Source: Chromatiales bacterium (GTDB taxonomy: Bacteria > Pseudomonadota > Gammaproteobacteria > Steroidobacterales > GCA-2729495). From it: a DNA stretch of 64,000 nt. A model generated the notes under the pieces. The model saw only the letters and a list, made by a program, of their open reading frames with translations. It was not told the DNA's origin and made no database searches. The stretch spans positions 1,244,831 through 1,308,830 of the forward strand of contig CP070671.1 of NCBI GenBank assembly GCA_020351875.1, given 5' to 3'. Below are positions 1 to 64,000 of the stretch, piece after piece; within the stretch, counting starts at the first letter, position 1, and each line of letters begins with the position of its first letter. The position numbers and the translations under genes are program-made.

Positions 1-255
1 ACGCCGGTGACCCAGTTCATCGGCGAGATCCCGACGAGCCGCGCCGCGCACCACCGGCACCTGTACGAGGAGACCATCACCATCCTCAACGGCGAAGGTT
101 TCCTGTGGACGGATGAAACGAAGACCCCGGTGCGGCCGGGCGACACGATTTTCCTGCCGCGCAAGCAGCACCACTCGCTGGAGTGCACCACCTCCGACGG
201 GATGCGGCTGGTGGGCGTGTTCTACCCGTCGATGTCGCCCGCCATCAACTACTGA
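1..255 (+). CDS. Cupin-domain protein, C-terminal part (cut by window edge)
   Basis: The open frame runs from the first base to TGA at 253-255, so the true start lies outside the window. The 84 visible residues form a small beta-barrel cupin core: an H-H-R-H-x3-E-E-T cluster (around residues 17-24), then GEGFLW, R-P-G-D-T and a late histidine in KQHHSLE. This is the usual G(X)5HXH(X)3-4E(X)6G plus G(X)5PXG(X)2H(X)3N layout in slightly divergent form, consistent with a metal-binding cupin. Substrate and role are not visible. The deacetylase gene begins 72 bases downstream on the same strand and may be co-transcribed. Confidence 0.75.
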   Translation, partial: TPVTQFIGEIPTSRAAHHRHLYEETITILNGEGFLWTDETKTPVRPGDTIFLPRKQHHSLECTTSDGMRLVGVFYPSMSPAINY

Positions 256-327
256 CCGCCGGACTTGGTGCAGAGCCGCTTTTTGCCTATGTTTAGCCTT
301 CGGTAGCGATTGAGGACGGCAACAACA

Positions 328-1191
328 ATGAAACGCCCCGAAGAACGCTTCGAATTCTCCGCGATGCCGCAGCGGGACAGGCTGAAGCTGCCCGACAACG
401 CGCGCATGGCCGTGTATCTCATCGCGAATATCGAGGAATGGGATATCGGCAAGCCCATCGCGCGGGAGTACGTCACGTCGCCGGCCGGTGTGCAGACGGT
501 GCCGAACGTGCCGAACTGGGCCTGGCACGAGTACGGCATGCGGGTGGGCATCTGGCGAATGATGGACTCGCTGGCGAAGCGTGGCCTGAAAGCGGGCGTC
601 GCGATCAACGCGCGGGTCTGCGAAGGGGCGGGCGAGCCGGTGGCCCGCGCGATGCTCGACGCCGGGTGGGGTTTCATGGGCCACGGCTACGCGCAGGCCG
701 CGATCCACACCCTGGACGACCAGCAGGCCGCGATCCAGAAGTCCTACGACGTATTGAAAAGCTACACCGGCAAAGCGCCAAAAGGCTGGTTGGGTCCGGG
801 GCTGCACGAAACCCTCGACACGCTGGACTATCTCGCGGAGACAGGTTTCAAGTACGTGTGTGACTGGCCGATGGACGAGCACCCGGTGCAGATGAAGACC
901 AGCGCGGGACCCGTCATGGCCATGCCGTACTCGATGGAGCTCAGCGATCTGCCGCTGATGGTGGTCCAGCAGCACGAATCCGTGCACTGGCTGCAGCGGG
1001 CGCTGGACCAGTTCGACCGGCTGTACGAGGAGGGTGCGGAGCAGCCACGGATCATGGCCATGAGCATCCACCCCTACATCATGGGTGTGCCCCACCGCAT
1101 CAAGTACTTCGAGGCGGCTTACGACCACATGCTGAAGAGGAAAAACGTGTGGTTCACCACGCCGGACGAGATCTACGACTGGTTCAGCTGA
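328..1191 (+). CDS. Polysaccharide deacetylase / PuuE-like allantoinase-family protein
   Basis: A 287-residue NodB-fold hydrolase of the branch that contains PuuE-type allantoinases, with a cytosolic-looking N-terminus and no signal peptide. Visible family features are a short opening strand ending in ANIEEWD, a WHEYGMRVG motif, GHGYAQ at about residue 115 where the family places its metal histidine, GWLGPGLHET, and a late SIHPYIMG. The family hydrolyses C-N bonds such as N-acetyl or cyclic amide groups using a divalent metal. The ATG at 328 was chosen because GAGGACGG sits just upstream; an in-frame TTG at 310 is possible. The exact substrate is unknown, and allantoinase is only one candidate. 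Confidence 0.8.
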   Translation: MKRPEERFEFSAMPQRDRLKLPDNARMAVYLIANIEEWDIGKPIAREYVTSPAGVQTVPNVPNWAWHEYGMRVGIWRMMDSLAKRGLKAGVAINARVCEGAGEPVARAMLDAGWGFMGHGYAQAAIHTLDDQQAAIQKSYDVLKSYTGKAPKGWLGPGLHETLDTLDYLAETGFKYVCDWPMDEHPVQMKTSAGPVMAMPYSMELSDLPLMVVQQHESVHWLQRALDQFDRLYEEGAEQPRIMAMSIHPYIMGVPHRIKYFEAAYDHMLKRKNVWFTTPDEIYDWFS

Positions 1192-1205
1192 GTGTCGTGT
1201 AATTG

Positions 1206-1267
1206 TCGCGGCTAAAGCCGCTCCCACCGCAGAATTGTACCTTCGGTGGGAGCGGCTTTAGCCGCGA
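1206..1267. repeat. REP-like palindrome pair (BIME-like), 24-bp arms
   Basis: A perfect 24-bp inverted repeat (1206-1229 and 1244-1267) encloses a 14-base loop. Each arm contains GCGGCTAAAGCCGC or its complement and is itself a hairpin. It lies between two convergent genes, where it could also act as a bidirectional terminator. The same unit with TTCA in place of TTTA recurs at 50596-50673, 54111-54133 and 55338-55360. Confidence 0.85.
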
Positions 1268-1269
1268 TG

Positions 1270-1662
1270 TCAGTTAACGACATCGGCACTGAACAGCTCC
1301 CGCACGCGCGGGTTGTCCGTGGTCGCGACCGCGCACACGATGCCTTCGCTATCGACCTGCATCAGCGTCAGCGAACGGATACCGATGCCCTGGTCCGTGA
1401 TCTGTCGTGACACCTGGGCCAGAGCGCCCGGCTGGTCTTCCGTTCGCAGCAGCACGATGTCGTTCGACACGGTCTGATAGCCGGCGCCGACGAGCAACGC
1501 CAGGGCCTGGTCATAGTCGCTGACCGCCAGGTTCAGAAACGCCTGGTCGCCGCGCTCCGTGAAGTCCATGCTGCGTATGTCGATGCCTTGTTCGCCAAGC
1601 AGCTCCGCAACGCGGGTCACCGGGTTGTCGGTGGACTGGCAAATGATCGTGAGCAGTTTCAC
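1270..1662 (-). CDS. Tandem ACT-domain protein
   Basis: A 130-residue protein made of two ACT-like ligand-binding domains: residues 1-65 open with KLLTIICQSTDNP, and residues 66-130 contain RTEDQPGALAQVSRQI and end in VCAVATTDNPRVRELF. ACT domains bind amino acids and often regulate amino-acid enzymes. The GTG start at 1662 overlaps the stop of the upstream decarboxylase by four bases (GTGA, 1659-1662), so the two are translationally coupled. This makes a role as amino-acid sensor or regulatory subunit of that PLP enzyme plausible, though this is inference. A longer in-frame extension upstream lies inside the decarboxylase gene and was rejected. Confidence 0.85.
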   Translation of the reverse strand: MKLLTIICQSTDNPVTRVAELLGEQGIDIRSMDFTERGDQAFLNLAVSDYDQALALLVGAGYQTVSNDIVLLRTEDQPGALAQVSRQITDQGIGIRSLTLMQVDSEGIVCAVATTDNPRVRELFSADVVN

Positions 1663-2825
1663 GGTTGCTCGTTCTCCCGCAGCTCCGCTGCCACATCGGC
1701 GACGATCGCTTCGATGTGGTCGCGCGTGATATGCGGCATCAGGATCACGTGGCTGATGCCTTTGGCCGTGGCCAGTTGCCACTTGCGCTGCAGGCTGTCG
1801 CTGACGGCGGGGAATACCACCGTAATCGCGTCCGGATTACGCCACGCGTCGACCCCGGCCCGCCTGAATGCCTGTTCCGTGTAGTCGGCGAGTGCGAGCG
1901 AAGCCCGCGCCCGCTCGCGCAGTCCATCTTCGCCGAGTGCGCGGACCGCGTGCCACATGATCACCGGCGTGTGGCCGTTGCGCGAGCCGGTGATCGTCGT
2001 GTCCAGGTTGCCGATGTACGCAATCGCGCTGGCAATCCGGTTCACGTGGCTCTTGCGGGCCAGCACGATGCCGCAGGGCATCGGCGAGCCGATGAACTTG
2101 TGGCCACTGATCGCGATGCTGTCGGCGCCGTCGGCGAAATCGAACCGTGGCCGCGGTTCCAGGAACGGTGCAAAACCGCCGCACATCGCCGCGTCGGAGT
2201 GAATGTAGCGATTCGGAATCGCGAGTTCGTCCAGGATCTCGTTGATTTTGCCGAGGTCGTCCTTTGCCTCGGTCATCGTGGTGCCGATGTTCGCGAAAAT
2301 GATCGGCGGCGCGTCGCGGTTCACCTTCAGGGTCTCGCGCAGGTCGTCGTAGTCCAGCTCGCCGTTGGGCTGCGAGCGGATCATGATGTTGCGCAGGTTC
2401 AGAAAGTGCAGGTTCTTCGTCACGCTGTAGTGCGTGTCCTGCGAGAAGTACACGATGCCCTTCGGGTAGCGCTCGCGGGCCAGGTAGAGCCCGTAGAGGT
2501 TGCCCTCGGTGCCGCCGTTGGTGATATAGCCCCACCAGTCGTCTTCGGGCGCGCGCATCAGTCGCGCCCAGAATTCCAGCGCCTCGCGCTCGAACTCGCG
2601 GCTGTCGACCTTGCTGGTGCTGTCGACGAAGGGATCACCGACGTTGTTCAGGCTGTAGTCCAGCAGGTCCTTCAGCTCGCTGTAGTCGTAGTCCATCGCG
2701 CTCGGGTAGCCGGCCATCGTGCTGGCGTCCCGGCGGATACGCGCGTAGAAGTCGCGCAACCTGGCCTGGTCGGCCTTGCTCAGGCGTGACGGGTGCGGTG
2801 CCGGCTTGGGGAGTGGGGTAGCCAT
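1659..2825 (-). CDS. PLP-dependent group II decarboxylase (histidine/serine decarboxylase-like)
   Basis: A 388-residue fold-type I PLP decarboxylase. NGGTEGN (about residue 100) and HSDAAMCGG are cofactor-binding segments, and the ISGHKFIGSPMPCG segment carries the Schiff-base lysine. The S-x-H-K context and overall length are closest to bacterial histidine decarboxylases of the Morganella type and plant serine decarboxylases. It would release CO2 from a small amino acid to give an amine. The ATG at 2825 is preferred over one at 2843 because family proteins begin near here; neither start has a strong ribosome site. The gene is coupled to the ACT-domain gene and diverges from an Lrp/AsnC regulator. 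Whether the substrate is histidine, serine or another amino acid is not decidable. Confidence 0.85.
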   Translation of the reverse strand: MATPLPKPAPHPSRLSKADQARLRDFYARIRRDASTMAGYPSAMDYDYSELKDLLDYSLNNVGDPFVDSTSKVDSREFEREALEFWARLMRAPEDDWWGYITNGGTEGNLYGLYLARERYPKGIVYFSQDTHYSVTKNLHFLNLRNIMIRSQPNGELDYDDLRETLKVNRDAPPIIFANIGTTMTEAKDDLGKINEILDELAIPNRYIHSDAAMCGGFAPFLEPRPRFDFADGADSIAISGHKFIGSPMPCGIVLARKSHVNRIASAIAYIGNLDTTITGSRNGHTPVIMWHAVRALGEDGLRERARASLALADYTEQAFRRAGVDAWRNPDAITVVFPAVSDSLQRKWQLATAKGISHVILMPHITRDHIEAIVADVAAELRENEQP

Positions 2826-2852
2826 TCGCCCAGAATGCCCCATCCATGGCGC

Positions 2853-2879
2853 AATTGGCTGTCTTTCTAGCCTATAATT
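2853..2879. promoter_or_regulatory. Candidate promoter -10 and operator dyad for the Lrp/AsnC gene
   Basis: TATAAT at 2873-2878 is a consensus -10 box on the plus strand about 33 bases before the regulator ATG. No good -35 hexamer stands 17 bases upstream. An imperfect dyad, AATTGGCT (2853-2860) and AGCCTATAATT (2870-2880), overlaps the -10. In a divergent Lrp/AsnC-enzyme arrangement this is a natural place for an autoregulatory operator. This is inferred from position only. Confidence 0.4.
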
Positions 2880-2910
2880 CGAGGGATTCAGGCAGAAAAT
2901 AGCGAGTTAG

Positions 2911-3402
2911 ATGACGAAAAAGACGAAATCCGTCTATCCGCTGAGCAGGCAGGAAAGCGAGATCCTCCGTGCCCTGCAGGATGACGGTCGCATATCCAAC
3001 GTGCAGCTGGCGAGCCGTGTCGGGATGTCCGAATCGCCGTGTCTCAGGCGAGTTCGGGCCCTGGAGGAGGCCGGTGTCATTCGCGGATATGGCGCCCGGC
3101 TGGACCGGCGGCGGCTTGGTCTCGACATCCTGGCTTTCGTGCACGTCAGCATCGACCAGCGTGAGGATACTGACGCGGACAGCTTCCTCGCAGCGGTGCA
3201 GCGCGAGGATCAGGTCATCGAGTGCTACGCGATGAGCGGCACGGACGACTACCTGCTGAAGGTCGCCGCCCGCAACATGGACGAGCTCGCGGACCTGACG
3301 ATGCGCAAATTACTCCGCTGGCCGGGCGTGCAGCATGTCTCTTCCAATTTCGTGATGGAAGAACTCAAGGTCGACGCTGGTTTGCCGGTCGGGATCAGCT
3401 GA
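2911..3402 (+). CDS. Lrp/AsnC family transcriptional regulator
   Basis: A 163-residue protein with the two standard modules. Residues 12-60 are an AsnC-type winged helix-turn-helix (RISNVQLASRVGMSESPCLRR followed by a wing). Residues 75-150 are a RAM/Lrp ligand domain (SGTDDYLLKVAARNMDEL...). The family binds amino acids and controls their metabolism as dimers or octamers. It diverges from the decarboxylase/ACT pair with an 85-base gap and converges on the ornithine-cyclodeaminase-like gene, so control of the decarboxylase is the best guess. No convincing ribosome site precedes the ATG. Confidence 0.92.
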   Translation: MTKKTKSVYPLSRQESEILRALQDDGRISNVQLASRVGMSESPCLRRVRALEEAGVIRGYGARLDRRRLGLDILAFVHVSIDQREDTDADSFLAAVQREDQVIECYAMSGTDDYLLKVAARNMDELADLTMRKLLRWPGVQHVSSNFVMEELKVDAGLPVGIS

Positions 3403-3417
3403 TACATTCGACAACGA

Positions 3418-4395
3418 TCAAAGTTCCACAACGCTGCCGAGGCCACGGGATTCGGCCGTCTGATACAGGTACCACGCGGCCGCGAGATCCTGGGCCGCAA
3501 CGCCGAGCGACTTGTACACGGTGATTTCCTGTCCGTCCGTGCGGCCCGGCGCCTGACCGAGCAGCACCTCGCCGATCTCGGCACGGACATGGTCTTCATC
3601 GACTGCGCCTGCCGTAATCGCGGTCAGCAGCTCGCCCGCCTGCGCGAATGCAGACCCGCGATAGTCCACGAAGAAATTCGCGCGACGCACCGCGTCCGTG
3701 TCGACTTCGCGCGCTTCCGGTACGCTGGAGCCGACTAGGTTCAGGTGGGTGCCGGGCTGCAACCACTCGCCGCGCACGATGGGTTCTCTTGCTCCAGTCA
3801 CGGTGCAGACGATATCTGCCGTTTGCACCCCGTCCTGCAGGTCAGTGCAAGGCTCGACGACCAGCGGGTGCTGCTGTGCAAGTTCGTCGGCCAAAGCGAC
3901 TGCCTTGTCCGCATCCCGTCCCCAGATGCGGATCCGCCGTATGTTGCGCACCGCGAGCATGGCCGGCGCGTGCGCGCGTGCCTGCGCACCCGTGCCACAG
4001 ATCAGCACCTCCGAGGCATCCTCTCGGGCCAGCGCGCGGGTCGCAACGGCACTGGCCGCAGCGGTGCGCAGGCTCGTGATCACGTCGCCGTCCAGCAGCG
4101 CGGTGGGTTCGCCCCGCCCGGCTTCGAATAACACCATCAGGCCGAGGTGGGAGGGCAGGCCTGCAGCAGGATTGCCGGGAAACAGGCTGACCAGCTTGAT
4201 GCCGAAACATTCCGGCGAGCCGAGATAGCCGGGCATCATGCCCATCGCACCGTTCGGTAACTTCAGGCCCCAGCGTAGCGGCAACTCCACGTTGCCCTGA
4301 GACACCTCGCGCATTGCCGCATCGACCACGTCGATCGCGGCAGCGGGCGTCAGTAGCTCGCGGATCAACTCCTCGCCGATGGCTCTAATGCGCAT
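3418..4395 (-). CDS. Ornithine cyclodeaminase / mu-crystallin family protein
   Basis: A 325-residue NAD(P)-binding protein. The catalytic-domain lysine region FGIKLVSLFPGN is near residue 65, and LDGDVITSLRTAAASA precedes the Rossmann glycine motif ICGTGAQARAH at about residue 130. NLVGSSVPEAREVD near 220 is typical of the family. Members cyclise ornithine to proline with loss of ammonia, or act as alanine or ketimine/imine reductases, so substrate is open. Its start overlaps the stop of the secreted SnoaL-like gene by 11 bases, implying co-translation. It converges on the Lrp/AsnC gene with a 15-base gap. Confidence 0.9.
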   Translation of the reverse strand: MRIRAIGEELIRELLTPAAAIDVVDAAMREVSQGNVELPLRWGLKLPNGAMGMMPGYLGSPECFGIKLVSLFPGNPAAGLPSHLGLMVLFEAGRGEPTALLDGDVITSLRTAAASAVATRALAREDASEVLICGTGAQARAHAPAMLAVRNIRRIRIWGRDADKAVALADELAQQHPLVVEPCTDLQDGVQTADIVCTVTGAREPIVRGEWLQPGTHLNLVGSSVPEAREVDTDAVRRANFFVDYRGSAFAQAGELLTAITAGAVDEDHVRAEIGEVLLGQAPGRTDGQEITVYKSLGVAAQDLAAAWYLYQTAESRGLGSVVEL

Positions 4396-5383
4396 GATCG
4401 AATTCTATCGGTGCGGTATTCAGCCAGATCTCGACGATACGGCCTTGGTTGTTGAAGCGCAGGATGCACTCGCCCTGCAGGCTCACCGGACGCAGGTCCG
4501 GCTCGCGGTCGCGATAAAGCTTCCGCTGCGACCCAAGCGCGCGCCAGCGGAACGCGCCCATCGACCAGGCCGACAGCGGCGCATTCACCGTAAGCCGCAG
4601 GTCCGGGACCGCGGTCCACAGTTCGCGCAGTTGCTGTTGCAGGTCGGCGAGGCCCGCCGGCACGTTGTCAAGGCCGTGCACCCGTACGTTTTTGTCGAAC
4701 ACCCCGAAGAACTCCCGGTCGCGCTCAGCGGGCGCTTCCATCCTGTTGAAAGCGTGGGTCAGACCCTCGAGCCGGGCGTGGATCTCGGCCTCGCTGAGCC
4801 CCGGGCCGTTCAGTTCGCGGGCGATGCGGTCGCCTTCGGCCCGCCCTTGCGGACCGAGTAGCTGGCCGAGGCGATAGCCGTGGTCGTGATTCGACCAGCG
4901 CTCCGCGATGCGCCCATCGTCATCGAAGCGGAAGAAAGTCTGGCCGCGCAGAAACACCGGCTGGGATTGCCCCGCAACACCGTCGAATTCGCCGGCCAGG
5001 TATAGCATCGAGTGATAGCGCTGTGCCGCCATGTTGCCGGCCACGATAACTTCGTCGCTCAGCAGCACGCCATCCTTCAGTTCGAAGAACACGGGCCGGT
5101 AATGCTCGCGCAGGCCGTCGATGCCGGTGTCACCGCTCTCCAGCAGGCCGTGGGCAACGACATCATCGGCAAAGATCGCCAGGTAGTTACGGTACGAACG
5201 CGCCTGGTCGCGGTCACGGATGATCTCGTCCATCTCGTGCATCCGGGCCCGCGTGCCCTCGGTCAGTTCGCGCCACGCCGGGGGCGATTCCAACGCGCAG
5301 ACGGGGAGTGCAAACAGACCAGCTGCTGTAGCCAGCAACGCGGCCGCGGCGATGTGCCGCGGCCAGTTGGCGCCAGTGTGCAT
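4385..5383 (-). CDS. Secreted protein with two SnoaL-like (NTF2-fold) domains
   Basis: A 332-residue protein whose first 30 residues are a Sec signal peptide: basic MHTGANWPR, a hydrophobic alanine/leucine stretch, and an A-x-A-like cleavage site near PVCALES. The mature part appears to contain two related alpha+beta NTF2-like domains, with YRNYLAIFADDVVAHG in the first and FDKNVRVHGLDNVPAG in the second, each followed by F-R-W/F-x-R-D-like strands. Such domains serve as small-molecule isomerases, hydrolases or binding proteins. The ATG at 5383 starts the signal peptide; a longer in-frame start exists at 5440 but overlaps the terminator hairpin. It is coupled to the ornithine-cyclodeaminase-like gene. 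Confidence 0.7.
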   Translation of the reverse strand: MHTGANWPRHIAAAALLATAAGLFALPVCALESPPAWRELTEGTRARMHEMDEIIRDRDQARSYRNYLAIFADDVVAHGLLESGDTGIDGLREHYRPVFFELKDGVLLSDEVIVAGNMAAQRYHSMLYLAGEFDGVAGQSQPVFLRGQTFFRFDDDGRIAERWSNHDHGYRLGQLLGPQGRAEGDRIARELNGPGLSEAEIHARLEGLTHAFNRMEAPAERDREFFGVFDKNVRVHGLDNVPAGLADLQQQLRELWTAVPDLRLTVNAPLSAWSMGAFRWRALGSQRKLYRDREPDLRPVSLQGECILRFNNQGRIVEIWLNTAPIEFDHAH

Positions 5384-5402
5384 GGGAGGGGGGGTGGGAC
5401 TC

Positions 5403-5438
5403 TGGCGAAAAAGACGGCGGCGGGGCTGAAGCCCCGCC
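5403..5438 (-). terminator. Rho-independent terminator of the TonB-receptor gene
   Basis: On the minus strand an 8-bp GC stem, GGCGGGGC/GCCCCGCC (5431-5438 and 5419-5426) with a TTCA tetraloop, is followed closely by GCCGTCTTTTTCG. It begins 12 bases after the receptor stop codon and ends 20 bases before the next ATG, so it should separate the receptor from the SnoaL/cyclodeaminase pair. Confidence 0.75.
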
Positions 5439-5449
5439 ACCAGGGGGGG

Positions 5450-7774
5450 TTATTCGCCAAAGTTGAAGGTGACGGTGCCACCCACGATGCGCGGCTCGCC
5501 GACGTGTGACCACAGGGTCGACGAACCGAGAATCAAGCCGTCGAACGGGATCGCGAAACGGGACATGGTGTAGCGCTTGTCGAAGCAGTTCCGGCACCAC
5601 ACGGACAGTTCCCACTGGTCGTTCGGGCTGCGCACGCCGCTGCGCAGGTTCACCAGCGCGTACCGGCCTTCCTTGCGCTCGTCGTCCGGGAGCGTGTCGA
5701 CGAACTGGTTGGTGCGGCCAAACCAGTTGCCGCTCGCAAACAGGCCCCACTGGCCCAGCGTGTCGGGCCGGTCGTAGTCGAAGCCGATCTGCCCGGTCCA
5801 CTCCGAGCTGAACGGCAGTTGCTGGCCGCTCGGATCCGGCCGGGTCGGGTCCAGGAGGCCAACATCGTCGTCGAAGTCCGCGTCGAGGTACAGCGCCGAC
5901 GCGTTCACGGTCAGGTTGTCGGTGATCGCCCAGTCCGTCTCCACTTCCAGGCCCCGGGACCTGGCGCCCGACGCGTTGGTCACGTCGAAGGTGCCGTCCG
6001 GCCGCAGGATCTGCAGTTGCAGGTCGTCGAATTCCGTGTAGAACACGGACGCGTTCAAGCGCACCTGGCCGTCGGCAATGTACGACTTCATGCCCAGTTC
6101 GAAGTGATCTGCCGTTTCCTTGTCGAAGGTCGGATCCTGCTGCGTGCCCAGGCACACGGGTGGGCTGGACACGAAGCCGGGTGGGCAGCCACCGGCAGGC
6201 GGTTCCAGAATCACCGCCGCACCCGCCGCGTCGCGGTTCAGGCTGATGCCGCCCGACTTGAAGCCGCGGGCATACGTGCCGTAAAACATCACGTCTTCTT
6301 CGAGGTCGTACTGCAGGCTGATCGTCCCGGTGGGTTCGCTGTCGTCGGTATTGGCGCTGAAATCGAACACGACGGGCAGCGGCAGGGCCTGCGGCTGATC
6401 GTTGCGCGACTTCGCGTCCTTGTCGTCCTTCGTGTAGCGGAGGCCTGCGGTTAGCGACCATTGGTCAGCCATGCGCCAGGTGCCGTGTGCGAACGCCGCG
6501 TATGTCTTAGTGTTCTGTTCGAATTCCGCGAGGAAGGCCCGGCCTGGCACATTCCCAAACAGTCCAGGGGCGAAGAACGGGAAGTCCGTGATCTGTGATC
6601 CCCAGATGAACTCGTTGGAACGCTCGATGTCTTCGTCGGCATAGTAGCCGCCCACGATCCAGTCGACGCGGTCGTCGAACAGTTGCCCTTCGAAGCGCAG
6701 CTCCTGCGACAGCAGTTGAACCTCCGGCAAGTTCTGGTTGGAGCGCAGCACATCCACGCCGGTGAAGTCGTTGTCCTTCGAGTTGCTGTCGTCGTAGTCG
6801 CGATACCCGGTCATGGATGTGATCGTGAACGCGCCAACGTCCCACTTGATCTCCGCGGCCATGCCCTTGTCTTCCGCGTCGTACGACAACTTGCCGTTCG
6901 CCGCTATGTCCAGGTCGTCGATGTCGGCCGGATCGATGATGGTTGACCCGATAGACGCGGCAGCGGGCCCGTTGATCGGACCGGTTTGCGGGTCATTGAT
7001 CAAGCGCATCGGGAAGCAGCACTGCTCGTTGTCCACCTTCGCGTAGTCGCCGATCAGGCGGAACCCAAGGGACTCGGTGGGCTGCCACAGCACCTGGCCG
7101 CGCAACGAGTAGCGGTCACGGTCGTTCGTTTCGTTGCCATCCGCTTTATTGTCCAGCCAGCCGTCGCCATTCGCATAGGTCCACGTGACGCGGGTCGCCA
7201 GCGTGTCGGTGATCGGTGCGTTGAAAAAGCCGTTGATCCGGGCAACATCGTATTCTTCATAGTTCGCTTCGACTGCGCCATTCACGCCGCTGAAGTCCGG
7301 GCGGTTGGTCAGGAAGTGCACGACGCCGGCAGTCGTGTTCTTGCCGAAGAGGGTGCCCTGTGGGCCCTTCAGTACCTCGATCCGTTCCATATCGTAAATA
7401 TCGTTGCTCGCGACCAGGCCGGAGCGACTGCGGTAGATGCCGTCCACGAAGGTGCCGACGCTGGGCTCGAAACCGATGTTGAACACCGACGTGCCCAGGC
7501 CACGGATCGCAAACGACGTGCCCTGGCCCGGCGGGTCAACCGCGCGAATCTCCAGGGACGGAATCGCGACGCGCAGGTTGAATACGTCCCGGATCACGTT
7601 GACTTTGAGCGCTTCGCCCGAGACTGCGGAGATGGCGATCGGCACGTCCTGCTCCGACTGCACGCGCTTCTGGGCGGTGACGAGGATGTCCTCGAGTTCG
7701 GCCGCCTGGCCGACGCCGGTCACCGATAGCAATACGGCTGTGGCGCCGCCGATAAAGCCTGCTGGAGTCTTCAT
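5450..7774 (-). CDS. TonB-dependent outer-membrane receptor
   Basis: A 774-residue receptor. Residues 1-25 are a signal peptide ending VGQAAE, followed by an ILVTAQKR segment typical of sphingomonad/gammaproteobacterial receptors. The plug domain (about 35-150) carries RGPQGTLFGKNTTAG. The rest is a 22-strand-type barrel ending in an aromatic-containing tail, VTFNFGE. It would import a bulky or scarce substrate into the periplasm using TonB energy. The ATG at 7774 is preceded by GGGGGA and is preferred over one at 7804. It has its own terminator downstream, and diverges from the DUF2817 gene. Specificity cannot be read; this class often handles plant-type aromatics or terpenoids. Confidence 0.93.
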   Translation of the reverse strand: MKTPAGFIGGATAVLLSVTGVGQAAELEDILVTAQKRVQSEQDVPIAISAVSGEALKVNVIRDVFNLRVAIPSLEIRAVDPPGQGTSFAIRGLGTSVFNIGFEPSVGTFVDGIYRSRSGLVASNDIYDMERIEVLKGPQGTLFGKNTTAGVVHFLTNRPDFSGVNGAVEANYEEYDVARINGFFNAPITDTLATRVTWTYANGDGWLDNKADGNETNDRDRYSLRGQVLWQPTESLGFRLIGDYAKVDNEQCCFPMRLINDPQTGPINGPAAASIGSTIIDPADIDDLDIAANGKLSYDAEDKGMAAEIKWDVGAFTITSMTGYRDYDDSNSKDNDFTGVDVLRSNQNLPEVQLLSQELRFEGQLFDDRVDWIVGGYYADEDIERSNEFIWGSQITDFPFFAPGLFGNVPGRAFLAEFEQNTKTYAAFAHGTWRMADQWSLTAGLRYTKDDKDAKSRNDQPQALPLPVVFDFSANTDDSEPTGTISLQYDLEEDVMFYGTYARGFKSGGISLNRDAAGAAVILEPPAGGCPPGFVSSPPVCLGTQQDPTFDKETADHFELGMKSYIADGQVRLNASVFYTEFDDLQLQILRPDGTFDVTNASGARSRGLEVETDWAITDNLTVNASALYLDADFDDDVGLLDPTRPDPSGQQLPFSSEWTGQIGFDYDRPDTLGQWGLFASGNWFGRTNQFVDTLPDDERKEGRYALVNLRSGVRSPNDQWELSVWCRNCFDKRYTMSRFAIPFDGLILGSSTLWSHVGEPRIVGGTVTFNFGE

Positions 7775-7920
7775 GCTGTTCGTCCCCCAACTGAACTGGT
7801 CCATGACTGGACTAAGACACTATCCCAGGGCCCTGGGGCGGGCTTATGGCGAACCGATTAGTTTCTATGCAATCACGGAAACGCGTTGGCCGTGCGCAAC
7901 AAATATGGGAGCATGCCGGC

Positions 7921-9006
7921 GTGATCGCGACCCCCGAGAGCTATTTTTCCGTGGACTTCAGCGCCGCCACGGCGCGTTTCCGCGTGGCCTGCCGCGCGGC
8001 GGGCGCCGCGGCGACCAGCCTGCCGCATCCATTACCGGGGCCTGGTGGCGAAGCGCTGGCCACGGACGTTGCCAGGCTGGGGCCCGCCGGTGCGTCGCGC
8101 CTGCTGGTATTGCTGTCAGGCGTGCACGGCCCGGAATTGCTGTGTGGGTCGGCCTGCCAGGCTGGCCTGCTGGAATCCGGTGCACTGGCCGGGTTGCCTG
8201 CGGACACCGCGGTGCTGCTCGTGCACGCAATCAATCCGTGGGGCACGGCCCATGGTCGGCGCGTGACGGAAGACAACATCGACCTGTGCCGGAATTTCAT
8301 GGATTTCGATGCGCCGCTGCCTGGCAATGACGGATACGAGGACATCCATCGGGCGTTTGCGCCAGGTGGGGAGGTCAGTAACGGGCAGGAAGCCATGGGC
8401 GTACTGCTCGACTATCAGCGCCAGCGCGGTTTGCCGGCATTGATGGCCGCGTTGATGGCTGGCCAATACGTCCACGCCGATGGTTTCTCGTACGGTGGGC
8501 GCGAAGCCACGTGGTCGAACCACACGTTGACGCAGTTGCTCCAGGAGCACGGCGCGGGCGCGAAACACGTCTTGGCGCTGGATTTCCACAGCGGTCTCGG
8601 GCCCTACGGTTACGGCACCGCGGTGGCGATGCACACCGGTGCCGCGCTGGAGCGGGTGCGGCGGCATTTCGGCGGCTGGGTCGAGGCCCCGCGGCAGGCG
8701 GCTGCCGAATCTCCGGGTGAGTTCTACGGGGTGGAAGGGCATTGTGCAGACGGTTTCGTGCGCGCTCTGCCGCAGGCCGAGGTGGAACTGGTGACCATCG
8801 AGTTCGGCACCTACCCGGTACCCCGCAACCTGCAGGCACTGATCGACGATCACTGGCTGCACATCGGTGGTGTAGCGGACGATCCGCAACAGCTGGCGCA
8901 GGAGATGCTGGCCACGCACTACCCGGACGACCCGGAGTGGCGTTACGCGGTGTGGACCCGGGCCACGCAGGCCTTGCGCCAGGCGCTGGCCTGCCTGCGC
9001 GAGTAA
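7921..9006 (+). CDS. DUF2817 (M14-like zinc hydrolase) family protein
   Basis: A 361-residue protein related to zinc carboxypeptidases and succinylglutamate desuccinylase. LSGVHGPELLCGS (about residue 60) supplies the H-x2-E metal pair, LDFHSGLGPYGYG (about 220) the third metal histidine, and VTIEFGTYP (about 285) a catalytic glutamate. It probably cleaves an amide bond of a small acylated substrate in the cytoplasm. The GTG at 7921 has GGGAG nine bases upstream and matches where the family begins; an in-frame ATG at 7846 would add a basic, non-conserved extension. Confidence 0.8.
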   Translation: MIATPESYFSVDFSAATARFRVACRAAGAAATSLPHPLPGPGGEALATDVARLGPAGASRLLVLLSGVHGPELLCGSACQAGLLESGALAGLPADTAVLLVHAINPWGTAHGRRVTEDNIDLCRNFMDFDAPLPGNDGYEDIHRAFAPGGEVSNGQEAMGVLLDYQRQRGLPALMAALMAGQYVHADGFSYGGREATWSNHTLTQLLQEHGAGAKHVLALDFHSGLGPYGYGTAVAMHTGAALERVRRHFGGWVEAPRQAAAESPGEFYGVEGHCADGFVRALPQAEVELVTIEFGTYPVPRNLQALIDDHWLHIGGVADDPQQLAQEMLATHYPDDPEWRYAVWTRATQALRQALACLRE

Positions 9007-9024
9007 CGCCAGCAACCGCTCGGC

Positions 9025-9669
9025 TTATTGCGAGTCGCTGCGTTCGCCACCGCTGAGAGACGCGAGGTACGCCACGACGTCCTGCACGTCCTGTTCCGTC
9101 GTCAGCACCGCGGCGGCTGCGCGCATCTGCTGCCCGGGTATGTCGTCGCTCGCGTAGCCGCGGCGGCCTTCCAGGTAATTGCCGAGTTGACGCACCAGGT
9201 ACCAGTCATCGAGGCCGGCCAGCGCGGGCGCGCGCAGGTCTGCCTGGCCCCGGGCGTTTACGCCGTGGCACGCGCTGCATGGGGCGTACAGCGAGCGCCC
9301 GCGTTTAGTATCACCCGGCAACTTCGCTGTCGCGCGGGGTCCGTCCAGGCCGCTGGCGTAATCGGCAACCGCCTCGATACTGGCGTCATCCGGGAGTGCC
9401 TTTGCAAACAGGGCCATCTGCCGGCCATAGATGTCACCCGGGTGATCACCACGCTCACCGTTCTTGAACTTGCGTAGCTGGTCGGCGACGTACCAGCCGG
9501 CCGTGCCCGCGATGCGCGGCGCGTCCAGCGGCTGGCTACCGCTGCCGTCTTCGCGGTGGCAGGTCGCGCAGGCGTAGTACAAGGTTTCGCCGACGTCAGC
9601 GCCGACAGCGGTGACTGACGCCCCGACCAATAGCAGCATGACCATCAAGGTCCGCAAGCGATCAACCAT
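9025..9669 (-). CDS. Dihaem c-type cytochrome (cytochrome c4-like)
   Basis: A 214-residue exported cytochrome. Residues 1-24 are a signal peptide (MLLLVGASVTAVGA). Two haem c sites follow, CATCH near residue 33 and CSACH near 130, each with a later methionine ligand candidate (GRQMALFAKAL and GQQMRAAAAVL). The duplicated class I layout matches c4-type cytochromes, which pass electrons in the periplasm. Its start overlaps the stop of the SnoaL lipoprotein gene by 8 bases, making it the last gene of a three-gene coupled operon. A likely role is electron acceptor for a dehydrogenase encoded nearby. Confidence 0.9.
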   Translation of the reverse strand: MVDRLRTLMVMLLLVGASVTAVGADVGETLYYACATCHREDGSGSQPLDAPRIAGTAGWYVADQLRKFKNGERGDHPGDIYGRQMALFAKALPDDASIEAVADYASGLDGPRATAKLPGDTKRGRSLYAPCSACHGVNARGQADLRAPALAGLDDWYLVRQLGNYLEGRRGYASDDIPGQQMRAAAAVLTTEQDVQDVVAYLASLSGGERSDSQ

Positions 9670-10147
9670 CGCCGGGCGCCGGGCCATTGCTGTTGCCCAT
9701 GTCCAGGATGATGCGCCAGTCACCATCAGGCTGGCGCTCCCAGACCAGCAGGAACTTGCCGCTCTGTTTTCCCGATGGCAGGCCTTCCGTGCCGGGTTTC
9801 GGGACGAACTCAGACTCGTACCGGCCGCGTGTCCAGGCCCAGTCGCCGGAGCGGCGCACTTCTTCGATGCTTGCATCAATGTGCGCCACGTCGAAGTTGT
9901 CCCGCACCGCTTCACCGAAGCCGCGAATGGCCTCGCGGCCGGCCAACGGCGGCAGCCCGTTGTGCATACCGACCGCGTCTTCTGCGAAGGCCTGCAACCA
10001 GCGGTCCACGTCCCGCGCGTTGTAGGGTTCCACGTAGCGCTGGGCGAACAATTGTTCGAAATCCACTGGGGCTTCCGACGGTGCTGGGCCACAGGCGATA
10101 CAAAAACAGGCTAACGAGCACGCTGCGGCAGTTCTGAACATTGTCAT
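9662..10147 (-). CDS. SnoaL-like putative lipoprotein
   Basis: A 161-residue protein with a short hydrophobic leader and a lipoprotein-type cysteine (ACFCIACG, cysteine about residue 19; the -3 position is atypical). A single SnoaL/DUF4440-like NTF2 fold follows: FEQLFAQRYVEPYNARDVDRW, the typical PLAGREAIRGFG and WAWTRGRYE, and a final strand GDWRIILDMGN. The ATG overlaps the transporter stop as ATGA (10144-10147), so translation is coupled. Function unknown; it may bind or transform the substrate handled by the transporter. Confidence 0.72.
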   Translation of the reverse strand: MTMFRTAAACSLACFCIACGPAPSEAPVDFEQLFAQRYVEPYNARDVDRWLQAFAEDAVGMHNGLPPLAGREAIRGFGEAVRDNFDVAHIDASIEEVRRSGDWAWTRGRYESEFVPKPGTEGLPSGKQSGKFLLVWERQPDGDWRIILDMGNSNGPAPGDG

Positions 10148-11478
10148 GACGACGGACTCAAGCCCCGGCGCGCGAGCCACCGACGGATAGTTGCATGCCG
10201 GCGCGCGTCGATCGGGTAGTTGAACATGATCAGCGCACCGATGATGCCGATCGTGCCCGGGACCAGCAACGCGGTGAGGTTCAGCCCGGCAACCGGCGAG
10301 TCGGCATTGGTCGGATCGAAGCCCAGCAGGCCCGCCAGCGGCAGCGCGATACCGACGCCCATGGCCAGTGCGGCCTTCTGCGTGAACATGTATAGCGCCA
10401 TGTACAGCGCCGCGTCGTCACCACCGCCCTTCATCATGCCGTACTCCACGGTATCGGCGATCAGTGCCGGCGGCATCACCCAGATGAAGCTGGTCAGCGT
10501 GCCGGTCAGGCAAAACACGATCAGGGCCTGCCAGAAGGAGCCGGATTCCACCACCAGGAACAGTGGCAGCATCACGAAGAAACCCAGGCCACCCAGCACC
10601 AGGCCGCGATGACGGCCGATGCGGTTAGCCAGGTGCATGGCCAGCGGCAGGCAGGCGATCGCAACGATGTACTGCAGGAACACGAACCACAGGAAGGCCG
10701 AGTTCGGCAGGCCCAGCGTGAACTGCACCACGAACAGCACCAGCGCGTTGAATACCGCGCCACCCAGCCAGAAACTGAAGATGCCGGCCAGCAGCCGCAG
10801 CAGTGGTTTGTTCCAGCGGAGGATGGACAGCGCTTGCAGCAAGCCGTTGCGCCCGGTGTCGACGAAACTGCCCTGCGGGGTGACAATGCACGCGCCGGTT
10901 ACGGTCAGCGGCAGCAGGATCACGATCGCGGTCACGAACACCGTCAGGATTTGCCGCAGGCTGGGATCGCCCGTGGAAAAGAAAAACAGCGGCAGCGCCG
11001 CGCCGAGGGCCACACCGCCCATCAGGAAGCCCTCGCGGTAGCCGCCGATGCGGGTGCGCTCGCGGTATTCGCGCGACAGTTCAGCTCCCCAGGACAGGTA
11101 CGGGATCTGTACCACGGTCAGGCTCACGTAGAACGCGAAGGCCATCAGGCCGAGGTAAGCGAGGCCGGCACCGGCCGGCGGCAGGCAGAAGGCGACTGTG
11201 GCAGCCATCAGCAGCGGGGTGCCTGCCACAATCCACGGTTTGCGCCGGCCCCAGCGGCCGCGGGTGCGATCCGACAGGTTGCCGATCAGCGGGTCGATTA
11301 CTGCATCCCAGGCCCTGGCCAGGAAGAACACCAGGCCGACCGTCGCCAGATCCAGCCCGAGTTCCTGCGCATAGAGCGGCGGCAGGTACACGATCAACTG
11401 CATCATCAGAATCGCGATTGGCGCGCTGGGCCCGGCGTAGGCGAGCAATGCGCTGCGACTGGTGGGTGAGCGACTCAT
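10144..11478 (-). CDS. GPH-family (glycoside-pentoside-hexuronide type) MFS transporter
   Basis: A 444-residue, 12-helix inner-membrane carrier. The segment LARAWDAVIDPLIGNLSDRTRGRWGRRKPWI (about residues 50-80) is the hallmark loop of GPH cation symporters such as melibiose permease, and many members in this type of genome carry non-sugar substrates. FIWVMPPALIADTVEYG around residue 335 is also conserved. The ATG at 11478 starts the first hydrophobic block; an in-frame start at 11559 would add a charged leader. First gene of the operon with the SnoaL lipoprotein and cytochrome c. Confidence 0.88.
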   Translation of the reverse strand: MSRSPTSRSALLAYAGPSAPIAILMMQLIVYLPPLYAQELGLDLATVGLVFFLARAWDAVIDPLIGNLSDRTRGRWGRRKPWIVAGTPLLMAATVAFCLPPAGAGLAYLGLMAFAFYVSLTVVQIPYLSWGAELSREYRERTRIGGYREGFLMGGVALGAALPLFFFSTGDPSLRQILTVFVTAIVILLPLTVTGACIVTPQGSFVDTGRNGLLQALSILRWNKPLLRLLAGIFSFWLGGAVFNALVLFVVQFTLGLPNSAFLWFVFLQYIVAIACLPLAMHLANRIGRHRGLVLGGLGFFVMLPLFLVVESGSFWQALIVFCLTGTLTSFIWVMPPALIADTVEYGMMKGGGDDAALYMALYMFTQKAALAMGVGIALPLAGLLGFDPTNADSPVAGLNLTALLVPGTIGIIGALIMFNYPIDARRHATIRRWLARRGLSPSS

Positions 11479-11699
11479 GCGGGACAGTCTTGCCCTGCGA
11501 CCGTGCTCACCAGGCGGGTGATGATATCCGCGCAATACATCCGTCGATCTTATAACCAATGACCGGGGCTGCGAGCCTGTGCGATTCGGAATTAGTCTTA
11601 TGCCGCTCTCGGCACGATCGCAAAGGTTCTTGAGCGGTCGCAGAGGCGCATGGGCAGAGGCTGCGCTAGGCTTGGTACACGGAAAAGGAGAATACGCCG

Positions 11700-13169
11700 A
11701 TGGGTCGGATCGATCTCACGCGCCGTAAATTCGTCACTGGCCTTATTGGCGCCGGCGCTGGCATCAGCCTGGCCGGTTGCGATCGGGAACGGCCAGTGGC
11801 AAGGTCGGCGGCTCTCGAGCTGCCACAAGTCGTGAAGCGCGGCGCAGAGGACTACGAAGTCTGGCGCCAGAGCATGCCGTGGCAGATGCGCAAGCCCGCG
11901 CGTTATCCCGCAGCAATTATGCGCCCAACCACCGTGGCCGAGGTCGGGGACGCGGTGCGCTTTGCCCGTCGCGAAGGTTTGCAGGTGACCACACGCTCCG
12001 GCGGCCATCATGTCTGGGGGGCCATGTTGCGCGACGACGGATTACTCGTGGATATGTCCCGCTTCCGGGGTGTGACGGTGAATCCGGCGGACGGGACCGC
12101 GACCGTTGGGCCCGCGGCATGGAGCGACCGGCTCGCTCGTGAACTCGCGGCGGAGAATCTCGCGTTTCCCGTGGCGCACTGCGCGACGGTACCGATGGGC
12201 GGTTACCTGATGGGTGGCGGGCTCGGCATCAACGGTGACGAGTGGGGACCGCTAGCCTGTTTTTCCGTCATCGGTGCCGACATCGTGACCGCCGACGGCG
12301 AACGCGTGACGGCGAATGCGGACGAAAACCAGGACCTGTACTGGGCCGTGCGCGGGGCAGGGCACGGCTTCTTCGGCATCGTGACGGCCTACAAACTGAA
12401 GCTCTATCCGCTGCCGAAGGCAATACGCGTGAACGCGTACATCTACCCGGTTGCACGGCTCGCGGAACTGGGTGACTGGTTGCGCGGGGCGGCCGCGGAT
12501 CTGCCGAAAACCGAGCTGCTCGTACTGCTGCTGGAAAACCCGGATGCGGATCCCGCGGCGCCGCCTGCAGAAAGGAAGCTATGCGTGGTGCGACCGGCAG
12601 TCTTTGCCGACAGTGACGAAGAAGCCGAACGCATTCTCAGACCGCTGGCCGAGCACCCGTTGGCCAAGGAGGCGCTGTTTTCCACCGGCCTGCAGGCCAC
12701 CACGATGCAGCGGTTGCTCGAAGAGAGCATCGACTACCAGCGCGGTTTCGGTTTCGGGCGCTACGCGGTGGATACCCTGTGGGCCGATCCGCCGCAGCCG
12801 GCACTCGATGTGGTCGCGCAGGAGTTCCTGCAGGCACCGGCACGCAAGAGTCACGTGGTCGTGACGATCAAGCGCAACGCCGCGTTGCCCGACGATGCGG
12901 CGCTGTCGCAAATCACGGATACGTGGATCGGTGCCTACGCGGTGTGGGACCGTGCGGCAGACGACCGCGCGAATATCGACTGGCTCAGGCAGACCTCGGC
13001 CGCGCTACAACCCTTCGCGGCCGGTCATTCGATCAACGAACTCGACACCGGTGCGGATCCCGGCAAGATAGAGCGGACCTTCAGCCCGGAAGCCTGGCGG
13101 CGGCTGGGGGCAGTGCGCGCCGCGCGCGACCCGGACGGGATCTTTCACGGTTTCCTGGAATCTGCCTGA
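11700..13169 (+). CDS. Tat-exported FAD-linked oxidase (berberine-bridge-enzyme type)
   Basis: A 489-residue PCMH-fold flavoprotein. TRRKFVTG is a twin-arginine signal, followed by a lipobox-like LAGC (cysteine near 27), so it may be a Tat lipoprotein in the periplasm. The FAD domain contains RSGGHHVWG (about 99-107), whose first histidine is the usual covalent 8-alpha-N1-histidyl site, and HCATVPMGGYLMGGGLG, whose cysteine near 161 matches the second, 6-S-cysteinyl, attachment site. The C-terminal BBE segment ends DPDGIFHGF. Such enzymes oxidise alcohols, sugars or alkaloids, giving H2O2 or passing electrons on. AAGGAG lies nine bases before the ATG. It diverges from the transporter-cytochrome operon. 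Confidence 0.88.
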   Translation: MGRIDLTRRKFVTGLIGAGAGISLAGCDRERPVARSAALELPQVVKRGAEDYEVWRQSMPWQMRKPARYPAAIMRPTTVAEVGDAVRFARREGLQVTTRSGGHHVWGAMLRDDGLLVDMSRFRGVTVNPADGTATVGPAAWSDRLARELAAENLAFPVAHCATVPMGGYLMGGGLGINGDEWGPLACFSVIGADIVTADGERVTANADENQDLYWAVRGAGHGFFGIVTAYKLKLYPLPKAIRVNAYIYPVARLAELGDWLRGAAADLPKTELLVLLLENPDADPAAPPAERKLCVVRPAVFADSDEEAERILRPLAEHPLAKEALFSTGLQATTMQRLLEESIDYQRGFGFGRYAVDTLWADPPQPALDVVAQEFLQAPARKSHVVVTIKRNAALPDDAALSQITDTWIGAYAVWDRAADDRANIDWLRQTSAALQPFAAGHSINELDTGADPGKIERTFSPEAWRRLGAVRAARDPDGIFHGFLESA

Positions 13170-13185
13170 CGCATCGAGCCCGCGG

Positions 13186-14691
13186 TCAGCCCCGGCCCAT
13201 GGCGAAATCGATGGACTGCAGGCGCATGTAACTCTCCAGTCCCCTGATCCCACCTTCTACCCCGAAACCGGACTGGCCACAGGGCTCGCCCGAGTGGCTG
13301 AGGCCGACGCCTTCCACCGGCGCCGGCGAGGCCGCAATCTTCACGTTACCGGCGCGGATGCGGCCGGCGAGTTCGTGGGCCAGCGCGAGGTCGCGCGTCC
13401 AGACGGTTGCGGCGAGCCCGTACGCAGAATCGTTCGCCAGTGCCACTGCGTCGTCGATGTTGCTGTACCGAAACACGCTCAACACCGGCCCGAAGATCTC
13501 TTCCTGCGCGATTCGATTCTGTGTCTGCACGTTCGCGAATACGGTGGTGCCGACGTAGTGACCGGGAGTTCTTATATTGCGGCCGTCCAGCACCAAGTCC
13601 GCGCCCTCGCTGATCCCGGCTTCGATGTACTCTTCGACGGTGGCGCGTTGCCGGCCGCTCGCCAGTGGGCCGAAAGCGGTGCCCGGATCGAGCGGATCGC
13701 CCGCCTGGATGGCCTGCGCCGCAGCGAGTATGCCCTGCAGCACTTCGTCGTAAAGCGACTCGTGAATCAGCAGCCGGCTGCGGGCCACGCAGACCTGGCC
13801 CTGGTTCCAGAACGCGTCGCGCACGATCGCCTGGGCCATCTGCTGCAAATCGGCACCGGCCATGTCCGGCAGGATGATCTCCGGCGACTTGCCGCCGCAC
13901 TCCAGCAGCAGCGGTTTCAGCGACGACTCACCCACAGCACGCATCAAGGCCTTGCCGGTGCGAGTGGAGCCCGTGAACGCAATCATGTCGACGCCGCCAT
14001 GGCGCGCGAGCAGGTCGCCGGTGGTGCCGTCGCCGGACAGCACGTTCAGCACGCCCGGCGGCAGCTCGGCTTCAGCTGCGAGTTCTCCCAGCACCAGGCT
14101 CGAACGTGGTGCGATTTCCGAGGCTTTCACCACGGCCGTGTTGCCCGCCGCGAGGCTCGGCGCAATCTTCAACGCTGCGTTGATCACCGGGAAATTCCAC
14201 GGGATGATCGCGGCGACCACACCGCGTGGCCGGCGCACCTGCAGCTCCATCGCGCCCGGTCCGGCCGGCGGCGCCTGCGTGGTGTGGATCTTGTCCACCG
14301 CCTCAGCGTAATAACGCACGAACGCGGCCGCGATGTGGGCTTCCTGTTGCGCGGATGAAATTGGCTTGCCCATGTCCAGGCAGTCGCAGAGTGCGAGCCG
14401 TGTTGCGTTGTTGACAATCGCGTCTGCGAAACGCAGCAGCAATTGTTTGCGCATGCCCGGGCCGCTCGAGCCCCACGGTCCGGTGTCGAAAGCCCGTCGG
14501 GCCGCGTCGACCGCGGCATTGACGTCGGGCGCGTCGCTGCAGGGCAGGGTCGCCGTCACGGTTTCCGTTGCCGGGTTGACGACGTCGAAGCTGTGCGCCG
14601 ATTGGGACGCCTGGTGCGCGCCGTTGATCCACGCATCGGTCTCGATCTGCAGGTTCTCGGCGAGTTTCGGCCAGTCGGGCGCGTCAGCCAT
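13186..14691 (-). CDS. NAD(P)-dependent aldehyde dehydrogenase
   Basis: A 501-residue [12 protein letters not shown] (about residue 160) lines the cofactor site, FTGSTRTGK near 235 binds [15 protein letters not shown] near 260 holds the general-base glutamate (here E-C-G-G rather than E-L-G-G), and [12 protein letters not shown] near 297 holds the catalytic cysteine. It oxidises an aldehyde to an acid. The ATG at 14691 lies 14 bases after the stop of the GMC oxidoreductase, suggesting a two-gene operon performing alcohol to aldehyde to acid. The nearest named relatives are betaine- or aminobutyraldehyde-type enzymes, but the substrate is undetermined. Confidence 0.93.
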
Positions 14692-14705
14692 GTTCGTCTC
14701 CGTAT

Positions 14706-16298
14706 TCAGCTGTCTTCGAGTACCATGTCGGCGGCCTTCTCGCCGATCATGATGCAGCTCGCGTTGATGTTGCCTGCCGGGACCGTTGGCATGATCGATG
14801 CATCCGCGACCCACAGCCCGCTGATCCCATGCACACGCAGGCGGTGGTCCACGACCGCATCCGCATCGTTGCCCATTTGGCAGCTGCCACACGCGTGATA
14901 CATCAGGATCGAATCGCGGCGCAGGTAATCTTCCCAGTCCGCATCCGACTGCACCCTGTCACCAGGCAGGTTTTCCTCGACAAAATAGTCTTTGAGCGGC
15001 GCCGTGCGACACAGCTCCCGCACCATGCGCCCGCCTTCGGTCAGCTGCCGGACATCATCCGGCGCAGCCAGCAGCGGCATGTCGATTTCCGGTTCATCTT
15101 CCACCTTCGCCGAGCGCAGCAGCACCTCGCCGCGGCTCTGCACGCGGCACAGGCCCACCGCGAAACTGATGGCCGGTTTCGGGTACGGGCGGGCGGTGCC
15201 GTCGACGAGTTCGTGGGCGAAGGCGCCGAATATGATCTGGATGTTCGGCGCGGCCAGGCCATCGCGCGTGCGCACGAAGGCCTGCGCCTGCGCGATGGGT
15301 GTAGATAAGGGTCCCGCGCCACGCAACAGGTAGTTCAACCCATGGCGCAACGCGTCCAGCGGGCCGGTTTCCGTGTTCAGCGTGGATACGTTGACGTGTG
15401 CGCGCACCACGGCGCCGGGATGTTCCTGCAGATTCCGGCCGACGCCCTCCAGCGCGTGCCGCACGTCGATGCCATGCCGCCGGAGTTCGTCGGCGGGACC
15501 GATACCCGACAGCATCAGGATTTTCGGTGAGCCCAGCGCGCCGGCACTGACAACGATGCCGCGCCGCGCTTCGGCCCGCAGGGTTTCACCGGCGTGCAGG
15601 TACTCGACGCCGGTGGCACGATCGCCATTCAGTGCAATCCTTGCCACCGTGCTGTGCAGCCGCACCGTCAGGTTGCGGCGCCGGCGCACGGGCCAGACGT
15701 AGGCCGCCGCGGTGGTATGCCGAAACCCGCGCCGCTGGGCCGCCTGGCAGCGGCCGACGCCTTCCTGGCTCGCGCCGTTCAAATCGTCGTTGCCCGGTAT
15801 GCCGAGGTTTTTCGCGGTCTCAATGAACGCGTCGATCAGCGGGCTATCGATGCGTACTTCGGATACCCGGAGCGGACCGTCGCCGCCACGAAACTCGTTC
15901 GGGCCGCGCTCGTTGGTTTCCAGGCGCCGGAAATACGGCAGTACGTCGGCGTAACTCCAGCCCGGGTTGCCGAGCTCGGCCCAGTGGTCGTAGTCGTAAT
16001 TGTTGCCGCGTACGAACATCATGCCGTTGATCGCGCTGCCGCCTCCCAGGCACTTGCCAGCCGGCCAGATTTCCGCCCGATCGTCACGGGAAATGTCCGC
16101 CACGGCAGGGTAGCGCCACACCATGTCGTCGCGGGGCATGACCAGGCCCATTGCGGCCGGGATCTGCACGTAGGGGTGGCGGTCGGAGCGCCCGGCGTCG
16201 AGGAGCAGCACCTTGGCGCGGCCGTCGGCGGATAGCCGATTGGCGAGCACACAACCGGCGGAGCCGCCCCCGCAGACGATATAGTCCCAGGTTTCCAC
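14706..16298 (-). CDS. GMC-family FAD alcohol dehydrogenase (choline-dehydrogenase-like)
   Basis: A 530-residue glucose-methanol-choline oxidoreductase. It opens with [20 protein letters not shown] (Rossmann ADP-binding), has [16 protein letters not shown] (about 80-95) and [16 protein letters not shown] (about 265), and ends with a [10 protein letters not shown] motif containing the catalytic histidine and a C-terminal [14 protein letters not shown] segment. The start is uncertain: GTG at 16298 gives the normal GMC length, while an upstream ATG at 16463 adds a non-conserved leader. Likely co-transcribed with the downstream aldehyde dehydrogenase and controlled by the divergent AraC regulator. 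Confidence 0.92.
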
Positions 16299-16465
16299 AC
16301 CGATCAATTTAATGTATCCCGCACCGGGGGGTTTATGGGAACAGGTGTATGTTCTTTGCGATGTGGCGCCAGGCCTCGCGTTGACGGCCCACGGCAAACC
16401 GCGCATCATCGATTGCACCATGCCATGGGGCTCTCCTGAAGCCTGCTGCGCCAACGAGAACAACT

Positions 16466-17482
16466 ATGGGCAAGAAGGCGGGTAAGCCGGCTGCAAGCCA
16501 GTCCGGCGCGGACGATATCCTCCAGTACTACGCGCCGCATCCGGAGCAGCCGCTGCTGCCTGAGGACGGTTTCCGGGTCGTGCCCGCGTTCGGCGATGCG
16601 GAGGGTTATCGCGAACTGATCCACCTGCGCCAGGGTTTCGACCTGGTGCTCGGCAACGTGGTGCATCGGCAGGACGCCGAGATCGCAGTGCCCGAGGACG
16701 CGGTGCTGAAATTCCATTTCCGCCTGACGGGCCAGGGCCGGATCAGCTTCGACGATGGCCACGAACTCGAAGTGCGCCAGCAGACCACCGGCCTGCTGCT
16801 GCACCCGGCCGGTGCGACGAAGCACCAGCAGGTGCTCGCCGGTGAGCAGGAGCAGTCGGTTACGCTGTTGTGCTCCCCGGCTTTCCTGGCTGACATCCTG
16901 CACGGTATGGAAACCGAACTGCCGGCCGTGCTGACTGATTACCTGCAGGGCAAGCCGGCAGACTTCTACCACGTGTCGCTGCCATTGCGCGCCGACATGT
17001 CCACGGCCGTGTCGGCATTGTTGCAATGTGAGCTCACCGGCGGGTTGCGGCGCATGTACGCCGAGTCACGCGCGATCGAACTGCTGTTCCAGGCGGTCCA
17101 GGCCCTGATGGATGCGGAGGCCGGCGCAGAACGGCCTGACCGCGGGCTGACCGAGCGGGATATAGACCGTCTGCACGAGACCCGCGACATCCTGCAGCAG
17201 GAGTTCGTGGCGCCGCCCACGATCGAAGTCCTGGGCCGGCGCGTGGGCATGAACGAGGCGAAGCTGATGCGCTGTTTCAAGCAGCTGTTTGGCCAGACCA
17301 TTTTCGATTTCGCCCAGCACCTGCGAATGGCCAAGGCCAAGGAGTTACTGGAAACGACGGACCGCAGCATCACGGAGATCGCCTTCGACGTGGGCTACGA
17401 GTACTCGAGCAATTTCGCGACAGCATTCAAGCGCCACTACGGCATCACGCCGCGAGCGGCGCGGGAGGCAGCGCGGGACTGA
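16466..17482 (+). CDS. AraC-family transcriptional regulator
   Basis: A 338-residue regulator. The C-terminal 100 residues form the two-HTH AraC DNA-binding domain, with PPTIEVLGRRVGMNEAKLMRCFKQLFGQTIFDF and the signature MAKAKELLETTDRSITEIAFDVGYEYSSNFATAFKRHYG. The N-terminal 150 residues resemble an effector-binding barrel (KFHFRLTGQGRISFDDGHE). PchR-type siderophore regulators share this length and arrangement. The gene diverges from the GMC/aldehyde-dehydrogenase pair across 167 bases and also lies just upstream of the acyl-CoA synthetase operon on its own strand, so either could be its target. Confidence 0.92.
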   Translation: MGKKAGKPAASQSGADDILQYYAPHPEQPLLPEDGFRVVPAFGDAEGYRELIHLRQGFDLVLGNVVHRQDAEIAVPEDAVLKFHFRLTGQGRISFDDGHELEVRQQTTGLLLHPAGATKHQQVLAGEQEQSVTLLCSPAFLADILHGMETELPAVLTDYLQGKPADFYHVSLPLRADMSTAVSALLQCELTGGLRRMYAESRAIELLFQAVQALMDAEAGAERPDRGLTERDIDRLHETRDILQQEFVAPPTIEVLGRRVGMNEAKLMRCFKQLFGQTIFDFAQHLRMAKAKELLETTDRSITEIAFDVGYEYSSNFATAFKRHYGITPRAAREAARD

Positions 17483-17587
17483 TGGCGTGTCATCGCAAAC
17501 GCCTTAACGGATTTCCAATAAGCCTGTCCGGGATGCTTGCCGTAGTGTGGTTTGCGTGAAGAAGAATATTCTGTCGGGGAGTGGTGC

Positions 17588-19162
17588 GTGAGCGCTGAAC
17601 ACGGGAACCGGAACCTGCCGTCCGGCGTGATCAGTGGCGACCGGGTGCTCGACGTCGAGACCCTGGACCGCAGGGCACGCCGGGTCGCGGCCGCGATGCA
17701 CGACGTTGGAATCTGGCAGGGTGACCGCGTCGCGCTGCTGCTGCGCAATGATCTCGCCTATTTCGAAGCGACTCGCGGGGCAGCCTGTCTCGGCGCATCG
17801 ACCGTGCCGTTGAACTGGCACCTGACCGCCGACGAAATCGCCCATGTGCTCGACGACTGCAATCCGAAATTGCTGGTCGCGCATGCGGACCTGCTGGACG
17901 AATCCATCCTGGCCGTTTGTTCCGACGTGGAAGTCGTGGCGGTTGCGACGCCGCCGGAGATTGCCACGGCCTATGGCATCGCACCGGAGCGGGCCACCGT
18001 GCCGGGCGGGCTTCCGGAATGGGACAGTTGGCACGCGGCTTACAAACCGTGGACCGAGGAGCCGCGGGCTGTGATGGATCCGATGTTCTACACGTCTGGC
18101 ACCACCGGTAAGCCCAAGGGCGTGCGGCGCGCGAAAGTGCCCCCGGAACTGACCGCGGAGACAGTGCAGCGCACGGCCCGGGCCTTCGGTCTGGATCGTT
18201 CGCCGCTCCGGGCCGTGATGACCGGACCCCTCTACCACTCGGCGCCGAACGCTTACGGGATGCGCATCGTCGGCGGCGGTGGTTTGCTGGTATTGCAGCC
18301 GCGCTTCGATGCGCTGGAGTTGCTTGGCCTGGTGGAACGCTACCGGATCACGAACCTGCACATGGTGCCGACCATGTTCATCCGCCTGCTCGCACTGGCT
18401 GAAGCTGACCGGCAGCGATTCGACCTGTCGAGCCTGGACTTCGTGTGCCATGGTGCGGCCCCGTGCCCCGAGGACATCAAGCGGGCGATGATCGACTGGT
18501 GGGGGCCGGTGATTCACGAGTACTACGCGATGACCGAGACCGGCATCATTGCGACCAGCGACTCCGCGGACTGGCTCGGGCACCCTGGAACCGTGGGCAA
18601 GGCCGCGGAGGGTGTCGACCTGCGCATCCTCGGCACCGACGGCAAGCCGATGCCCGCCGGCGAGCCCGGCGAGATCTGCGTGCGCACCGCGCTCACGTCT
18701 TTCGTGTCTTATCACCGCGCATCGGAGAAAACCGCGGCGATGCGTCGTGGCGACTATGTGGCGACCGGCGACGTCGGTTACCTGGACGAAGACGGATTCC
18801 TGTACATCAGCGACCGCATTTCCGACATGGTGATCACCGGTGGCGTGAATGTGTATCCCGCGGAGATCGAAAACGTGCTGGTCGGCATGGATCAGGTCAG
18901 CGACTGCGCCGTGCTCGGTGTGCCGGACTCGGAATTCGGCGAGCGCCTGATTGCGTTCATCATCGGCGAGGATGGCCTTGAAGAAGCTGCGATTCGGGAC
19001 TACCTGGCCGACAAGCTGGCCCGCTACAAGCTGCCGCGGGAGATCCGGTTTGCGAGCGAGCTGCCCCGGGAGGACAGCGGCAAGATCAAGAAACGCCTGC
19101 TGCGAGAAGCCTACCTGAACGGCAGCCTGCCTGGCCGGGATGCCGCTGTTGGGCTCGGCTGA
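17588..19162 (+). CDS. Class I acyl-CoA synthetase (AMP-forming)
   Basis: A 524-residue ANL-superfamily ligase that activates a carboxylic acid with ATP and CoA. Core motifs are present: FYTSGTTGKPKG (about 170) for ATP, YYAMTETG near 315, GDVGYLDEDGFLYISDRISDMVITGGVNVYP near 395-425, and the C-terminal catalytic lysine region REDSGKIKKR near 510. The GTG at 17588 has GGGGAG seven bases upstream and is preferred over an ATG at 17552. Its end overlaps the next gene by 23 bases. The length and sequence fit short/medium or aromatic/cyclic acid ligases, as found in steroid or terpenoid side-chain breakdown. Confidence 0.93.
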   Translation: MSAEHGNRNLPSGVISGDRVLDVETLDRRARRVAAAMHDVGIWQGDRVALLLRNDLAYFEATRGAACLGASTVPLNWHLTADEIAHVLDDCNPKLLVAHADLLDESILAVCSDVEVVAVATPPEIATAYGIAPERATVPGGLPEWDSWHAAYKPWTEEPRAVMDPMFYTSGTTGKPKGVRRAKVPPELTAETVQRTARAFGLDRSPLRAVMTGPLYHSAPNAYGMRIVGGGGLLVLQPRFDALELLGLVERYRITNLHMVPTMFIRLLALAEADRQRFDLSSLDFVCHGAAPCPEDIKRAMIDWWGPVIHEYYAMTETGIIATSDSADWLGHPGTVGKAAEGVDLRILGTDGKPMPAGEPGEICVRTALTSFVSYHRASEKTAAMRRGDYVATGDVGYLDEDGFLYISDRISDMVITGGVNVYPAEIENVLVGMDQVSDCAVLGVPDSEFGERLIAFIIGEDGLEEAAIRDYLADKLARYKLPREIRFASELPREDSGKIKKRLLREAYLNGSLPGRDAAVGLG

Positions 19163-20348
19163 TCCGATTGCGATCGTCGGCGCCGCGGCCACGCCCGTCG
19201 GCCGCCTGGCTCCCCGTCGAGGTGAGCCCACGGAGCAACTCGAGCACGAAGTGCTGGCGGAAGTTGTCCTGCGTGCGCTGGACGATGCAGGCATCGGCAA
19301 CCGCGATGTCGGTTCCGCGGTCTTCACGCTACCGCCGGCGAACACGCTGCAACTCGGCTTCGCAACCTTTATGTGCGCGCGGCTGGGCTTGCGCTGCACC
19401 GGGCAGGTGGCCGAGGTGGTCGAGATGGGTATCACTGGCGGGCTCGCCTTCGACCAGGCCGCCGCGGATGTCAGTCTCGGCCATGCGGATTTTGCGCTGG
19501 CGCTCGGTGTGTCTTTTCAGTCTGCGATGCCGGCTGCGGACGCAATGGAAGGCAGCATCCGGGTGGTGGGCGACGTCGATTTCCAGTCGCCGTTCGGCCT
19601 GACGCCGATCAGTTGGTATGCCTTCGACGCAGCGCGCTACCTGCACGACACGGGCGCATCGCGGGAGGACCTTGCGGCCATAGCGGTGAAGAGCCGGCAG
19701 CACGCTGCGCATAATGAACTGGCCCAGTTTGGTGACCCATTGACGGTTGACGACGTGCTGAACGCGCGGCCGATCGTCGAACCACTGGGTCTGTTCGACG
19801 TGCCGGCGATTGCCGACGGCGCGATCTGCCTGGTCCTGGCTCGCGAATCGACCGCGCGGGCTACCGGCAAGGCCTTCGTGACGGTGCGCGGCCGCGGCTT
19901 CTACCACGAAGGCTTTCACCAGGTTGGCGATGTGCCCGGCGATATCACCGCGTTCCCAGCTGCGCGGCGCGCCACCGACGCTGCGATGGATCGCGCAGGC
20001 ATACAGCTCGCCGACCTGGACCTGGCCGAGATCTATGCGCCCTGCACGATTACCGAAGTGCTGGTCAGCGAGGCGCTGGACATCTGTCCGCGCGGGCAGG
20101 GCGGGGCCGCGGCGCGTGATGGCGAGACGGCGATTGGCGGGCACCTGCCGCTGAATACCTCCGGTGGCTGTCTCGCGCGGGGGCACCCGCCGTCACTCAC
20201 TGCGTTGTACGGACTGCTGGAGCTGCGCCAGCAATTGCTGCACACGGCCGGGCCGCGGCAGGTGAACGATGCGCGGCTGGGGCTGCACCTTTGCGAACTC
20301 GGCAACTACAACGCGGCGCTCGCACACGTGGTGGAGGGGCCGCAGTGA
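19140..20348 (+). CDS. SCP2-type thiolase-like protein, probable acyl-CoA retro-aldolase subunit
   Basis: A 402-residue thiolase-fold protein of the lipid-transfer (SCP-x/Ltp2) group. EIYAPCTITEVLVSEALDICPRGQGG (about 300) and LNTSGGCLARGHPPS (about 340, with the conserved GHP histidine) are family signatures. Where true thiolases carry their nucleophilic cysteine, this protein has VVEMGITGGLAFDQA (about 97-111), which contains no cysteine. Known Ltp2 proteins lack the same residue and cleave beta-hydroxyacyl-CoAs by retro-aldol reaction in complex with a DUF35 protein. The next gene is a DUF35 protein with a 4-base GTGA overlap, so the same complex is likely here. Substrate is inferred only. 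Confidence 0.85.
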   Translation: MPLLGSADPIAIVGAAATPVGRLAPRRGEPTEQLEHEVLAEVVLRALDDAGIGNRDVGSAVFTLPPANTLQLGFATFMCARLGLRCTGQVAEVVEMGITGGLAFDQAAADVSLGHADFALALGVSFQSAMPAADAMEGSIRVVGDVDFQSPFGLTPISWYAFDAARYLHDTGASREDLAAIAVKSRQHAAHNELAQFGDPLTVDDVLNARPIVEPLGLFDVPAIADGAICLVLARESTARATGKAFVTVRGRGFYHEGFHQVGDVPGDITAFPAARRATDAAMDRAGIQLADLDLAEIYAPCTITEVLVSEALDICPRGQGGAAARDGETAIGGHLPLNTSGGCLARGHPPSLTALYGLLELRQQLLHTAGPRQVNDARLGLHLCELGNYNAALAHVVEGPQ

Positions 20349-20785
20349 GCCTCGCGATCATCGGCATGCCGGGCGACCGGCCGCTGGCGCCGCGGGTGAC
20401 GCGATTCACCGCGCAATTCTGGGACGCGCTGGCCGAGGGCCGTTTCCTGGTCACCCGCTGCAAGGCCTGCCACCAGAAAAGCTTTCCGCCGCAAGCCCAC
20501 TGCAAGTCATGCCTGGGCTGTGACATCGACTGGATTGAGCTCGGCGGCCGCGGCCGACTCTATAGCGCGACCCGCGTGCATGCCGGCCCGGCGCGTTTTG
20601 CTGCCGCACTGCCTTACAGCGTCGGCATCGTCGACCTGGATGACGGCGTGCGCCTGGCCACACGACTGCTCGGCAACGCCGGACCCGAGCACCTGGACCA
20701 GCCGGTGCAACTCGTGGTGACCCGTTACCAGGACGGGCCCCTGTTCGCCGCGGAACTCGTCGCACCCGACGCGTCGATTCCATAA
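20345..20785 (+). CDS. DUF35 OB-fold / zinc-ribbon partner protein
   Basis: A 146-residue protein with an N-terminal helix (FWDALAEGRFLVTRCKACH), a rubredoxin-like zinc ribbon C-x2-C-x10-C-x2-C (cysteines in CKAC and CKSC, with an extra C after it), and a C-terminal OB-fold (IELGGRGRLYSATRV through YQDGPLFAAELV). DUF35 proteins bind acyl-CoA and form complexes with SCP2-type thiolases. The GTG start at 20345 overlaps the thiolase stop (GTGA), and such tight coupling supports stoichiometric synthesis of the two subunits. Confidence 0.9.
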   Translation: MSLAIIGMPGDRPLAPRVTRFTAQFWDALAEGRFLVTRCKACHQKSFPPQAHCKSCLGCDIDWIELGGRGRLYSATRVHAGPARFAAALPYSVGIVDLDDGVRLATRLLGNAGPEHLDQPVQLVVTRYQDGPLFAAELVAPDASIP

Positions 20786-20861
20786 ACGCTCGCCGGTCGC
20801 GCATAAACACGCGTCGTTGACGCAGAGTAGGATTAGATCAAGCCCGCCTGGAACCGTAATC

Positions 20862-21866
20862 GTGTCTTTGCAACCGCTCAGCCTTGACGAGATCCGCGCC
20901 GCCGCCGACGGACTGGCCGGCCAGATCAACGTGACGCCGGTGGTGCCGTGGCACGGCAACGAACTGCAGCGCCTGCTCGGTGCCGGGACGGAGGTGTCCG
21001 TGAAGCTTGAGCAGTTGCAGCGCAGCGGAACTTTCAAGGCGCGTGGTGCGCTGACTGCGATGCTGAGCGCGGGCGAAGAGGCGCTGCGCGCTGGTGTGAC
21101 CGCGTTCAGCGCGGGCAACCACGCGGTGGCAACAGCGTATGCGGCTGCGTGCCTCGGTACGCAGGCGCACGTGGTGATGCAACAGAGTGCGAACTGGCTG
21201 CGCGTGGCGAAAGCCCGTGCCTACGGTGCCAAGATCGAGATGGCGGTGGACGGGGCGGCGGCTAGGCGGCGGGCCGAAGAACTGGTGGCGCAGGACGGTC
21301 GCTTCTTCGTGCACCCCTTCGAAAACCGCGACACGGTGCGGGGCACGGCGACCCTTGGCCTGGAATGGATCGAACAGACTGCGCCGCTCGATGCGGTGAT
21401 TGTTTCCGTCGGTGGCGGTGGGCTGATATCCGGTGTCGCGTCGGCTTTTCGGTTGCTGTCCCCGAACACGCAGATCATCGGTGTAGAGCCGGAAGGGGCC
21501 GACGTGATGCAGCGAAGCCTGGCAGCGGGCACGCCGCAGAACATGCCCACGGTGACGACCATCGCAGACAGCCTCGGGCCGCCGGCCGCGGAGCCGCTGA
21601 CCTTTGAATTCTGCCGGGAGTACGTGCACGAGTTCGTGCGGGTGAGCGATGCGCAGATCCGCGATGCGATGGCACTGATTTTCTACGATTTGAACCAGGC
21701 AGTGGAGCCGGCAGGCGCGGCCGCGACGGCTGCGTTGATCGGGCCGTTGCGAGAGCGTTTACGCGGCCAGCGGATCGGCGTGCTGATCTGCGGGTCCATC
21801 ATTGATGCAGACAGCTTCTCGAAACACATTCGCGACAGCGGCAAGACCATACCTTTCGACGGGTGA
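20862..21866 (+). CDS. PLP-dependent serine/threonine dehydratase-like protein
   Basis: A 334-residue fold-type II PLP enzyme. LQRSGTFKARGA (about 50) carries the cofactor lysine, FSAGNHAVATAYAA near 82 is the asparagine loop, and VSVGGGGLISGVASAF near 185 is the tetraglycine phosphate cup. It probably deaminates a hydroxy amino acid or racemises serine. No C-terminal ACT domain is present, so it is not the biosynthetic IlvA type. The GTG at 20862 is one option; a TTG at 20817 would add 15 non-conserved residues. Lies 7 bases before the YhdH-like gene in the same operon. Confidence 0.88.
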   Translation: MSLQPLSLDEIRAAADGLAGQINVTPVVPWHGNELQRLLGAGTEVSVKLEQLQRSGTFKARGALTAMLSAGEEALRAGVTAFSAGNHAVATAYAAACLGTQAHVVMQQSANWLRVAKARAYGAKIEMAVDGAAARRRAEELVAQDGRFFVHPFENRDTVRGTATLGLEWIEQTAPLDAVIVSVGGGGLISGVASAFRLLSPNTQIIGVEPEGADVMQRSLAAGTPQNMPTVTTIADSLGPPAAEPLTFEFCREYVHEFVRVSDAQIRDAMALIFYDLNQAVEPAGAAATAALIGPLRERLRGQRIGVLICGSIIDADSFSKHIRDSGKTIPFDG

Positions 21867-21873
21867 ACCACTG

Positions 21874-22866
21874 ATGGGACAGACAATTAATGCCATCGTG
21901 GCAACGGAGACGGCAGACGGAGTCCGGGGTGAACTCCAGCAGCTGGATACGACAGAGCTGCCGGAAAACGACGTGCTGGTCGACGTGGCCTACAGCACCG
22001 TGAATTACAAGGACGCGCTGGCGGTCAGCGGCAAGGGCAAGATCTGCCGCAGTCTGCCGATGGTCTGCGGCATCGATCTCGCCGGCACCGTGACGGAATC
22101 CAGCGCACCGGCCTTTGCGCCGGGTGACCAGGTGCTGGTGAACGGGTGGGGGCTGTCGGAAAAACACTGGGGCGGTTACGCGCAGCAGCAGCGGCTGCAG
22201 CCGGACTGGCTCGTGCGGGTGCCTGGATCACTGTCGCTGGAGCAGTGCATGGCGATCGGCACCGCGGGCTATACCGCAATGCTTTGTGTGCACGCGATCC
22301 AGGATCACGGCATCGGCGCGGATGCGGGGCCGGTGGTCGTGACCGGGGCGACGGGCGGGGTCGGGTCCATCGCGGTGATGCTGCTGTCCCGACTTGGTTA
22401 CGAAGTCTCTGCCGTGAGTGGCAAGGCGGATGCGGCCGACTTCCTCACACAGCTCGGCGCAGCGGAGGTCTTGCCGCGGGACGAGCTGGATCGCAAGGCA
22501 CGACCACTGGAGTCCGAACGCTGGGCTGCGGCCGTCGACAGCGTCGGCAGCCAGACCCTCGCCACCTTGCTCGCGCAGACTGCGTACGGTGGTTGCGTGG
22601 CCGCTTGCGGCCTCGCCGGTGGCATCGACCTGCCGGGTACGGTGATGCCCTTTATCCTGCGTGGTGTGACGCTGGCCGGTATCGACTCGGTGATGGCGCC
22701 GGCGGATAAACGGCAGCGGGCCTGGGACGCGCTCGCGGAACTGATCGATAAGGACAAATTGCGCGAGGTGTACACAGTAGAACCGCTGGCGAGGGTGCCG
22801 GAACTGGCTGGCGAACTGTTGGCCGGCCGCGTGAAGGGCCGTATCGTGATCGACGTGAATGCCTGA
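21874..22866 (+). CDS. yhdH: YhdH/AcuI-type acrylyl-CoA (quinone) reductase, MDR superfamily
   Basis: A 330-residue medium-chain reductase without zinc ligands. Typical features are VAYSTVNYKDALAVSGKGKICRSLPMVCGIDLAGTV (about 35-70), VLVNGWGLSEKHWGGYAQ near 90, and the NADPH motif VTGATGGVGSIAVMLLSRLGYEV near 150. Characterised relatives reduce acryloyl-CoA to propionyl-CoA and detoxify small enones. The ATG at 21874 begins 8 bases after the stop of the dehydratase gene. In context it may reduce an alpha,beta-unsaturated acyl-CoA produced by the synthetase/aldolase module. Confidence 0.92.
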   Translation: MGQTINAIVATETADGVRGELQQLDTTELPENDVLVDVAYSTVNYKDALAVSGKGKICRSLPMVCGIDLAGTVTESSAPAFAPGDQVLVNGWGLSEKHWGGYAQQQRLQPDWLVRVPGSLSLEQCMAIGTAGYTAMLCVHAIQDHGIGADAGPVVVTGATGGVGSIAVMLLSRLGYEVSAVSGKADAADFLTQLGAAEVLPRDELDRKARPLESERWAAAVDSVGSQTLATLLAQTAYGGCVAACGLAGGIDLPGTVMPFILRGVTLAGIDSVMAPADKRQRAWDALAELIDKDKLREVYTVEPLARVPELAGELLAGRVKGRIVIDVNA

Positions 22867-22892
22867 TCCGGTGCGGGTGTAAGAGGCTTGCC

Positions 22893-23837
22893 ATGACTAA
22901 CGACAACGTATTTACCGTCGCTGCTGTTCAACACGCGCCGGTGGTGCACGATCTCGACGCGGGCCTGGAAAAAGCCGTGGGGCTGATCGCTGATGCGGCG
23001 GGGCAGGACGCGAGGCTGGTCGTGTTCCCGGAAGTCTGGCTGCAGGGCTACCCCTACTGGGCTAGCATTTCCACGCGGGATCCGGCCTTTGGTCAGTACG
23101 TGGGGTTGCTCAGCGCCAACGCGTGCGAAATTCCCGGGCCTGCGATCGACCGGTTGGCCTCAGCAGCGCGCGAGAACCAGATCAACGTAGTGATCAGCCT
23201 GCACGAGCGCGCGGGCGGTACCCTGTACAACACGCAGGTCTACCTGGCCGAGGACGGCACGTTGCTGGGCGCTCACCGCAAATTGATGCCGACGGTGACC
23301 GAGCGACTGGTCTGGGGCATGGGCGACGGCTCAGATCTGGCGGCTTATCCCACCAGTGCGGGCAAACTCAGCGGCCTGTTGTGTTTCGAACACCAGATGG
23401 CGCCTGCGCGTTATTTCCTGGCGGGGCAGGGCGTGCAGGTGCATGCGTCCGCCTGGCCCGGCATGCCGCTGCTGGACGCGTGGATCGATGCGAGTACGCG
23501 GCAGCTCGCGCTGGAGAATGGCTGCTTCGTGATTGTCGCGCGCGAAATCATGAGCGAAGACCGGTTGCCCGAAGGCTTTCCCGCCGACCCGACCGGGGAA
23601 ACGGAGCGCTGGATTGGCCACGGCGGCAGCGCGATCATAGGGCCGAGTGGCCAATACCTGGTGCCACCGGTCTTCGATGAAGAAACGATCATCAAGGCCG
23701 AGATCGACCTTCGGCAGATTGCACCGGCGAAAGCCTTTTTCGATACGGTGGGCCACTACGCGCGACCGGACGTGTTCCAGCTCGTGTTTCACGGGCAGCC
23801 GAAACCACCGGTGGTGACGGTGGTGGACGAGGACTAG
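22893..23837 (+). CDS. Nitrilase (carbon-nitrogen hydrolase, branch 1), first of four
   Basis: A 314-residue nitrilase with the complete triad: glutamate in VVFPEVWLQGYPYW (about 47), lysine in GAHRKLMPTVTERLVWGMGDGSDL (about 130), and cysteine in GLLCFEHQM (about 165). The PYW and WG-x-GDGSDL blocks are those of true nitrilases, which turn R-CN into R-COOH and ammonia, rather than of amidases. Last gene of the plus-strand operon that begins with the acyl-CoA synthetase, 26 bases after YhdH. An acid released here could be activated by that synthetase, which is an inference. Confidence 0.93.
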   Translation: MTNDNVFTVAAVQHAPVVHDLDAGLEKAVGLIADAAGQDARLVVFPEVWLQGYPYWASISTRDPAFGQYVGLLSANACEIPGPAIDRLASAARENQINVVISLHERAGGTLYNTQVYLAEDGTLLGAHRKLMPTVTERLVWGMGDGSDLAAYPTSAGKLSGLLCFEHQMAPARYFLAGQGVQVHASAWPGMPLLDAWIDASTRQLALENGCFVIVAREIMSEDRLPEGFPADPTGETERWIGHGGSAIIGPSGQYLVPPVFDEETIIKAEIDLRQIAPAKAFFDTVGHYARPDVFQLVFHGQPKPPVVTVVDED

Positions 23838-23858
23838 GCGGCGAGGAATTACCGCCTA
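23835..23858. terminator. Short bidirectional hairpin between convergent genes
   Basis: TAGGCGG (23835-23841) pairs with CCGCCTA (23852-23858) around a 10-base loop. The arms contain the TAG stop codons of both convergent genes. There is no U-run on either side, so any terminator activity would be weak or Rho-dependent. Confidence 0.35.
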
Positions 23859-24344
23859 CGGCCCTGCGGTCACCGGCACCATCACCGCCACGTGATCTTC
23901 GTCGCTGACCACGCGTGTGGTGTGGCCGCGACCGGTCGTGTCTTCCAGTAACACGACATCGCCCGGGCTGAAGCGGCGCGCCTCGCCGTCGCCCACCGTG
24001 ACTTCGACAGTGCCCTGCAGGATGAACGCAAACTGCCGGCGCGGCGCCGGGTGCCAGTCTTCGAAGGAATTGCCCGGCATGCGCAGAATGGTTGCACTGT
24101 CGACATTCTCCAGCGTGTGCACCGCAATCGGGTTCGCCGGTGGCGCGTAGTCCTTCAGTTCAAGCGGCAGTTCGTCGTCGCTGAAGTGTGAGACCTGCTG
24201 GTCATCGACATACATTCGCGAATAGCGGACTGTTGTGGCAGGCTCGCCGGACTCCGGCGTGTCCGCCGCGAGTCCATTGAAAGCGAGGCAGGTCAGCACG
24301 GCAACAAGCCATGATTTGGACCCGCAAGTTGGTTTGGTGCGCAT
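23856..24344 (-). CDS. Exported cupin-domain protein
   Basis: A 162-residue protein with a Sec signal peptide (MRTKPTCGSK then WLVAVLTCLAFNGLA, cleavage near LAADT). A single cupin domain follows: DWHPAPRRQFAFILQGTVEV holds motif 1 with its histidine, and FSPGDVVLLEDTTGRGHTTRV holds motif 2. CAGGAG stands 8 bases upstream of the ATG at 24344, which is clearly the start. It lies 13 bases downstream of a nitrilase gene and is probably co-transcribed with it. A periplasmic cupin could act as dioxygenase, isomerase or binding protein; function not identifiable. Confidence 0.82.
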   Translation of the reverse strand: MRTKPTCGSKSWLVAVLTCLAFNGLAADTPESGEPATTVRYSRMYVDDQQVSHFSDDELPLELKDYAPPANPIAVHTLENVDSATILRMPGNSFEDWHPAPRRQFAFILQGTVEVTVGDGEARRFSPGDVVLLEDTTGRGHTTRVVSDEDHVAVMVPVTAGP

Positions 24345-24357
24345 TGCTGTTCTCCTG

Positions 24358-25488
24358 TCACGCGTCGTGAATCCCGGCGTTTGCGGCCAGCTCCCGGACG
24401 GTCTGCTCGTCGACCTCGTAGTGATCCGCCGCTTCCTGCAATGAACGGAAACGCGCTTCCGGGCCGGACACATACTCCGGCGTCGCGGGCTGCCAGCCCT
24501 GGTCCGTCTGAACCATCACGCGCGCGGCATCCGGCCGCGCGTAGTGCCCGGTGGTGTCACAGATGGCCTTGAATGCCTTGATCATCGCAGCCGGGCAGTC
24601 GGCGTAGATCAGTTGCTCGCCTTCGACGGGTTCCACCAGCGGGATGCCGAGTGGGCTGACCACCTGGCTGCCCCCGCGCGAGTACCCAATGTTCATCCGG
24701 TCGCGATACGGAAAATCGGCCGGTACATCGTCCGGGTTCAGCACAGCGCTGACCGCGAGCGTGAAGCAGCCGGCTTCCAGCGAGTGATTGCGCGTGGAGG
24801 TGTGGCCCCAGAACGAGCCAGTCTCGTCCCATTCCTCCAGTTGCGGCCCGGTGTGCAGCGAGAACGCGCCGGGAAACACGGCCACGTGCAGGTCTTCACC
24901 CATGCCGATCATCGCCGCGCGCAGCGGGGTGACCAGGTTCTCGCCGCAGATCAGCCCGCCGAGCCGCCCGATGTCGGTGTCGTACACGACCAGGTCGCTC
25001 GCGTCGCCCCGGCCCCAGAACAGTTTCTCGGTAAAGGTGGGCAGCAGCTTGCGGTGGCGGCCCATCAGGGATCCGTCGCGGTCGAAGTACAGCAGCGTGT
25101 TGTAGATGGTGTTCACGCCGGGCCGCGGGTCGATTTCGTTGCAACCCACCACGCCGTAGATGCCTGCCGCGCGAAAGGCCGCACCGAGGCGCTCGGTGTC
25201 TTCGCTCGGCACCATCAGGGCCGCGTCGAAGAACCACTGCCGGCCTTCGGCCCACTGGTCCAGGTGGCTGTCCCAGCCCTCGGTCCAGTAGGGGTAGCCG
25301 GCCAGCCAGACTTCGGGAAAGACCACCAGGTCGGCGTCGTTTGCACCGGCTGCCGCGATCGCTTGCTCCGCGCGGGTGACGCACTGCGACCGGTCCATGT
25401 ACGCGGGCGAAATTTGCGCAATACAAACGCGCACCTGTTCGCGCCCGCCGAGCACGGGCTTCTGGCTCTGCGACTTCTGCGGTGCCAT
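24358..25488 (-). CDS. Nitrilase (branch 1), second of four
   Basis: A 376-residue nitrilase, longer than the first copy. Triad: glutamate in VVFPEVWLAGYPYW (about 61), lysine in GRHRKLLPTFTEKLFWGRGDASDL (about 145) and cysteine in GGLICGENLV (about 180). The extra length is a C-terminal tail after the conserved TTGHYARPD segment, with a helix-rich PEARFRSLQEAADHYEVDEQTVREL; long tails in this family help form helical filaments. GYSRGGSQVVSPLG is near 270. Probably in one transcript with the periplasmic cupin. It is clearly a different subfamily from the neighbouring convergent nitrilase, so the two are not a recent duplication. Confidence 0.93.
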   Translation of the reverse strand: MAPQKSQSQKPVLGGREQVRVCIAQISPAYMDRSQCVTRAEQAIAAAGANDADLVVFPEVWLAGYPYWTEGWDSHLDQWAEGRQWFFDAALMVPSEDTERLGAAFRAAGIYGVVGCNEIDPRPGVNTIYNTLLYFDRDGSLMGRHRKLLPTFTEKLFWGRGDASDLVVYDTDIGRLGGLICGENLVTPLRAAMIGMGEDLHVAVFPGAFSLHTGPQLEEWDETGSFWGHTSTRNHSLEAGCFTLAVSAVLNPDDVPADFPYRDRMNIGYSRGGSQVVSPLGIPLVEPVEGEQLIYADCPAAMIKAFKAICDTTGHYARPDAARVMVQTDQGWQPATPEYVSGPEARFRSLQEAADHYEVDEQTVRELAANAGIHDA

Positions 25489-25525
25489 GCGGTCTCTCCG
25501 CGCAGCGACCGGGCTGGCTACGCGA

Positions 25526-28246
25526 TCAGTTGTCGCCGAACCGGTACTGCAGGCTCGCGCCGACCTGTCGTGGCCGCCCGATGCTGACCTGGGATTTGCC
25601 CTGCGTCAGCGCGTTGGCAAACCCGGACACGATGTAGTCTTCGTCACCCAGGTTCTGGCCGAATACCGAGGCCTCCCAGACGTCGTCCGAGCTCACCCAC
25701 GTGAGGTAGGCGTCCCACAGGTCGTAGGATTCCTGCTCGAGTTCCGGGAAGTTCAGCGCGCCCTTGTAGTGGTCGTCTACCCACGAGTAGTCCACCCGGG
25801 CGATCAGCCGGGAGCCGTTCGGCAGGTTGTAGGTGTATTCGCCACTCGCGTTGACCGACCATTCCGGCGCATTCACCAGTTCCGAGTCCTTGTCGAAGGG
25901 CACCAGGTCGGTGAAGAAATCTTCCCTCGGATCCAGTTCCGTGTACTCCGCGTCCAGGTAACCGACACCGAGCTGCAGCAGCAGGCTTTCGATCGGTATC
26001 GCGGTCAACTCCAGCTCGAAGCCGTCGATTTCGGCTTCGGCCGCGTTACGCGTGACCGGTGCGATGCCGTCGTTGACCTCGATCTGCAGGTCGTCGTAGT
26101 CGGTGTGGAACACCGCGGCGTTCGCGCGCAGTCGCTGATCCCAGCCGCTCCACTTGATACCAAACTCGTAGACCTTGGCTTCTTCCGGTTCGAAGGAGGG
26201 CACGCCGGTCTTCGGCGGGAATACCCGCTGCACCCAGCCGCCGGACTTGAAGCCCTCGGAGTAGCTGACGTAGGTCAGCAGGTCGTCGGTCCACGCGTAG
26301 GAGATGTTGAACAGCGGGGTCCAATCGTCGAAATCGGCTTCCGACGTGCCCCGCGGCAGCACTTCGTCGCCGGGGTTCAGGCCACGGACCAGGCTGACCA
26401 CGTTGCCCTGGGCGTCTGAGATCGGCAGGCAGCACACGCGCGCGTCGGGGTCCGGGTCGTCTGGAAACACCGGCGCGCCGACGAACTCCAGGAAGCCCTG
26501 GTTCAGGAATTTCGGATCAATCACTGTCTGGATCGGCGTGCAGGTGACCACCGAGCCGTCGGCAATCCGGGTGACGGGCCCGCCGGGAATCTTGCGGCAT
26601 TCGTCGCCGACCTTGAATTTCTTGGTCTCGTCGGTGTATCGGACACCGGCCGTGAACGACAGCTTGTCGTTGAAGTCGTACGTGAGCTGCGCGAAGCCGG
26701 CGTCGCTTTCATTGTCGACCTCCGCGCCGGACAGGATGTGCACCGGTGTGAACTGCACCTGGTCCAGGTTCAGGCCGTCTTCCCGGAAGAAGTAGGCGCC
26801 CACCAGCCAGTTCAGGCGCTCGTCGAACAGCGTGCCGGTGAGCTGGAATTCCTGCGTGGTCTGGTCGATGTCGAATTCGTCGATCAGCTCGTTGTTCAGC
26901 ACCAGCAGGCCGTCGTTGTCCAGCACCGTGAACGCGTCCACATCGCGATAGCTGGTAATGGACTTGATCACCGCCCAGTCGAAGTCGTACTCCAGCGTCA
27001 GGCTCACACCCCACACGTCGGTGTCGGAGGCCATGTCCAGCGGTGTCAGGTTCTGCGCACCGCTGTCGCGCGGCTGGGTGTCGGCACTGGTGATCGTCGG
27101 GCCACCGAACAGCGGGTTCGGCGCGGCGCAGTCCACGCCCGCGATCCCGCCCTCGGTGCAGATGGGCGCGGTCGCCAGGATGTTGTTCAGGTCGACGAAA
27201 CTCGGTGCCGGCAGCGGGTTGGGCGGTGGCACGTAATTCGGACTGGCCGGGTTGGCGAGATCGGCAATGAACGCGAGGCTCGCCCCGTCATAAACCGTGG
27301 AGCTCACCACCGGCGCGCCCGATTCGCGAGCGCGGGACCAGTCGGCCGTGAAGTCCGCAGTGAATCTTTCGTTCGGAGTCCAGCGGATTGCCGCGCGGGC
27401 CACGTCCTGGTCGATGTCGCCCAGGTCGTCACCGCCCACGCTGTTCGGCGCCTCGATGTAGCCGTCGCGCTCGAAGTGCGCGGCGGACAGTCGTGCGGCG
27501 AGGGTGTCCGTTATCGGCAGATTCACGAAGCCCTTGATGTCGAAGCGGCTGTCTTCGCCTGCGGTCACTTTTACGTCACCGTATATACCTTCGGTATCGG
27601 GCTTGGCCGTGGTCACGCTGATCGCGCCACCGATCGTGTTGCGGCCGAACAGCGTGCCCTGCGGCCCGCGCAGGACTTCGACGCGTTCCACGTCCACCAG
27701 GTCCAGCACGCTGCCGATGGTCTGGGAGATGTAGACACCGTCCAGGTAGATGCCGACACCAGGTTCGGTCGTGGCCGTGAAATCCACCTGGCCGATGCCG
27801 CGGATGAAGACCGACGCAGTGGAGTTCGCGCCGGAGAAAGTCGTTGCGGTATCGATGACCAGGTTCGGGGTGAACTGGTCGATGCCTTCGAGTTTGTTGA
27901 TCTGCCGCCGGCTGAGATCCTGGCCCTCGAAGGCGGTGATCGAAATTGGCGTGTCCTGCAGGCTTTCTTCACGCCGCCGCGCCGTGACCAGGATGTCGTC
28001 GAGGGCGCCGCCCTGGGCCCCCTGCGCTCTGGCTTCCGTCGGCAGTTGTGTGAGTGCGGCGCAGACCAGCGCGCCGCCGAGTAACCATGCCACGCGGGAG
28101 AGACGGTTCCCGCTGGGTGGTGATACTTTCAGACCCAATGCAGCGGCCGGCTGCGTCGTACCTGCGACCATAGCTTTTCCCCCGTGCAAGTCAGCAGTTC
28201 TGCGGTTCAGCGAGTCCCCAACCTTGTTCTTTTTGCTTTGTTGCAT
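25526..28246 (-). CDS. TonB-dependent outer-membrane receptor (large)
   Basis: A 906-residue receptor. A long charged leader precedes a hydrophobic signal (VAWLLGGALVCAALTQL, A-R-A-Q cleavage), then LDDILVTARRREESLQDTPISITAF and a plug domain with VEVLRGPQGTLFGRNTIGGAISVTT (about 190). The barrel follows, ending in an aromatic strand, GASLQYRFGDN. A second start at 28171 (preceded by GGGGGA) would give 881 residues; the ATG at 28246 has AGGA at a good distance, so the choice is open. This receptor class imports complex organic substrates in sphingomonads and Steroidobacter-like bacteria. It may serve the surrounding nitrilase or nitronate genes. Confidence 0.93.
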   Translation of the reverse strand: MQQSKKNKVGDSLNRRTADLHGGKAMVAGTTQPAAALGLKVSPPSGNRLSRVAWLLGGALVCAALTQLPTEARAQGAQGGALDDILVTARRREESLQDTPISITAFEGQDLSRRQINKLEGIDQFTPNLVIDTATTFSGANSTASVFIRGIGQVDFTATTEPGVGIYLDGVYISQTIGSVLDLVDVERVEVLRGPQGTLFGRNTIGGAISVTTAKPDTEGIYGDVKVTAGEDSRFDIKGFVNLPITDTLAARLSAAHFERDGYIEAPNSVGGDDLGDIDQDVARAAIRWTPNERFTADFTADWSRARESGAPVVSSTVYDGASLAFIADLANPASPNYVPPPNPLPAPSFVDLNNILATAPICTEGGIAGVDCAAPNPLFGGPTITSADTQPRDSGAQNLTPLDMASDTDVWGVSLTLEYDFDWAVIKSITSYRDVDAFTVLDNDGLLVLNNELIDEFDIDQTTQEFQLTGTLFDERLNWLVGAYFFREDGLNLDQVQFTPVHILSGAEVDNESDAGFAQLTYDFNDKLSFTAGVRYTDETKKFKVGDECRKIPGGPVTRIADGSVVTCTPIQTVIDPKFLNQGFLEFVGAPVFPDDPDPDARVCCLPISDAQGNVVSLVRGLNPGDEVLPRGTSEADFDDWTPLFNISYAWTDDLLTYVSYSEGFKSGGWVQRVFPPKTGVPSFEPEEAKVYEFGIKWSGWDQRLRANAAVFHTDYDDLQIEVNDGIAPVTRNAAEAEIDGFELELTAIPIESLLLQLGVGYLDAEYTELDPREDFFTDLVPFDKDSELVNAPEWSVNASGEYTYNLPNGSRLIARVDYSWVDDHYKGALNFPELEQESYDLWDAYLTWVSSDDVWEASVFGQNLGDEDYIVSGFANALTQGKSQVSIGRPRQVGASLQYRFGDN

Positions 28247-28361
28247 GATGGATCCTAGCAGGCCATTTCGGCAAGCCCCTTAATATTTCGAGCCGGGCCG
28301 GTTGACCAGGGAATCGAGCACCCCAAACGCGGGCCAGCAGATCACGGGCTCCGGCCCCGGC

Positions 28362-29255
28362 TCAACGGCCGAAACGCGCGAAGACCGGGCGGTGGTCGCG
28401 CAGGAAGGCCTCGAGCGGGGTGGGGCCGGCCCCGGTGAGCCGCGCCACGGTGTCGTTCGTGTCGGCTTCGCCGTTCCGGCGGAGCATTTGGAACAGTTCC
28501 GCCCGCATCTCGACATCCCAGTCTGTCACACCGGACAGGCGCATCAGCCGGCCGGCCAGCCACTGGGGGACGGGCACGTAGGTGACCCGGCGTTCCAGCA
28601 CGGTGGTCATCGCGTCGGCAACGTCGGTGCCGCGCAGGGATTCACCCCCGCTCAGCACGTAGGTCTGGCCATCGTGCCCGGCACTGCCCAGCACGCTGGC
28701 AGCCACCCGTGCGACGTCCCGCGCATCGATGAAGGCCACGCGGCAGTGTCCGAGAGGCAGGGGTATACGCCCGGCGTAGCGGATCGCGTCGGCGACCTCC
28801 AGGAAGTTCTGCATGTACATGTAGGGTTGCAGCACGGTCCAGCGCAGCGAGGACTCACGCAACCGTGCTTCGATTGCAGCATGAATGCGGCCATAGCCCG
28901 GTGGCGGGTCCAGGCTCGCAGCGTAGGCGGAAACTTTCACGAGCTGTGCTTCGCCGGCGGCTTCCAGGCTCTCGATCAGGTTGCTTTCCCATTGCACCTG
29001 GTCGGGGTGGTCGCGCACCGCGATGAAGGCCGCGCCGATTCCTCGCGTGGCCGCGTGCAGGCTGTCGGGTTCGCTGAGGTCACCCGTCACGATGTCGACA
29101 CCTTGCGGGAAGCCCTTCGCGGATGCCGAATCGGGTCGGACCAGTGCGCGCACCGGTTTGCCGGCCGCGGCCAGCAGGCGAAGGAGCTCGCCACCGATAC
29201 GACCCGTTGCGCCGACCACCAGGACCGGGCGCTTTCGCTTCGCGGGTTTGTTCAC
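28362..29255 (-). CDS. NmrA-like NAD(P)-binding protein (atypical SDR)
   Basis: A 297-residue Rossmann protein opening with VLVVGATGRIGGELLRLL (the GxxGxxG of atypical short-chain dehydrogenases), VRALVRPDSASAKGFP for NADP phosphate, then VKVSAYAAS and LQPYMYMQNFLEVAD. Members act as NAD(P)H:quinone reductases or redox-sensing proteins; the classical SDR Y-x3-K is not obvious. The start is GTG, overlapping the stop of the nitronate monooxygenase gene (GTGA, 29252-29255), so the two are translationally coupled and may share a substrate or supply reduced quinone. Confidence 0.85.
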   Translation of the reverse strand: MNKPAKRKRPVLVVGATGRIGGELLRLLAAAGKPVRALVRPDSASAKGFPQGVDIVTGDLSEPDSLHAATRGIGAAFIAVRDHPDQVQWESNLIESLEAAGEAQLVKVSAYAASLDPPPGYGRIHAAIEARLRESSLRWTVLQPYMYMQNFLEVADAIRYAGRIPLPLGHCRVAFIDARDVARVAASVLGSAGHDGQTYVLSGGESLRGTDVADAMTTVLERRVTYVPVPQWLAGRLMRLSGVTDWDVEMRAELFQMLRRNGEADTNDTVARLTGAGPTPLEAFLRDHRPVFARFGR

Positions 29256-30277
29256 CCGGCCCTGATCCGGGCCAGCGCACGCGCGGCCTCGGCAGCCATG
29301 TCTTCGATAACCTGCCCGGCGGGCCGGATGTCGTGAATCACGCCCAGGCCCTGGCCGGCCGTCAGTGGCATCTGGTCGAAATCACCGGTGGCGCCCTGTA
29401 CGGGCAACAGGCTCGAGAAGCGGCGCATTTCCATCACCTGACTGCCCAGCTCCATTGTGCCGATCACCGGTTGTTCCCGGTCGCCCATTGCATCGATGTC
29501 GTCCACTTTGTCGTGCCACTCTTCGACGAGCGCATTGCGTATCAGGCGCATCGGGTTGAAGTCCGGCATGTCGCGGCCGAACATCGACGACAGCACCGTG
29601 TCCTGCGCCCCGGCGGCGACGATGCGCTGCTTGTACTCGTCGGCAACGTCGGCTTCCGGCGTCGCCATCAGGCGCGTGCCGACCACGACACCGTCGGCGC
29701 CCAGCGCCAGCGCCCCGGCCATTGATCGACCGTCGGCGATGCCGCCGGCAGCCAGCACGAGCGCAGTGTCACCGACCGCATCGAGCACTGCGGGCAGCAG
29801 CGCGAACAATGGCAGCTTGCCGTAGCAGTGTCCGCCGGCTTCCAGTCCCTGCGCAATGATCCCTTCGACACCCAGGTCCACGGCGCGTTGTGCGTCAGTC
29901 GCGCTGCCTACCTGGTGCCATACGTCCACGCCGGCGGCATGCAGTCGGTCGACCCAGTCTTTTGGCGGCAGCGCCCAGTGAAACTGCACCACGGCCGGTT
30001 GCAGTTCGGCCGCGAGCTCGATGTGCGCGTCGGTGATGAAGGGTGTGATGAAGTTCAGGTTGACCGGACCGTTGGTCTGCTCTGCGATGGCCGTGACATT
30101 GGCGCGAATGAAGTCCGGCGGGAACGGTCCGGCGGCGAAGGCGCCCAGCGCGCCGGCCTCGCAAACGGCCACCGGCAGGCGCGGCGACAGCGTGACGAAG
30201 GCCATACCCGCGCATGCAATCGGGTGGGTCAGTCCGTAGCGGTCCGTCAGGCGTGTAGGAATGCTGGTGCCGGTCAT
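29252..30277 (-). CDS. Nitronate monooxygenase (2-nitropropane dioxygenase family)
   Basis: A 341-residue FMN TIM-barrel enzyme. GLTHPIACAGMAFV at the start, VNLNFITPF near 75, IIAQGLEAGGHCYGK near 145 with the catalytic-base histidine, and ALALGADGVVVGTRLMATPEA near 200 (phosphate binding) are diagnostic. It oxidises alkyl nitronates to carbonyl compounds and nitrite, detoxifying nitro-compounds such as propionate 3-nitronate. The ATG at 30277 lies inside one arm of a perfect 31-bp inverted repeat and has no recognisable ribosome site. It is coupled to the NmrA-like gene and diverges from the amidase. Confidence 0.9.
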   Translation of the reverse strand: MTGTSIPTRLTDRYGLTHPIACAGMAFVTLSPRLPVAVCEAGALGAFAAGPFPPDFIRANVTAIAEQTNGPVNLNFITPFITDAHIELAAELQPAVVQFHWALPPKDWVDRLHAAGVDVWHQVGSATDAQRAVDLGVEGIIAQGLEAGGHCYGKLPLFALLPAVLDAVGDTALVLAAGGIADGRSMAGALALGADGVVVGTRLMATPEADVADEYKQRIVAAGAQDTVLSSMFGRDMPDFNPMRLIRNALVEEWHDKVDDIDAMGDREQPVIGTMELGSQVMEMRRFSSLLPVQGATGDFDQMPLTAGQGLGVIHDIRPAGQVIEDMAAEAARALARIRAG

Positions 30278-30416
30278 AGCTTTATAGCTTATTGCAGGAT
30301 GTTGCCCGCGTTGCAGTCTCGTTTCTTGGCCATTGCGCGAGTCGGAGCGCTGCCTTTCGACCCTACGGAAATGCCAGTATTGTTGGCAATAAGCTATAAA
30401 GCTATGACCGGCACCA
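30265..30416. repeat. Perfect 31-bp inverted repeat over the two divergent start regions
   Basis: The left arm (30265-30295) and right arm (30386-30416) are exact reverse complements, separated by 90 bases. Each arm contains GCAATAAGCTATAAAGCTATG and continues as ACCGGCACC, so both divergent frames read Met-Thr-Gly-Thr. AAGCTATA and AAGCTATG within an arm form a direct repeat. No target-site duplication is seen outside the arms. It could be a duplicated operator/leader controlling both genes, or a 152-bp MITE-like element. Confidence 0.9.
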
Positions 30417-30433
30417 CTGAGGATCGAAGACTA

Positions 30434-31843
30434 ATGAGCGACGAACTCTGGCGCCTGGATGCCACCGCCATCGCGAACGGGATCCGTAACGGGGAGTTCA
30501 GTGCCCGCGAGGTCGTGGCGGCCTGCCTGGACCGTCTCGACGCGGTGAACCCGGCGCTGAACGCCGTGGTGGAAACCCGGGCCGACGATGCGCTGGCCGC
30601 AGCGGACAGGGCCGACCAGGCCGTCGCGCAAGGGGCCGAGCTGGGTCCGCTGCATGGCGTACCCGTGACAATCAAGGGCTGCCATGACCTGGCAGGCTGG
30701 GCGACGGTGAACGGCTGCGCGGCGCTGCAGAACAACGTGGCGTCGGTCAGTTCGCCGTGCGTGCAGAACCTGCTGGATGCCGGCGTGGTGGTGCTGGGGC
30801 GCACCAATACCCCGGAGTTTTCGTGCCGCTGGGAAACCACGAACGATTTCTACGGCGCGACGTCGAACCCGTGGAACGAAGAGCGCACGCCAGGCGGGTC
30901 CAGTGGGGGCGCCGCGGCGTCGGTGGCTGCCGGCATCAACCCGCTGTCGACCGGCACGGACCTCGGTGGTTCGCTGCGCCAGCCCGCGCAGGCCTGCGGC
31001 GTGGCGTCGGTGCGGCCGGGCCGCGGGCGCGTGCCGGACTGGAACGTGACCGATCCGGCCGAGCCGGGCATCGGTTTCCAGCTGATGAACGTGAACGGCC
31101 TGCTGGCACGGTCGGTGCGGGACCTGGACATCGGGCTACGCGCGATGGCGCGCGGCAGCTGGCGCGATCCGTGGTGGGCGCCGGTGCCGCTCGAGACCTC
31201 GGGCCCGGGCCCGCACCCGATCGCGCTGGTGCTGGACCCGGGCGGCAGCGACATGACCGCGCAGGTGCGCGATGGCGTCGAGAAGGCGGGTCAAGTACTC
31301 ACCGAGGCCGGTTACGGCGTCGACGTATGCAACCCACCGGACCTGGAAGCCGCGGCCGACGTCTGGAAGACGCTCGCCCTCGGCGAGATCATCCTCGCGC
31401 TGGAACCCGCGGTGAAAGACATTATTGGCCCGACACTGCAGCGGGCCTTCGACTGTTACCGAACCCAGGTGCCGGGCCTGGATGCCGGCATGATCCTCGA
31501 TGCGCTGGCGCGCCGGCGCGGGGTGTTGCGCCACTGGCTGGAATTCTTCGAGCGGTATCCGCTGGTGGTGGCCCCGGTCTGTACCGAACCACCAAACGCG
31601 CGCGACGCAGATATTTCGAACCCGGAGCGCAACCGCGAAGTAGTAGAATCTTTCCGCATGACCGTGGTGGTCAACGCGCTGGGTCTGCCGGCCGTCACCG
31701 TGCCTGTCGGCGTGAGTGACGGCATGCCGCAGGCCGTGCAGATCATCGGGCCACCCTTTGCGGAGACGCGGTGCCTGGCCGACGCCGCCGCCATCGAGAC
31801 GGCGGTGGGTGCACTGACACCGATAGACCCAACCTGGAGTTAG
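30434..31843 (+). CDS. Amidase (amidase-signature family)
   Basis: A 469-residue amidase-signature enzyme with the Ser-cisSer-Lys triad: lysine in GVPVTIKGCHDLAG (about 80), serine in RTPGGSSGGAAASVAAG (about 155) and serine in STGTDLGGSLRQPA (about 180). It hydrolyses an amide to acid and ammonia. The ATG at 30434 is preferred because GAGGA precedes it and homology begins at MSDELWRLDA; an in-frame ATG at 30404, inside the inverted repeat, would add MTGTTEDRRL. Two bases separate its stop from the next start. With nitrilases nearby it could finish hydrolysis of amide by-products. Confidence 0.92.
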   Translation: MSDELWRLDATAIANGIRNGEFSAREVVAACLDRLDAVNPALNAVVETRADDALAAADRADQAVAQGAELGPLHGVPVTIKGCHDLAGWATVNGCAALQNNVASVSSPCVQNLLDAGVVVLGRTNTPEFSCRWETTNDFYGATSNPWNEERTPGGSSGGAAASVAAGINPLSTGTDLGGSLRQPAQACGVASVRPGRGRVPDWNVTDPAEPGIGFQLMNVNGLLARSVRDLDIGLRAMARGSWRDPWWAPVPLETSGPGPHPIALVLDPGGSDMTAQVRDGVEKAGQVLTEAGYGVDVCNPPDLEAAADVWKTLALGEIILALEPAVKDIIGPTLQRAFDCYRTQVPGLDAGMILDALARRRGVLRHWLEFFERYPLVVAPVCTEPPNARDADISNPERNREVVESFRMTVVVNALGLPAVTVPVGVSDGMPQAVQIIGPPFAETRCLADAAAIETAVGALTPIDPTWS

Positions 31844-31845
31844 CC

Positions 31846-33309
31846 ATGTCGACAGCCGCCGAAAAACTCGCCAGCCCGAGAACCTGGGAACACTGGATCG
31901 GTGGGCAGCTCACGCCCTCGGATTCCGGCCAGCACCTCGATGACCTGAACCCGGACGACGACAGCGTGTACGCGCGCCTGGCGGCGGGCACCACGACGGA
32001 CATCGACAAGGCGGTGCGCACCGCGCAGGAGGCGTTCGGCGCCTGGAGCCAGACGCTCGCATCGGAGCGTGAAGCGATCCTGTCGCGCGCGGCCGGTATC
32101 GTCGAGCAGCACCGCGAGGAGTTCATGGACATCCTGGTGGACGAAGTGGGTTCGCCGATCGGCAAGGCCGCGTTCGAAACGCAGTACGGCATCGGCTGCC
32201 TGCGCGCTGCGGCCGGCGTGGCCCGCCAGGTACGCGGCCAGACCATTCCGCCGGACATGCCGAATCGCCTGAGCATCAGCATCCGCCAGCCGCTGGGCGT
32301 GGTCGCCAGCATTGCACCGTTCAACGTGCCGTTCCTGAAGCACACGAAGCTCAGTTCCACGCCGATTGCCACCGGCAACACCGTGGTGCTGCTGGCGTCG
32401 GAGTTTGCGTCCGTCACGGCCTTGCGCCTGGCGGAGATCTACAAGGAAGCGGGCCTGCCGGACGGGGTCTTCAACGTGGTGACCGGGCTTGGCGCCGACA
32501 TCGGCGACAGCCTGACCACGCATCCGCTGGTGAAGGCGGTGATGTTCACCGGCTCACCGCGCGTCGGCAAGCACATCGCGGACCTGTGCGGCAAGAACCT
32601 GAAGCGCGTGGTGCTGGAACTGGGCGGCAAGAGCCCGATGGTGGTGCTGAAAGATGCGGATATCGATGCGGCGGTGGGCGCCGCAGTATTCGGTTCCTTC
32701 TTCTTCCAGGGGCAGGCCTGCATGGCCTCCAGCCGCATCTACGTCGAAAAACCGGTGTTGGAAGAGTTCACGCAGAAGTTCCAGGGTGCGGCGCAGAGCC
32801 TCGGTATGGGCGACCTGCGCGACGAGAACACCTGGGTCGGGCCGATCATCAGCGACCGGCAGCGCGAAAGAGTCAGCGCGCACGTGGAAGACGCGCGGTC
32901 GAAGGGGGCCAACGTGCTGACCGGCGGCGAGTGGCAGGGCAACCGCTACAAGCCCACGATCCTGACGGGCGTGGAGGAAGCCATGACCGTATGCCGCGAA
33001 GAAACCTTCGGGCCGGTGACGTCCGTGTACCCGGTGAACAGCCCGGAAGAGGCGCTGCAGAAAGCCAACGACACCGTCTACGGGCTCAGTGCCGCGGTCT
33101 TCACGCAGGACATCGACAAGGCGCTGACGCTCGCCCAGTCAATCAACTCCGGCATGGTGCACATCAACGCACCCACGGTGAACGACGAACCCCACGTGCC
33201 CTTCGGCGGCGTTGGTGACAGTGGTTTCGGTCGCGAAGGGACCGACATCGACATCGATACGCTGACTGAGTGGAAGTGGATTACGGTGCAGCTGCCGGGC
33301 GGCAGCTAG
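31846..33309 (+). CDS. Aldehyde dehydrogenase (vanillin/benzaldehyde-dehydrogenase-like)
   Basis: A 487-residue ALDH. IAPFNVPF near 160, FTGSPRVGKHIADL near 230, VLELGGKSPMVVL (glutamate near 257) and FFFQGQACMASSRIY (cysteine near 290) give a complete active site. The FNVPF and FQGQACM forms are typical of aromatic aldehyde dehydrogenases. The ATG at 31846 has GGAG upstream and follows the amidase stop by two bases, so the pair is an operon. It converges on a GMC gene; the two TAG stops overlap in CTAG at 33306-33309. Confidence 0.93.
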   Translation: MSTAAEKLASPRTWEHWIGGQLTPSDSGQHLDDLNPDDDSVYARLAAGTTTDIDKAVRTAQEAFGAWSQTLASEREAILSRAAGIVEQHREEFMDILVDEVGSPIGKAAFETQYGIGCLRAAAGVARQVRGQTIPPDMPNRLSISIRQPLGVVASIAPFNVPFLKHTKLSSTPIATGNTVVLLASEFASVTALRLAEIYKEAGLPDGVFNVVTGLGADIGDSLTTHPLVKAVMFTGSPRVGKHIADLCGKNLKRVVLELGGKSPMVVLKDADIDAAVGAAVFGSFFFQGQACMASSRIYVEKPVLEEFTQKFQGAAQSLGMGDLRDENTWVGPIISDRQRERVSAHVEDARSKGANVLTGGEWQGNRYKPTILTGVEEAMTVCREETFGPVTSVYPVNSPEEALQKANDTVYGLSAAVFTQDIDKALTLAQSINSGMVHINAPTVNDEPHVPFGGVGDSGFGREGTDIDIDTLTEWKWITVQLPGGS

Positions 33310-34862
33310 ATCGCATTGCGCTTGAGCTGGTCGGCCAGGTAGTCGGCCTGGCGCAGGGCCAGCGCGACGATTGTCAGCGTCGGATTCTCGCAGCCCACGC
33401 TCGGGAACAGGCTGCCGTCGGACACGTACAGGTTGTCGATGTCGTGGGTCTGGCCGTGCGCGTTGCACACGCTGGTCTTCGGATCGTTGCCCATGCGGGC
33501 CGTGCCCATGTTGTGCGTGGCCGGAAATACGTCCACCAGGTCGAAGACCTCGCGTGCGCCCAGCGCCTCGTACATCTTTCGCGCCTGGCCCAGCGCGTAC
33601 TCGATGATCTTGCGCGAGTTCGGGTGCTCTTCGTAACGCACCACCGGTACCGGCAGTCCGTACTGGTCCTTGCGCGTTGGGTGCAGCGTGATCCGGTTCG
33701 ACAACTGGGCCATGTCTTCGCCGTGGATCAGCATCGCGGCGAATCGACTGTAGTCCTCGATGGCTGACGTCAGCCGCCGGCCCCATGCGCCCGGCATGAT
33801 CAGTTTTGCCATGATGTCGGGTGTGAAGGGGACCGTCAGGTACAACACACCGCCGAAGAAGCCCTGGTCGAGATTGCCGCCGCGCTCGTCGGTGACCACG
33901 CCCGCCTGGTGCGTACCCCGGTGCAGGTGCACCTGGCCGGGCATCACGCCCACCGCGCCGGCCAGCACGTGGCGCATGTAGTTGCGGCCCACCATGCCGC
34001 TGGAATTCGCCAGCCCGTCGGGAAAGCGCTCGCTCGTCGAGTTCAGCAACAGGCGCGTGGTTTCCACCACGTTGCCGCCAATGCATACCACTCGGGCCTT
34101 CTGCACGTGCCGTTCGCCGTCTGCGTCGAGGTAGGCCACTCCGCTGACACGGTTGTTGTCGTCCAGCTGCACTTCGACAGCCATGCACTCCGTGCGCAGC
34201 TCGAAATGGCCGGTCGCTTCCGCCTGTGGGATCTCCGTGTACAGCGTGCACCACTTGGCCGCGACCTTGCACCCGCTGGTGCAGAAGCCGAGCTGCAGGC
34301 AGCCCGGCCGGCCGTCGCGCGGTTTTGAATTGATCGCGACATTGTTCGTGTTGATCTGCGTGTAGCCGAGCTTGCGTGCGCCGGCTTCCATCACCTTGTA
34401 ATTGTTGTTCCCGGGCAGGTGCTCGATGTCGTGGGTCCCGGTCACGCCCATGCGGTCTTCGGCCTGGTCGTACCAGGGCGCCAGCTCGTCGTAGTCGAAG
34501 GGCCAGTCCGCCAGGTTGGTGTCGGGCACATCGCCGTAGGTGCTTTTCGCACGCATCTCGTGGGGCTGCATGCGCAGGCTGGTGCCTGTCCAGTGCATGG
34601 TGGTGCCGCCCACCGTCTTGCAGTTCCAGACCGGGAATTTCGCCAGCGTGTCGCCCTCACCGATGCGCTCGTCCAACCACGTGAAGGTGCCGAACATCGC
34701 CGCTTCGTCGTTCTTCAGGTCGGCGAGACCCAGACGCCTGCCGGCTTCCAGGCAGACCACGTCGATGTCGCGCTGGGCCAGGCTGTTCGCAACCGTCGCG
34801 CCGCTGGCGCCGGAGCCGATCACGACGACGACGGAGCTGTCCTTCAGGTCGAATGTCGCCAC
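33306..34862 (-). CDS. GMC-family dehydrogenase, large FAD subunit (gluconate/glucose-dehydrogenase-like)
   Basis: A 518-residue GMC oxidoreductase: VVVVIGSGASGATVANSLA at the N-terminus, VGGTTMHWTGTSLR (about 85), NLVA-type insert, FCTSGCKVAAKW near 195, and a C-terminal HNMGTARMGNDP with the catalytic histidine and YVSDGSLFPSVGCENPT. It has no signal peptide. The gene 8 bases upstream encodes a Tat-signal subunit 3, so export as a folded complex through its partner (hitch-hiking) is the likely route, as known for FAD-dependent gluconate and glucose dehydrogenases. Substrate is a sugar, polyol or other alcohol. Confidence 0.92.
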   Translation of the reverse strand: MATFDLKDSSVVVVIGSGASGATVANSLAQRDIDVVCLEAGRRLGLADLKNDEAAMFGTFTWLDERIGEGDTLAKFPVWNCKTVGGTTMHWTGTSLRMQPHEMRAKSTYGDVPDTNLADWPFDYDELAPWYDQAEDRMGVTGTHDIEHLPGNNNYKVMEAGARKLGYTQINTNNVAINSKPRDGRPGCLQLGFCTSGCKVAAKWCTLYTEIPQAEATGHFELRTECMAVEVQLDDNNRVSGVAYLDADGERHVQKARVVCIGGNVVETTRLLLNSTSERFPDGLANSSGMVGRNYMRHVLAGAVGVMPGQVHLHRGTHQAGVVTDERGGNLDQGFFGGVLYLTVPFTPDIMAKLIMPGAWGRRLTSAIEDYSRFAAMLIHGEDMAQLSNRITLHPTRKDQYGLPVPVVRYEEHPNSRKIIEYALGQARKMYEALGAREVFDLVDVFPATHNMGTARMGNDPKTSVCNAHGQTHDIDNLYVSDGSLFPSVGCENPTLTIVALALRQADYLADQLKRNAI

Positions 34863-34870
34863 GTTGCGGC

Positions 34871-35386
34871 TCAGTCCTTGGCCGGCAGCCAGTCGATGTC
34901 GTCGAACCCGCGGTTCAGGTAGCCGCCGAACTCGATGGCGGAACCTTCGTAGCCGAGTTTTCGGTAGACGGCAGGATCCTGGTAGAGGGTGTCAATAGCC
35001 GCGTTCAAGAACTGGCCGAAAGACGCTTCGTCCTGCAGCGTTTCCAGCACGCGGACCTTGTCGTCGTCGTTGGCATCGAGCCAGTTGCCGCCGCTCGCCG
35101 CATTCATTGACGCGATGCCGTCGGTGATCAGTTGGCGAAACGCGGGATTGGTACCCAGCCGCGCGTCGATTCTTTGGGCAAAGCCCACGTAGTCCTCGTC
35201 CGTCAGGAAATCGTGCGGCAAAAGTCCGCGCACGATAACAGCGAGGGTTTCGAGATCACGGGCGGCGACGGCGGTGTCATGATTCGCGGCCCAGGCGGAT
35301 ACGGCGGGCAAACCACCCAGCAGCAAAGCGGCCTTTGCGCCGAGGGCGGTCTTCAGTGTCTGTGCCAGGAAACGGCGCCGCTGCAT
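34871..35386 (-). CDS. Gluconate 2-dehydrogenase subunit 3 family protein (Tat signal)
   Basis: A 171-residue small subunit starting MQRRRFLAQTLKTALGAKAALLLGG, a twin-arginine signal with cleavage near AWAAN. The mature part is the helical subunit-3 domain: ARDLETLAVIVRGLLPHD, VGFAQRIDARL, and a C-terminal YEGSAIEFGGYLNRGFDDIDWLPAKD, where Y-x-G...GGY...GF is typical. The subunit chaperones and exports the GMC catalytic subunit encoded immediately downstream. It diverges from the PQQ-cytochrome gene. Confidence 0.9.
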   Translation of the reverse strand: MQRRRFLAQTLKTALGAKAALLLGGLPAVSAWAANHDTAVAARDLETLAVIVRGLLPHDFLTDEDYVGFAQRIDARLGTNPAFRQLITDGIASMNAASGGNWLDANDDDKVRVLETLQDEASFGQFLNAAIDTLYQDPAVYRKLGYEGSAIEFGGYLNRGFDDIDWLPAKD

Positions 35387-35527
35387 GCGTCTGGATTCCA
35401 GTCTTCGTTGGACAACGCCATTTCAGTCTAGCACGCTGTTTCGGGGCACGGCCTGGCCCGGCGGGCCATTGGCGCGTTCGTGACAGCGCTGCTATTTTCG
35501 GTGTCGCGGCTTACTGGAGTTTCATCC

Positions 35528-37681
35528 ATGCACACCACCCGTCTGTTGCCAGCTTTCGTTGCACTGACGCTTGGCGCGGTCAGCGGTTGCGGCGAGAAGG
35601 AGGATGGCCCTGGACCGGCTGCGCAGGAGTCAGCGCCGCCGCTTTTGCCGGTCACGGTTGACCGCATCCTGGCGGCGGACTCGAGCCCCGGTGAATGGCT
35701 GGCCCACGGGCGCACCTTCGACGAACAGCGCTTCAGTCCCCTGGCGCGAATCAACGCGGACAATGTCGGCCAGCTGGGGCTCGCGTGGTTCCTGGACCTG
35801 GATTACGAGCGGGGCGTGGAGGCGACACCGCTGGTGGCGGACGGCGTGATGTATACGACCGGCTCCTGGAGTGTCGTTTATGCCATCGATGCGGCCACCG
35901 GCGAGTTGCTGTGGCAATACGATCCCGAAGTACCGCGCGAGAAACTGCAGCACCTGTGTTGTGACGCGGTGAACCGCGGTGTGGCTTTGTGGGGCGACAA
36001 AGTGTACGTAGGCACGCTGGACGGGTACCTGGTCGCACTGGACCGGGACACCGGTGAGGTGGCGTGGCGAACCGCGACTATTGAACCGGGTGAGACTTAT
36101 GCGATTACCGGCGCACCCCGTGTCGTGAAGGGCAAAGTGCTGATCGGCAACAGCGGTTCGGAGTTCGGCGTGCGCGGTTACGTTACCGCCTACGATGCCG
36201 ACACGGGTGCACAGGCCTGGCGTTTCTACACGGTGCCGGGTAACCCGGCCGAGCCGTTTGAATCGCCGGCCATGGAGATGGCGGCCGAGACCTGGCAGGG
36301 CGGTGACTGGTGGACGGCTGGCGGCGGCGGCACCGTCTGGGATTCCATGGCCTACGACCCGGCGCTCGACCTGCTGTACATCGGCGTTGGCAACGGGGCG
36401 CCGTACTCGCGCAAGGTTCGCAGTCCGGACGGCGGCGACAACCTGTTTCTGTCTTCCATCGTAGCCTTGCGTCCGGACACCGGCGAGTACGCGTGGCACT
36501 ACCAGACCACGCCGGGCGACGCGTGGGATTTCACCGCCACCCAGCACATGATCCTGGCGGACATCGAATTTGACGGCGCGATGCGCCAAGTGCTGATGCA
36601 GGCGCCGAAGAACGGGTTTTTCTACGTGCTTGACCGCGCGACCGGTGAACTGATCTCCGCCGAGAACTTCGTGGAGGTGAACTGGGCGGAAGGCATCGAC
36701 AAGGAAACCGGCCGGCCGATCCTCGCGGCCGACGCTTTTTACGAAGAGGGTCCCAGGCTGACGATCCCTGGCCCGGCCGGCGCGCACAACTGGCAGCCGA
36801 TGACCTATAGCCCGGTAACCGGCCTGGTCTACATCCCGGCGCAGCAGTTGCCGCACGTGTACGGCGACGATCCCGAGTACGAATTCACCCCGGGCTTCTG
36901 GAACACGGGCCTCGAGTGGGCCCTGTCCGCCGCGCCGGAAGATCCGGAGGAACTGCAGGCCTCGGGCGCGATGGTGAACGGCAAGCTGATCGCGTGGAAT
37001 CCCGCCACGCGGTCTGCCGACTGGACGGTGGAGCGATCGCTGCCGTGGGGCGGTGGGCTGCTCAGCACCGCCGGGAACCTGGTGTTCCAGGGCATGCCCA
37101 CCGGCGAGTTCCTGGCCTATCGCGCCGATACCGGCGAACAATTGTGGTCTTTCGACGCCCAGACCGGCGTCGTTGCGGCACCCGTCACCTACGCAATCGA
37201 CGGCGAGCAGTTCGTGGCCGTAGCGGTGGGGTGGGGCAGCATCATCGCGCTGATCGGGGGCGAAGCGATTGCGAGTCTCGACATGCGCAACCGCAGCCGC
37301 GTGCTGGTGTTCAAACTCGGTGGCACCGCCGAATTGCCGCTGGTCGTGAACCCGCCGGAACCGCCGCCCGATCTGCCCGATATGGAGATCACGCCGGAAC
37401 TCGCCGCCCGGGGCAAGCTGGTCTATTACGACCGCTGCAACATGTGTCACGGTGACGGTGCGATCTCGGGCCGGTTGCAACCGGATTTGCGTCGCTCATC
37501 CCGGGCCGTCCACGAGCGTTGGGATGCCATCGTGCTCGATGGCGAGCGTAAGTCACTCGGCATGCCGGGCTTTGCGGCCGCCATCACGCCGGAAGACAGC
37601 CGCGCGATTCACGCCTACGTCGTCAGCCGGGCGAGGGTGCTGGAGGCTCGCGGTCGCGAGAGTGTCCCTTCGCAGGATTGA
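35528..37681 (+). CDS. PQQ-dependent quinohaemoprotein dehydrogenase, lipoprotein type
   Basis: A 717-residue protein. The signal peptide ends in a lipobox (AVSGC, cysteine about 20), so it is probably anchored to a membrane in the periplasm. An eight-bladed propeller with repeated AxDxxTGExxWxY motifs spans about 60-600. A vicinal disulfide candidate (LQHLCCDAV, about 130) and the GDAWDFTATQHMILAD region are typical of quinoprotein alcohol dehydrogenases. A C-terminal class I cytochrome domain has CNMCHGDG near 637 and a later methionine. It would oxidise alcohols and hand electrons to the chain. GGAG precedes the ATG at 35528. Confidence 0.92.
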   Translation: MHTTRLLPAFVALTLGAVSGCGEKEDGPGPAAQESAPPLLPVTVDRILAADSSPGEWLAHGRTFDEQRFSPLARINADNVGQLGLAWFLDLDYERGVEATPLVADGVMYTTGSWSVVYAIDAATGELLWQYDPEVPREKLQHLCCDAVNRGVALWGDKVYVGTLDGYLVALDRDTGEVAWRTATIEPGETYAITGAPRVVKGKVLIGNSGSEFGVRGYVTAYDADTGAQAWRFYTVPGNPAEPFESPAMEMAAETWQGGDWWTAGGGGTVWDSMAYDPALDLLYIGVGNGAPYSRKVRSPDGGDNLFLSSIVALRPDTGEYAWHYQTTPGDAWDFTATQHMILADIEFDGAMRQVLMQAPKNGFFYVLDRATGELISAENFVEVNWAEGIDKETGRPILAADAFYEEGPRLTIPGPAGAHNWQPMTYSPVTGLVYIPAQQLPHVYGDDPEYEFTPGFWNTGLEWALSAAPEDPEELQASGAMVNGKLIAWNPATRSADWTVERSLPWGGGLLSTAGNLVFQGMPTGEFLAYRADTGEQLWSFDAQTGVVAAPVTYAIDGEQFVAVAVGWGSIIALIGGEAIASLDMRNRSRVLVFKLGGTAELPLVVNPPEPPPDLPDMEITPELAARGKLVYYDRCNMCHGDGAISGRLQPDLRRSSRAVHERWDAIVLDGERKSLGMPGFAAAITPEDSRAIHAYVVSRARVLEARGRESVPSQD

Positions 37682-37780
37682 TGGCATTGCGAACGGGACC
37701 GGATGCAAGCCGCCTTCCACGGGCGCTTCCCGGCATGAATAACCGGTCGTTCGCCGGGTCGGGATAGCTACGCGGCATCG

Positions 37781-38386
37781 CTAGGCAGCAAGCTTGTACG
37801 GCGCGAAACTGTAGTACTTGGGCCGGGTATCGAGGCGCAGATGCAGCCAGTACACGCCCAGCCCCGCGGTACTGAGCCACATCGGCGTGGTGCTCAGCTG
37901 CTCGCGTACCGTTGTGGCGACAGTTCGCCACAGCGCATGTACCTGCGCCTGCGGCGCGTGGCGCAGGAAAGCGGCCAGGTGCGGATAGGCCTCCAGCCGA
38001 CCGACTGGCCGCGGCACGATCAGCAAGGCATCGCCGCCCAGATTCGGAAATACCAGCACATCGCCCTGGGGCTGGCTGGCGAACTGGGACTCGAAAGCAG
38101 TGGAGTCGGCACGAACGCCGGCGAGCGATGGCGCATTCAGCAGGACGAACTCGGCCTCGTTGTCGAAAGTCGCGCTCGTGACTGGCGGATGTTCCCAGAA
38201 GAAAGCTTCGAGAGCGCTGTTCATGAGCGCCTGGCTGTACCATTCACGAAAGTCGGGGTCATGCTCGAGCAGGCTGAACAGCTGGCGGAACGGCAGTCGC
38301 GAACCGTTTTTAACGAGCCGGATTCGCTGGCCCGCAGGAATTTCGAGAGTTCGTGCTTCCCACACGTTCGATTGCCCGCCAGTCAA
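37781..38386 (-). CDS. DUF6940-like conserved hypothetical protein
   Basis: A 201-residue soluble protein without signal or membrane segment. Recognisable blocks are FREWYSQALMNSALEAFFWEHPPV, FPNLGGDALLIVPRP, YPHLAAFLRHAPQAQVHALWRTV and WLSTAGLGVYWLHLRLDTRPKYYSFAPYK. From memory these match an uncharacterised family (DUF6940) found sporadically in bacteria; no reaction is known. It stands alone between the PQQ dehydrogenase and a small secreted protein, and nothing nearby explains its role. Confidence 0.65.
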   Translation of the reverse strand: MTGGQSNVWEARTLEIPAGQRIRLVKNGSRLPFRQLFSLLEHDPDFREWYSQALMNSALEAFFWEHPPVTSATFDNEAEFVLLNAPSLAGVRADSTAFESQFASQPQGDVLVFPNLGGDALLIVPRPVGRLEAYPHLAAFLRHAPQAQVHALWRTVATTVREQLSTTPMWLSTAGLGVYWLHLRLDTRPKYYSFAPYKLAA

Positions 38387-38440
38387 CTCGGGAGCGTCAA
38401 CAAGATCGCGCCGCCAGGCTGTGGCCCCTGGCTGGCGACG

Positions 38441-38830
38441 CTAACGGAACCGCCAGCTGAATCCGATCCCAACCACCCCGACGCCGCTTGTCCAGCTAAA
38501 CGCGTCGTCTGGCGAATCGCCGCCAGCGGCAAGACCCGCGACCACCGCTCTGTCGCCTGCCACAACGCGAGCTTGGCTCATTGGTCTGCCTGAGGAGTCC
38601 AGCGCACCCGAATCAGCGGCGCTCGTCCAACGGAATTCGTCCGGGTACGAAGAACCGGCAATCACGCTGTCGACCGCATAAGCGACGGCCGGCGGGTCAA
38701 CCTGCTGCTGGCTTGACCAAGACTCGGTCGCCACGTTGCCGGGCGCCAAAGCGGTTGCCGGTGTGGGGCGTGAGACGTTGATGCCGAGAGCGGCCAGGCT
38801 TGCCGCGAGAGGCAATAGAATCGGCGTCAT
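38441..38830 (-). CDS. Small exported hypothetical protein
   Basis: A 129-residue protein I do not recognise. The first 26 residues (MTPILLPLAASLAALGINVS) are hydrophobic and could be a signal or anchor. The mature part is rich in serine, alanine and glycine and twice contains an FxWTS-type segment (EFRWTSAADSG, AFSWTSGVGVVG). It ends in the aromatic strand GIGFSWRFR, which resembles a beta-barrel C-terminus. GAGGA lies 4 bases before the ATG at 38830, supporting this start. A longer in-frame start at 38911 lies beyond the ribosome site. Confidence 0.5.
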   Translation of the reverse strand: MTPILLPLAASLAALGINVSRPTPATALAPGNVATESWSSQQQVDPPAVAYAVDSVIAGSSYPDEFRWTSAADSGALDSSGRPMSQARVVAGDRAVVAGLAAGGDSPDDAFSWTSGVGVVGIGFSWRFR

Positions 38831-39150
38831 CTTTTCCTCGAGAATGCCATACCCACTATTTTGATCCTCAAAATCATAGATTGAATTTATCCCAACCGCT
38901 CCTAAACACAATTAGATAAAACCGAACCGACCTGCGTATAAATGCGCCTCGCCCCTTCGCAAAACCGAATCGCCGCTTGCCTTTCGGAACGGACATAACG
39001 GGCGAGCGGGCTGCTCTGCTACCATGAAAGCGGAAGTGCCTGGCATCTCTGCTTATTGACTGACAGCGTGGTACAGGGTTCTTATAATCGCAATTCGCTT
39101 CGGCGTCCTGCATAGAGCAAGCAATGACAGTTTCAACACATGAGGGAGCA
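38831..39150. promoter_or_regulatory. AT-richer divergent intergenic region with a small perfect dyad
   Basis: About 320 bases without a gene, visibly richer in A/T than the rest of the window. It holds a perfect dyad, ATTTTGA-TCC-TCAAAAT, at 38858-38874, upstream of the small exported protein on the minus strand. The dyad could be an operator or a short hairpin. No gene, RNA or classical -35/-10 pair could be assigned. Confidence 0.35.
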
Positions 39151-40647
39151 ATGACCGTGATCACCAAGCTTCGGCGCATGGCCTTTACAATCGCTCTGCT
39201 AATGATTTGCGTGTCCCCGGCCAACGCACAAATCGTCTGGACAAGCCCCTCAGTAGAGTTCAGCAAGGCGGCATTTGCCGATCCGAACCTGGCCGAGAAC
39301 CAGGATCGAATCACCCCGCTGGTGTGGATTACGCGTGGCAGCCTGCAAGGGATCTATAACGTTGCGCAGGAACCGGGGTTCGTGAGATCAGTGAGCCCCG
39401 TCGACACCGAGTGGGCTTTTCAGGATTTGAACGGCAATCCCGCGGCCGGCATCAGTGCCGCAGATTTCGGTGCCCTGGTCTTCGCGGACTGGACCACTGC
39501 CCTCGGGGGGCAAGGGCAGCTAGCCGGTAACATCCTTGACAGGCCGGGCGTCGTACACCTGATCAACGAAGATATCTACATCGACATCATTTTCACGGAC
39601 TGGGGGGTCGGCGCCGGAGCCGGCGGCAGTTTCACCTACTTGCGAGCCGCGCCAACGGCCAATGACGACACCGCGAACACGTTGGAAGGTGTCCCGGTCA
39701 CGATTGATATCCTGGCCAACGACTCGAACCTGAGCGACCCGACCACGGTGTCGCTGCCCGGCGGCGGGGTGAGCACAGCGGGTTGCACGGTGGTGATCAA
39801 TGGCACGAACCCGGGTGACCCGGCCCAGATCGATGTGACCTACGACGCCGTGTGCGGTTTTGGTGCACCGTTCGCAGACGCCTTCGACTATACGGTAGAC
39901 GTGGCTGGCCAGCAGTCGACCGCACAGGTGTCCGTGCAAGTCGACGCGAACGCAACGCCGGTTGCGCCGGATGCCACGGGGCCGGATATCGACACTACTG
40001 GCGTCGATCCGCCGAGCCAGGCCAGTGTGATCGACGTAACAACCATCGCCGGCGCGGACCTTGGCAACACACCGGCTAGCGTGACGATAGTTGCGCAGGG
40101 CACTCTGGGGACGGCCGCAGTGGCTGGCACCGTCATCACCTACACACCAGCAGGTACCTCTTACGTCGGTACGGACACCTATACCTACCAGATCGAGGAT
40201 GCGCAGAGTGATACGGATACGGGGGTGATCACGGTGAACTACGTGGACAGCCAGCCAGTGGCGGGTGATGGTGCTGCGGAGACCGACGAGGACACCCCGG
40301 TAGACGTTGACCTGGACCCGCTAACGACTCTGGGGAACGGCCCGGAGGGCGCCCACGTGAATGGCATCGTGAATGCCACCGGTGGCACCGCCGTATTTCT
40401 TGACCCATTCGTCAACGATGTCGTGACCTACACGCCGGACCTAGGCTTCGTCGGCCAAGGTTCGTTCACCTACTTCGTGGAAGATGCAGACGGCGACAGG
40501 GATGAAGGCACGGTCTTGATCACGGTGAACGCTACCGGCGATCTCGTGGTCAAGCTGCCGGGCGGCGGCAGTTCGGCCCTGGGCCCGCTGACCCTGATCC
40601 TGCTGCTGGGTCTCCCATTGCTGCGGCGCCGGCGCCGGGTAATCTGA
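39151..40647 (+). CDS. Surface protein with tandem cadherin/Ig-like domains and GlyGly-CTERM tail
   Basis: A 498-residue exported protein. Residues 1-26 are a signal peptide ending SPANA. A unique N-terminal domain (about 27-170) is followed by repeated Ig/cadherin-like units marked by ANDDTANTLEGVPVTIDILANDS, TPAGTSYVGTDTYTYQIEDA and TPDLGFVGQGSFTYFVEDADGD. The C-terminus is a sorting signal: GGGSS, then a hydrophobic leucine-rich helix, then LLRRRRR. This fits GlyGly-CTERM, the substrate signal of rhombosortase. GAGGGAG sits just before the ATG at 39151, preferred over one at 39124. Likely an adhesin or scaffold. Confidence 0.82.
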   Translation: MTVITKLRRMAFTIALLMICVSPANAQIVWTSPSVEFSKAAFADPNLAENQDRITPLVWITRGSLQGIYNVAQEPGFVRSVSPVDTEWAFQDLNGNPAAGISAADFGALVFADWTTALGGQGQLAGNILDRPGVVHLINEDIYIDIIFTDWGVGAGAGGSFTYLRAAPTANDDTANTLEGVPVTIDILANDSNLSDPTTVSLPGGGVSTAGCTVVINGTNPGDPAQIDVTYDAVCGFGAPFADAFDYTVDVAGQQSTAQVSVQVDANATPVAPDATGPDIDTTGVDPPSQASVIDVTTIAGADLGNTPASVTIVAQGTLGTAAVAGTVITYTPAGTSYVGTDTYTYQIEDAQSDTDTGVITVNYVDSQPVAGDGAAETDEDTPVDVDLDPLTTLGNGPEGAHVNGIVNATGGTAVFLDPFVNDVVTYTPDLGFVGQGSFTYFVEDADGDRDEGTVLITVNATGDLVVKLPGGGSSALGPLTLILLLGLPLLRRRRRVI

Positions 40648-40894
40648 ATCGAGCGAAGGACAGAGGTATCCCGGCCTCGCGAGGCAGGGTGTTTCTCTTG
40701 ATCTTTCCCTGCCGTTCACGAACGGCTGCTGCCGGCTACAAGCCAACAGGGGCAGCGCCTGAGCGGCCTGCCTGGCTACCACGAGTGCGGCTTTCACCTT
40801 GGCGGAAGCGTTCCGCGATCGTGTCCCAGAATCTGGGCGATTGATCTATCCCAACGTTGCTGCGCTTTCTCGCGAACAGGACGAGTCTGATCCG
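40648..40894. terminator. Convergent intergenic region with two overlapping hairpins
   Basis: Between two convergent genes, GGCAGGG (40683-40689) can pair with CCCTGCC (40707-40713). Alternatively GCCGTT (40711-40716) pairs with AACGGC (40721-40726) around CACG. The two stems share bases and are mutually exclusive. Neither has a clear U-run, so terminator function is tentative. Confidence 0.3.
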
Positions 40895-41524
40895 CTACCG
40901 AGCGTCGTAGGTTACAAAAGGCGAAGACTCGCTCTCCCTGCCCGCGCTATTCAGTGCCGTAATCGTGAAATAGAATATGTCCGGCGTCAGGTTGCCCAGC
41001 AAATAGCTGGTCAATTGGGGATCGCTCACCTCGACAGTTTGTGCTTCAGAAGATCCGACGGAAAAGACGTAAATCCGGTAGCCCGAAAGGTTAGTCAGAG
41101 GGCTACCGTCGGCGTTTGTCGTCGGTGCGTCCCATCCTAGACGAACCGACGGCAGCTCCGCCGACAGAACGTCAATGTCGAAGGCCGGCATGGCCGCCCA
41201 CGCTTCGCCGTCCGTTACCCAGATCTGGATATTCTCGTAGCGCCCAATGTCCGCTGGTCCTAGCCTGCCATACAAGCTACCGGAAGGTGCGTGGAAGTCC
41301 GCCCAGCCGGGCTTGTTCTGAATCCAGAACGTCAGCGTGTCGCCCTCAGCGTCCGATGCCACGGGCGCAAAAACGAAAAAATCCCCCTGGAGAATCGACG
41401 GTGACGGTGAGCCGCTAATGCTGGGCGCGTGGTTCTGGGGGCCGGCCGAATCCTGCGCGGCTACCGTGCAGGACACCGCGACGAAACATGCTGCGACAAC
41501 TCTCGCCACTCGCGATTTCTTCAT
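40895..41524 (-). CDS. Exported protein with Ig-like and fibronectin type III domains
   Basis: A 209-residue secreted protein. MKKSRVARVVAACFVAVSCTVAAQ is a signal peptide. Residues about 30-115 form an Ig-like domain of the type found in sugar-binding surface proteins (NHAPSISGSPSPSILQGDFFVFAPVASDAEGDTLTFWIQNKPGWADF...). Residues 120-209 form a fibronectin type III domain (VRLGWDAPTTNADGSPLTNLSGYRIYV... FYFTITALNSAGRESE). No catalytic domain. It converges on the GlyGly-CTERM protein gene; both may belong to the cell surface. The ATG at 41524 is chosen because it begins the signal peptide. Confidence 0.8.
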   Translation of the reverse strand: MKKSRVARVVAACFVAVSCTVAAQDSAGPQNHAPSISGSPSPSILQGDFFVFAPVASDAEGDTLTFWIQNKPGWADFHAPSGSLYGRLGPADIGRYENIQIWVTDGEAWAAMPAFDIDVLSAELPSVRLGWDAPTTNADGSPLTNLSGYRIYVFSVGSSEAQTVEVSDPQLTSYLLGNLTPDIFYFTITALNSAGRESESSPFVTYDAR

Positions 41525-41971
41525 GATCTTTTCAGTTTGCGCAATGAAACCAACGCCCCAACAACAAGGTAGTTGGCAGATCACCAGTCCAGGGTTTACG
41601 TCAGCGGGACCGGCGGTTCGTGCGATGAATACATGTGGCCCCGCATGGAGTCAAACGGCGCGTGCCTGGCAGGTTGGGCGGATTCTGTATCAATCACTTG
41701 CGAGAAAGTCTTTAGGGACGGTCGAAGTGTCAACACGTGGCTTGCGCAGCGTTAAGCAAAGCCGCGGCAAATTGGTGCGCCAGGAAACGGGTGTTTAGTC
41801 TGGCCAGGCCCGGGCCGACTGGGAAGCAGTTGCAAGAAATCAGCGACGCAACAGATGCCTTGCGGGGTCGTTGCGTTTTTTGTTGCCTGCCCGCGTTCGC
41901 GACGGGCCAATCAGCAGGTTACTGAGCGTTCGTTGGCCGCCGGGTGCGCCATCTGTCATGCTCCTGCCGCC
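41525..41971. other. 447-base divergent intergenic region without a recognised gene
   Basis: This gap separates the fibronectin-domain gene (minus) from the MFS gene (plus). Short frames in it (for example 41573-41755) show no plausible protein. It contains a terminator-like hairpin near 41846-41880 and a GGCCCGGGCC palindrome near 41807. It may hold promoters for both genes or a small RNA. No tRNA fold could be drawn by eye. Confidence 0.4.
41846..41880 (+). terminator. Terminator-like hairpin upstream of the MFS gene
   Basis: ACGCAAC (41846-41852) pairs with GTTGCGT (41870-41876) around a 17-base loop, followed by further T residues so that the right arm runs into TTTTTTG. It ends about 90 bases before the MFS ATG, so it could end a short leader or small RNA rather than an annotated gene. 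The 7-bp stem and long loop keep confidence low. Confidence 0.4.
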
Positions 41972-43207
41972 ATGGCCGTGACAGCACCTATTAATCGTAA
42001 TTTCACGCTGGCGATCCTGATTTTTTCGTCATCCGTCAGCGTGCTGTCGACGGACCTGTACGCGCCCAGCCTGGCGAGCCTGCCCGAGTACTTCGGCACC
42101 AGCGCCGAAATGGTCAAGCTAACGATGACGCTGAACCTGCTGGCTTACGCGGTGTGCCAACTCGTCTACGGGCCGTTGTCCGATCGTTTCGGGCGCCGCC
42201 CGGTGCTGGTTGGTGGCATGCTCGCTTTTACCGCGGCGGGGCTGGCCTGCGCGCTCTCGCAGACCATCGAGCAGCTGGTGCTTGCCCGTGTATTCCAGGG
42301 TATTGCGGGCGCGGCCGAGGCGGTTTTGGTCTACGCGATCATTCGCGACCTGTTCGACGGTCGCGACCGGATTCGCGCGCTGGCTGTCTTTGGCATCATT
42401 TTTGGTGCGGCGCCGGCTGTGGGCCCGTTGCTCGGCGGATACATCCACGTCGCGTTTGGCTGGCGGGCGAATTTCTTCCTGCTCGCGGTGCTGGCATTCA
42501 TTTCGCTGCTGCTGATTCTCCGCTTCCTGCCGGAGTCGGCGGAACCGGATCATCATGCAATCAAGCTGCGGGAGATCGGTCGCGGTTACTTTGGTCTGCT
42601 CCGTGACCCGCTGTTCATGGGCTACGCGATCCTGATGGGCACCAGTGTGGCGGCAATATTCGCGTTCCTGACCGCGGGTCCGTTCATCCTCATCAACAAT
42701 TTCGGTGTCGCCACCGAGGACTTTGGCCTCTATTACTTCTTCATCGTGGCCAGTTACATGTTGGGCAGCCTGATCATCAACCGCGCCTCCCACGCGGTGG
42801 ATCCCCGCGTCTACCTATGGCTTGGTGTCCTGGTGTTCCTGTTGGGTGCGGGCCAGGTGATGTGGCAGGTGCAGAGTGGGGCAGAGACGCCGGTGTCCAT
42901 TACCGTGGGGATGTGCCTGATCTTTTTCGGCATTGCGCCGATCCTGGCAATCGGGCCGGCGAAGGCCCTGGATGCCACCACGAACCGCGTCGGCTTTGCT
43001 TCAGCGTTGTTGGGCTGCACGGAACTGGCGGTGGGCGGCTTGGGTGCTGCGCTGGTGACGGTGCTGCACGATGCAACCTCCATGCCGCTGGCCATCACGC
43101 TGGTGGCAGTGGCGGTGTGTGCGGCGTATGTACTTTGGCTGGTCGGTCGCCGCGAGAAGCAGCTGCACCTCGCCTCTTGCAAAGCCGGGGGAGCACCTGA
43201 TCCCTGA
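41972..43207 (+). CDS. Bcr/CflA-family drug-resistance MFS transporter
   Basis: A 411-residue, 12-helix exporter. SVLSTDLYAPSLASLPEYFG in helix 1 is the D-x-Y-x-P signature of Bcr/CflA efflux pumps, and LVYGPLSDRFGRRPVLVGG between helices 2 and 3 is the MFS loop. ARVFQGIAGAAEAVLVYAIIRDLFDGRDR near 110 is helix 4 and its following loop. It probably exports a toxic compound by proton antiport. The ATG at 41972 begins the transmembrane protein; a longer in-frame start at 41855 overlaps the hairpin and adds non-homologous residues. It converges on the third nitrilase gene. Confidence 0.9.
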   Translation: MAVTAPINRNFTLAILIFSSSVSVLSTDLYAPSLASLPEYFGTSAEMVKLTMTLNLLAYAVCQLVYGPLSDRFGRRPVLVGGMLAFTAAGLACALSQTIEQLVLARVFQGIAGAAEAVLVYAIIRDLFDGRDRIRALAVFGIIFGAAPAVGPLLGGYIHVAFGWRANFFLLAVLAFISLLLILRFLPESAEPDHHAIKLREIGRGYFGLLRDPLFMGYAILMGTSVAAIFAFLTAGPFILINNFGVATEDFGLYYFFIVASYMLGSLIINRASHAVDPRVYLWLGVLVFLLGAGQVMWQVQSGAETPVSITVGMCLIFFGIAPILAIGPAKALDATTNRVGFASALLGCTELAVGGLGAALVTVLHDATSMPLAITLVAVAVCAAYVLWLVGRREKQLHLASCKAGGAPDP

Positions 43208-43233
43208 GACTCTGGCGTCACGCGCCAGGCGGG

Positions 43234-44232
43234 CTAGTCCGCATCGTCCCCACCAGATTCCAGCGTGTCGTCGCTGTCGTCGTACGCCCGTTGCACGGGG
43301 GCCATTGGCTCGTCGTTGAGCCACAGCCGGACGACGTCCGGGCGCGCGTAGTGACCGTTCGGGTCGTAGGCGATCTTCGCCATGTCGATCATCCCGAGGT
43401 CGATGTCGGCGTACAGGATACCTTCTTCGTGCTCGCCCAGCGGCTCAACGAGCTCCCGGCCGTCGGGCCCGTAGATCATCGTGTAGCCGCCACCGGTGCG
43501 GAACGGGGCAGCGGCTTCGGCGCTGCCGGCGATGGTTTTCAATAACGCGTCATCCGTGACCGCGCAGGGCGCCAATACGAAACACTGGCCTTCCACCGCG
43601 TAGATCTTGCTCGCCGCGTTGTTCACTTCGTGCCCGAAAGCGTAAACGGCGTCCTGGTCCAGCCCGAAGCTCGGCCACGCGGCGAAGTGAATCTGTTCGC
43701 GCTGCGCGTACAACGCGAACTTGTTCAGCGGGCCCAGGTGTTCCCAGCAGCACAGCGCGCCAATGCGCCCGATGTCCGTGTCGGCCACCACCAGGTCAGA
43801 ACCGTCGCCCTCGCCGAAGACCATGCGTTCGGCCATCGTCGGTTTCAGCTTGCGCCGGGCAAAGACAAAAGCGCCCTGGTCATCGATCAGCGCCTGCGCG
43901 AGGTACAGGCTGTCGCCGCCCAGTTCGCTGAAGCCCAGGGCCACGTGAATCCCGTGTTCCTGCGCAGCGTCCTGTATCGCGCGCATTTCGTCGCTGTCGA
44001 CGGCCAGCGAATTCTGCTTGTACGCCGCGAAGTGCGGCATGCCCTGGAACGGCGCGTTCACGAATACCCAGAACGGAAAACCCGGAATCCACGCCTCGCT
44101 GAAGGCCACCAGCGCCGCGCCGTTGTCGGCCGCTTCGCCGATCAGGGCAATGGTCTTTTCAACGGAACCGGCCAGATCCATGAAGACTGGTACGGCCTGC
44201 ACGGCTGCGACCCGGAACTGTGATCTGGCCAT
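43234..44232 (-). CDS. Nitrilase (branch 1) paired with aldoxime dehydratase, third of four
   Basis: A 332-residue nitrilase. Glutamate in LVAFSEAWIPGFPFW (FSE instead of the usual FPE, about 45), lysine in VFARRKLKPTMAERMVFGEGDGSDL (about 125) and cysteine in GALCCWEHLGPLNKFAL (about 160) complete the triad. The CWEH-x2-P-L block is characteristic of true nitrilases and cyanide hydratase-like enzymes. The ATG at 44232 has AAGGA at a good distance; one at 44268 is less likely. It diverges from the aldoxime dehydratase gene across 179 bases. Oxd-nitrilase linkage is known from aldoxime-degrading bacteria, so this enzyme probably converts the nitrile product to acid and ammonia. Confidence 0.95.
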   Translation of the reverse strand: MARSQFRVAAVQAVPVFMDLAGSVEKTIALIGEAADNGAALVAFSEAWIPGFPFWVFVNAPFQGMPHFAAYKQNSLAVDSDEMRAIQDAAQEHGIHVALGFSELGGDSLYLAQALIDDQGAFVFARRKLKPTMAERMVFGEGDGSDLVVADTDIGRIGALCCWEHLGPLNKFALYAQREQIHFAAWPSFGLDQDAVYAFGHEVNNAASKIYAVEGQCFVLAPCAVTDDALLKTIAGSAEAAAPFRTGGGYTMIYGPDGRELVEPLGEHEEGILYADIDLGMIDMAKIAYDPNGHYARPDVVRLWLNDEPMAPVQRAYDDSDDTLESGGDDAD

Positions 44233-44411
44233 CGGTCCTTCCCCCGGTAAGTCAAGCGCTGAACTCATGTTAGCAAACCGCGGCCGGTGCCAAGTCCGCC
44301 CCGGCGGCGCGGTTTGTTATGTGGGACGCTTGCGAGGCATTGCCGCATCGGCTAGCGTCGCCACTCACCAGCTCGATCGGTTTTCGTTTCAGGTTTTCAG
44401 CACGCCGCACC

Positions 44412-45416
44412 ATGAAGCTCCGGCCACCCGATTTCGAACCGCCGTACCCGGCCTTTACCTGCCAGTTGTTCAACCTGAAGCCCGACATGACGCTCGGGCA
44501 GATTGCGCTGCAGTACCCGGACAATGACAAGCCCGCAGAAGTGGCGAGCCTGCAGGCAGCGATCGAGCAATGCCTGGCCGGCGACCGCGCACCGTGGCGG
44601 TGGGAGCGCTGTACGCACGTCGACACGCAGGGTTATCGCAACGACATCGTCGTCGCGTACTGGCACAAGCAGGCGGATTTCGACGCGTGGCGCCGGCGGG
44701 CGGATGTCGTTGCGTGGGCCGATACCTTGCAACCGGTCGGTCTCTGGTTCGAGGTATTGACCTGCCCGATACCCCAGATGGAAACCTCGTACAGCAATGC
44801 CGAGCCCGACTGGGGCTTGGCCGACCAGTGCCCGGTACACCTGGACGAATACCACGGGTATTTCGGTTCCATGCGTGACCGGATCCCGGCGGCGGAGGAC
44901 CAGGGTTTACCGGGTGCGCTGCGCAGTCTCCCGCCTGCCGACGTCGAGCAGAAAACGACTGGACGCCGGCTCACCGTCGAGTTGCCGGACAATGCCTGCT
45001 TCATTCGCACGGTGCAGGGCTGGGAAGACTGCGAAGCTGAACAGCAGGCCGATTTTCTCACCAGCATGATGCCGGTATACCGCGCCGGCGTGGAGTACCT
45101 TCGCGATAATCCCCGCGATGCCAATTGCGCGGGTGCGCGACTGGTGGAAATGCTCGATCCCGACGCGCAGATCCAGACGCAGACGCTAGCGTGGTTCCTC
45201 GGCCTGGAAGACCTCGAGCGGTGGGCTCACGAACACCCGACGCATCACGCGATACTCAGTGGCATGAGCGACTTCGCGGAGCGGCACAACCTGGATATCC
45301 AGATCGTGCTGGGCCACGAGGTCTACGTGGTGCCGGCCGGCTGCGGTCACATCGAGTATTCGAACTGTCATCCGCAAACCGGCTTCCTGCGCTTCCTGCC
45401 GGGCCGGCCGCTGTAG
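44412..45416 (+). CDS. oxd: Haem-containing aldoxime dehydratase
   Basis: A 334-residue protein of the phenylacetaldoxime dehydratase family, which dehydrates R-CH=NOH to R-CN using ferrous haem bound directly by the oxime nitrogen. Diagnostic blocks are DEYHGYFGSMRDRIP (145-159, catalytic arginine region), LERWAHEHPTHHAIL (268-282; H278 aligns with the proximal haem histidine), and VLGHEVYVVP with H302 at the distal catalytic histidine, then IEYSNCHPQTGFLR. The residue equivalent to the distal serine appears to be T200 (FIRTVQGW). Spacing between the two histidines is about three residues longer than I recall for OxdRE. The start at 44412 is chosen by homology; no clear ribosome site is seen. 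Confidence 0.9.
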   Translation: MKLRPPDFEPPYPAFTCQLFNLKPDMTLGQIALQYPDNDKPAEVASLQAAIEQCLAGDRAPWRWERCTHVDTQGYRNDIVVAYWHKQADFDAWRRRADVVAWADTLQPVGLWFEVLTCPIPQMETSYSNAEPDWGLADQCPVHLDEYHGYFGSMRDRIPAAEDQGLPGALRSLPPADVEQKTTGRRLTVELPDNACFIRTVQGWEDCEAEQQADFLTSMMPVYRAGVEYLRDNPRDANCAGARLVEMLDPDAQIQTQTLAWFLGLEDLERWAHEHPTHHAILSGMSDFAERHNLDIQIVLGHEVYVVPAGCGHIEYSNCHPQTGFLRFLPGRPL

Positions 45417-45425
45417 GCGCGAGCG

Positions 45426-46208
45426 GTGGAGCATTACCGCGTCAACGGCGTTCACGTCCAGCATGCCGGGCCGCCCGCATCGGAGTCGCGGCCGCCGCTG
45501 ATCTTCGTGCACGGCGGGCTGCACGGCAGCTGGAGCTGGCACCGGTTCCTGCCGGTGTTCAGCCATGCCGGCTGGGAGTGTCACGCGCTGGACTGGTACG
45601 GGCATCACGAGTCGGATGCCTTGCCGGCCGGGGAGTTTCTGACGCGCAGCATTGCCGACGTGGGCAGCGAGATCGGTCTGGTCGCGGCACACGTGGGCCG
45701 CGTGCCGGTGCTGGTTGGCCACAGCATGGGCGCGCTGGCCTGCCTGAAATATGCCGAAGCCGCGCCGGTGGCGGCGCTGGTACTGCTGGCCCCGGTGTTG
45801 CCGGAGGAGATCGGCAACCCGGACCTTCCACTGGACGTGGACCCGAACCGCCCGTGGGAGCCGCCACCCTTCGAACTGGCCCGGAAAATGTTCTTTGACG
45901 GTGTGGAAGAGAGCGACGCGCGACAGTATTACGAGCTGCTGTGCGCGGAGTCGCCACGCTGCGTGGCCGAAGCGACGGGCAAAGCGGCGGTGCCGGTCGA
46001 GCTCGACGCGTTGAACATGCCAACACTGATCCTGGTGGGCGAGGAAGACCGGCTCACCCCGGCGGATCTCGTGCAGGAGCTCGCCGGGCGCCTGGACGCC
46101 GACTTCAGGCGCTACGCAACGCGCAGCCACAGCCTGCTGGTCGACAAGGACGCCGAGCAGACCGCGGAATTGATCGCAGGCTGGCTCACCACGCGGCTGC
46201 ACGGCTAG
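45426..46208 (+). CDS. Alpha/beta-hydrolase
   Basis: A 260-residue alpha/beta-hydrolase. The oxyanion segment is LIFVHGGLHGSWSWH (about 25-39), the nucleophile elbow GHSMGA (serine about 100), the acid is probably the aspartate in LVGEEDRLTP (about 207), and the histidine is in RSHSLLVDKD (about 238). The GTG start at 45426 lies 9 bases after the aldoxime dehydratase stop, so the two are probably one transcript. It could hydrolyse an ester or a hydroxynitrile/aldoxime-derived intermediate; related folds include hydroxynitrile lyases and methylesterases, and the sequence alone does not decide. Confidence 0.88.
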   Translation: MEHYRVNGVHVQHAGPPASESRPPLIFVHGGLHGSWSWHRFLPVFSHAGWECHALDWYGHHESDALPAGEFLTRSIADVGSEIGLVAAHVGRVPVLVGHSMGALACLKYAEAAPVAALVLLAPVLPEEIGNPDLPLDVDPNRPWEPPPFELARKMFFDGVEESDARQYYELLCAESPRCVAEATGKAAVPVELDALNMPTLILVGEEDRLTPADLVQELAGRLDADFRRYATRSHSLLVDKDAEQTAELIAGWLTTRLHG

Positions 46209-46255
46209 CCACTCTCAGCGACTGCCGCAGGCCCGTTGCGTATGCTGGCTTCGCG

Positions 46256-47398
46256 TCAGCCGGAGCTGGCGCGTCGCGCGCGGTTTTCCCCAAAAGTCGG
46301 TTCACTCGCGTCCGCGTCCGACTTGCGGTCCTTCTCCATGTACGCGGGCCGCTTCCAGATGCCCCGTTCGTACATCCGCTCGCGCGCCGCGTGCACGATC
46401 TTGTCGTTGTCCGCATGCTTGAGGGGCGGGTCCACCAGGCAGCGGTTCTTTTCGTACATGGGCCGGTCGTAGATCGGCCGGAACTGCTCGGTGCGCAGGT
46501 CCTTCAGCCAGTTGCCCCACAGTGAACGGGCGCGGTACTGGCGCAGCGCCTCGATGTCGACGATGCCGCCGGCATAAGAGGCCCCGCCGCCGGCCGTGTG
46601 GTTCGACACGACCTGACCCTGGTAATCGACCAGCATCGACTTGCCGCCGAAGGTATCGAGCGGGAACTGGGACTCGGGCATCGGCAGATAGGCTGCCGGG
46701 TTCGGCGCAATCACGTACATGGTGTTGTCCAGCGCGCGGGAGCGGTTCTGGATCTCCCACAGGTCGTTCGCGACATAGGGTTCCGGGTAGCTGGGCCGGT
46801 ACACGATTTCCGCGCCGTTCATGGCCAGGCCGCGGGCGGTTTCCGGGTAGCTGCCTTCCATGCAGATCATGCAGCCGATGCGCCCGATCTCCGTCTCCGT
46901 GACCGGGAAGAACGCGTCGACGCCATCGCCATAGAGTTCCACCCACTTGTCCCACACGTCGTGCGGCACCGTGGAGTGTTCCCGGGCAAAAACCTGCAGC
47001 TTGTAGTGCGTGTGCACAACTTCGCCGCGCGGGTCCACGACGAAGGCGCAGTTGAAAAAGCGGTCCGGGAACTCCGGGTGCTTGGCCTTGGCCTGCGCAA
47101 CGATGTACGAATCCACGTCACGGGCCAGGTCACCCAGGTACTGGGTTTCCGGTCCGGGAATGTCGATGGCGGTGCGGTTCACGTAGTCCACGTGGTCCCA
47201 GTCGAAGATCTCGTCCGTGAATCCCTGCAGCGCGCCTTCCGGGATGGTGATCAGCCGCACCGGCAGGTCGATGGCGGTGAGCCAGATGGCGGCCCGGGCC
47301 AGTTCGGCGATGTGATCGAGATTCCGGGTGATTTCCGAGCGCTGATGCGTGCCCCGCATCACCGGCTGGAGGGCGAGGGCCATGTACTGCTCAATCAT
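46256..47398 (-). CDS. Nitrilase-superfamily hydrolase (divergent branch), fourth of four
   Basis: A 380-residue carbon-nitrogen hydrolase. Triad: glutamate in LITIPEGALQGF (about 54), lysine in VVHTHYKLQVFAREHS (about 133) and cysteine in RIGCMICMEGSYPE (about 175). The motifs differ from the other three copies (IPEG, HYKL, CMEGSYPE) and fit an amidase or N-carbamoyl-type branch rather than true nitrilases. It has a long charged C-terminal tail rich in Arg, Lys and Asp. The ATG at 47398 has GAGG eight bases upstream; a GTG at 47407 lies too close to it. Last gene of the long minus-strand cluster. Confidence 0.88.
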   Translation of the reverse strand: MIEQYMALALQPVMRGTHQRSEITRNLDHIAELARAAIWLTAIDLPVRLITIPEGALQGFTDEIFDWDHVDYVNRTAIDIPGPETQYLGDLARDVDSYIVAQAKAKHPEFPDRFFNCAFVVDPRGEVVHTHYKLQVFAREHSTVPHDVWDKWVELYGDGVDAFFPVTETEIGRIGCMICMEGSYPETARGLAMNGAEIVYRPSYPEPYVANDLWEIQNRSRALDNTMYVIAPNPAAYLPMPESQFPLDTFGGKSMLVDYQGQVVSNHTAGGGASYAGGIVDIEALRQYRARSLWGNWLKDLRTEQFRPIYDRPMYEKNRCLVDPPLKHADNDKIVHAARERMYERGIWKRPAYMEKDRKSDADASEPTFGENRARRASSG

Positions 47399-47515
47399 CA
47401 GGTGCACCTCGTAGTATGGCGGTTGATTTCAGGCCTGGTCGGCATTCCGAACCAAGTTATGCCGCATCGGTCCCGCGTGCAAGCACTGCCGGCGCCAGCC
47501 TCACCGGGGCGGTGG

Positions 47516-48694
47516 TCAAAAATCGCTGACCTGCAGCTCCACGTCCACCTCGTTGCGAAAGGCGGCGTGCAGGTAACAGGTTTGCTCGCCCATGTGCACC
47601 AGCTGCAGGTTGTCGGCAACCGGGTTGCTGCTGTCGAGGCACACGAAGGTGTCTACCGGCAGGGCCGCCGGGTCGTAAGGGTTGCCGTGGCGGAAGACCG
47701 TGTCCTGGACGATGCGGTAGCCACTGAGGTCCTGCTTCTTGATCTGCGCGTAGCGGCCGAGCTGGGTCATGAAGCAGAAGGCCACGCCGGCCGACAGGTA
47801 GGCAAGGCCGGACGGCGCGCGTTCCTGTCCACCCACGTCGGCAGCATCGTCACTGAGGAATACGAAGCGGCTGCCCGCCGGCTGTATGCACTGCACGGCC
47901 AGTTCCTTCAGCCCGTCGGGCCGCAGCCGCGCATCGGTGTGCACGTGCACCTGGCGTTTCTGGTCGGATGTCAGCCCCACGGCGCCGTCACTCGCCGGTG
48001 GCGGCGTGTCTTCGTCCTTGTAAATGATGTTTTCCACCGCCGGCGTATCGTCCGCAGGTTGCACCGCCGCCAGCGCCGCCGCCGGATCGGCCAGCGCGTC
48101 CATGGTGGGTGCGTCCTCACCGGACCAGCGCACAGGGCGACCGTTGAGCTTGATGCTGAATCGGCTTATCAGTTCGTCACGCAGCGTGATGCCGCCGGCG
48201 CTGCGGTCTTCCAGCGTGATGACGGCGATGTCTTCCAGTTCCCGCACGTCGGCATCGCCGGCCACCGTGATCGCCAGCCGAATCGGGTCGACGCTGGCGG
48301 CCATCGTGCCCTTCAGCGCGGAGCCTTCCATCGTGAAGAAATTGTCCACGCTCATGTCGAGGTGATCGATACGGATCTCCCGGTCGGCCGCTTCCGCGAG
48401 GTAATCCGACATCAGCTGGGCGGCCAGTCCCGCGGTGAAAAAGGCCAGCGGGAAGGGCGCGAGGTCGGTGCCGTTCAGCCACGGCCCCTCGTCGCACAGC
48501 AGTCGCCAGACCGCGCCCGTCGGTCCGTATTCGACGACGGCTTCTTTCTGCATGCCCTCCAGTGCGCGCGTGCGCGTGCGCACTCTCACCAGCGAATCCG
48601 TGCCGGGCAGCGGCGCGTCTTCGAAGACGCCGGCGTCGGCGCGAAACGCGACGGGGATATCGCCGGGACCCTGTGTGGATTTAGCCGCTGGCAT
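47516..48694 (-). CDS. Tandem two-domain OsmC-family protein
   Basis: A 392-residue protein, about twice the usual OsmC length. The C-terminal half (from about 235) is a normal OsmC domain: AYLSAGVAFCFMTQLGRYA contains the first redox cysteine and LVHMGEQTCYLHAAFRN the second. The N-terminal half has the same helix (FPLAFFTAGLAAQLMSDYL) but lacks both cysteines. This suggests an internal pseudo-dimer with one active site. OsmC proteins reduce organic hydroperoxides. Its start overlaps the F420-reductase-like gene by 14 bases, so the two are co-translated. A proline- and acid-rich linker (DEDTPPPAS) joins the halves. Confidence 0.78.
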   Translation of the reverse strand: MPAAKSTQGPGDIPVAFRADAGVFEDAPLPGTDSLVRVRTRTRALEGMQKEAVVEYGPTGAVWRLLCDEGPWLNGTDLAPFPLAFFTAGLAAQLMSDYLAEAADREIRIDHLDMSVDNFFTMEGSALKGTMAASVDPIRLAITVAGDADVRELEDIAVITLEDRSAGGITLRDELISRFSIKLNGRPVRWSGEDAPTMDALADPAAALAAVQPADDTPAVENIIYKDEDTPPPASDGAVGLTSDQKRQVHVHTDARLRPDGLKELAVQCIQPAGSRFVFLSDDAADVGGQERAPSGLAYLSAGVAFCFMTQLGRYAQIKKQDLSGYRIVQDTVFRHGNPYDPAALPVDTFVCLDSSNPVADNLQLVHMGEQTCYLHAAFRNEVDVELQVSDF

Positions 48695-49355
48695 GGCCGG
48701 TAATGCGGATGCCCGCGCCGTCGATCTTGTACTTCTTGTTCAGGAAGATCAGGATCGATGTGAGCCCCTCGGCGACTGCAGAATTGTCGATCGCCCCCGC
48801 GTGCCAGGCCTTCAGCCCGATGGCTTCGGCAAGATCGACGACCACTTGCCTGGCGTCCGGATCGTTGCCGCAGACGAGCACGTCACAATCTTCCTCATCC
48901 TGCTTGCCGGCCCGCAGGTGCGCGGCGGCAATATTCTGAAAAGCGGACACCACGCGCACGTCTTCGCCCAGGAAGTCCTGGGTTTGCTTCGCGGCCGAGC
49001 CGCCCTCGGGTAGCTGCACGCGCATCACCTTCGGCGGCATCAGCGGCACGGTCGAATCCACGAAGATCTTGCCCTGCACCTGGTCGCGGATGGTTTCCAG
49101 CGTCGACATCTGGTGCGCGTAGGGCACCGTGAGAATGATCACGTCGGCCCAGGCCGAGGCCTCCACATTGTCGCCGCCACGCACGTCCACGTCCGGTGCT
49201 GCCTTCAGCACTTCGGCGGCCGCCGTTTCGCCTTTTTCCGCCTTGCGCGAGCCGATCATCACCGGATGCCCGGCCTTGGCCAGCTGCAGGGCCAGGCCCC
49301 AGCCGAGGTCGCCGGTACCGCCCAGCACAGCAATCTTGTCTTTTGCATCAGTCAT
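48681..49355 (-). CDS. NADPH-dependent F420 reductase-like protein
   Basis: A 224-residue protein opening with KIAVLGGTGDLGWGLALQLAKAGHPVMIGSRKAEK, the GxGxxG dinucleotide motif followed by the S-R motif that selects NADPH in F420:NADPH oxidoreductases. ADVIILTVPYAHQ near 70, DSTVPLMPP near 100 and KAWHAGAIDNSAVAEGLTSILIFLNKKYK near 180 match the family. It may transfer hydride between NADPH and a deazaflavin, but relatives acting on other acceptors exist. GAGGGAAAG lies upstream of the ATG. A luciferase-like monooxygenase, often F420-dependent, is encoded in the same cluster. Confidence 0.85.
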   Translation of the reverse strand: MTDAKDKIAVLGGTGDLGWGLALQLAKAGHPVMIGSRKAEKGETAAAEVLKAAPDVDVRGGDNVEASAWADVIILTVPYAHQMSTLETIRDQVQGKIFVDSTVPLMPPKVMRVQLPEGGSAAKQTQDFLGEDVRVVSAFQNIAAAHLRAGKQDEEDCDVLVCGNDPDARQVVVDLAEAIGLKAWHAGAIDNSAVAEGLTSILIFLNKKYKIDGAGIRITGHASG

Positions 49356-49366
49356 CTTGCTTTCCC

Positions 49367-50557
49367 TCAGGCCGCAGCCTTCGCATCGTCGGCCAGGCGG
49401 ATGAATTCTTCATCCGTCACCAGTCGCTCCTCGCTGGTACCGAGCTCCTTGACCTTCGCGAGTACCGGCGCGTACAGGGACTCCGGCAGGTCGATGCCCA
49501 GTTCTTCTTTCTTCAGCTTGATGCTGAGCAGACCGCTTTTCTTCCCCAGCACGATGCGTCGCGGGGCGCCGACGATGTCGTGGGAATAGGGCTCGATGGC
49601 CTCGGGTATGTGGAACTGGTTTGCCACGGCGCCGCTCTCGCGGGTGAACAGGTTATCGCCGACTACGGGTCGCCAGCCGTCAACGTGGTAGTTCCCTGCC
49701 TGTTGCACCAGTGCGGAGACTTCCCGGCCCTTCTCGAGGTTGATTTCCACCGGCACGTCGTACAGGCACTTCAGGGCCAGCGCGACTTCCAGCAGGTCGG
49801 AGTTGCCGGCCCGCTCGCCGATGCCGTTGATCGTGCCCTGGATCCAGTCGGCACCGCCGCGCACGGCCGCGATCGCCAGCGCGGTGCCGAGCCCGAAGTC
49901 GTTATGGCCATGGAAGTGCAGCGGGATGTCCGGGCCAATCCAGCCGCGCACTTCGCGCACCATCCACTCCACCGCTTCCGGCGCGCAGGCACCGATGGTG
50001 TCGACGACGGCGATCTCCGCCGCACCGGCCTCCAGCGCCGTGTCGTACACGCTGTGCAGGAAATCCAGGTCGCTGCGCGTGCTGTCCACCGCGAAGAACA
50101 GCACCTTCATATCGTTCGCGACAGCGTGCTTCACCGCGTCGCGGACCTTGTTCACCACCTTCGGCCGGTCAAAGCCGTAGGCCTTGATCTTCAGGTCGCT
50201 GGTGGAGATTTCGATCAGCGTCTGCTTGATGCCCAGCTCGATCAGCGCGTCCAGGTCGGCCGCGACTGCCCGCGAAAAGCCCCAGATCTCCGAGTCCAGG
50301 CCCGCGTTCAGGATCCGTTTCACGGCCTGGGAATCTGCCGCCGACACGCGGGGGAAGCCAGCCTCGATACGGCCGATGCCAAGGTCGGCCAGCGCTGACG
50401 CGATCTGGAATTTTTCCTCGGGGTTGAACACGATGCCGACGGCCTGTTCACCGTCGCGCAGCGTCGTGTCATAGAGCTTCACGGGTTTCGAACGGTCGAA
50501 GCCGCCGGCCACCTCGTCGCGGCCGTTCAGCTCGCTAGTCCAGATCTTGTCTTGCAT
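49367..50557 (-). CDS. DRE-TIM metallolyase (2-isopropylmalate/homocitrate-synthase-like)
   Basis: A 396-residue HMGL-like TIM-barrel enzyme. KLYDTTLRDGEQAVG (about 27-41) holds the metal aspartate and catalytic arginine, HFHGHNDFGLGTALA (about 215) the metal histidines, and GTINGIGERAGNSDL (about 247) the signature-2 block. The family condenses acetyl-CoA with a 2-oxo acid. It lacks the C-terminal LeuA regulatory domain, so homocitrate- or citramalate-type, or a catabolic variant, fits better than leucine synthesis. GAGAGGACG precedes the ATG. Its placement among hydrolases suggests a role in a dedicated pathway. Confidence 0.88.
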   Translation of the reverse strand: MQDKIWTSELNGRDEVAGGFDRSKPVKLYDTTLRDGEQAVGIVFNPEEKFQIASALADLGIGRIEAGFPRVSAADSQAVKRILNAGLDSEIWGFSRAVAADLDALIELGIKQTLIEISTSDLKIKAYGFDRPKVVNKVRDAVKHAVANDMKVLFFAVDSTRSDLDFLHSVYDTALEAGAAEIAVVDTIGACAPEAVEWMVREVRGWIGPDIPLHFHGHNDFGLGTALAIAAVRGGADWIQGTINGIGERAGNSDLLEVALALKCLYDVPVEINLEKGREVSALVQQAGNYHVDGWRPVVGDNLFTRESGAVANQFHIPEAIEPYSHDIVGAPRRIVLGKKSGLLSIKLKKEELGIDLPESLYAPVLAKVKELGTSEERLVTDEEFIRLADDAKAAA

Positions 50558-50595
50558 ATCGTCCTCTCGTCATCCCCGGACCTGCAGATGCGTCC

Positions 50596-50673
50596 GTAGG
50601 AGCGGCTTCAGCCGCGATTCCAATTCATGTGTCAATGGTTCACCAGCAAGATCGCGGCTGAAGCCGCTCCTAC
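50596..50673. repeat. REP-like palindrome pair, 23-bp arms
   Basis: A perfect 23-bp inverted repeat (50596-50618 and 50651-50673) separated by 32 bases. The core is GGAGCGGCTTCAGCCGCGA. It lies between the M20 gene and the HMGL-like gene on the minus strand, inside an apparent operon, where it could protect mRNA ends or attenuate transcription. Confidence 0.9.
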
Positions 50674-50704
50674 AGGTGGGCCATGATCCTGGTTGGCGCC
50701 CAGC

Positions 50705-51976
50705 TCAATCTACCGTACCGCAGATGCTCAGGATGCACTGGATATAGACCTTGATGATGTCCAGCATGTCGCCGATGTGCACCGCCTCGCCCTGCAGGGT
50801 CGAGAAACCGCCTCCGCCGGAGCGAATCCGGCCGGCGGAGCCGTAGTTTACGGTCGGAATGCCGTAGCGGTTCATGTGGGCCGCATCGCTGTACCAGATT
50901 TCGTTACCGAACTCCGGCGCTTCACCCAGTTGCTGGGTGTGGGCCTCGACGATGGTTTTCACCAGTTCGTGATCGTCCGGGATGGACGTGCCCGGCGCCG
51001 ACACGTAGATGTCGACCGTGGTGCCTTCCAGGAACGCGTGTTCTTTCACCAGCTCGCGAATCATGCCGCGGACTTCGCGCAGCACGTCCATTGGCAACAC
51101 GTCCGGCGGTGTGCGCACGTCCATGTAAATACAGCAGTTGTCCGGCGTGCGCGCGCCGCGCCATGGCCAGCCGCCCTCGATGGCGGCGATATTCACCTTC
51201 GGCTGCGTGCCCCCGAACTCGTTGCGCTTCATGTACTCCGGGATCCAGTCGTTCAGCGTTTTCAGGATCACGTTGGAATTGCTGATCGCATTCTTCTCGT
51301 GCTCCGACCACGCGGTGTGTATCAGCATCCCGGGCACGGTGATCTTCAGCCACGTAGTACCGCAGTGACGCGGGATCACCATCATGTTGGTGGGTTCGCC
51401 GAGGATGCAGTAGTCCGCCACCGCGCCGTGCGTGATCGCGTACTTGGTGCCCGGGCCATAACCCTGGTACTGGCGCCCGTCGAAGTCGTTTACCGGCGCT
51501 TTTTCGATCTCGCCGGCGACACCGGCAATTACCACGTCACCGCCCAGCTTGATGCCGGCCGCCTGGATGGATTCCGTCGCGACGATGTAGGTGGCCAGCG
51601 CACTCTTCATGTTGAAGGTGCCCATGCCGTAGATCCATTCATCGTCGACCACGGTGCCTTCGCATCGGTAACCCAGGCCGCGATGGGCCTGCTCCGGGCC
51701 GAAAGACGTGTCGAGGTGCCCGTTGAACATCAGTGACTGGCCGCCGCCCTGGCCTTCGAACAGGCCGATCGCGTTGTAGCGGTCGTCACCGATGGGCTGC
51801 AGCGTGGAGCGGAAGTTCGCGCCCTGCAGCACTTCGTGCAGCGCCCGTGCCATGTCGCCTTCGTAGCCCGTCGGGCTCGGGACGTTGACCAGCTGCACCA
51901 CCAGGTCCACCAGCCGCTCGCGGTTGATCTGGTCGACGGCCTTCTGGACCAGGTCCGGGTTCACTTTGTTCGGCAT
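50705..51976 (-). CDS. M20-family metallohydrolase (ArgE/DapE-like) with altered metal site
   Basis: A 423-residue zinc amidohydrolase. LMFNGHLDTSF (about 83-93) gives the first metal histidine and the aspartate. The following bridging position reads GMGTFNMKSALAT (about 118), with asparagine where most members have aspartate. The usual Glu-Glu pair is in VAGVAGEIEKAP (about 150), ILGEPTNMMV follows near 190, and a C-terminal SDAAHMNRYGIPT carries another histidine. It probably cleaves an N-acyl or carbamoyl amide, releasing an amine. GAGGGG precedes the ATG. Some M20 subfamilies naturally carry N-M-K here, so activity is still possible. Confidence 0.87.
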   Translation of the reverse strand: MPNKVNPDLVQKAVDQINRERLVDLVVQLVNVPSPTGYEGDMARALHEVLQGANFRSTLQPIGDDRYNAIGLFEGQGGGQSLMFNGHLDTSFGPEQAHRGLGYRCEGTVVDDEWIYGMGTFNMKSALATYIVATESIQAAGIKLGGDVVIAGVAGEIEKAPVNDFDGRQYQGYGPGTKYAITHGAVADYCILGEPTNMMVIPRHCGTTWLKITVPGMLIHTAWSEHEKNAISNSNVILKTLNDWIPEYMKRNEFGGTQPKVNIAAIEGGWPWRGARTPDNCCIYMDVRTPPDVLPMDVLREVRGMIRELVKEHAFLEGTTVDIYVSAPGTSIPDDHELVKTIVEAHTQQLGEAPEFGNEIWYSDAAHMNRYGIPTVNYGSAGRIRSGGGGFSTLQGEAVHIGDMLDIIKVYIQCILSICGTVD

Positions 51977-52000
51977 GTTCGGCCCCTCGGTAATCTGTCG

Positions 52001-52957
52001 TTATTCGCTGGCCACGATATGGGTCGTCAGCGTGCCCAGTTCGGCCACGGCGGCATCCACCGTGTCACCCGGCTTCAGCCAGTCCGGTACCGCCATGCCG
52101 GCGGCCACGCCGGGCGGGCTGCCGCTGGTGATGATGTCGCCCGGTTCCAGCGTGGTGTTCGACCACCAGGACACGAGTTCCGCAGTTTTGTAGTGCATCT
52201 GCGAGGTGTTGGCGTCCTGGCGTACGTTGCCGTTGACGCTGAGCTTCATTGCCAGGTTATGCGGGTCGCTGAGCTCGTCCACTGTCACCAGGTGCGGCCC
52301 GAAGGGGCAGGAGCCGTCGAAGCTCTTGCCCAGCAGGATCACCTTGTTGGAGTGCTCGCGGGCCTGGATGTCGCGGGCGGACAGGTCATTGAAGATCGTG
52401 TAACCGGCGACGTAGTCCATCGCTTCGTCCACCGGCACGCGAAACGCGCGTTTGCCGATGATGATGCCGATTTCGATTTCGTAGTCGAGCTCGCGGGTGA
52501 AGTGGGGCACAGCGACGCTGGCGCCGGAAGCGACCACCGACGAGGGTGCCTCGAGAAATCCCGTGGGATGCTCGAAGTGGAATTCGCCCCAGTTGTGTGA
52601 CTGCCACTCGGGTTGGTTCCAGCCCGTGAGCTCCTCCAGGTGCGCGTCGAAGTTGCACGACGTGTGCATGATCTTGCCCGGCCGCGGCACCGGCGCCAGC
52701 AGCTGGACCTCTTCGGCCTGGTACGCACAGCGCTGGCCCGCGCCGTTTTTCAGGTTCTCGGGGGCCGACGGGTCCAGGTCGAGGCCGGCCAGCGCGTTGC
52801 GCGCCTGGTCCATGGCGGCCTTGCCGTGTTCCAGGAACGCGATCATGTCGTTGGGCAGCGCCCCGTCCGTCAGCGCGTGCAGGTCCACGTAGCAGTCCTG
52901 CACATAGGCGCCGACGGTTCGGTGGCCATTCGGTGTATTGAAGCTTGCAAGTCTCAT
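52001..52957 (-). CDS. Fumarylacetoacetate hydrolase (FAH) family protein
   Basis: A 318-residue FAH-fold enzyme. An N-terminal domain (MRLASFNTPNGHRTVGAY) precedes the catalytic core: IMHTSCNFDAHLEE near 97, TRELDYEIEIGIIIGK (about 155-170) with two metal-binding glutamates, GYTIFNDLSARDIQ near 190 with the aspartate, and LEPGDIITSGSPPGV near 275. The family hydrolyses or decarboxylates beta-diketones and acylpyruvates, the standard C-C cleavage step of aromatic meta-cleavage routes. Located 4 bases downstream of the luciferase-like gene, so transcription is shared. Confidence 0.9.
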   Translation of the reverse strand: MRLASFNTPNGHRTVGAYVQDCYVDLHALTDGALPNDMIAFLEHGKAAMDQARNALAGLDLDPSAPENLKNGAGQRCAYQAEEVQLLAPVPRPGKIMHTSCNFDAHLEELTGWNQPEWQSHNWGEFHFEHPTGFLEAPSSVVASGASVAVPHFTRELDYEIEIGIIIGKRAFRVPVDEAMDYVAGYTIFNDLSARDIQAREHSNKVILLGKSFDGSCPFGPHLVTVDELSDPHNLAMKLSVNGNVRQDANTSQMHYKTAELVSWWSNTTLEPGDIITSGSPPGVAAGMAVPDWLKPGDTVDAAVAELGTLTTHIVASE

Positions 52958-52961
52958 GGTC

Positions 52962-54041
52962 TTACAGTCCCGGTTTCAGTTTCGGCAGCACTGCTTCGCC
53001 GAACAGTCGGATGGTTTCCAGGTTGTCGGCCTCGCTGGCGCCAACGACCTCTAGCAGCGGCAGGTTCAGGCCTGCGTCCACCAGTTCCTGGGTGATCTCC
53101 AGGCACTCATCCGGCGTGCCGGAGATGACGGTGAAGCGGCGCTGGATCTCGTCACTGACCAGGTGCGTCACGTTGTCTTCGGTGCCTTCTTCAATGGCCT
53201 TGCGGAACGGGTTCCAGGTCTCGTCCGGCAGCCCGGAAGAACTCAGGATAATGTCGTTTTTGATGTTGCGCAGCTTGTTGATCACGTACGTGCCGGTGTA
53301 ACTGCGAGTCGCGTCCTTGGCCTTTGCGCCATCCTTGTTGCACGCGGCCAGGATCACGCCGCCCACCGGGAAGTCCGACGGTAGCTCGCGGCCGACCTTT
53401 TCGGCGCCTTCCCAGCAGTTCTGGCGGGCGTAGCTCGTGAAGCCCGGTGAGGTCAGGCCCGGCAGCAGCAGACCGTCAAATTCGCGACCGCCGAGTTTTT
53501 GCATGAAGGGTCCGGTGGCGCCGATGTACACCGGGATGTCGGTGCGCAGGCCGCGCGACTTGCGGTCAACGGCCGGCATATCGCACGCGTAGAGTTCACC
53601 TTCGTACTTGAAGGCCTCTCCGCTCGCGATGCCGCGAATCATCTCGGCAGACTCGTGGTGGGTCTTCACCGGCGTATATTTTTTCATGTCCAGGTCGAGG
53701 TATTCGGTGCCAACCTTGCCGGCGCCGATACCCATGATGAAACGCCCACCCGACAGTTCGTCGATCGCATTACTTTCCGATGCCTGGATGGTGGGATGGC
53801 GCATGTAGGGGGAGGTGATGCCCAGCCCGATCGGGATCTTTTTCGTCGCCATTGCGGCAGCGGCGAGCGTCGTGAAGCAGCCGCGTGCCTCGTGGCCGTA
53901 CTTGCGGAACCAGTGATAGGCCTCAGCGATCCAGAAACCGCCGTTGTAACCGGACTCTTCCGTCTGCGCCGCGTATTTCTGAATCGACGCCAGGGGTTCG
54001 TAGGACTTGAAGATGACCCCGACTTTGGGTTGTGTACTCAT
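52962..54041 (-). CDS. Luciferase-like (LLM class) flavin/F420-dependent oxidoreductase
   Basis: A 359-residue TIM-barrel LLM protein. GVIFKSYEPLASIQKYAAQTEESGYNGGFWIAE at the start, IPIGLGITSPYMRHP near 72, DELSGGRFIMGIGAGK near 95 and IPVYIGATGPFMQKLGG near 172 are the family landmarks. The IYIGATGP and GRFILGxGAG types occur in F420-dependent methylenetetrahydromethanopterin-reductase-like enzymes, but FMN members also exist. It would oxidise or reduce an organic substrate. The minus strand shows a near-consensus GGAGG before the ATG, the strongest ribosome site in the cluster. Confidence 0.9.
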   Translation of the reverse strand: MSTQPKVGVIFKSYEPLASIQKYAAQTEESGYNGGFWIAEAYHWFRKYGHEARGCFTTLAAAAMATKKIPIGLGITSPYMRHPTIQASESNAIDELSGGRFIMGIGAGKVGTEYLDLDMKKYTPVKTHHESAEMIRGIASGEAFKYEGELYACDMPAVDRKSRGLRTDIPVYIGATGPFMQKLGGREFDGLLLPGLTSPGFTSYARQNCWEGAEKVGRELPSDFPVGGVILAACNKDGAKAKDATRSYTGTYVINKLRNIKNDIILSSSGLPDETWNPFRKAIEEGTEDNVTHLVSDEIQRRFTVISGTPDECLEITQELVDAGLNLPLLEVVGASEADNLETIRLFGEAVLPKLKPGL

Positions 54042-54110
54042 TTGCTTTACCTCCTCTCGAATTCTGCTCTGTCTAAATCTGTATCGGCTCGGGCGCCTGT
54101 GGAAGCCCTG

Positions 54111-54133
54111 GTAGGAGCGGCTTCAGCCGCGAT
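54111..54133 (+). repeat. Single REP-like unit
   Basis: One copy of the GGAGCGGCTTCAGCCGCGA unit with the same GTA prefix and T suffix as at 50596. It sits in the gap between the luciferase-like gene and the M24 gene. GCGGCT/AGCCGC forms a small hairpin with a two-base loop. Confidence 0.8.
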
Positions 54134-54137
54134 TCCT

Positions 54138-55292
54138 CTAAAGCTCTGCCTCACCGCCCCGGTACCACTTCACCGGGATGCCGGATAGCGGCACGCCGCC
54201 GTCTTTCGTGACCTGGAAGGTCTCCTGGAAATACAGGCTGGCCGTTCGGTCTTCCGTCATCACGTGCGGGTGCATGGAACACACCATGTTCTCCACCAGC
54301 TCGAATTCCGAACCTTCACCGATGCGCGGGTGCTCGATCATTGTCATGCCGATGGAATGTCCGCACACGTGGCCCATCCGCCAGCCCTTGCCTTCAAAGG
54401 GCTTCACGCACTTGCGGTGCACGTCTTCCGCCGATGCGCCCGTCTTCATGTGCTCCTTCGCGAGTGCGTGGAATTCTTCGTAGGCGTCCATCAGTTGCTG
54501 GGTTTCCGGGCTCAGTCCCTGCGGTGCCAGCAGGCGGGAGAACTCCACCCAGTGCCCGCCGGTGCCGGACACCTCCAGCCCGTACAGCAAGCCGTCGCTG
54601 TCCCGCACCTTGCGCTGCGGGTCTGCGAACACCATCTGCGGCAGCAGTGAGCCGTTCGGGCCGATCAGCACCATGTCCATCGTGTTGCGCGCGGTGCCCA
54701 TGGACGCAAAAGTGTTCTCGGCCACGCCCATCAGCTCGGCCTCGGTCTTGCCCTCTGCATAGGCCTGGACCACGGCCAGCACCCCGGCCTTGTTGACCGC
54801 CATGGAATGGCGGATGGACGCCAGCTCTTCTTCGCTCTTCTGGGCGCGGGCGTGGTCGAAGGCCACATCGAAATTCACGATCTCCAGCCCCGCATCCACG
54901 AGGGCCTGGTAGTCCCGCACATTGATCACGAACTCGAGGCCATAGACACCGACGCGCTTCCAGCCCTGGTCACGGCAGTAGTTGGCGATCCACTCACCGC
55001 AGTGAGGGACTTTGACCTGCTCTTCGACGAAGGTCGCCGTGTGATCGCCCACCCAGGTCGCTTCCTTCGGGTAAACCGAGACCGGATCGCCCTGCGGCGG
55101 CACCACGACATAGGCGTAGCGGTGCAGCAGGTGAAAGCCGCTCATGTAGCGCACTGCGCCTTCAAAGCCGGTGTACTCGCTGCCGCTGACGATCAAACCG
55201 TCCAGCCCTTGCTCGGCCATCGCAGCGCGGATGTTGCGGTAGCGGCGGTCGATTTCCTGCTGGCTGGGCTGAAAGGGGTGGGTCTGGCTCAT
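54138..55292 (-). CDS. M24-family (Xaa-Pro peptidase/creatinase fold) protein lacking normal metal ligands
   Basis: A 384-residue pita-bread-fold protein with the N-terminal creatinase-like domain (RNIRAAMAEQGLDGLIVSG ... YVVVPPQGDPVSVYP) and a C-terminal M24 domain. The metal site looks degraded: where peptidases have D-x-G-x4-G-Y-x2-D, this protein reads DGLLYGLEVSGTGGHW, and where they have a final glutamate in V-x-T-I-E-P it has MVCSMHPHVM. The histidine in GHSIGMTMIEHP remains. Creatinase itself works without metal through a histidine, so a C-N hydrolase is more likely than a peptidase. Start at 55292 has a weak AGCAGG site. Confidence 0.82.
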   Translation of the reverse strand: MSQTHPFQPSQQEIDRRYRNIRAAMAEQGLDGLIVSGSEYTGFEGAVRYMSGFHLLHRYAYVVVPPQGDPVSVYPKEATWVGDHTATFVEEQVKVPHCGEWIANYCRDQGWKRVGVYGLEFVINVRDYQALVDAGLEIVNFDVAFDHARAQKSEEELASIRHSMAVNKAGVLAVVQAYAEGKTEAELMGVAENTFASMGTARNTMDMVLIGPNGSLLPQMVFADPQRKVRDSDGLLYGLEVSGTGGHWVEFSRLLAPQGLSPETQQLMDAYEEFHALAKEHMKTGASAEDVHRKCVKPFEGKGWRMGHVCGHSIGMTMIEHPRIGEGSEFELVENMVCSMHPHVMTEDRTASLYFQETFQVTKDGGVPLSGIPVKWYRGGEAEL

Positions 55293-55337
55293 GTTGACCT
55301 GCTCTTGGTTGGGAATGCTCTCATTAAGGCTGCTCTT

Positions 55338-55360
55338 GTGGGAGCGGCTTCAGCCGCGAT
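55338..55360 (+). repeat. Single REP-like unit (GTG variant)
   Basis: One copy with prefix GTG instead of GTA before GGAGCGGCTTCAGCCGCGA. It lies between the M24 gene and the first PanE-like gene and ends only 5 bases before the latter's stop codon. Confidence 0.8.
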
Positions 55361-55364
55361 TTCC

Positions 55365-56285
55365 CTATCCTGTCAGCGTCCACGAGTGCTCCAGGCCCTC
55401 GATCAGGGCCCAGATCGCTTCGTTCATCGGCGTGGGTACGTTGTATTGCCGGCCAAATTCCACGATGCCGCCGTTCAGCGCCGCGACTTCGGTTCGCCGC
55501 TCGGCCAGTGCGTCCTGCAGCATGCTGGCCTTGTGGTTGTAGGCCACTTCCCGGGCATGGTCGACCAGCGCATCCGGGTCACTGTCCAGCGTAATGCCCT
55601 GGGCTTCGGCCACGGCCACGCCCTCGGCCACGAGCTGGGAAATCAGCGCGCGCACTTTCGGCTGGTCGCAGGCCACGCCGTGGGGCAGGCGGGTGAGGGC
55701 ACCGATCGGATTGGTCGATGCGTTGAATATCAGCTTGGTCCACTGGGCGCCACGCGAATCTTCCATCGCCAGCGTTTCCATGCCGGACTCGGTGAGCGCA
55801 TCGGCCAGTTGGCGGATCTCTTCCATGCTCGCGGATTGCGGCTCGAAGGGCCCCATCCAGGTCTTGCCGCCGGTGTCCTGCTGCACGTGACCCGGCTCGA
55901 CGATACGTCCCGCCGGAAAGGTGGTGCCGCGGATCACGCGGGGCACGTACTCGGCGATGATTTCCTCGTTGCCCACGCCGTTTTGCACGGAGCAAACTGC
56001 ACCGTCCGGGAATACGCCGGCGGTGGCTTCGATGGCCGCGCGCGTGTGCAGCGTCTTCGTGGCCACGATGCCGAAGTCACAGGCTGGAATGTCCGCCGGG
56101 TTGGTGCTGGCTTTCGGCTGCGAATGCACGTTGCCTTCGCCGGACAGCCGCAGGCCACTGGCATTGATCGCGTCGACGTGCGCCTGGTCCAGGTCGTAAG
56201 CCCAGACTTCGACATCGTCACGCTGCGCGAGATAAGCCGCAAACAGGCTGCCGATGGCGCCGCACCCGACGATACAAACTTTCAT
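55365..56285 (-). CDS. Ketopantoate-reductase (PanE/ApbA) family protein, copy A
   Basis: A 306-residue NADP-dependent 2-oxo acid/ester reductase. MKVCIVGCGAIGSLFAAYLAQRDDVEVWAYD is the Rossmann motif, FGIVATKTLHTRAAI near 80 and VQNGVGNEEIIAEY near 105 match PanE, WTKLIFNASTNPIGALTRLP near 190 holds the K-x3-N substrate site, and HKASMLQDALAERRTEVAALNGGIVE near 260 is the C-terminal signature. AGGAG precedes the ATG. With a second paralog 21 bases upstream, a catabolic rather than pantothenate role is likely. Confidence 0.9.
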   Translation of the reverse strand: MKVCIVGCGAIGSLFAAYLAQRDDVEVWAYDLDQAHVDAINASGLRLSGEGNVHSQPKASTNPADIPACDFGIVATKTLHTRAAIEATAGVFPDGAVCSVQNGVGNEEIIAEYVPRVIRGTTFPAGRIVEPGHVQQDTGGKTWMGPFEPQSASMEEIRQLADALTESGMETLAMEDSRGAQWTKLIFNASTNPIGALTRLPHGVACDQPKVRALISQLVAEGVAVAEAQGITLDSDPDALVDHAREVAYNHKASMLQDALAERRTEVAALNGGIVEFGRQYNVPTPMNEAIWALIEGLEHSWTLTG

Positions 56286-56306
56286 TCCTGACTCCTGGCG
56301 ATGTCT

Positions 56307-57272
56307 TTAATGCGGCTGGTCCTGCTGCCAGCTCAGTTCTTTGGCCTTCACCAGCCGGTATAGCGTTTCGTGGATTGGCGCCGGCACGCCGAGCCTGGCG
56401 GCTTCGCGCACTACCGCGCCGGTGAGCCAGTCGACTTCCGTCGCGCGCTCATTGCGCACGTCGTCCAGCATCGAGAATACGTGTGCGTAGTCATCTTCGC
56501 CGGTGCTGCCGTGGCTCACCGCCTTCACGTTCATTTCCCACGGGTCCTCGTACAACTCGATGCCCTGGGCCTCGGCCACTCGCTTGCCTTCGTCCATCAT
56601 CGCGTGCACCAGGTGACCGAGGTCGCTCACGCCGTTCTGCGCCGCGAAGGCCTTCACGTGCGGCAGGTTCGTGATCGCGCCGATGCTGTTGACGCTGGAG
56701 TTGAACAGCAGTTTCGACCATTGGGCCGGACGCAGGTCTTCAAAAGCTTCGGCCTTCAGGCCCGAGCGGTTGATCAGGTCCGCCACCTGTTCGACATCCG
56801 CGAAGGTGGCGCTGCCGCTCAGCCAGGGGCCCATCCAGGTGGCAGTGTCCAGCTCGTATTCCACGTGCACGTCGGAGTGCCGCACACCGCTCATGAAGGT
56901 GACCGAGGAAATGATCGGCCAGTCGCCGTAACGGGCCACGACTTCTTCGCAGCCGAGGCCGTTCTGCACAGTCATGATCGTGGCATTCGGGAAGTGGCCG
57001 GCCAGCGTCTTTGCCGTGGCTTCCACCGCGGTGGCCTTGGTTGCAATGATCACCAGGTCCACGTCGCCGAGCTCTGCCGGGCTGGTCGCCGCGTGGATGT
57101 CCGCGTGCAGCTGCGACTTGCCGGACACCGTGATGCCTTCGGCGTTCAGGCGGGCCGCATGCTCTTCCCGTCGCGCCAGCACCTTGGCCTGCACCAGCGT
57201 GCCGAGATGGCCGGCGAACAGGCTGCCAATGGCGCCTGCTCCGGCAATGCATACGGACCTGATCTCGTTCAT
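56307..57272 (-). CDS. Ketopantoate-reductase (PanE/ApbA) family protein, copy B
   Basis: A 321-residue paralog of the next gene: VCIAGAGAIGSLFAGHLGTL at the start, VQNGLGCEEVVARYGDWP near 110, WSKLLFNSSVNSIGAITNLPHVKAF near 190 with the K-x3-N pair, and VFSMLDDVRNERATEVDWLTGAVVREA near 275. Divergence between the copies is substantial, so they probably act on related but different substrates or as a heterodimer. The ATG at 57272 is preferred to one at 57284. First gene of the long minus-strand cluster, divergent from the molybdenum-hydroxylase operon. Confidence 0.9.
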   Translation of the reverse strand: MNEIRSVCIAGAGAIGSLFAGHLGTLVQAKVLARREEHAARLNAEGITVSGKSQLHADIHAATSPAELGDVDLVIIATKATAVEATAKTLAGHFPNATIMTVQNGLGCEEVVARYGDWPIISSVTFMSGVRHSDVHVEYELDTATWMGPWLSGSATFADVEQVADLINRSGLKAEAFEDLRPAQWSKLLFNSSVNSIGAITNLPHVKAFAAQNGVSDLGHLVHAMMDEGKRVAEAQGIELYEDPWEMNVKAVSHGSTGEDDYAHVFSMLDDVRNERATEVDWLTGAVVREAARLGVPAPIHETLYRLVKAKELSWQQDQPH

Positions 57273-57696
57273 AGGGCGTCTCAACTCAGACGGGCGAAGC
57301 CGGCGATCGCGGTACTTCCGGATGATCGAAGCTGGCTGTTGCTGATGGGTCCGGCGATTGCGCCGGCGCGGTTATCGCTGCCCGATGCGAAGCAATGTAG
57401 CGCCAAGCGCCTGCTCCGGCTCGACGGATCGAGCACTCCCGTTAGCAAACTCCGCCGGGCATGAAAATCGACGCAAAACCCTTAGCATTTTTGCCTGTGC
57501 GCTTGGCAGATTGGCCAGTGCGTCAGGGGCCGTGGCCCGTACCGGCGCGATTGTTGGCGGATCCGGCACGGGGCCGTCGCCAGCGCAAATTTCCCGGCTG
57601 ACGGGGGCTGGCGGTCGAATGGATTGTGTTATTTTCGCATGGCTAAGTTGGCATCTTCGCTGGCGAAACAAGAGCTCTGACCGGGGAAATGAGCCT
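57273..57696. promoter_or_regulatory. Divergent promoter region between PanE cluster and molybdenum-hydroxylase operon
   Basis: A 424-base region without a convincing gene. It must contain promoters for both large operons. The part near 57620-57660 is AT-richer (GGATTGTGTTATTTTCGCATGG) and could hold a plus-strand promoter. A loose dyad TTCGC...GCGAA spans about 57634-57668. No regulator gene lies nearby, so the controlling protein is unknown. Confidence 0.4.
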
Positions 57697-58590
57697 ATGT
57701 ACCCTGCACCGTTCAATTACCACCGGGCCGGCTCGGTGGCCGAGGCCATCAGCCTGCTCAGCAATCTCGGCGACGGCGTGCGCGCGCTGGCCGGTGGCCA
57801 GTCCCTGCTGGTCCTGCTGAAAGCCCGTTTTGACACCGTGACGGACCTGGTGGACCTGGGCCGGATCCGCGGCCTGGACGGCATCGAGGCTGGCAACGGC
57901 GAGTACCGGATCGGTGCGTTGGCCACCCATGCCCGTCTCGCGCGCTCGCCGGTGGCCGAAGCGATCCCGATCTTCCAGGACGCCGCGAACGGCATCGCGG
58001 ATAACCAGGTGCGCAGCCGCGGCACCATCGGCGGCAACGTGTCTTCCGGCGATCCCAGTTGCGACTGGCCGACCCTGCTGATCGCGTTGGACGCCCAGGT
58101 GCACTGCGAAGGCCCTGATGGCAAGCGCGCCGTGCCCGTGAACGAGTTTGTGGAGGACCTGTACCTGACCGTGCTCGGCGACGGCGAAATCGTGACCGGA
58201 ATCAGTTTCCCGGCGCCCGAGAAAGGGGCGGCCGGCGCCTACGTCGGTTTCAAGCGCTGTGCGCCGGCCTATCCGACCACGTCGGTGGGCGTGCAGCTCA
58301 CGATGGACGGCGACGACTGCAAGGATGTGCGCGTGTCGCTGGGTTCTTCCGGCCTGACCCCGATTCATGCCACGGGCGCCGAGGCGGAGCTGCGCGGCAA
58401 GCTGCTGACGGACGATGTGATCGTGAGGGCGGCCGATGCGGCAGTGGCCGAGTCCGACCCGATCGACGATCAGCGTGGCACGCCCGAATTCAAGCAATTA
58501 CTCATCAACACGCTGGTCAAGCGCGGTATCGGCGTGGCGCGCCGGCGCTGCGCGGGCGAGCAGGTGGAGGTCAGCCATGAGTACTACTGA
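57697..58590 (+). CDS. Molybdenum hydroxylase, FAD-binding medium subunit (CoxM/CutM type)
   Basis: A 297-residue PCMH-fold subunit. It begins [21 protein letters not shown], with the two FAD loops [16 protein letters not shown] (about 30-45) and [20 protein letters not shown] (about 108-127), and a C-terminal CO-dehydrogenase flavoprotein domain. It passes electrons from the iron-sulphur subunit to the acceptor. GGGGAAAT lies upstream of the ATG at 57697. The next gene starts 14 bases before this one ends, so the subunits are co-translated. Confidence 0.93.
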
Positions 58591-59083
58591 AACGGCAGCG
58601 CAGGATATCCCCAAGGTCGCCGTGGAAATCACGGTGAACGGGCAGTCTTACCGGCGCGAAGTCGAGCCGCGCACGCTGCTGGTGCAATTCATCCGCGAGG
58701 AGCTGCGGCTGACCGGCACACACATCGGTTGTGACACCACCTACTGTGGAGCGTGCACGATTCTGCTCGACGGCGAGCCGGTGAAGTCCTGCACGATGCT
58801 GGCGGCGCAGGCCGACGGCGGCGAGGTGCTGACGGTGGAAGGGCTGGAGAAGGACGGCGAGCTGCATCCGCTGCAGACGGCGTTTTCCGAGCACCACGGC
58901 CTGCAGTGCGGCTACTGCACGCCGGGCATGCTGATGTCGTCACTCGCCTTGTTACAGAACAATGCTTCGCCTACCGAGAAGCAGATTCGCAAGGGGATCC
59001 AGGGGAACCTGTGCCGCTGCACGGGCTATCACAACATTTTCAAAGCTATCGAAGCGGCCGCCGCGGAGATGCGGGAGGACTAA
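58577..59083 (+). CDS. Molybdenum hydroxylase, [2Fe-2S] small subunit (CoxS type)
   Basis: A 168-residue protein with two iron-sulphur domains. The N-terminal plant-ferredoxin-type cluster is bound by [16 protein letters not shown] plus the cysteine in VKSCTML, and the C-terminal helical cluster by CGYCTPG and LCRCTGY. Both are complete. It relays electrons from the Mo centre to FAD. The first 12 residues are a non-conserved extension. Overlaps the medium-subunit gene by 14 bases; the CoxG-like gene follows 4 bases later. Confidence 0.95.
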
Positions 59084-59087
59084 GGTC

Positions 59088-59561
59088 ATGGGGATCAAAT
59101 TCAACGGTGAGTTCAGTGTGGACGCGCCCCGGCAGGAGGCCTACGAGTTCCTGGCCGACCCGCGTAAGTTTGCACCTTGCCTGCCGACCTACGAGAACCT
59201 CGAGATGAAGAATGAGCGTACGGGGGATGTCACGGTGAAGGTCGGCGTCGGCAAGATTCGCGGCAGCGCGGTTGTGGAGCTGACCCTGAAGGACGAGCAA
59301 CCGCCTTCCCGCGCGGCCTACGACGGCAAAGGCAAGATCATGGGCAGCGCGTTCAATATGGCCACTTCCTTCGACCTGGAGGAGGCTGAGGGCGGCGGCA
59401 CGCTGGTGAAGTGGGCCGGCGACCTGAGCATGTTCGGCAAACTGGTCGCGCTGGCCGGCGGGCTGATCCGGCCGATCGCGAAGAAAGATATCAAGCGGCT
59501 GGTGGATGCCTTGCAGGCAGCCATGTCGACGGACGGCGGCGCCAGCAGCGCCACGGGCTGA
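59088..59561 (+). CDS. CoxG/SRPBCC family protein
   Basis: A 157-residue START/SRPBCC-fold protein: FNGEFSVDAPRQEAYEFLADPRKFAPCLP opens the family, and KWAGDLSMFGKLVALAGGLIRPIAKKDIKRLVD closes it. CoxG-type proteins accompany molybdenum hydroxylases and have been linked to membrane recruitment of the enzyme and quinone or electron delivery. GGAGG precedes the ATG. Its place between small and large subunit genes supports a partner role. Confidence 0.9.
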   Translation: MGIKFNGEFSVDAPRQEAYEFLADPRKFAPCLPTYENLEMKNERTGDVTVKVGVGKIRGSAVVELTLKDEQPPSRAAYDGKGKIMGSAFNMATSFDLEEAEGGGTLVKWAGDLSMFGKLVALAGGLIRPIAKKDIKRLVDALQAAMSTDGGASSATG

Positions 59562-59590
59562 CGGCCAGAACGAATCGCGAAGGAGATGTC

Positions 59591-62002
59591 ATGAGCTGGG
59601 TCGGTAAGTCACCGCGTCGCAAAGAAGACGACCGCCTGATTCGCGGTCAGGGCCTGTTCACCGACGATGAGCTCGGTGAGGGGATGCTGCAGCTGTACAT
59701 CCTGCGGTCGCCTTACGCGCACGCGAAGATCAACAGCATCGATACCTCCGCGGCCGAAGCGCTGCCGGGTGTGGCCTGCGTGCTGACGGGCAAGGACGTC
59801 CTGGAGCACTGCGACCCGTATATGCAGCTCGCACTCGAGCCCGCCGCGAATATTCAGGACTACCCGCTGGCCCGTGACAAGATTCACTTCCAGGGTGAAC
59901 CAGTGGCGGCCGTCGCTGCCGAGACAGTCGGGCTGGCCATGGACGCCGCGGAACTGATCGATGTCGACTACGACATGCTCGACGCCGTGCTGGACGTCGA
60001 GGAGGCGCTGAAGGACGAGATTCTCGTCCACGACAACATTGGCACTAACCGCACCTGGCAAGGTGTGTACGAGTACGGTGACGTGGACAAGGCCTTTGCG
60101 GAAGCGGCGCACGTGGTGAAGATCGACCGGCTGCATTTTCACCGCTACTCGAGCACCCCGCTGGAAAATAACGCCTGCGTCGCCGAGTGGACGCGGCAGG
60201 GCACGGTGGAGTTCCTGTGTAACAACAATTTCCCGGGCTTTGCGAAGCAATTGCTCGCGCCCGGGCTGCGCCTGCCGATCGAGAACGTGCGCGTGCGCAC
60301 TTACGACGTTGGCGGGGCTTTTGGCAACAAGATCTGGAACTACGTGTACATGGCCCTCGCTGCGCTGGCGTCGAGGAAAACCGGCGGGCGCCGGGTCAAG
60401 TGGGCGGAGATCCGCACCGAGCACATGCTGGCTGCCGGGCACGGCAACGAGCGCACCTACGTCGACACCGAGGTCGCGCTGGACAAAGACGGCGTTATCA
60501 CCGCATTGCGCTCGCGGCACCTGGACGACTGCGGCGCGTACACCCGCTACGAGCCGCTCGGTTGCGTGATTTTCTCGCAGGTGCTGCCGGCGACCTACAA
60601 GCTGCGCAACATCCGCATCGAGATGAACCAGGCGGTCACAAACAAGTGCCCCGTCGTCCCAAACCGCGGCTACTCGCGCATGCAGCAGTTGTGGTTCATG
60701 GAGCGGGTCGTCGATATCTGCGGCCAGGAGCTGGGCATTCCTGCCGACGAGATGCGCCTGAACAACTACATCACCGACTTCCCGTACGAGACGCCGAACG
60801 GCTGCGTCTACGACTCCGGCAACTACCCGGCGATGCTGGACAAAGCCAAGGAGTTGCTGGACTGGGACAAGTGGGCGGCCTACCGCGACCAGGCACGCTC
60901 GGAAGGCAAACACGTCGGCATTGGCATCGGCACCACGCTGGACTCCGGCACGAACAACTTCGGCCAGGCCCAGATCATGAACCCGCACCTGCCGTTCTCG
61001 GGCAATTCGGAGGCCTGCATCATCCGGCTGGACTTCGATGGCGCGGTGGTGGTCACATTGGGCACCGGTCCCTCCGGCCAGGGACACGAAACCTCTGCCT
61101 CGCAGGTCGTCGCCGACGAGCTGAACATCGACCCGTCGATGGTGACGGTGCGCTCCGGTTTTGATACCAACTGGAACACCTTTGTCGGCCACTCCGGCAG
61201 TTACGCGAGCCAGTTCGCGGTGACTGGCCTGTCGGCCGTGCACGGCGCCTGCCAGAAGCTGAAGACGGAAATGCGCAAGCTGGCAGGTTTCCTGCTCGAG
61301 GCGGCCGAAGAAGACCTGGAGTTCGGTGTGGGCGAAGAGGGCCCGCAGCTGAAAGTGAAGGGCACGGACAAGGCCGTGAACTACTGGTACCTGAGCAACA
61401 TCGTGAACAACAACAACGCGGTACTCCAGGGTGCCCTCGAAGATGTGACGTTGAATGTGCGCCACGTGTACCGGCCGCCGTTCAACGTGCCCGACGTGGA
61501 AAAGAAGTTCGGCAACCTGACGCTGACCTACGCGGCCCAGCTGCACATCGCGGTGGTGGAGATCGATCCGGCCACGTGCCGCGTGAACACGCTGGCTTAT
61601 GCGGCGGTCGATGACTGCGGCACCGTGATCAACCCGCAGATCGCGCACGGCCAGGTGCACGGCGCAACCGTGCACGGCATCGGTGCCGCGATCATGGAGG
61701 CCTTCGACTACGATGAAGGCGGGAACCTGCTGACCGCGACCTTCAGTGACTACTGTCCGATCACGTCCATGAACATTCCCGACATCGCCTACGGCAACAT
61801 CGAGACCCCGTCGCCGTTCTCCTACAACGGTGCGAAGGGCATGGGCGAGGGCGGCGGTGCCCCGCTGCACACGATGTCGGCCGCGGTGCAGGACGCGTTG
61901 CACGGCGCGGGCGTGATCGTGACCGACAGCTTCGTGTCGCCGCCCAGGGTCTACGAGCTGCTGCAAAACCCGAATCGCGAGACCGCCGTCAGCGTCGGCT
62001 GA
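59591..62002 (+). CDS. Molybdenum hydroxylase, large molybdopterin-binding subunit (xanthine-oxidase family)
   Basis: An 803-residue catalytic subunit. SPRRKEDDRLIRGQGLFTDD starts the aldehyde-oxidase a/b-hammerhead domain; FQGEPVAAVAAET near 100, YDVGGAFGNKIWN near 240 and GPSGQGHETSASQVVAD near 495 are Mo-cofactor contacts; AKGMGEGGGAPLHTM near 750 has the catalytic glutamate. The CO-dehydrogenase loop A-Y-R-C-S-F-R is absent; the equivalent region is VVPNRGYSRMQQLWFMER (about 353-370). It is therefore a hydroxylase of an N-heterocycle, aldehyde or related substrate, not CO dehydrogenase. AAGGAG precedes the ATG. Confidence 0.95.
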   Translation: MSWVGKSPRRKEDDRLIRGQGLFTDDELGEGMLQLYILRSPYAHAKINSIDTSAAEALPGVACVLTGKDVLEHCDPYMQLALEPAANIQDYPLARDKIHFQGEPVAAVAAETVGLAMDAAELIDVDYDMLDAVLDVEEALKDEILVHDNIGTNRTWQGVYEYGDVDKAFAEAAHVVKIDRLHFHRYSSTPLENNACVAEWTRQGTVEFLCNNNFPGFAKQLLAPGLRLPIENVRVRTYDVGGAFGNKIWNYVYMALAALASRKTGGRRVKWAEIRTEHMLAAGHGNERTYVDTEVALDKDGVITALRSRHLDDCGAYTRYEPLGCVIFSQVLPATYKLRNIRIEMNQAVTNKCPVVPNRGYSRMQQLWFMERVVDICGQELGIPADEMRLNNYITDFPYETPNGCVYDSGNYPAMLDKAKELLDWDKWAAYRDQARSEGKHVGIGIGTTLDSGTNNFGQAQIMNPHLPFSGNSEACIIRLDFDGAVVVTLGTGPSGQGHETSASQVVADELNIDPSMVTVRSGFDTNWNTFVGHSGSYASQFAVTGLSAVHGACQKLKTEMRKLAGFLLEAAEEDLEFGVGEEGPQLKVKGTDKAVNYWYLSNIVNNNNAVLQGALEDVTLNVRHVYRPPFNVPDVEKKFGNLTLTYAAQLHIAVVEIDPATCRVNTLAYAAVDDCGTVINPQIAHGQVHGATVHGIGAAIMEAFDYDEGGNLLTATFSDYCPITSMNIPDIAYGNIETPSPFSYNGAKGMGEGGGAPLHTMSAAVQDALHGAGVIVTDSFVSPPRVYELLQNPNRETAVSVG

Positions 62003-62184
62003 CGGACGGGAATCGCGCTTGCGCCGGCCTTCCGCGGGGCCGATGCTCGGGTCCGTTCCGTCAATGGAAGGGCTGGTTTTGCCTACCGCCGCCCGATCGC
62101 ATACGGCTTAAAATATCGTCATTCCAAGGGCCCCTTCAGCCCCGCACAGGGCGGCTGCCTCGCAGCGGCCCGGCAGGAGATACC

Positions 62185-63411
62185 ATGAGCGCAACGAATC
62201 CCGTCGAGGCCGCAGCCGCGGCAGACAAGCCGAAGAAAGCCGCGTCCGTGAGCGCGCTGAACCCGCTGGACCTTTTTGACGTCCGCTCCATGCTGAGCGA
62301 AGAAGAGACGATGGTGCAGGACACCGTCGCACGCTTCGTCGACGACCAGGTGCTGCCGGTCATTCGCGAGAGCTTCGAGCAGCATCGCTTTCCGAAAGAA
62401 CTGATTCCGGGGATCGCCGAGCTGGGGCTGCTCGGCAGCAGCCTGCATGGCTACGATTGCGCCGGTCTCAATAGCGTGAGCTATGGCCTGATCTGCCAGG
62501 AACTGGAGCGGGGCGACAGCGGCTTGCGCAGTTTCGTGTCCGTGCAGAGCAGTCTTTGCATGTACCCGATTTACACCTTTGGCTCCGACGAGCAGAAAGA
62601 GCGCTGGCTGCCACCCATGGCCCGTGGTGAAGCCATCGGGTGCTTTGGTCTCACCGAACCCCACGGCGGTTCCGATCCCGGCAACATGAAAACGCACGCG
62701 AAGCGTGACGGCAGCGACTGGATTCTGAACGGCTCGAAGATGTGGATCACGAACGGCACCATTGCCGACGTGGCGGTGGTCTGGGCACGCACGGACGAAG
62801 GCGTGAAGGGCTTCCTGCTCGAAAAGGGCATGAAGGGTTTCGATGCCCCGGAAATCGAGAACAAGATGTCGTTGCGCGCGTCGGTGACCTCGGCGCTGTT
62901 CTTCGACAACGTGCGGGTGCCGGAAGCGAACGTGCTGCCGGGCGTGTCGTCACTGCGTGGGCCGCTGAGTTGCCTGAACCAGGCGCGCTACGGCATCTGC
63001 TGGGGTCCCATCGGCGCCGCCCAGGCCTGCCTCGCGGAAATGCTCGAGTACACCGAGACCCGGGAATTGTTCGGTCGGCCGCTGTCGCACACGCAGCTGA
63101 TCCAGTCGCGGCTGGCCGAGATGGCCCGGCAGATCACCATGGCGCAACTGCTGGCGCTGCGGCTCGGTCGCCTGAAAGACGAAGGCAGGGTCGATCCGGC
63201 GCAGGTCTCGCTGGCCAAGTGGAACAATGTGCGCATGGCGCTGGATATCGCCCGCGACGCCCGCGACATGCTGGGCGGCAGCGGCATCAGTGCGGAGTAC
63301 GTGCCGATTCGGCACATGCTGAACCTGGAAAGCGTGATCACCTACGAGGGCACGGAGTCCGTACACCAGCTCGTGGTGGGCAAGGAGCTGACCGGCCAGT
63401 CCGCGTTCTGA
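62185..63411 (+). CDS. Acyl-CoA dehydrogenase (glutaryl-CoA-dehydrogenase-like)
   Basis: A 408-residue flavoprotein with a 25-residue alanine/lysine-rich leader. FGLTEPHGGSDPGNMKTHA (about 152) and WITNG (about 190) bind FAD and substrate; RELFGRPLSHTQLIQSRLAEMA near 290; and VITYEGTESVHQLVVGKELTG near 393 contains the catalytic glutamate in the glutaryl-CoA-dehydrogenase position. It oxidises an acyl-CoA, possibly a dicarboxyl-CoA with decarboxylation. It follows the molybdenum-hydroxylase operon by 182 bases on the same strand and may be its own transcript. Confidence 0.92.
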   Translation: MSATNPVEAAAAADKPKKAASVSALNPLDLFDVRSMLSEEETMVQDTVARFVDDQVLPVIRESFEQHRFPKELIPGIAELGLLGSSLHGYDCAGLNSVSYGLICQELERGDSGLRSFVSVQSSLCMYPIYTFGSDEQKERWLPPMARGEAIGCFGLTEPHGGSDPGNMKTHAKRDGSDWILNGSKMWITNGTIADVAVVWARTDEGVKGFLLEKGMKGFDAPEIENKMSLRASVTSALFFDNVRVPEANVLPGVSSLRGPLSCLNQARYGICWGPIGAAQACLAEMLEYTETRELFGRPLSHTQLIQSRLAEMARQITMAQLLALRLGRLKDEGRVDPAQVSLAKWNNVRMALDIARDARDMLGGSGISAEYVPIRHMLNLESVITYEGTESVHQLVVGKELTGQSAF

Positions 63412-63421
63412 GTGCCGCGCG

Positions 63422-64000
63422 TCAGTCGGTCAGGGCCGACCAGTTCTTGACCACGTAGTCCGCCGAGCGCATCGCGACCGCGTGTATCGTAAACGTGGAG
63501 TTCACGGCGGAACTGGTCGGGAACAGGCCACCCCCGCCGAGGAACAGGTTGCCCACATCATGGGCCTGGCCATAGCTATTGGCGACTGATCGTTCCGGGT
63601 CGTCGCCCATCACCGTGCCACCCATGATGTGTTGTGACACCTTTGGCCCGTGCCAGGCCTCCGTCGCCCCGGCTGCCTTCATGATCTCCAGGCCTTCTGT
63701 CGCCGCCTGCTGCCACAGGCCCATGCCGTCCGGGCTGGTCTTGTAGCGGATGCGGGCCAGCCGGTAGCCGTAGGCGTCTTTGTCATCGGCGAGCTCCACG
63801 CGATTTTGCTCCACCGGCTGGTCTTCGGTAATCGCGACGATCTGCGCCAGCTTCTTCGCTGCGTTCTGCATGAAGGGCTCGAGTTCCGGGCCGATGATGT
63901 CCACGCGCGACATCGCAATGCCGAGCAGGTCGTTGGGCTTCAGTGCCAGGCCACCGATCCATTGCCGGCTGCCGAAAGCACCGTCGCCGCCGGTCTTGTC
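63422..64000 (-). CDS. GMC-family oxidoreductase, C-terminal part (cut by window edge)
   Basis: The minus-strand frame is open from the last base of the window to TGA at 63422-63424, with 192 codons visible. It carries the GMC C-terminal signature: VSQHIMGGTVMGDDPERSVANSYGQAHDVGNLFLGGGGLFPTSSAVNSTFT, including the histidine pair region and the DGxxxPTxxxxNPT-like end. The resemblance is to gluconate/glucose dehydrogenase-type GMC proteins, as at 33306. An internal ATG at 63913 is not the real start, because coding sequence continues upstream. Converges on the acyl-CoA dehydrogenase gene. Confidence 0.9.
   Translation of the reverse strand, partial: DKTGGDGAFGSRQWIGGLALKPNDLLGIAMSRVDIIGPELEPFMQNAAKKLAQIVAITEDQPVEQNRVELADDKDAYGYRLARIRYKTSPDGMGLWQQAATEGLEIMKAAGATEAWHGPKVSQHIMGGTVMGDDPERSVANSYGQAHDVGNLFLGGGGLFPTSSAVNSTFTIHAVAMRSADYVVKNWSALTD

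Follow-up and report, generated by a model that had tools for sequence, protein, structure and literature searches.

A probable aldoxime-to-acid locus with divergent nitrilase and aldoxime dehydratase genes in a Chromatiales bacterium

The gene at 44412-45416 on the forward strand of the window, a stretch of 64,000 nucleotides of contig CP070671.1 of a Chromatiales bacterium, is confirmed by family, modelled fold and key residues as coding for a haem aldoxime dehydratase (Oxd; 334 aa, PF13816) of a clade apart from OxdA, OxdRE and OxdB. We consider it likely that the locus serves an aldoxime-nitrile pathway, in which Oxd would produce a nitrile, the divergently encoded nitrilase would convert it to the acid, and an alpha/beta-hydrolase and a TonB-dependent receptor would be accessory. 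Aldoxime dehydratases yield nitriles without cyanide and are sought as biocatalysts. In an excerpt of a 2024 review, 27 Oxd genes are counted as expressed, with activity confirmed for 19 (PMC11568032).

Results

The sequence-only reading had placed three open reading frames here, the nitrilase diverging from the others, and all three were found in the sequence as placed. The true nitrilase (43234-44268, reverse strand, 344 aa, Nit6803/arylaceto-type, PF00795 173.9 bits) is separated from Oxd by a 143-bp gap between the divergent starts (44269-44411), the presumed control region, and the alpha/beta-hydrolase (45426-46208, forward strand, 260 aa, GTG start, PF00561 and PF12697 at 82-83 bits) begins 9 bp after the Oxd stop. 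An ATG at 44319 gives an alternative 365-aa reading of Oxd; similarity to the solved Oxds sets in at residue 2-5 of the 334-aa product, which favours 44412 as the start. On one side the module adjoins the gene of an MFS transporter (41855-43207), on the other that of an amidase-like CN hydrolase (46256-47407), and no transcription regulator borders it. No sigma-70-like consensus site was found between 43200 and 46300 (0.4 expected in shuffles), and consensus promoters and terminators did not exceed those of shuffled sequence.

The translation of Oxd carries the blocks GSMRDR, HPTHH, GHEV and NCHP-TGF from which it was originally recognized. PF13816 is its best Pfam family (217.6 bits, E 3.4e-64, cut-off 25), the next reaching 31.3 bits; a better score elsewhere did not occur and the identification holds. 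The closest PDB sequence is that of OxdB (7f2y; E 2.1e-53, 32% identity, 325 residues). Against the OxdA equivalog NF050090 (NCBIfam) the protein scores 179.9 bits, below the cut-off of 600; judged by these scores it shares the superfamily of OxdA, but falls outside the OxdA equivalog. The AF2 model (pLDDT 87.8, pTM 0.89) has the two-domain ferredoxin-like fold of the solved Oxds, matching OxdRE (3a15) with Z 39.9 and an rmsd of 2.4 over 324 residues, OxdB (7f2z) with Z 39.9 and an rmsd of 2.8 over 326, and OxdA (3w08) with Z 38.2, whereas the first non-Oxd structure has Z 8.0. Although the model was built without haem, it matches haem-containing Oxds with H278 and H302 in register, which supports the haem-site positions that had been proposed for both histidines.

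Residues were compared in an alignment of 38 rows, using 37 of the 80 named loci (the best 80 of at least 545 relatives); L079 was omitted, L062 and L068 were trimmed at their ends, and L041 is represented by its open frame. R157 (codon 44880-44882, forward strand), H278 (45243-45245, forward) and H302 are conserved in 38/38 rows, and correspond to OxdRE Arg178, to His299 (OxdB H282) and to His320 (OxdB H306), respectively. We take OxdRE His299 to be the proximal haem ligand. OxdRE His320 is described as the acid-base residue in an excerpt of PMC5391958. The position of the substrate-holding OxdRE Ser219 is occupied by a threonine, T200 (45009-45011, forward), as it is in OxdB, an active enzyme according to Table 2 of PMC8955678. 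The residue preceding the distal histidine is aromatic (W, Y or F) in 33 of the 38 rows, and is glycine here (G301; codons of G301 and H302 at 45312-45317, forward).

In a tree computed without the long-branch row L028 and without fungal Oxds, Oxd sits in a six-member clade (support 100/99; the window, L032, L035, L036, L037 and L038) that excludes OxdA, OxdB and OxdRE. Its members have T or G at position 200 and a small residue, G or S, at 301, before the distal histidine. By sequence, a clade apart from the three structurally solved Oxds and with a changed distal site is an unusual feature of this locus. The closest Oxd relative among the matches listed, at L035, is 42% identical and accompanied by a nitrilase of 58% identity. 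Only these two of the six members, the window and L035, have a nitrilase nearby; none lies near Oxd in L036, L037, L038 and L032 within the stretches compared.

The nitrilase is nearest in the PDB to NitA (6zby; 386 bits, residues 15-327) and scores 246.7 bits against the Nit6803 equivalog TIGR04048 (NCBIfam), below the cut-off of 502.6. E58, K140 and C174 lie in the expected motifs, which we take to be the E-K-C motifs of nitrilases.

A scan of genome contigs with the single protein returned no Oxd relatives and therefore a profile alignment was used, which gave at least 545 confirmed relatives, of which the best 80 were kept as named loci. The 92 compared loci (L022-L033 and L035-L114) consist of 10 genome stretches, 2 plasmids and these 80 named contigs; the count excludes L034, a Halomonas locus, and L001-L021, which are short. 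They are not independent, as 45 of the 80 named loci are titled Bradyrhizobium, some MAGs contribute two loci, and at least two contigs (L025/L058 and L026/L077) appear by their length to be represented twice. Within this set, best 80 of at least 545 relatives included, a relative of the nitrilase lies upstream of Oxd and on its strand at 84/92 loci, to which the named loci with titles other than Bradyrhizobium contribute 30 of 35; a nitrilase match is absent from 8, and the divergent order of the window occurs at none. At one compared locus nitrilase and Oxd are fused in a single natural protein. The earlier view that the linkage is known from a few degraders is thus not borne out. That the two genes frequently share one operon is also stated in an excerpt of a 2022 review (PMC8955678). 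The Oxd-nitrilase module itself is a known kind of pathway, and what sets this locus apart, besides the clade of its Oxd, is the divergent gene order and the presence of the hydrolase.

The hydrolase had been called coupled to Oxd. Its start 9 bp downstream speaks for coupling, but a relative of it is found at 0/92 Oxd loci compared (best 80 of at least 545 included). Its nucleophile motif GHSMG is at residues 98-102, and the best PDB match is a monoacylglycerol lipase (E 8e-10), followed by a hydroxynitrile lyase (HNL; 2.1e-8), all of them weak. The GHSMG elbow and the Gly in the VHGG block presumably look esterase-like, and a hydroxynitrile lyase identity, though conceivable, finds no support in the sequence.

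Further candidates for accessory functions lie at 22.9-30.3 kb. The TonB-dependent receptor (25526-28246, reverse) belongs to a subfamily seen upstream of nit-oxd elsewhere and may be linked to Oxd here as well. Beside it lies a third nitrilase-type enzyme (24358-25488, reverse; PF00795 147.2 bits; TIGR04048 180.9 bits, below cut-off; 33% to the Oxd-linked nitrilase), and further away a second (22893-23837, forward; PF00795 168.5 bits; TIGR04048 226.7 bits, below cut-off; 36%), both possibly accessory. A nitronate-monooxygenase family protein (29252-30277, reverse; PF03060 164.3 bits) may also be accessory; its relatives occur at 2 of the 92 Oxd loci (best 80 of at least 545 included), with 52.6% identity in L035, the closest among the matches listed and beside the closest Oxd relative, and 44.5% in L041. 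Similar proteins are found without Oxd in the stretches seen of Nonomuraea (49.7%) and of Synechocystis pSYSG (43.2%), and the link to Oxd is at most suggestive.

A receptor of the same subfamily, as placed in a quick tree that omitted three fragments shorter than 550 aa, lies directly upstream of nit-oxd at 11 of the 92 loci (best 80 of at least 545 included); the receptor setting, for which the sequence-only reading knew of no other example, is not unique. The subfamily is not exclusive to nit-oxd: in a further comparison, a 17-row clade unites 12 nit-oxd receptors, that of the window and 4 not beside Oxd. A receptor match with E<=1e-60 was found in at least 5 of 369 genomes of the class, own genome included, a lower bound as two candidates were scored per genome; among the four others, G388 has its receptor beside a nitrilase, and that of G400 falls outside the 17-row clade. 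Excerpts of PMC12462448, PMC6460282 and PMC13060819 hold no description of these loci.

Neither an Oxd match nor a nitrilase match above 50 bits was found in 39 genomes of the same genus or family, so that both genes were probably gained by the lineage of the window. Synteny with genomes of the same genus and family around 46256-47407 showed no colinear block and hence no definable insertion point; the amidase-like gene is the only one of the window with more than 60% identity, others being scattered at 25-44%. G+C content, 0.60-0.68 over 18-60 kb, marks no island.

Discussion

The reading of the locus as a route from aldoxime to nitrile to acid, proposed from the sequence, is supported together with its enzyme identities by family, fold, aligned residues and the Oxd-nitrilase linkage of other genomes. 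By analogy with characterised Oxds, the haem protein would dehydrate an aldoxime to the nitrile with the oxime nitrogen bound by ferrous haem, H278 would hold the iron, and H302 and R157 would carry out proton transfer. From the nitrile, the divergent nitrilase would then release ammonia and the acid. The hydrolase is probably co-translated with Oxd, and its probable task is the cleavage of an ester or similar linkage in substrate or product. At 22.9-28.2 kb, the receptor may take part in uptake, and the additional nitrilases may act on other nitriles from the same diet. Against this pathway stand the divergent order, across which shared control would have to operate, the loose nitrilase linkage of the clade, the score below the NF050090 cut-off and the exchange of Ser219 for Thr, the lack of hydrolase relatives at the compared loci, and the occurrence of the receptor and nitronate-monooxygenase types also away from Oxd.

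A natural product that is an isoxazoline or a bulky oxime, imported by a dedicated TonB-dependent receptor, would fit the changed distal pocket of the clade, and the hydrolase and the nitrilases would complete its breakdown; we regard this as speculative and rather unlikely, and yet, if true, it would amount to a route that takes oxime natural products from the outer membrane to the acid. Somewhat less likely still is that the Oxd of the clade has shifted to another N-O bond, opening an isoxazoline or a bulky natural-product oxime by Kemp-type or ring-opening dehydration, with nitrilase and hydrolase processing the product. Oxds reportedly turn 4,5-dihydroisoxazoles into 3-hydroxynitriles, and benzisoxazoles into cyanophenoxides (PMC11568032, Table 2), the changes at positions 200 and 301 are common to the clade, and the receptor-nit-oxd loci suggest a substrate exceeding porin size. 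However, H302, R157 and H278 are unchanged, the ordinary enzyme OxdB likewise has Thr at position 200, and the Oxds of the receptor-nit-oxd loci belong to the other side of the tree.

That the three genes are mere neighbours, a lone Oxd beside a nitrilase for other nitriles and an unrelated hydrolase, would agree with a divergent order and a hydrolase linkage found at none of the 92 loci (best 80 of at least 545 included), and with nitrilase linkage in two of six clade members; we hold it to be improbable, since a nitrilase relative accompanies Oxd at the great majority of these loci, L035 among them, and since both genes were probably gained. Biosynthetic use of the nitrile, to which the four clade members devoid of a nearby nitrilase might point, is very improbable, as the rest of the window holds catabolic gene types (nitrilases, amidase, aldehyde dehydrogenase, AMP-ligase, thiolase) and a Pfam scan of 40 ORFs of the window, lying mostly beyond the first 17 kb, showed no biosynthetic core gene.

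The aldoxime-to-acid pathway is thus our preferred reading, and its parts can be set against known systems. As a branch separate from the three solved Oxds that carries an altered residue next to the catalytic histidine, the clade offers a direct test of what determines substrate range. OxdB of Bacillus sp. OxB-1 resembles the window Oxd in fold, in identity (32%), in Thr at the Ser219 place and in haem and distal His, but lies outside the clade and carries Trp instead of the Gly of the window in front of the distal His. Its cluster, we presume, contains a nitrilase as well; the gene order of the window is divergent, unlike that cluster. A figure legend in PMC8955678 uses the OxdB cluster as an example. 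OxdRE (3a15) and OxdA (3w08) share the fold, and equivalents of OxdRE Arg178, His299 and His320 are present in the window Oxd, but they are only 28-29% identical to it and have Ser219 where it has Thr. Their clusters presumably have a nitrile hydratase. Section 3 of PMC8955678 places nitrile hydratase with Oxd in rhodococci and Pseudomonas K-9. For the nitrilase, the likeness to NitA consists in the 386-bit match given above.

The nit-oxd pairs of Bradyrhizobium, Pseudomonas, Erwinia and Pantoea are alike in that both enzyme families are adjacent, and their Oxds are ~30-36% identical to that of the window. Those pairs are co-directional with the nitrilase first, whereas the window is divergent, and the stretches compared hold no relative of the hydrolase that the window has. 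The natural nitrilase-Oxd fusion could serve as a ready-made one-pot catalyst. Natural oxime occurrence is treated for plants in an excerpt of the 2022 review (PMC8955678), and the receptor-nit-oxd loci offer a handle on the oximes that bacteria encounter naturally. Such loci are found in Alphaproteobacteria and Gammaproteobacteria (L039, L040, L041, L069, L052, L057, L075, L092 and L101) and in two genomes of the same order (L023, L024), and share with the window the receptor subfamily, a nitrilase and an Oxd. They are compact; the receptor shares the strand at 10 of them and is on the opposite one in L040, and their Oxds lie outside the clade of the window, whose receptor lies 16 kb from Oxd, beside another nitrilase.

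Results

The predicted aldoxime-nitrile module of the window is real and its kind is already known; what distinguishes it is a gene order unseen in the comparison set and an aldoxime dehydratase (Oxd) whose clade does not include the solved enzymes. The three open reading frames first read from the sequence, a nitrilase (43234-44268, minus strand), the Oxd (44412-45416, plus strand) and an alpha/beta-hydrolase (45426-46208, plus strand), were confirmed, and the hydrolase does start 9 bp past the Oxd stop. For the Oxd, 44412 is the preferred start: an ATG also stands upstream, at 44319, but similarity to the solved Oxds sets in at residue 2-5 of the shorter protein.

The Oxd assignment survives the family check, its best Pfam family being PF13816 (217.6 bits vs a cut-off of 25) and the next reaching only 31.3; OxdB (7f2y) is the nearest solved sequence (E 2.1e-53, 32% over 325 residues). 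In pairwise alignments H278 aligns with OxdRE 299, which we take to be the proximal ligand, and OxdB 282, H302 with OxdRE 320 and OxdB 306, R157 with OxdRE 178 and T200 with OxdRE 219. Native OxdRE numbers were obtained by subtracting 20 from the chain position; with this shift Arg178, Ser219, His299 and His320 each land on the correct residue type. R157, H278 and H302 are identical in all 38 rows of the Oxd alignment. Functional roles of OxdRE Ser219, His320 and Arg178 are described in PMC5391958. An AlphaFold2 protein-only model built from 38 sequences (mean pLDDT 87.8, pTM 0.89) matches the haem enzymes OxdRE (3a15; Z 39.9, rmsd 2.4, 324 residues) and OxdB (7f2z; Z 39.9, rmsd 2.8, 326 residues), the first non-Oxd entry following at Z 8.0. 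Given the alignments, the family rank and the model match, no other Pfam family scores better and H278 and H302 are predicted to fall on haem-site positions rather than away from the pocket.

The nitrilase scores 173.9 bits on PF00795, and its nearest solved relative is NitA 6zby (386 bits). Linkage of nitrilase to Oxd, first noted as known from a few aldoxime degraders, proves common in 92 Oxd loci (the best 80 of at least 545 relatives, on named contigs, and 12 other stretches), and according to a review Oxd genes often share an operon with nitrilase or nitrile hydratase genes (PMC8955678). Among these loci a relative of the window nitrilase lies upstream of the Oxd on the same strand in 84 (75/80 named, 9/12 others), with a gap of more than 300 bases in L041 and L049 only, and the divergent order is absent from all 92. 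This usual order is found in 30 of the 35 named loci whose titles do not read Bradyrhizobium, from the same best 80 of at least 545. No nitrilase match was found in the remaining eight (L036, L037, L038, L044, L073, L027, L031, L032), of which L044 is truncated by a contig edge where a nitrilase fragment is seen. The linkage is therefore ordinary and the divergent order of the window the exception.

Of the 75 named loci with this linkage, one carries the pair as a single 686-codon open frame (L079:8951-11008; Rhodobiaceae MAG MED730, NZFC01000004.1) with CN_hydrolase at 8-283 and Dehydratase_hem at 379-679, the sole ORF with both domains among 226 loci. It appears to be a natural fusion, with no N within the stretch; it rests on one MAG, whose contig has N in other places, so assembly error is possible. 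Two plasmids, one of Klebsiella pneumoniae and one of Escherichia coli (NZ_CP020902.1 and NZ_CP021881.1), also carry nitrilase-Oxd pairs.

The predicted hydrolase has a GHSMG elbow, and its best matches among solved structures are weak and of mixed kinds. None of the 92 Oxd stretches, including the best 80 of 545, holds a relative at E<=1e-10. The closest found (44%; L215:8077-10045) diverges from a nitronate-monooxygenase relative in G265, a genome of the same class which also carries two receptors of the nitrilase-Oxd subfamily and gave no Oxd match in the search of class genomes; on the Rhodococcus USK13 plasmid, a 33% relative and the Oxd are 22 kb apart. The window's own nitronate-monooxygenase protein (29252-30277) has its closest match found in L035 (52.6%), a locus that also contains a 36% NmrA-type relative of 28362-29255, and a second match in L041 (44.5%). 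Matches among 369 class genomes reach at most 39% (E<=1e-40, up to five candidates scored per genome), and among the plasmid-collection stretches examined are some with a similar protein but no Oxd.

Beyond the hydrolase, a minus-strand run (46256-57284) begins with an amidase-like CN hydrolase (46256-47407) whose best solved relatives are formamidases and which is of a different type from the Oxd-linked nitrilase. This type is much expanded: the own genome has 11 matches, relatives have up to 14, and 74 of the 79 genomes searched (own included) have at least one. The run also holds OsmC-related, NADPH-F420 reductase-type, HMGL-like synthase, M20, FAH, luciferase-like oxidoreductase, M24 and two ApbA genes; the NADPH-dependent F420 reductase scores above its NCBIfam cut-off, and the run is possibly an F420-using catabolic operon. 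No tie to the Oxd was found among the window genes scanned.

Sequence matches place one nitrilase-type enzyme at 22893-23837 and another at 24358-25488, the latter adjoining a TonB-dependent receptor (25526-28246); a cupin protein sits between the two enzymes. The receptor setting had seemed unique to the window module, a view overturned by the 92 Oxd loci (including the best 80 of 545), in which 11 of 16 receptor ORFs lie next upstream of a nitrilase-Oxd pair (L039, L040, L041, L069, L052, L057, L075, L092, L101, L023, L024). Ten are on the same strand and that of L040 on the opposite one, with an AraC-type gene between; an AraC-type regulator is present in all three loci checked by Pfam (L039, L040, L041). 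No description of this arrangement was found in the literature searched. In L041:922-9286 (Emcibacter MAG) the run reads nitronate monooxygenase, AraC, receptor, nitrilase, octopine-dehydrogenase-like protein, a 185-aa protein with no Pfam match, and Oxd.

In a quick tree the 11 receptors, the window's and one other from the own genome form one group (SH-aLRT 100), outside which fall 29 other rows, 25 of them from the own genome. Once five receptors were added from class genomes picked without regard to Oxd, the clade comprised 17 rows: 12 nitrilase-Oxd receptors, the window's and four not beside Oxd. The subfamily thus appears typical of nitrilase-Oxd loci yet wider than these, and so the window receptor is only a likely partner of the module.

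Counting the own genome each time, Oxd matches were found in 4 of 147 relatives (the other three of the same order) and in 13 of 398 phylum genomes; among the 369 class genomes 6 gave a match, one of these being a fragment of 53 residues that contains a stop. Since the 39 same-genus and same-family genomes searched have neither an Oxd match nor a nitrilase match above 50 bits (best 36 bits), both genes were probably gained by this lineage; comparison with these genomes revealed no insertion site.

Discussion

The Oxd clade and the receptor-linked loci render substrate questions testable, but they bring no new chemistry to light. It is conceivable that Oxds with a changed pocket act on a bulky oxime or isoxazoline natural product imported by the TonB-dependent receptor, the hydrolase and nitrilases completing its breakdown; we consider this unlikely, and slightly more so because the receptor-linked loci carry Oxds that fall outside the window's clade.

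In an unrooted tree of 51 Oxds, with long branches whose joining may be artefactual, the window Oxd groups (support 100/99) with those of L035 (Egibacteraceae MAG, 42% to the window Oxd), two Microbulbifer (L036, L038), a Sphingomonadales MAG (L037) and a Rhodococcus plasmid (L032); among the stretches compared, only the window and L035 of this clade have a nearby nitrilase. The tree lacks fungal Oxds and most of the other characterised ones, so the clade is uncharacterised in the sense of being set apart from OxdA, OxdB and OxdRE alone. Of its six members, the five in the 38-row alignment have T or G at position 200, where the remaining 33 rows have S, and at 301 they have G or S, where those rows have W, Y or F; the L032 Oxd has G at both places. 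OxdB, OxdRE and OxdA (3w08) all lie on the opposite side of the tree from the window clade, and OxdB shares T at the 200 place with the window Oxd but has W at the 301 place.
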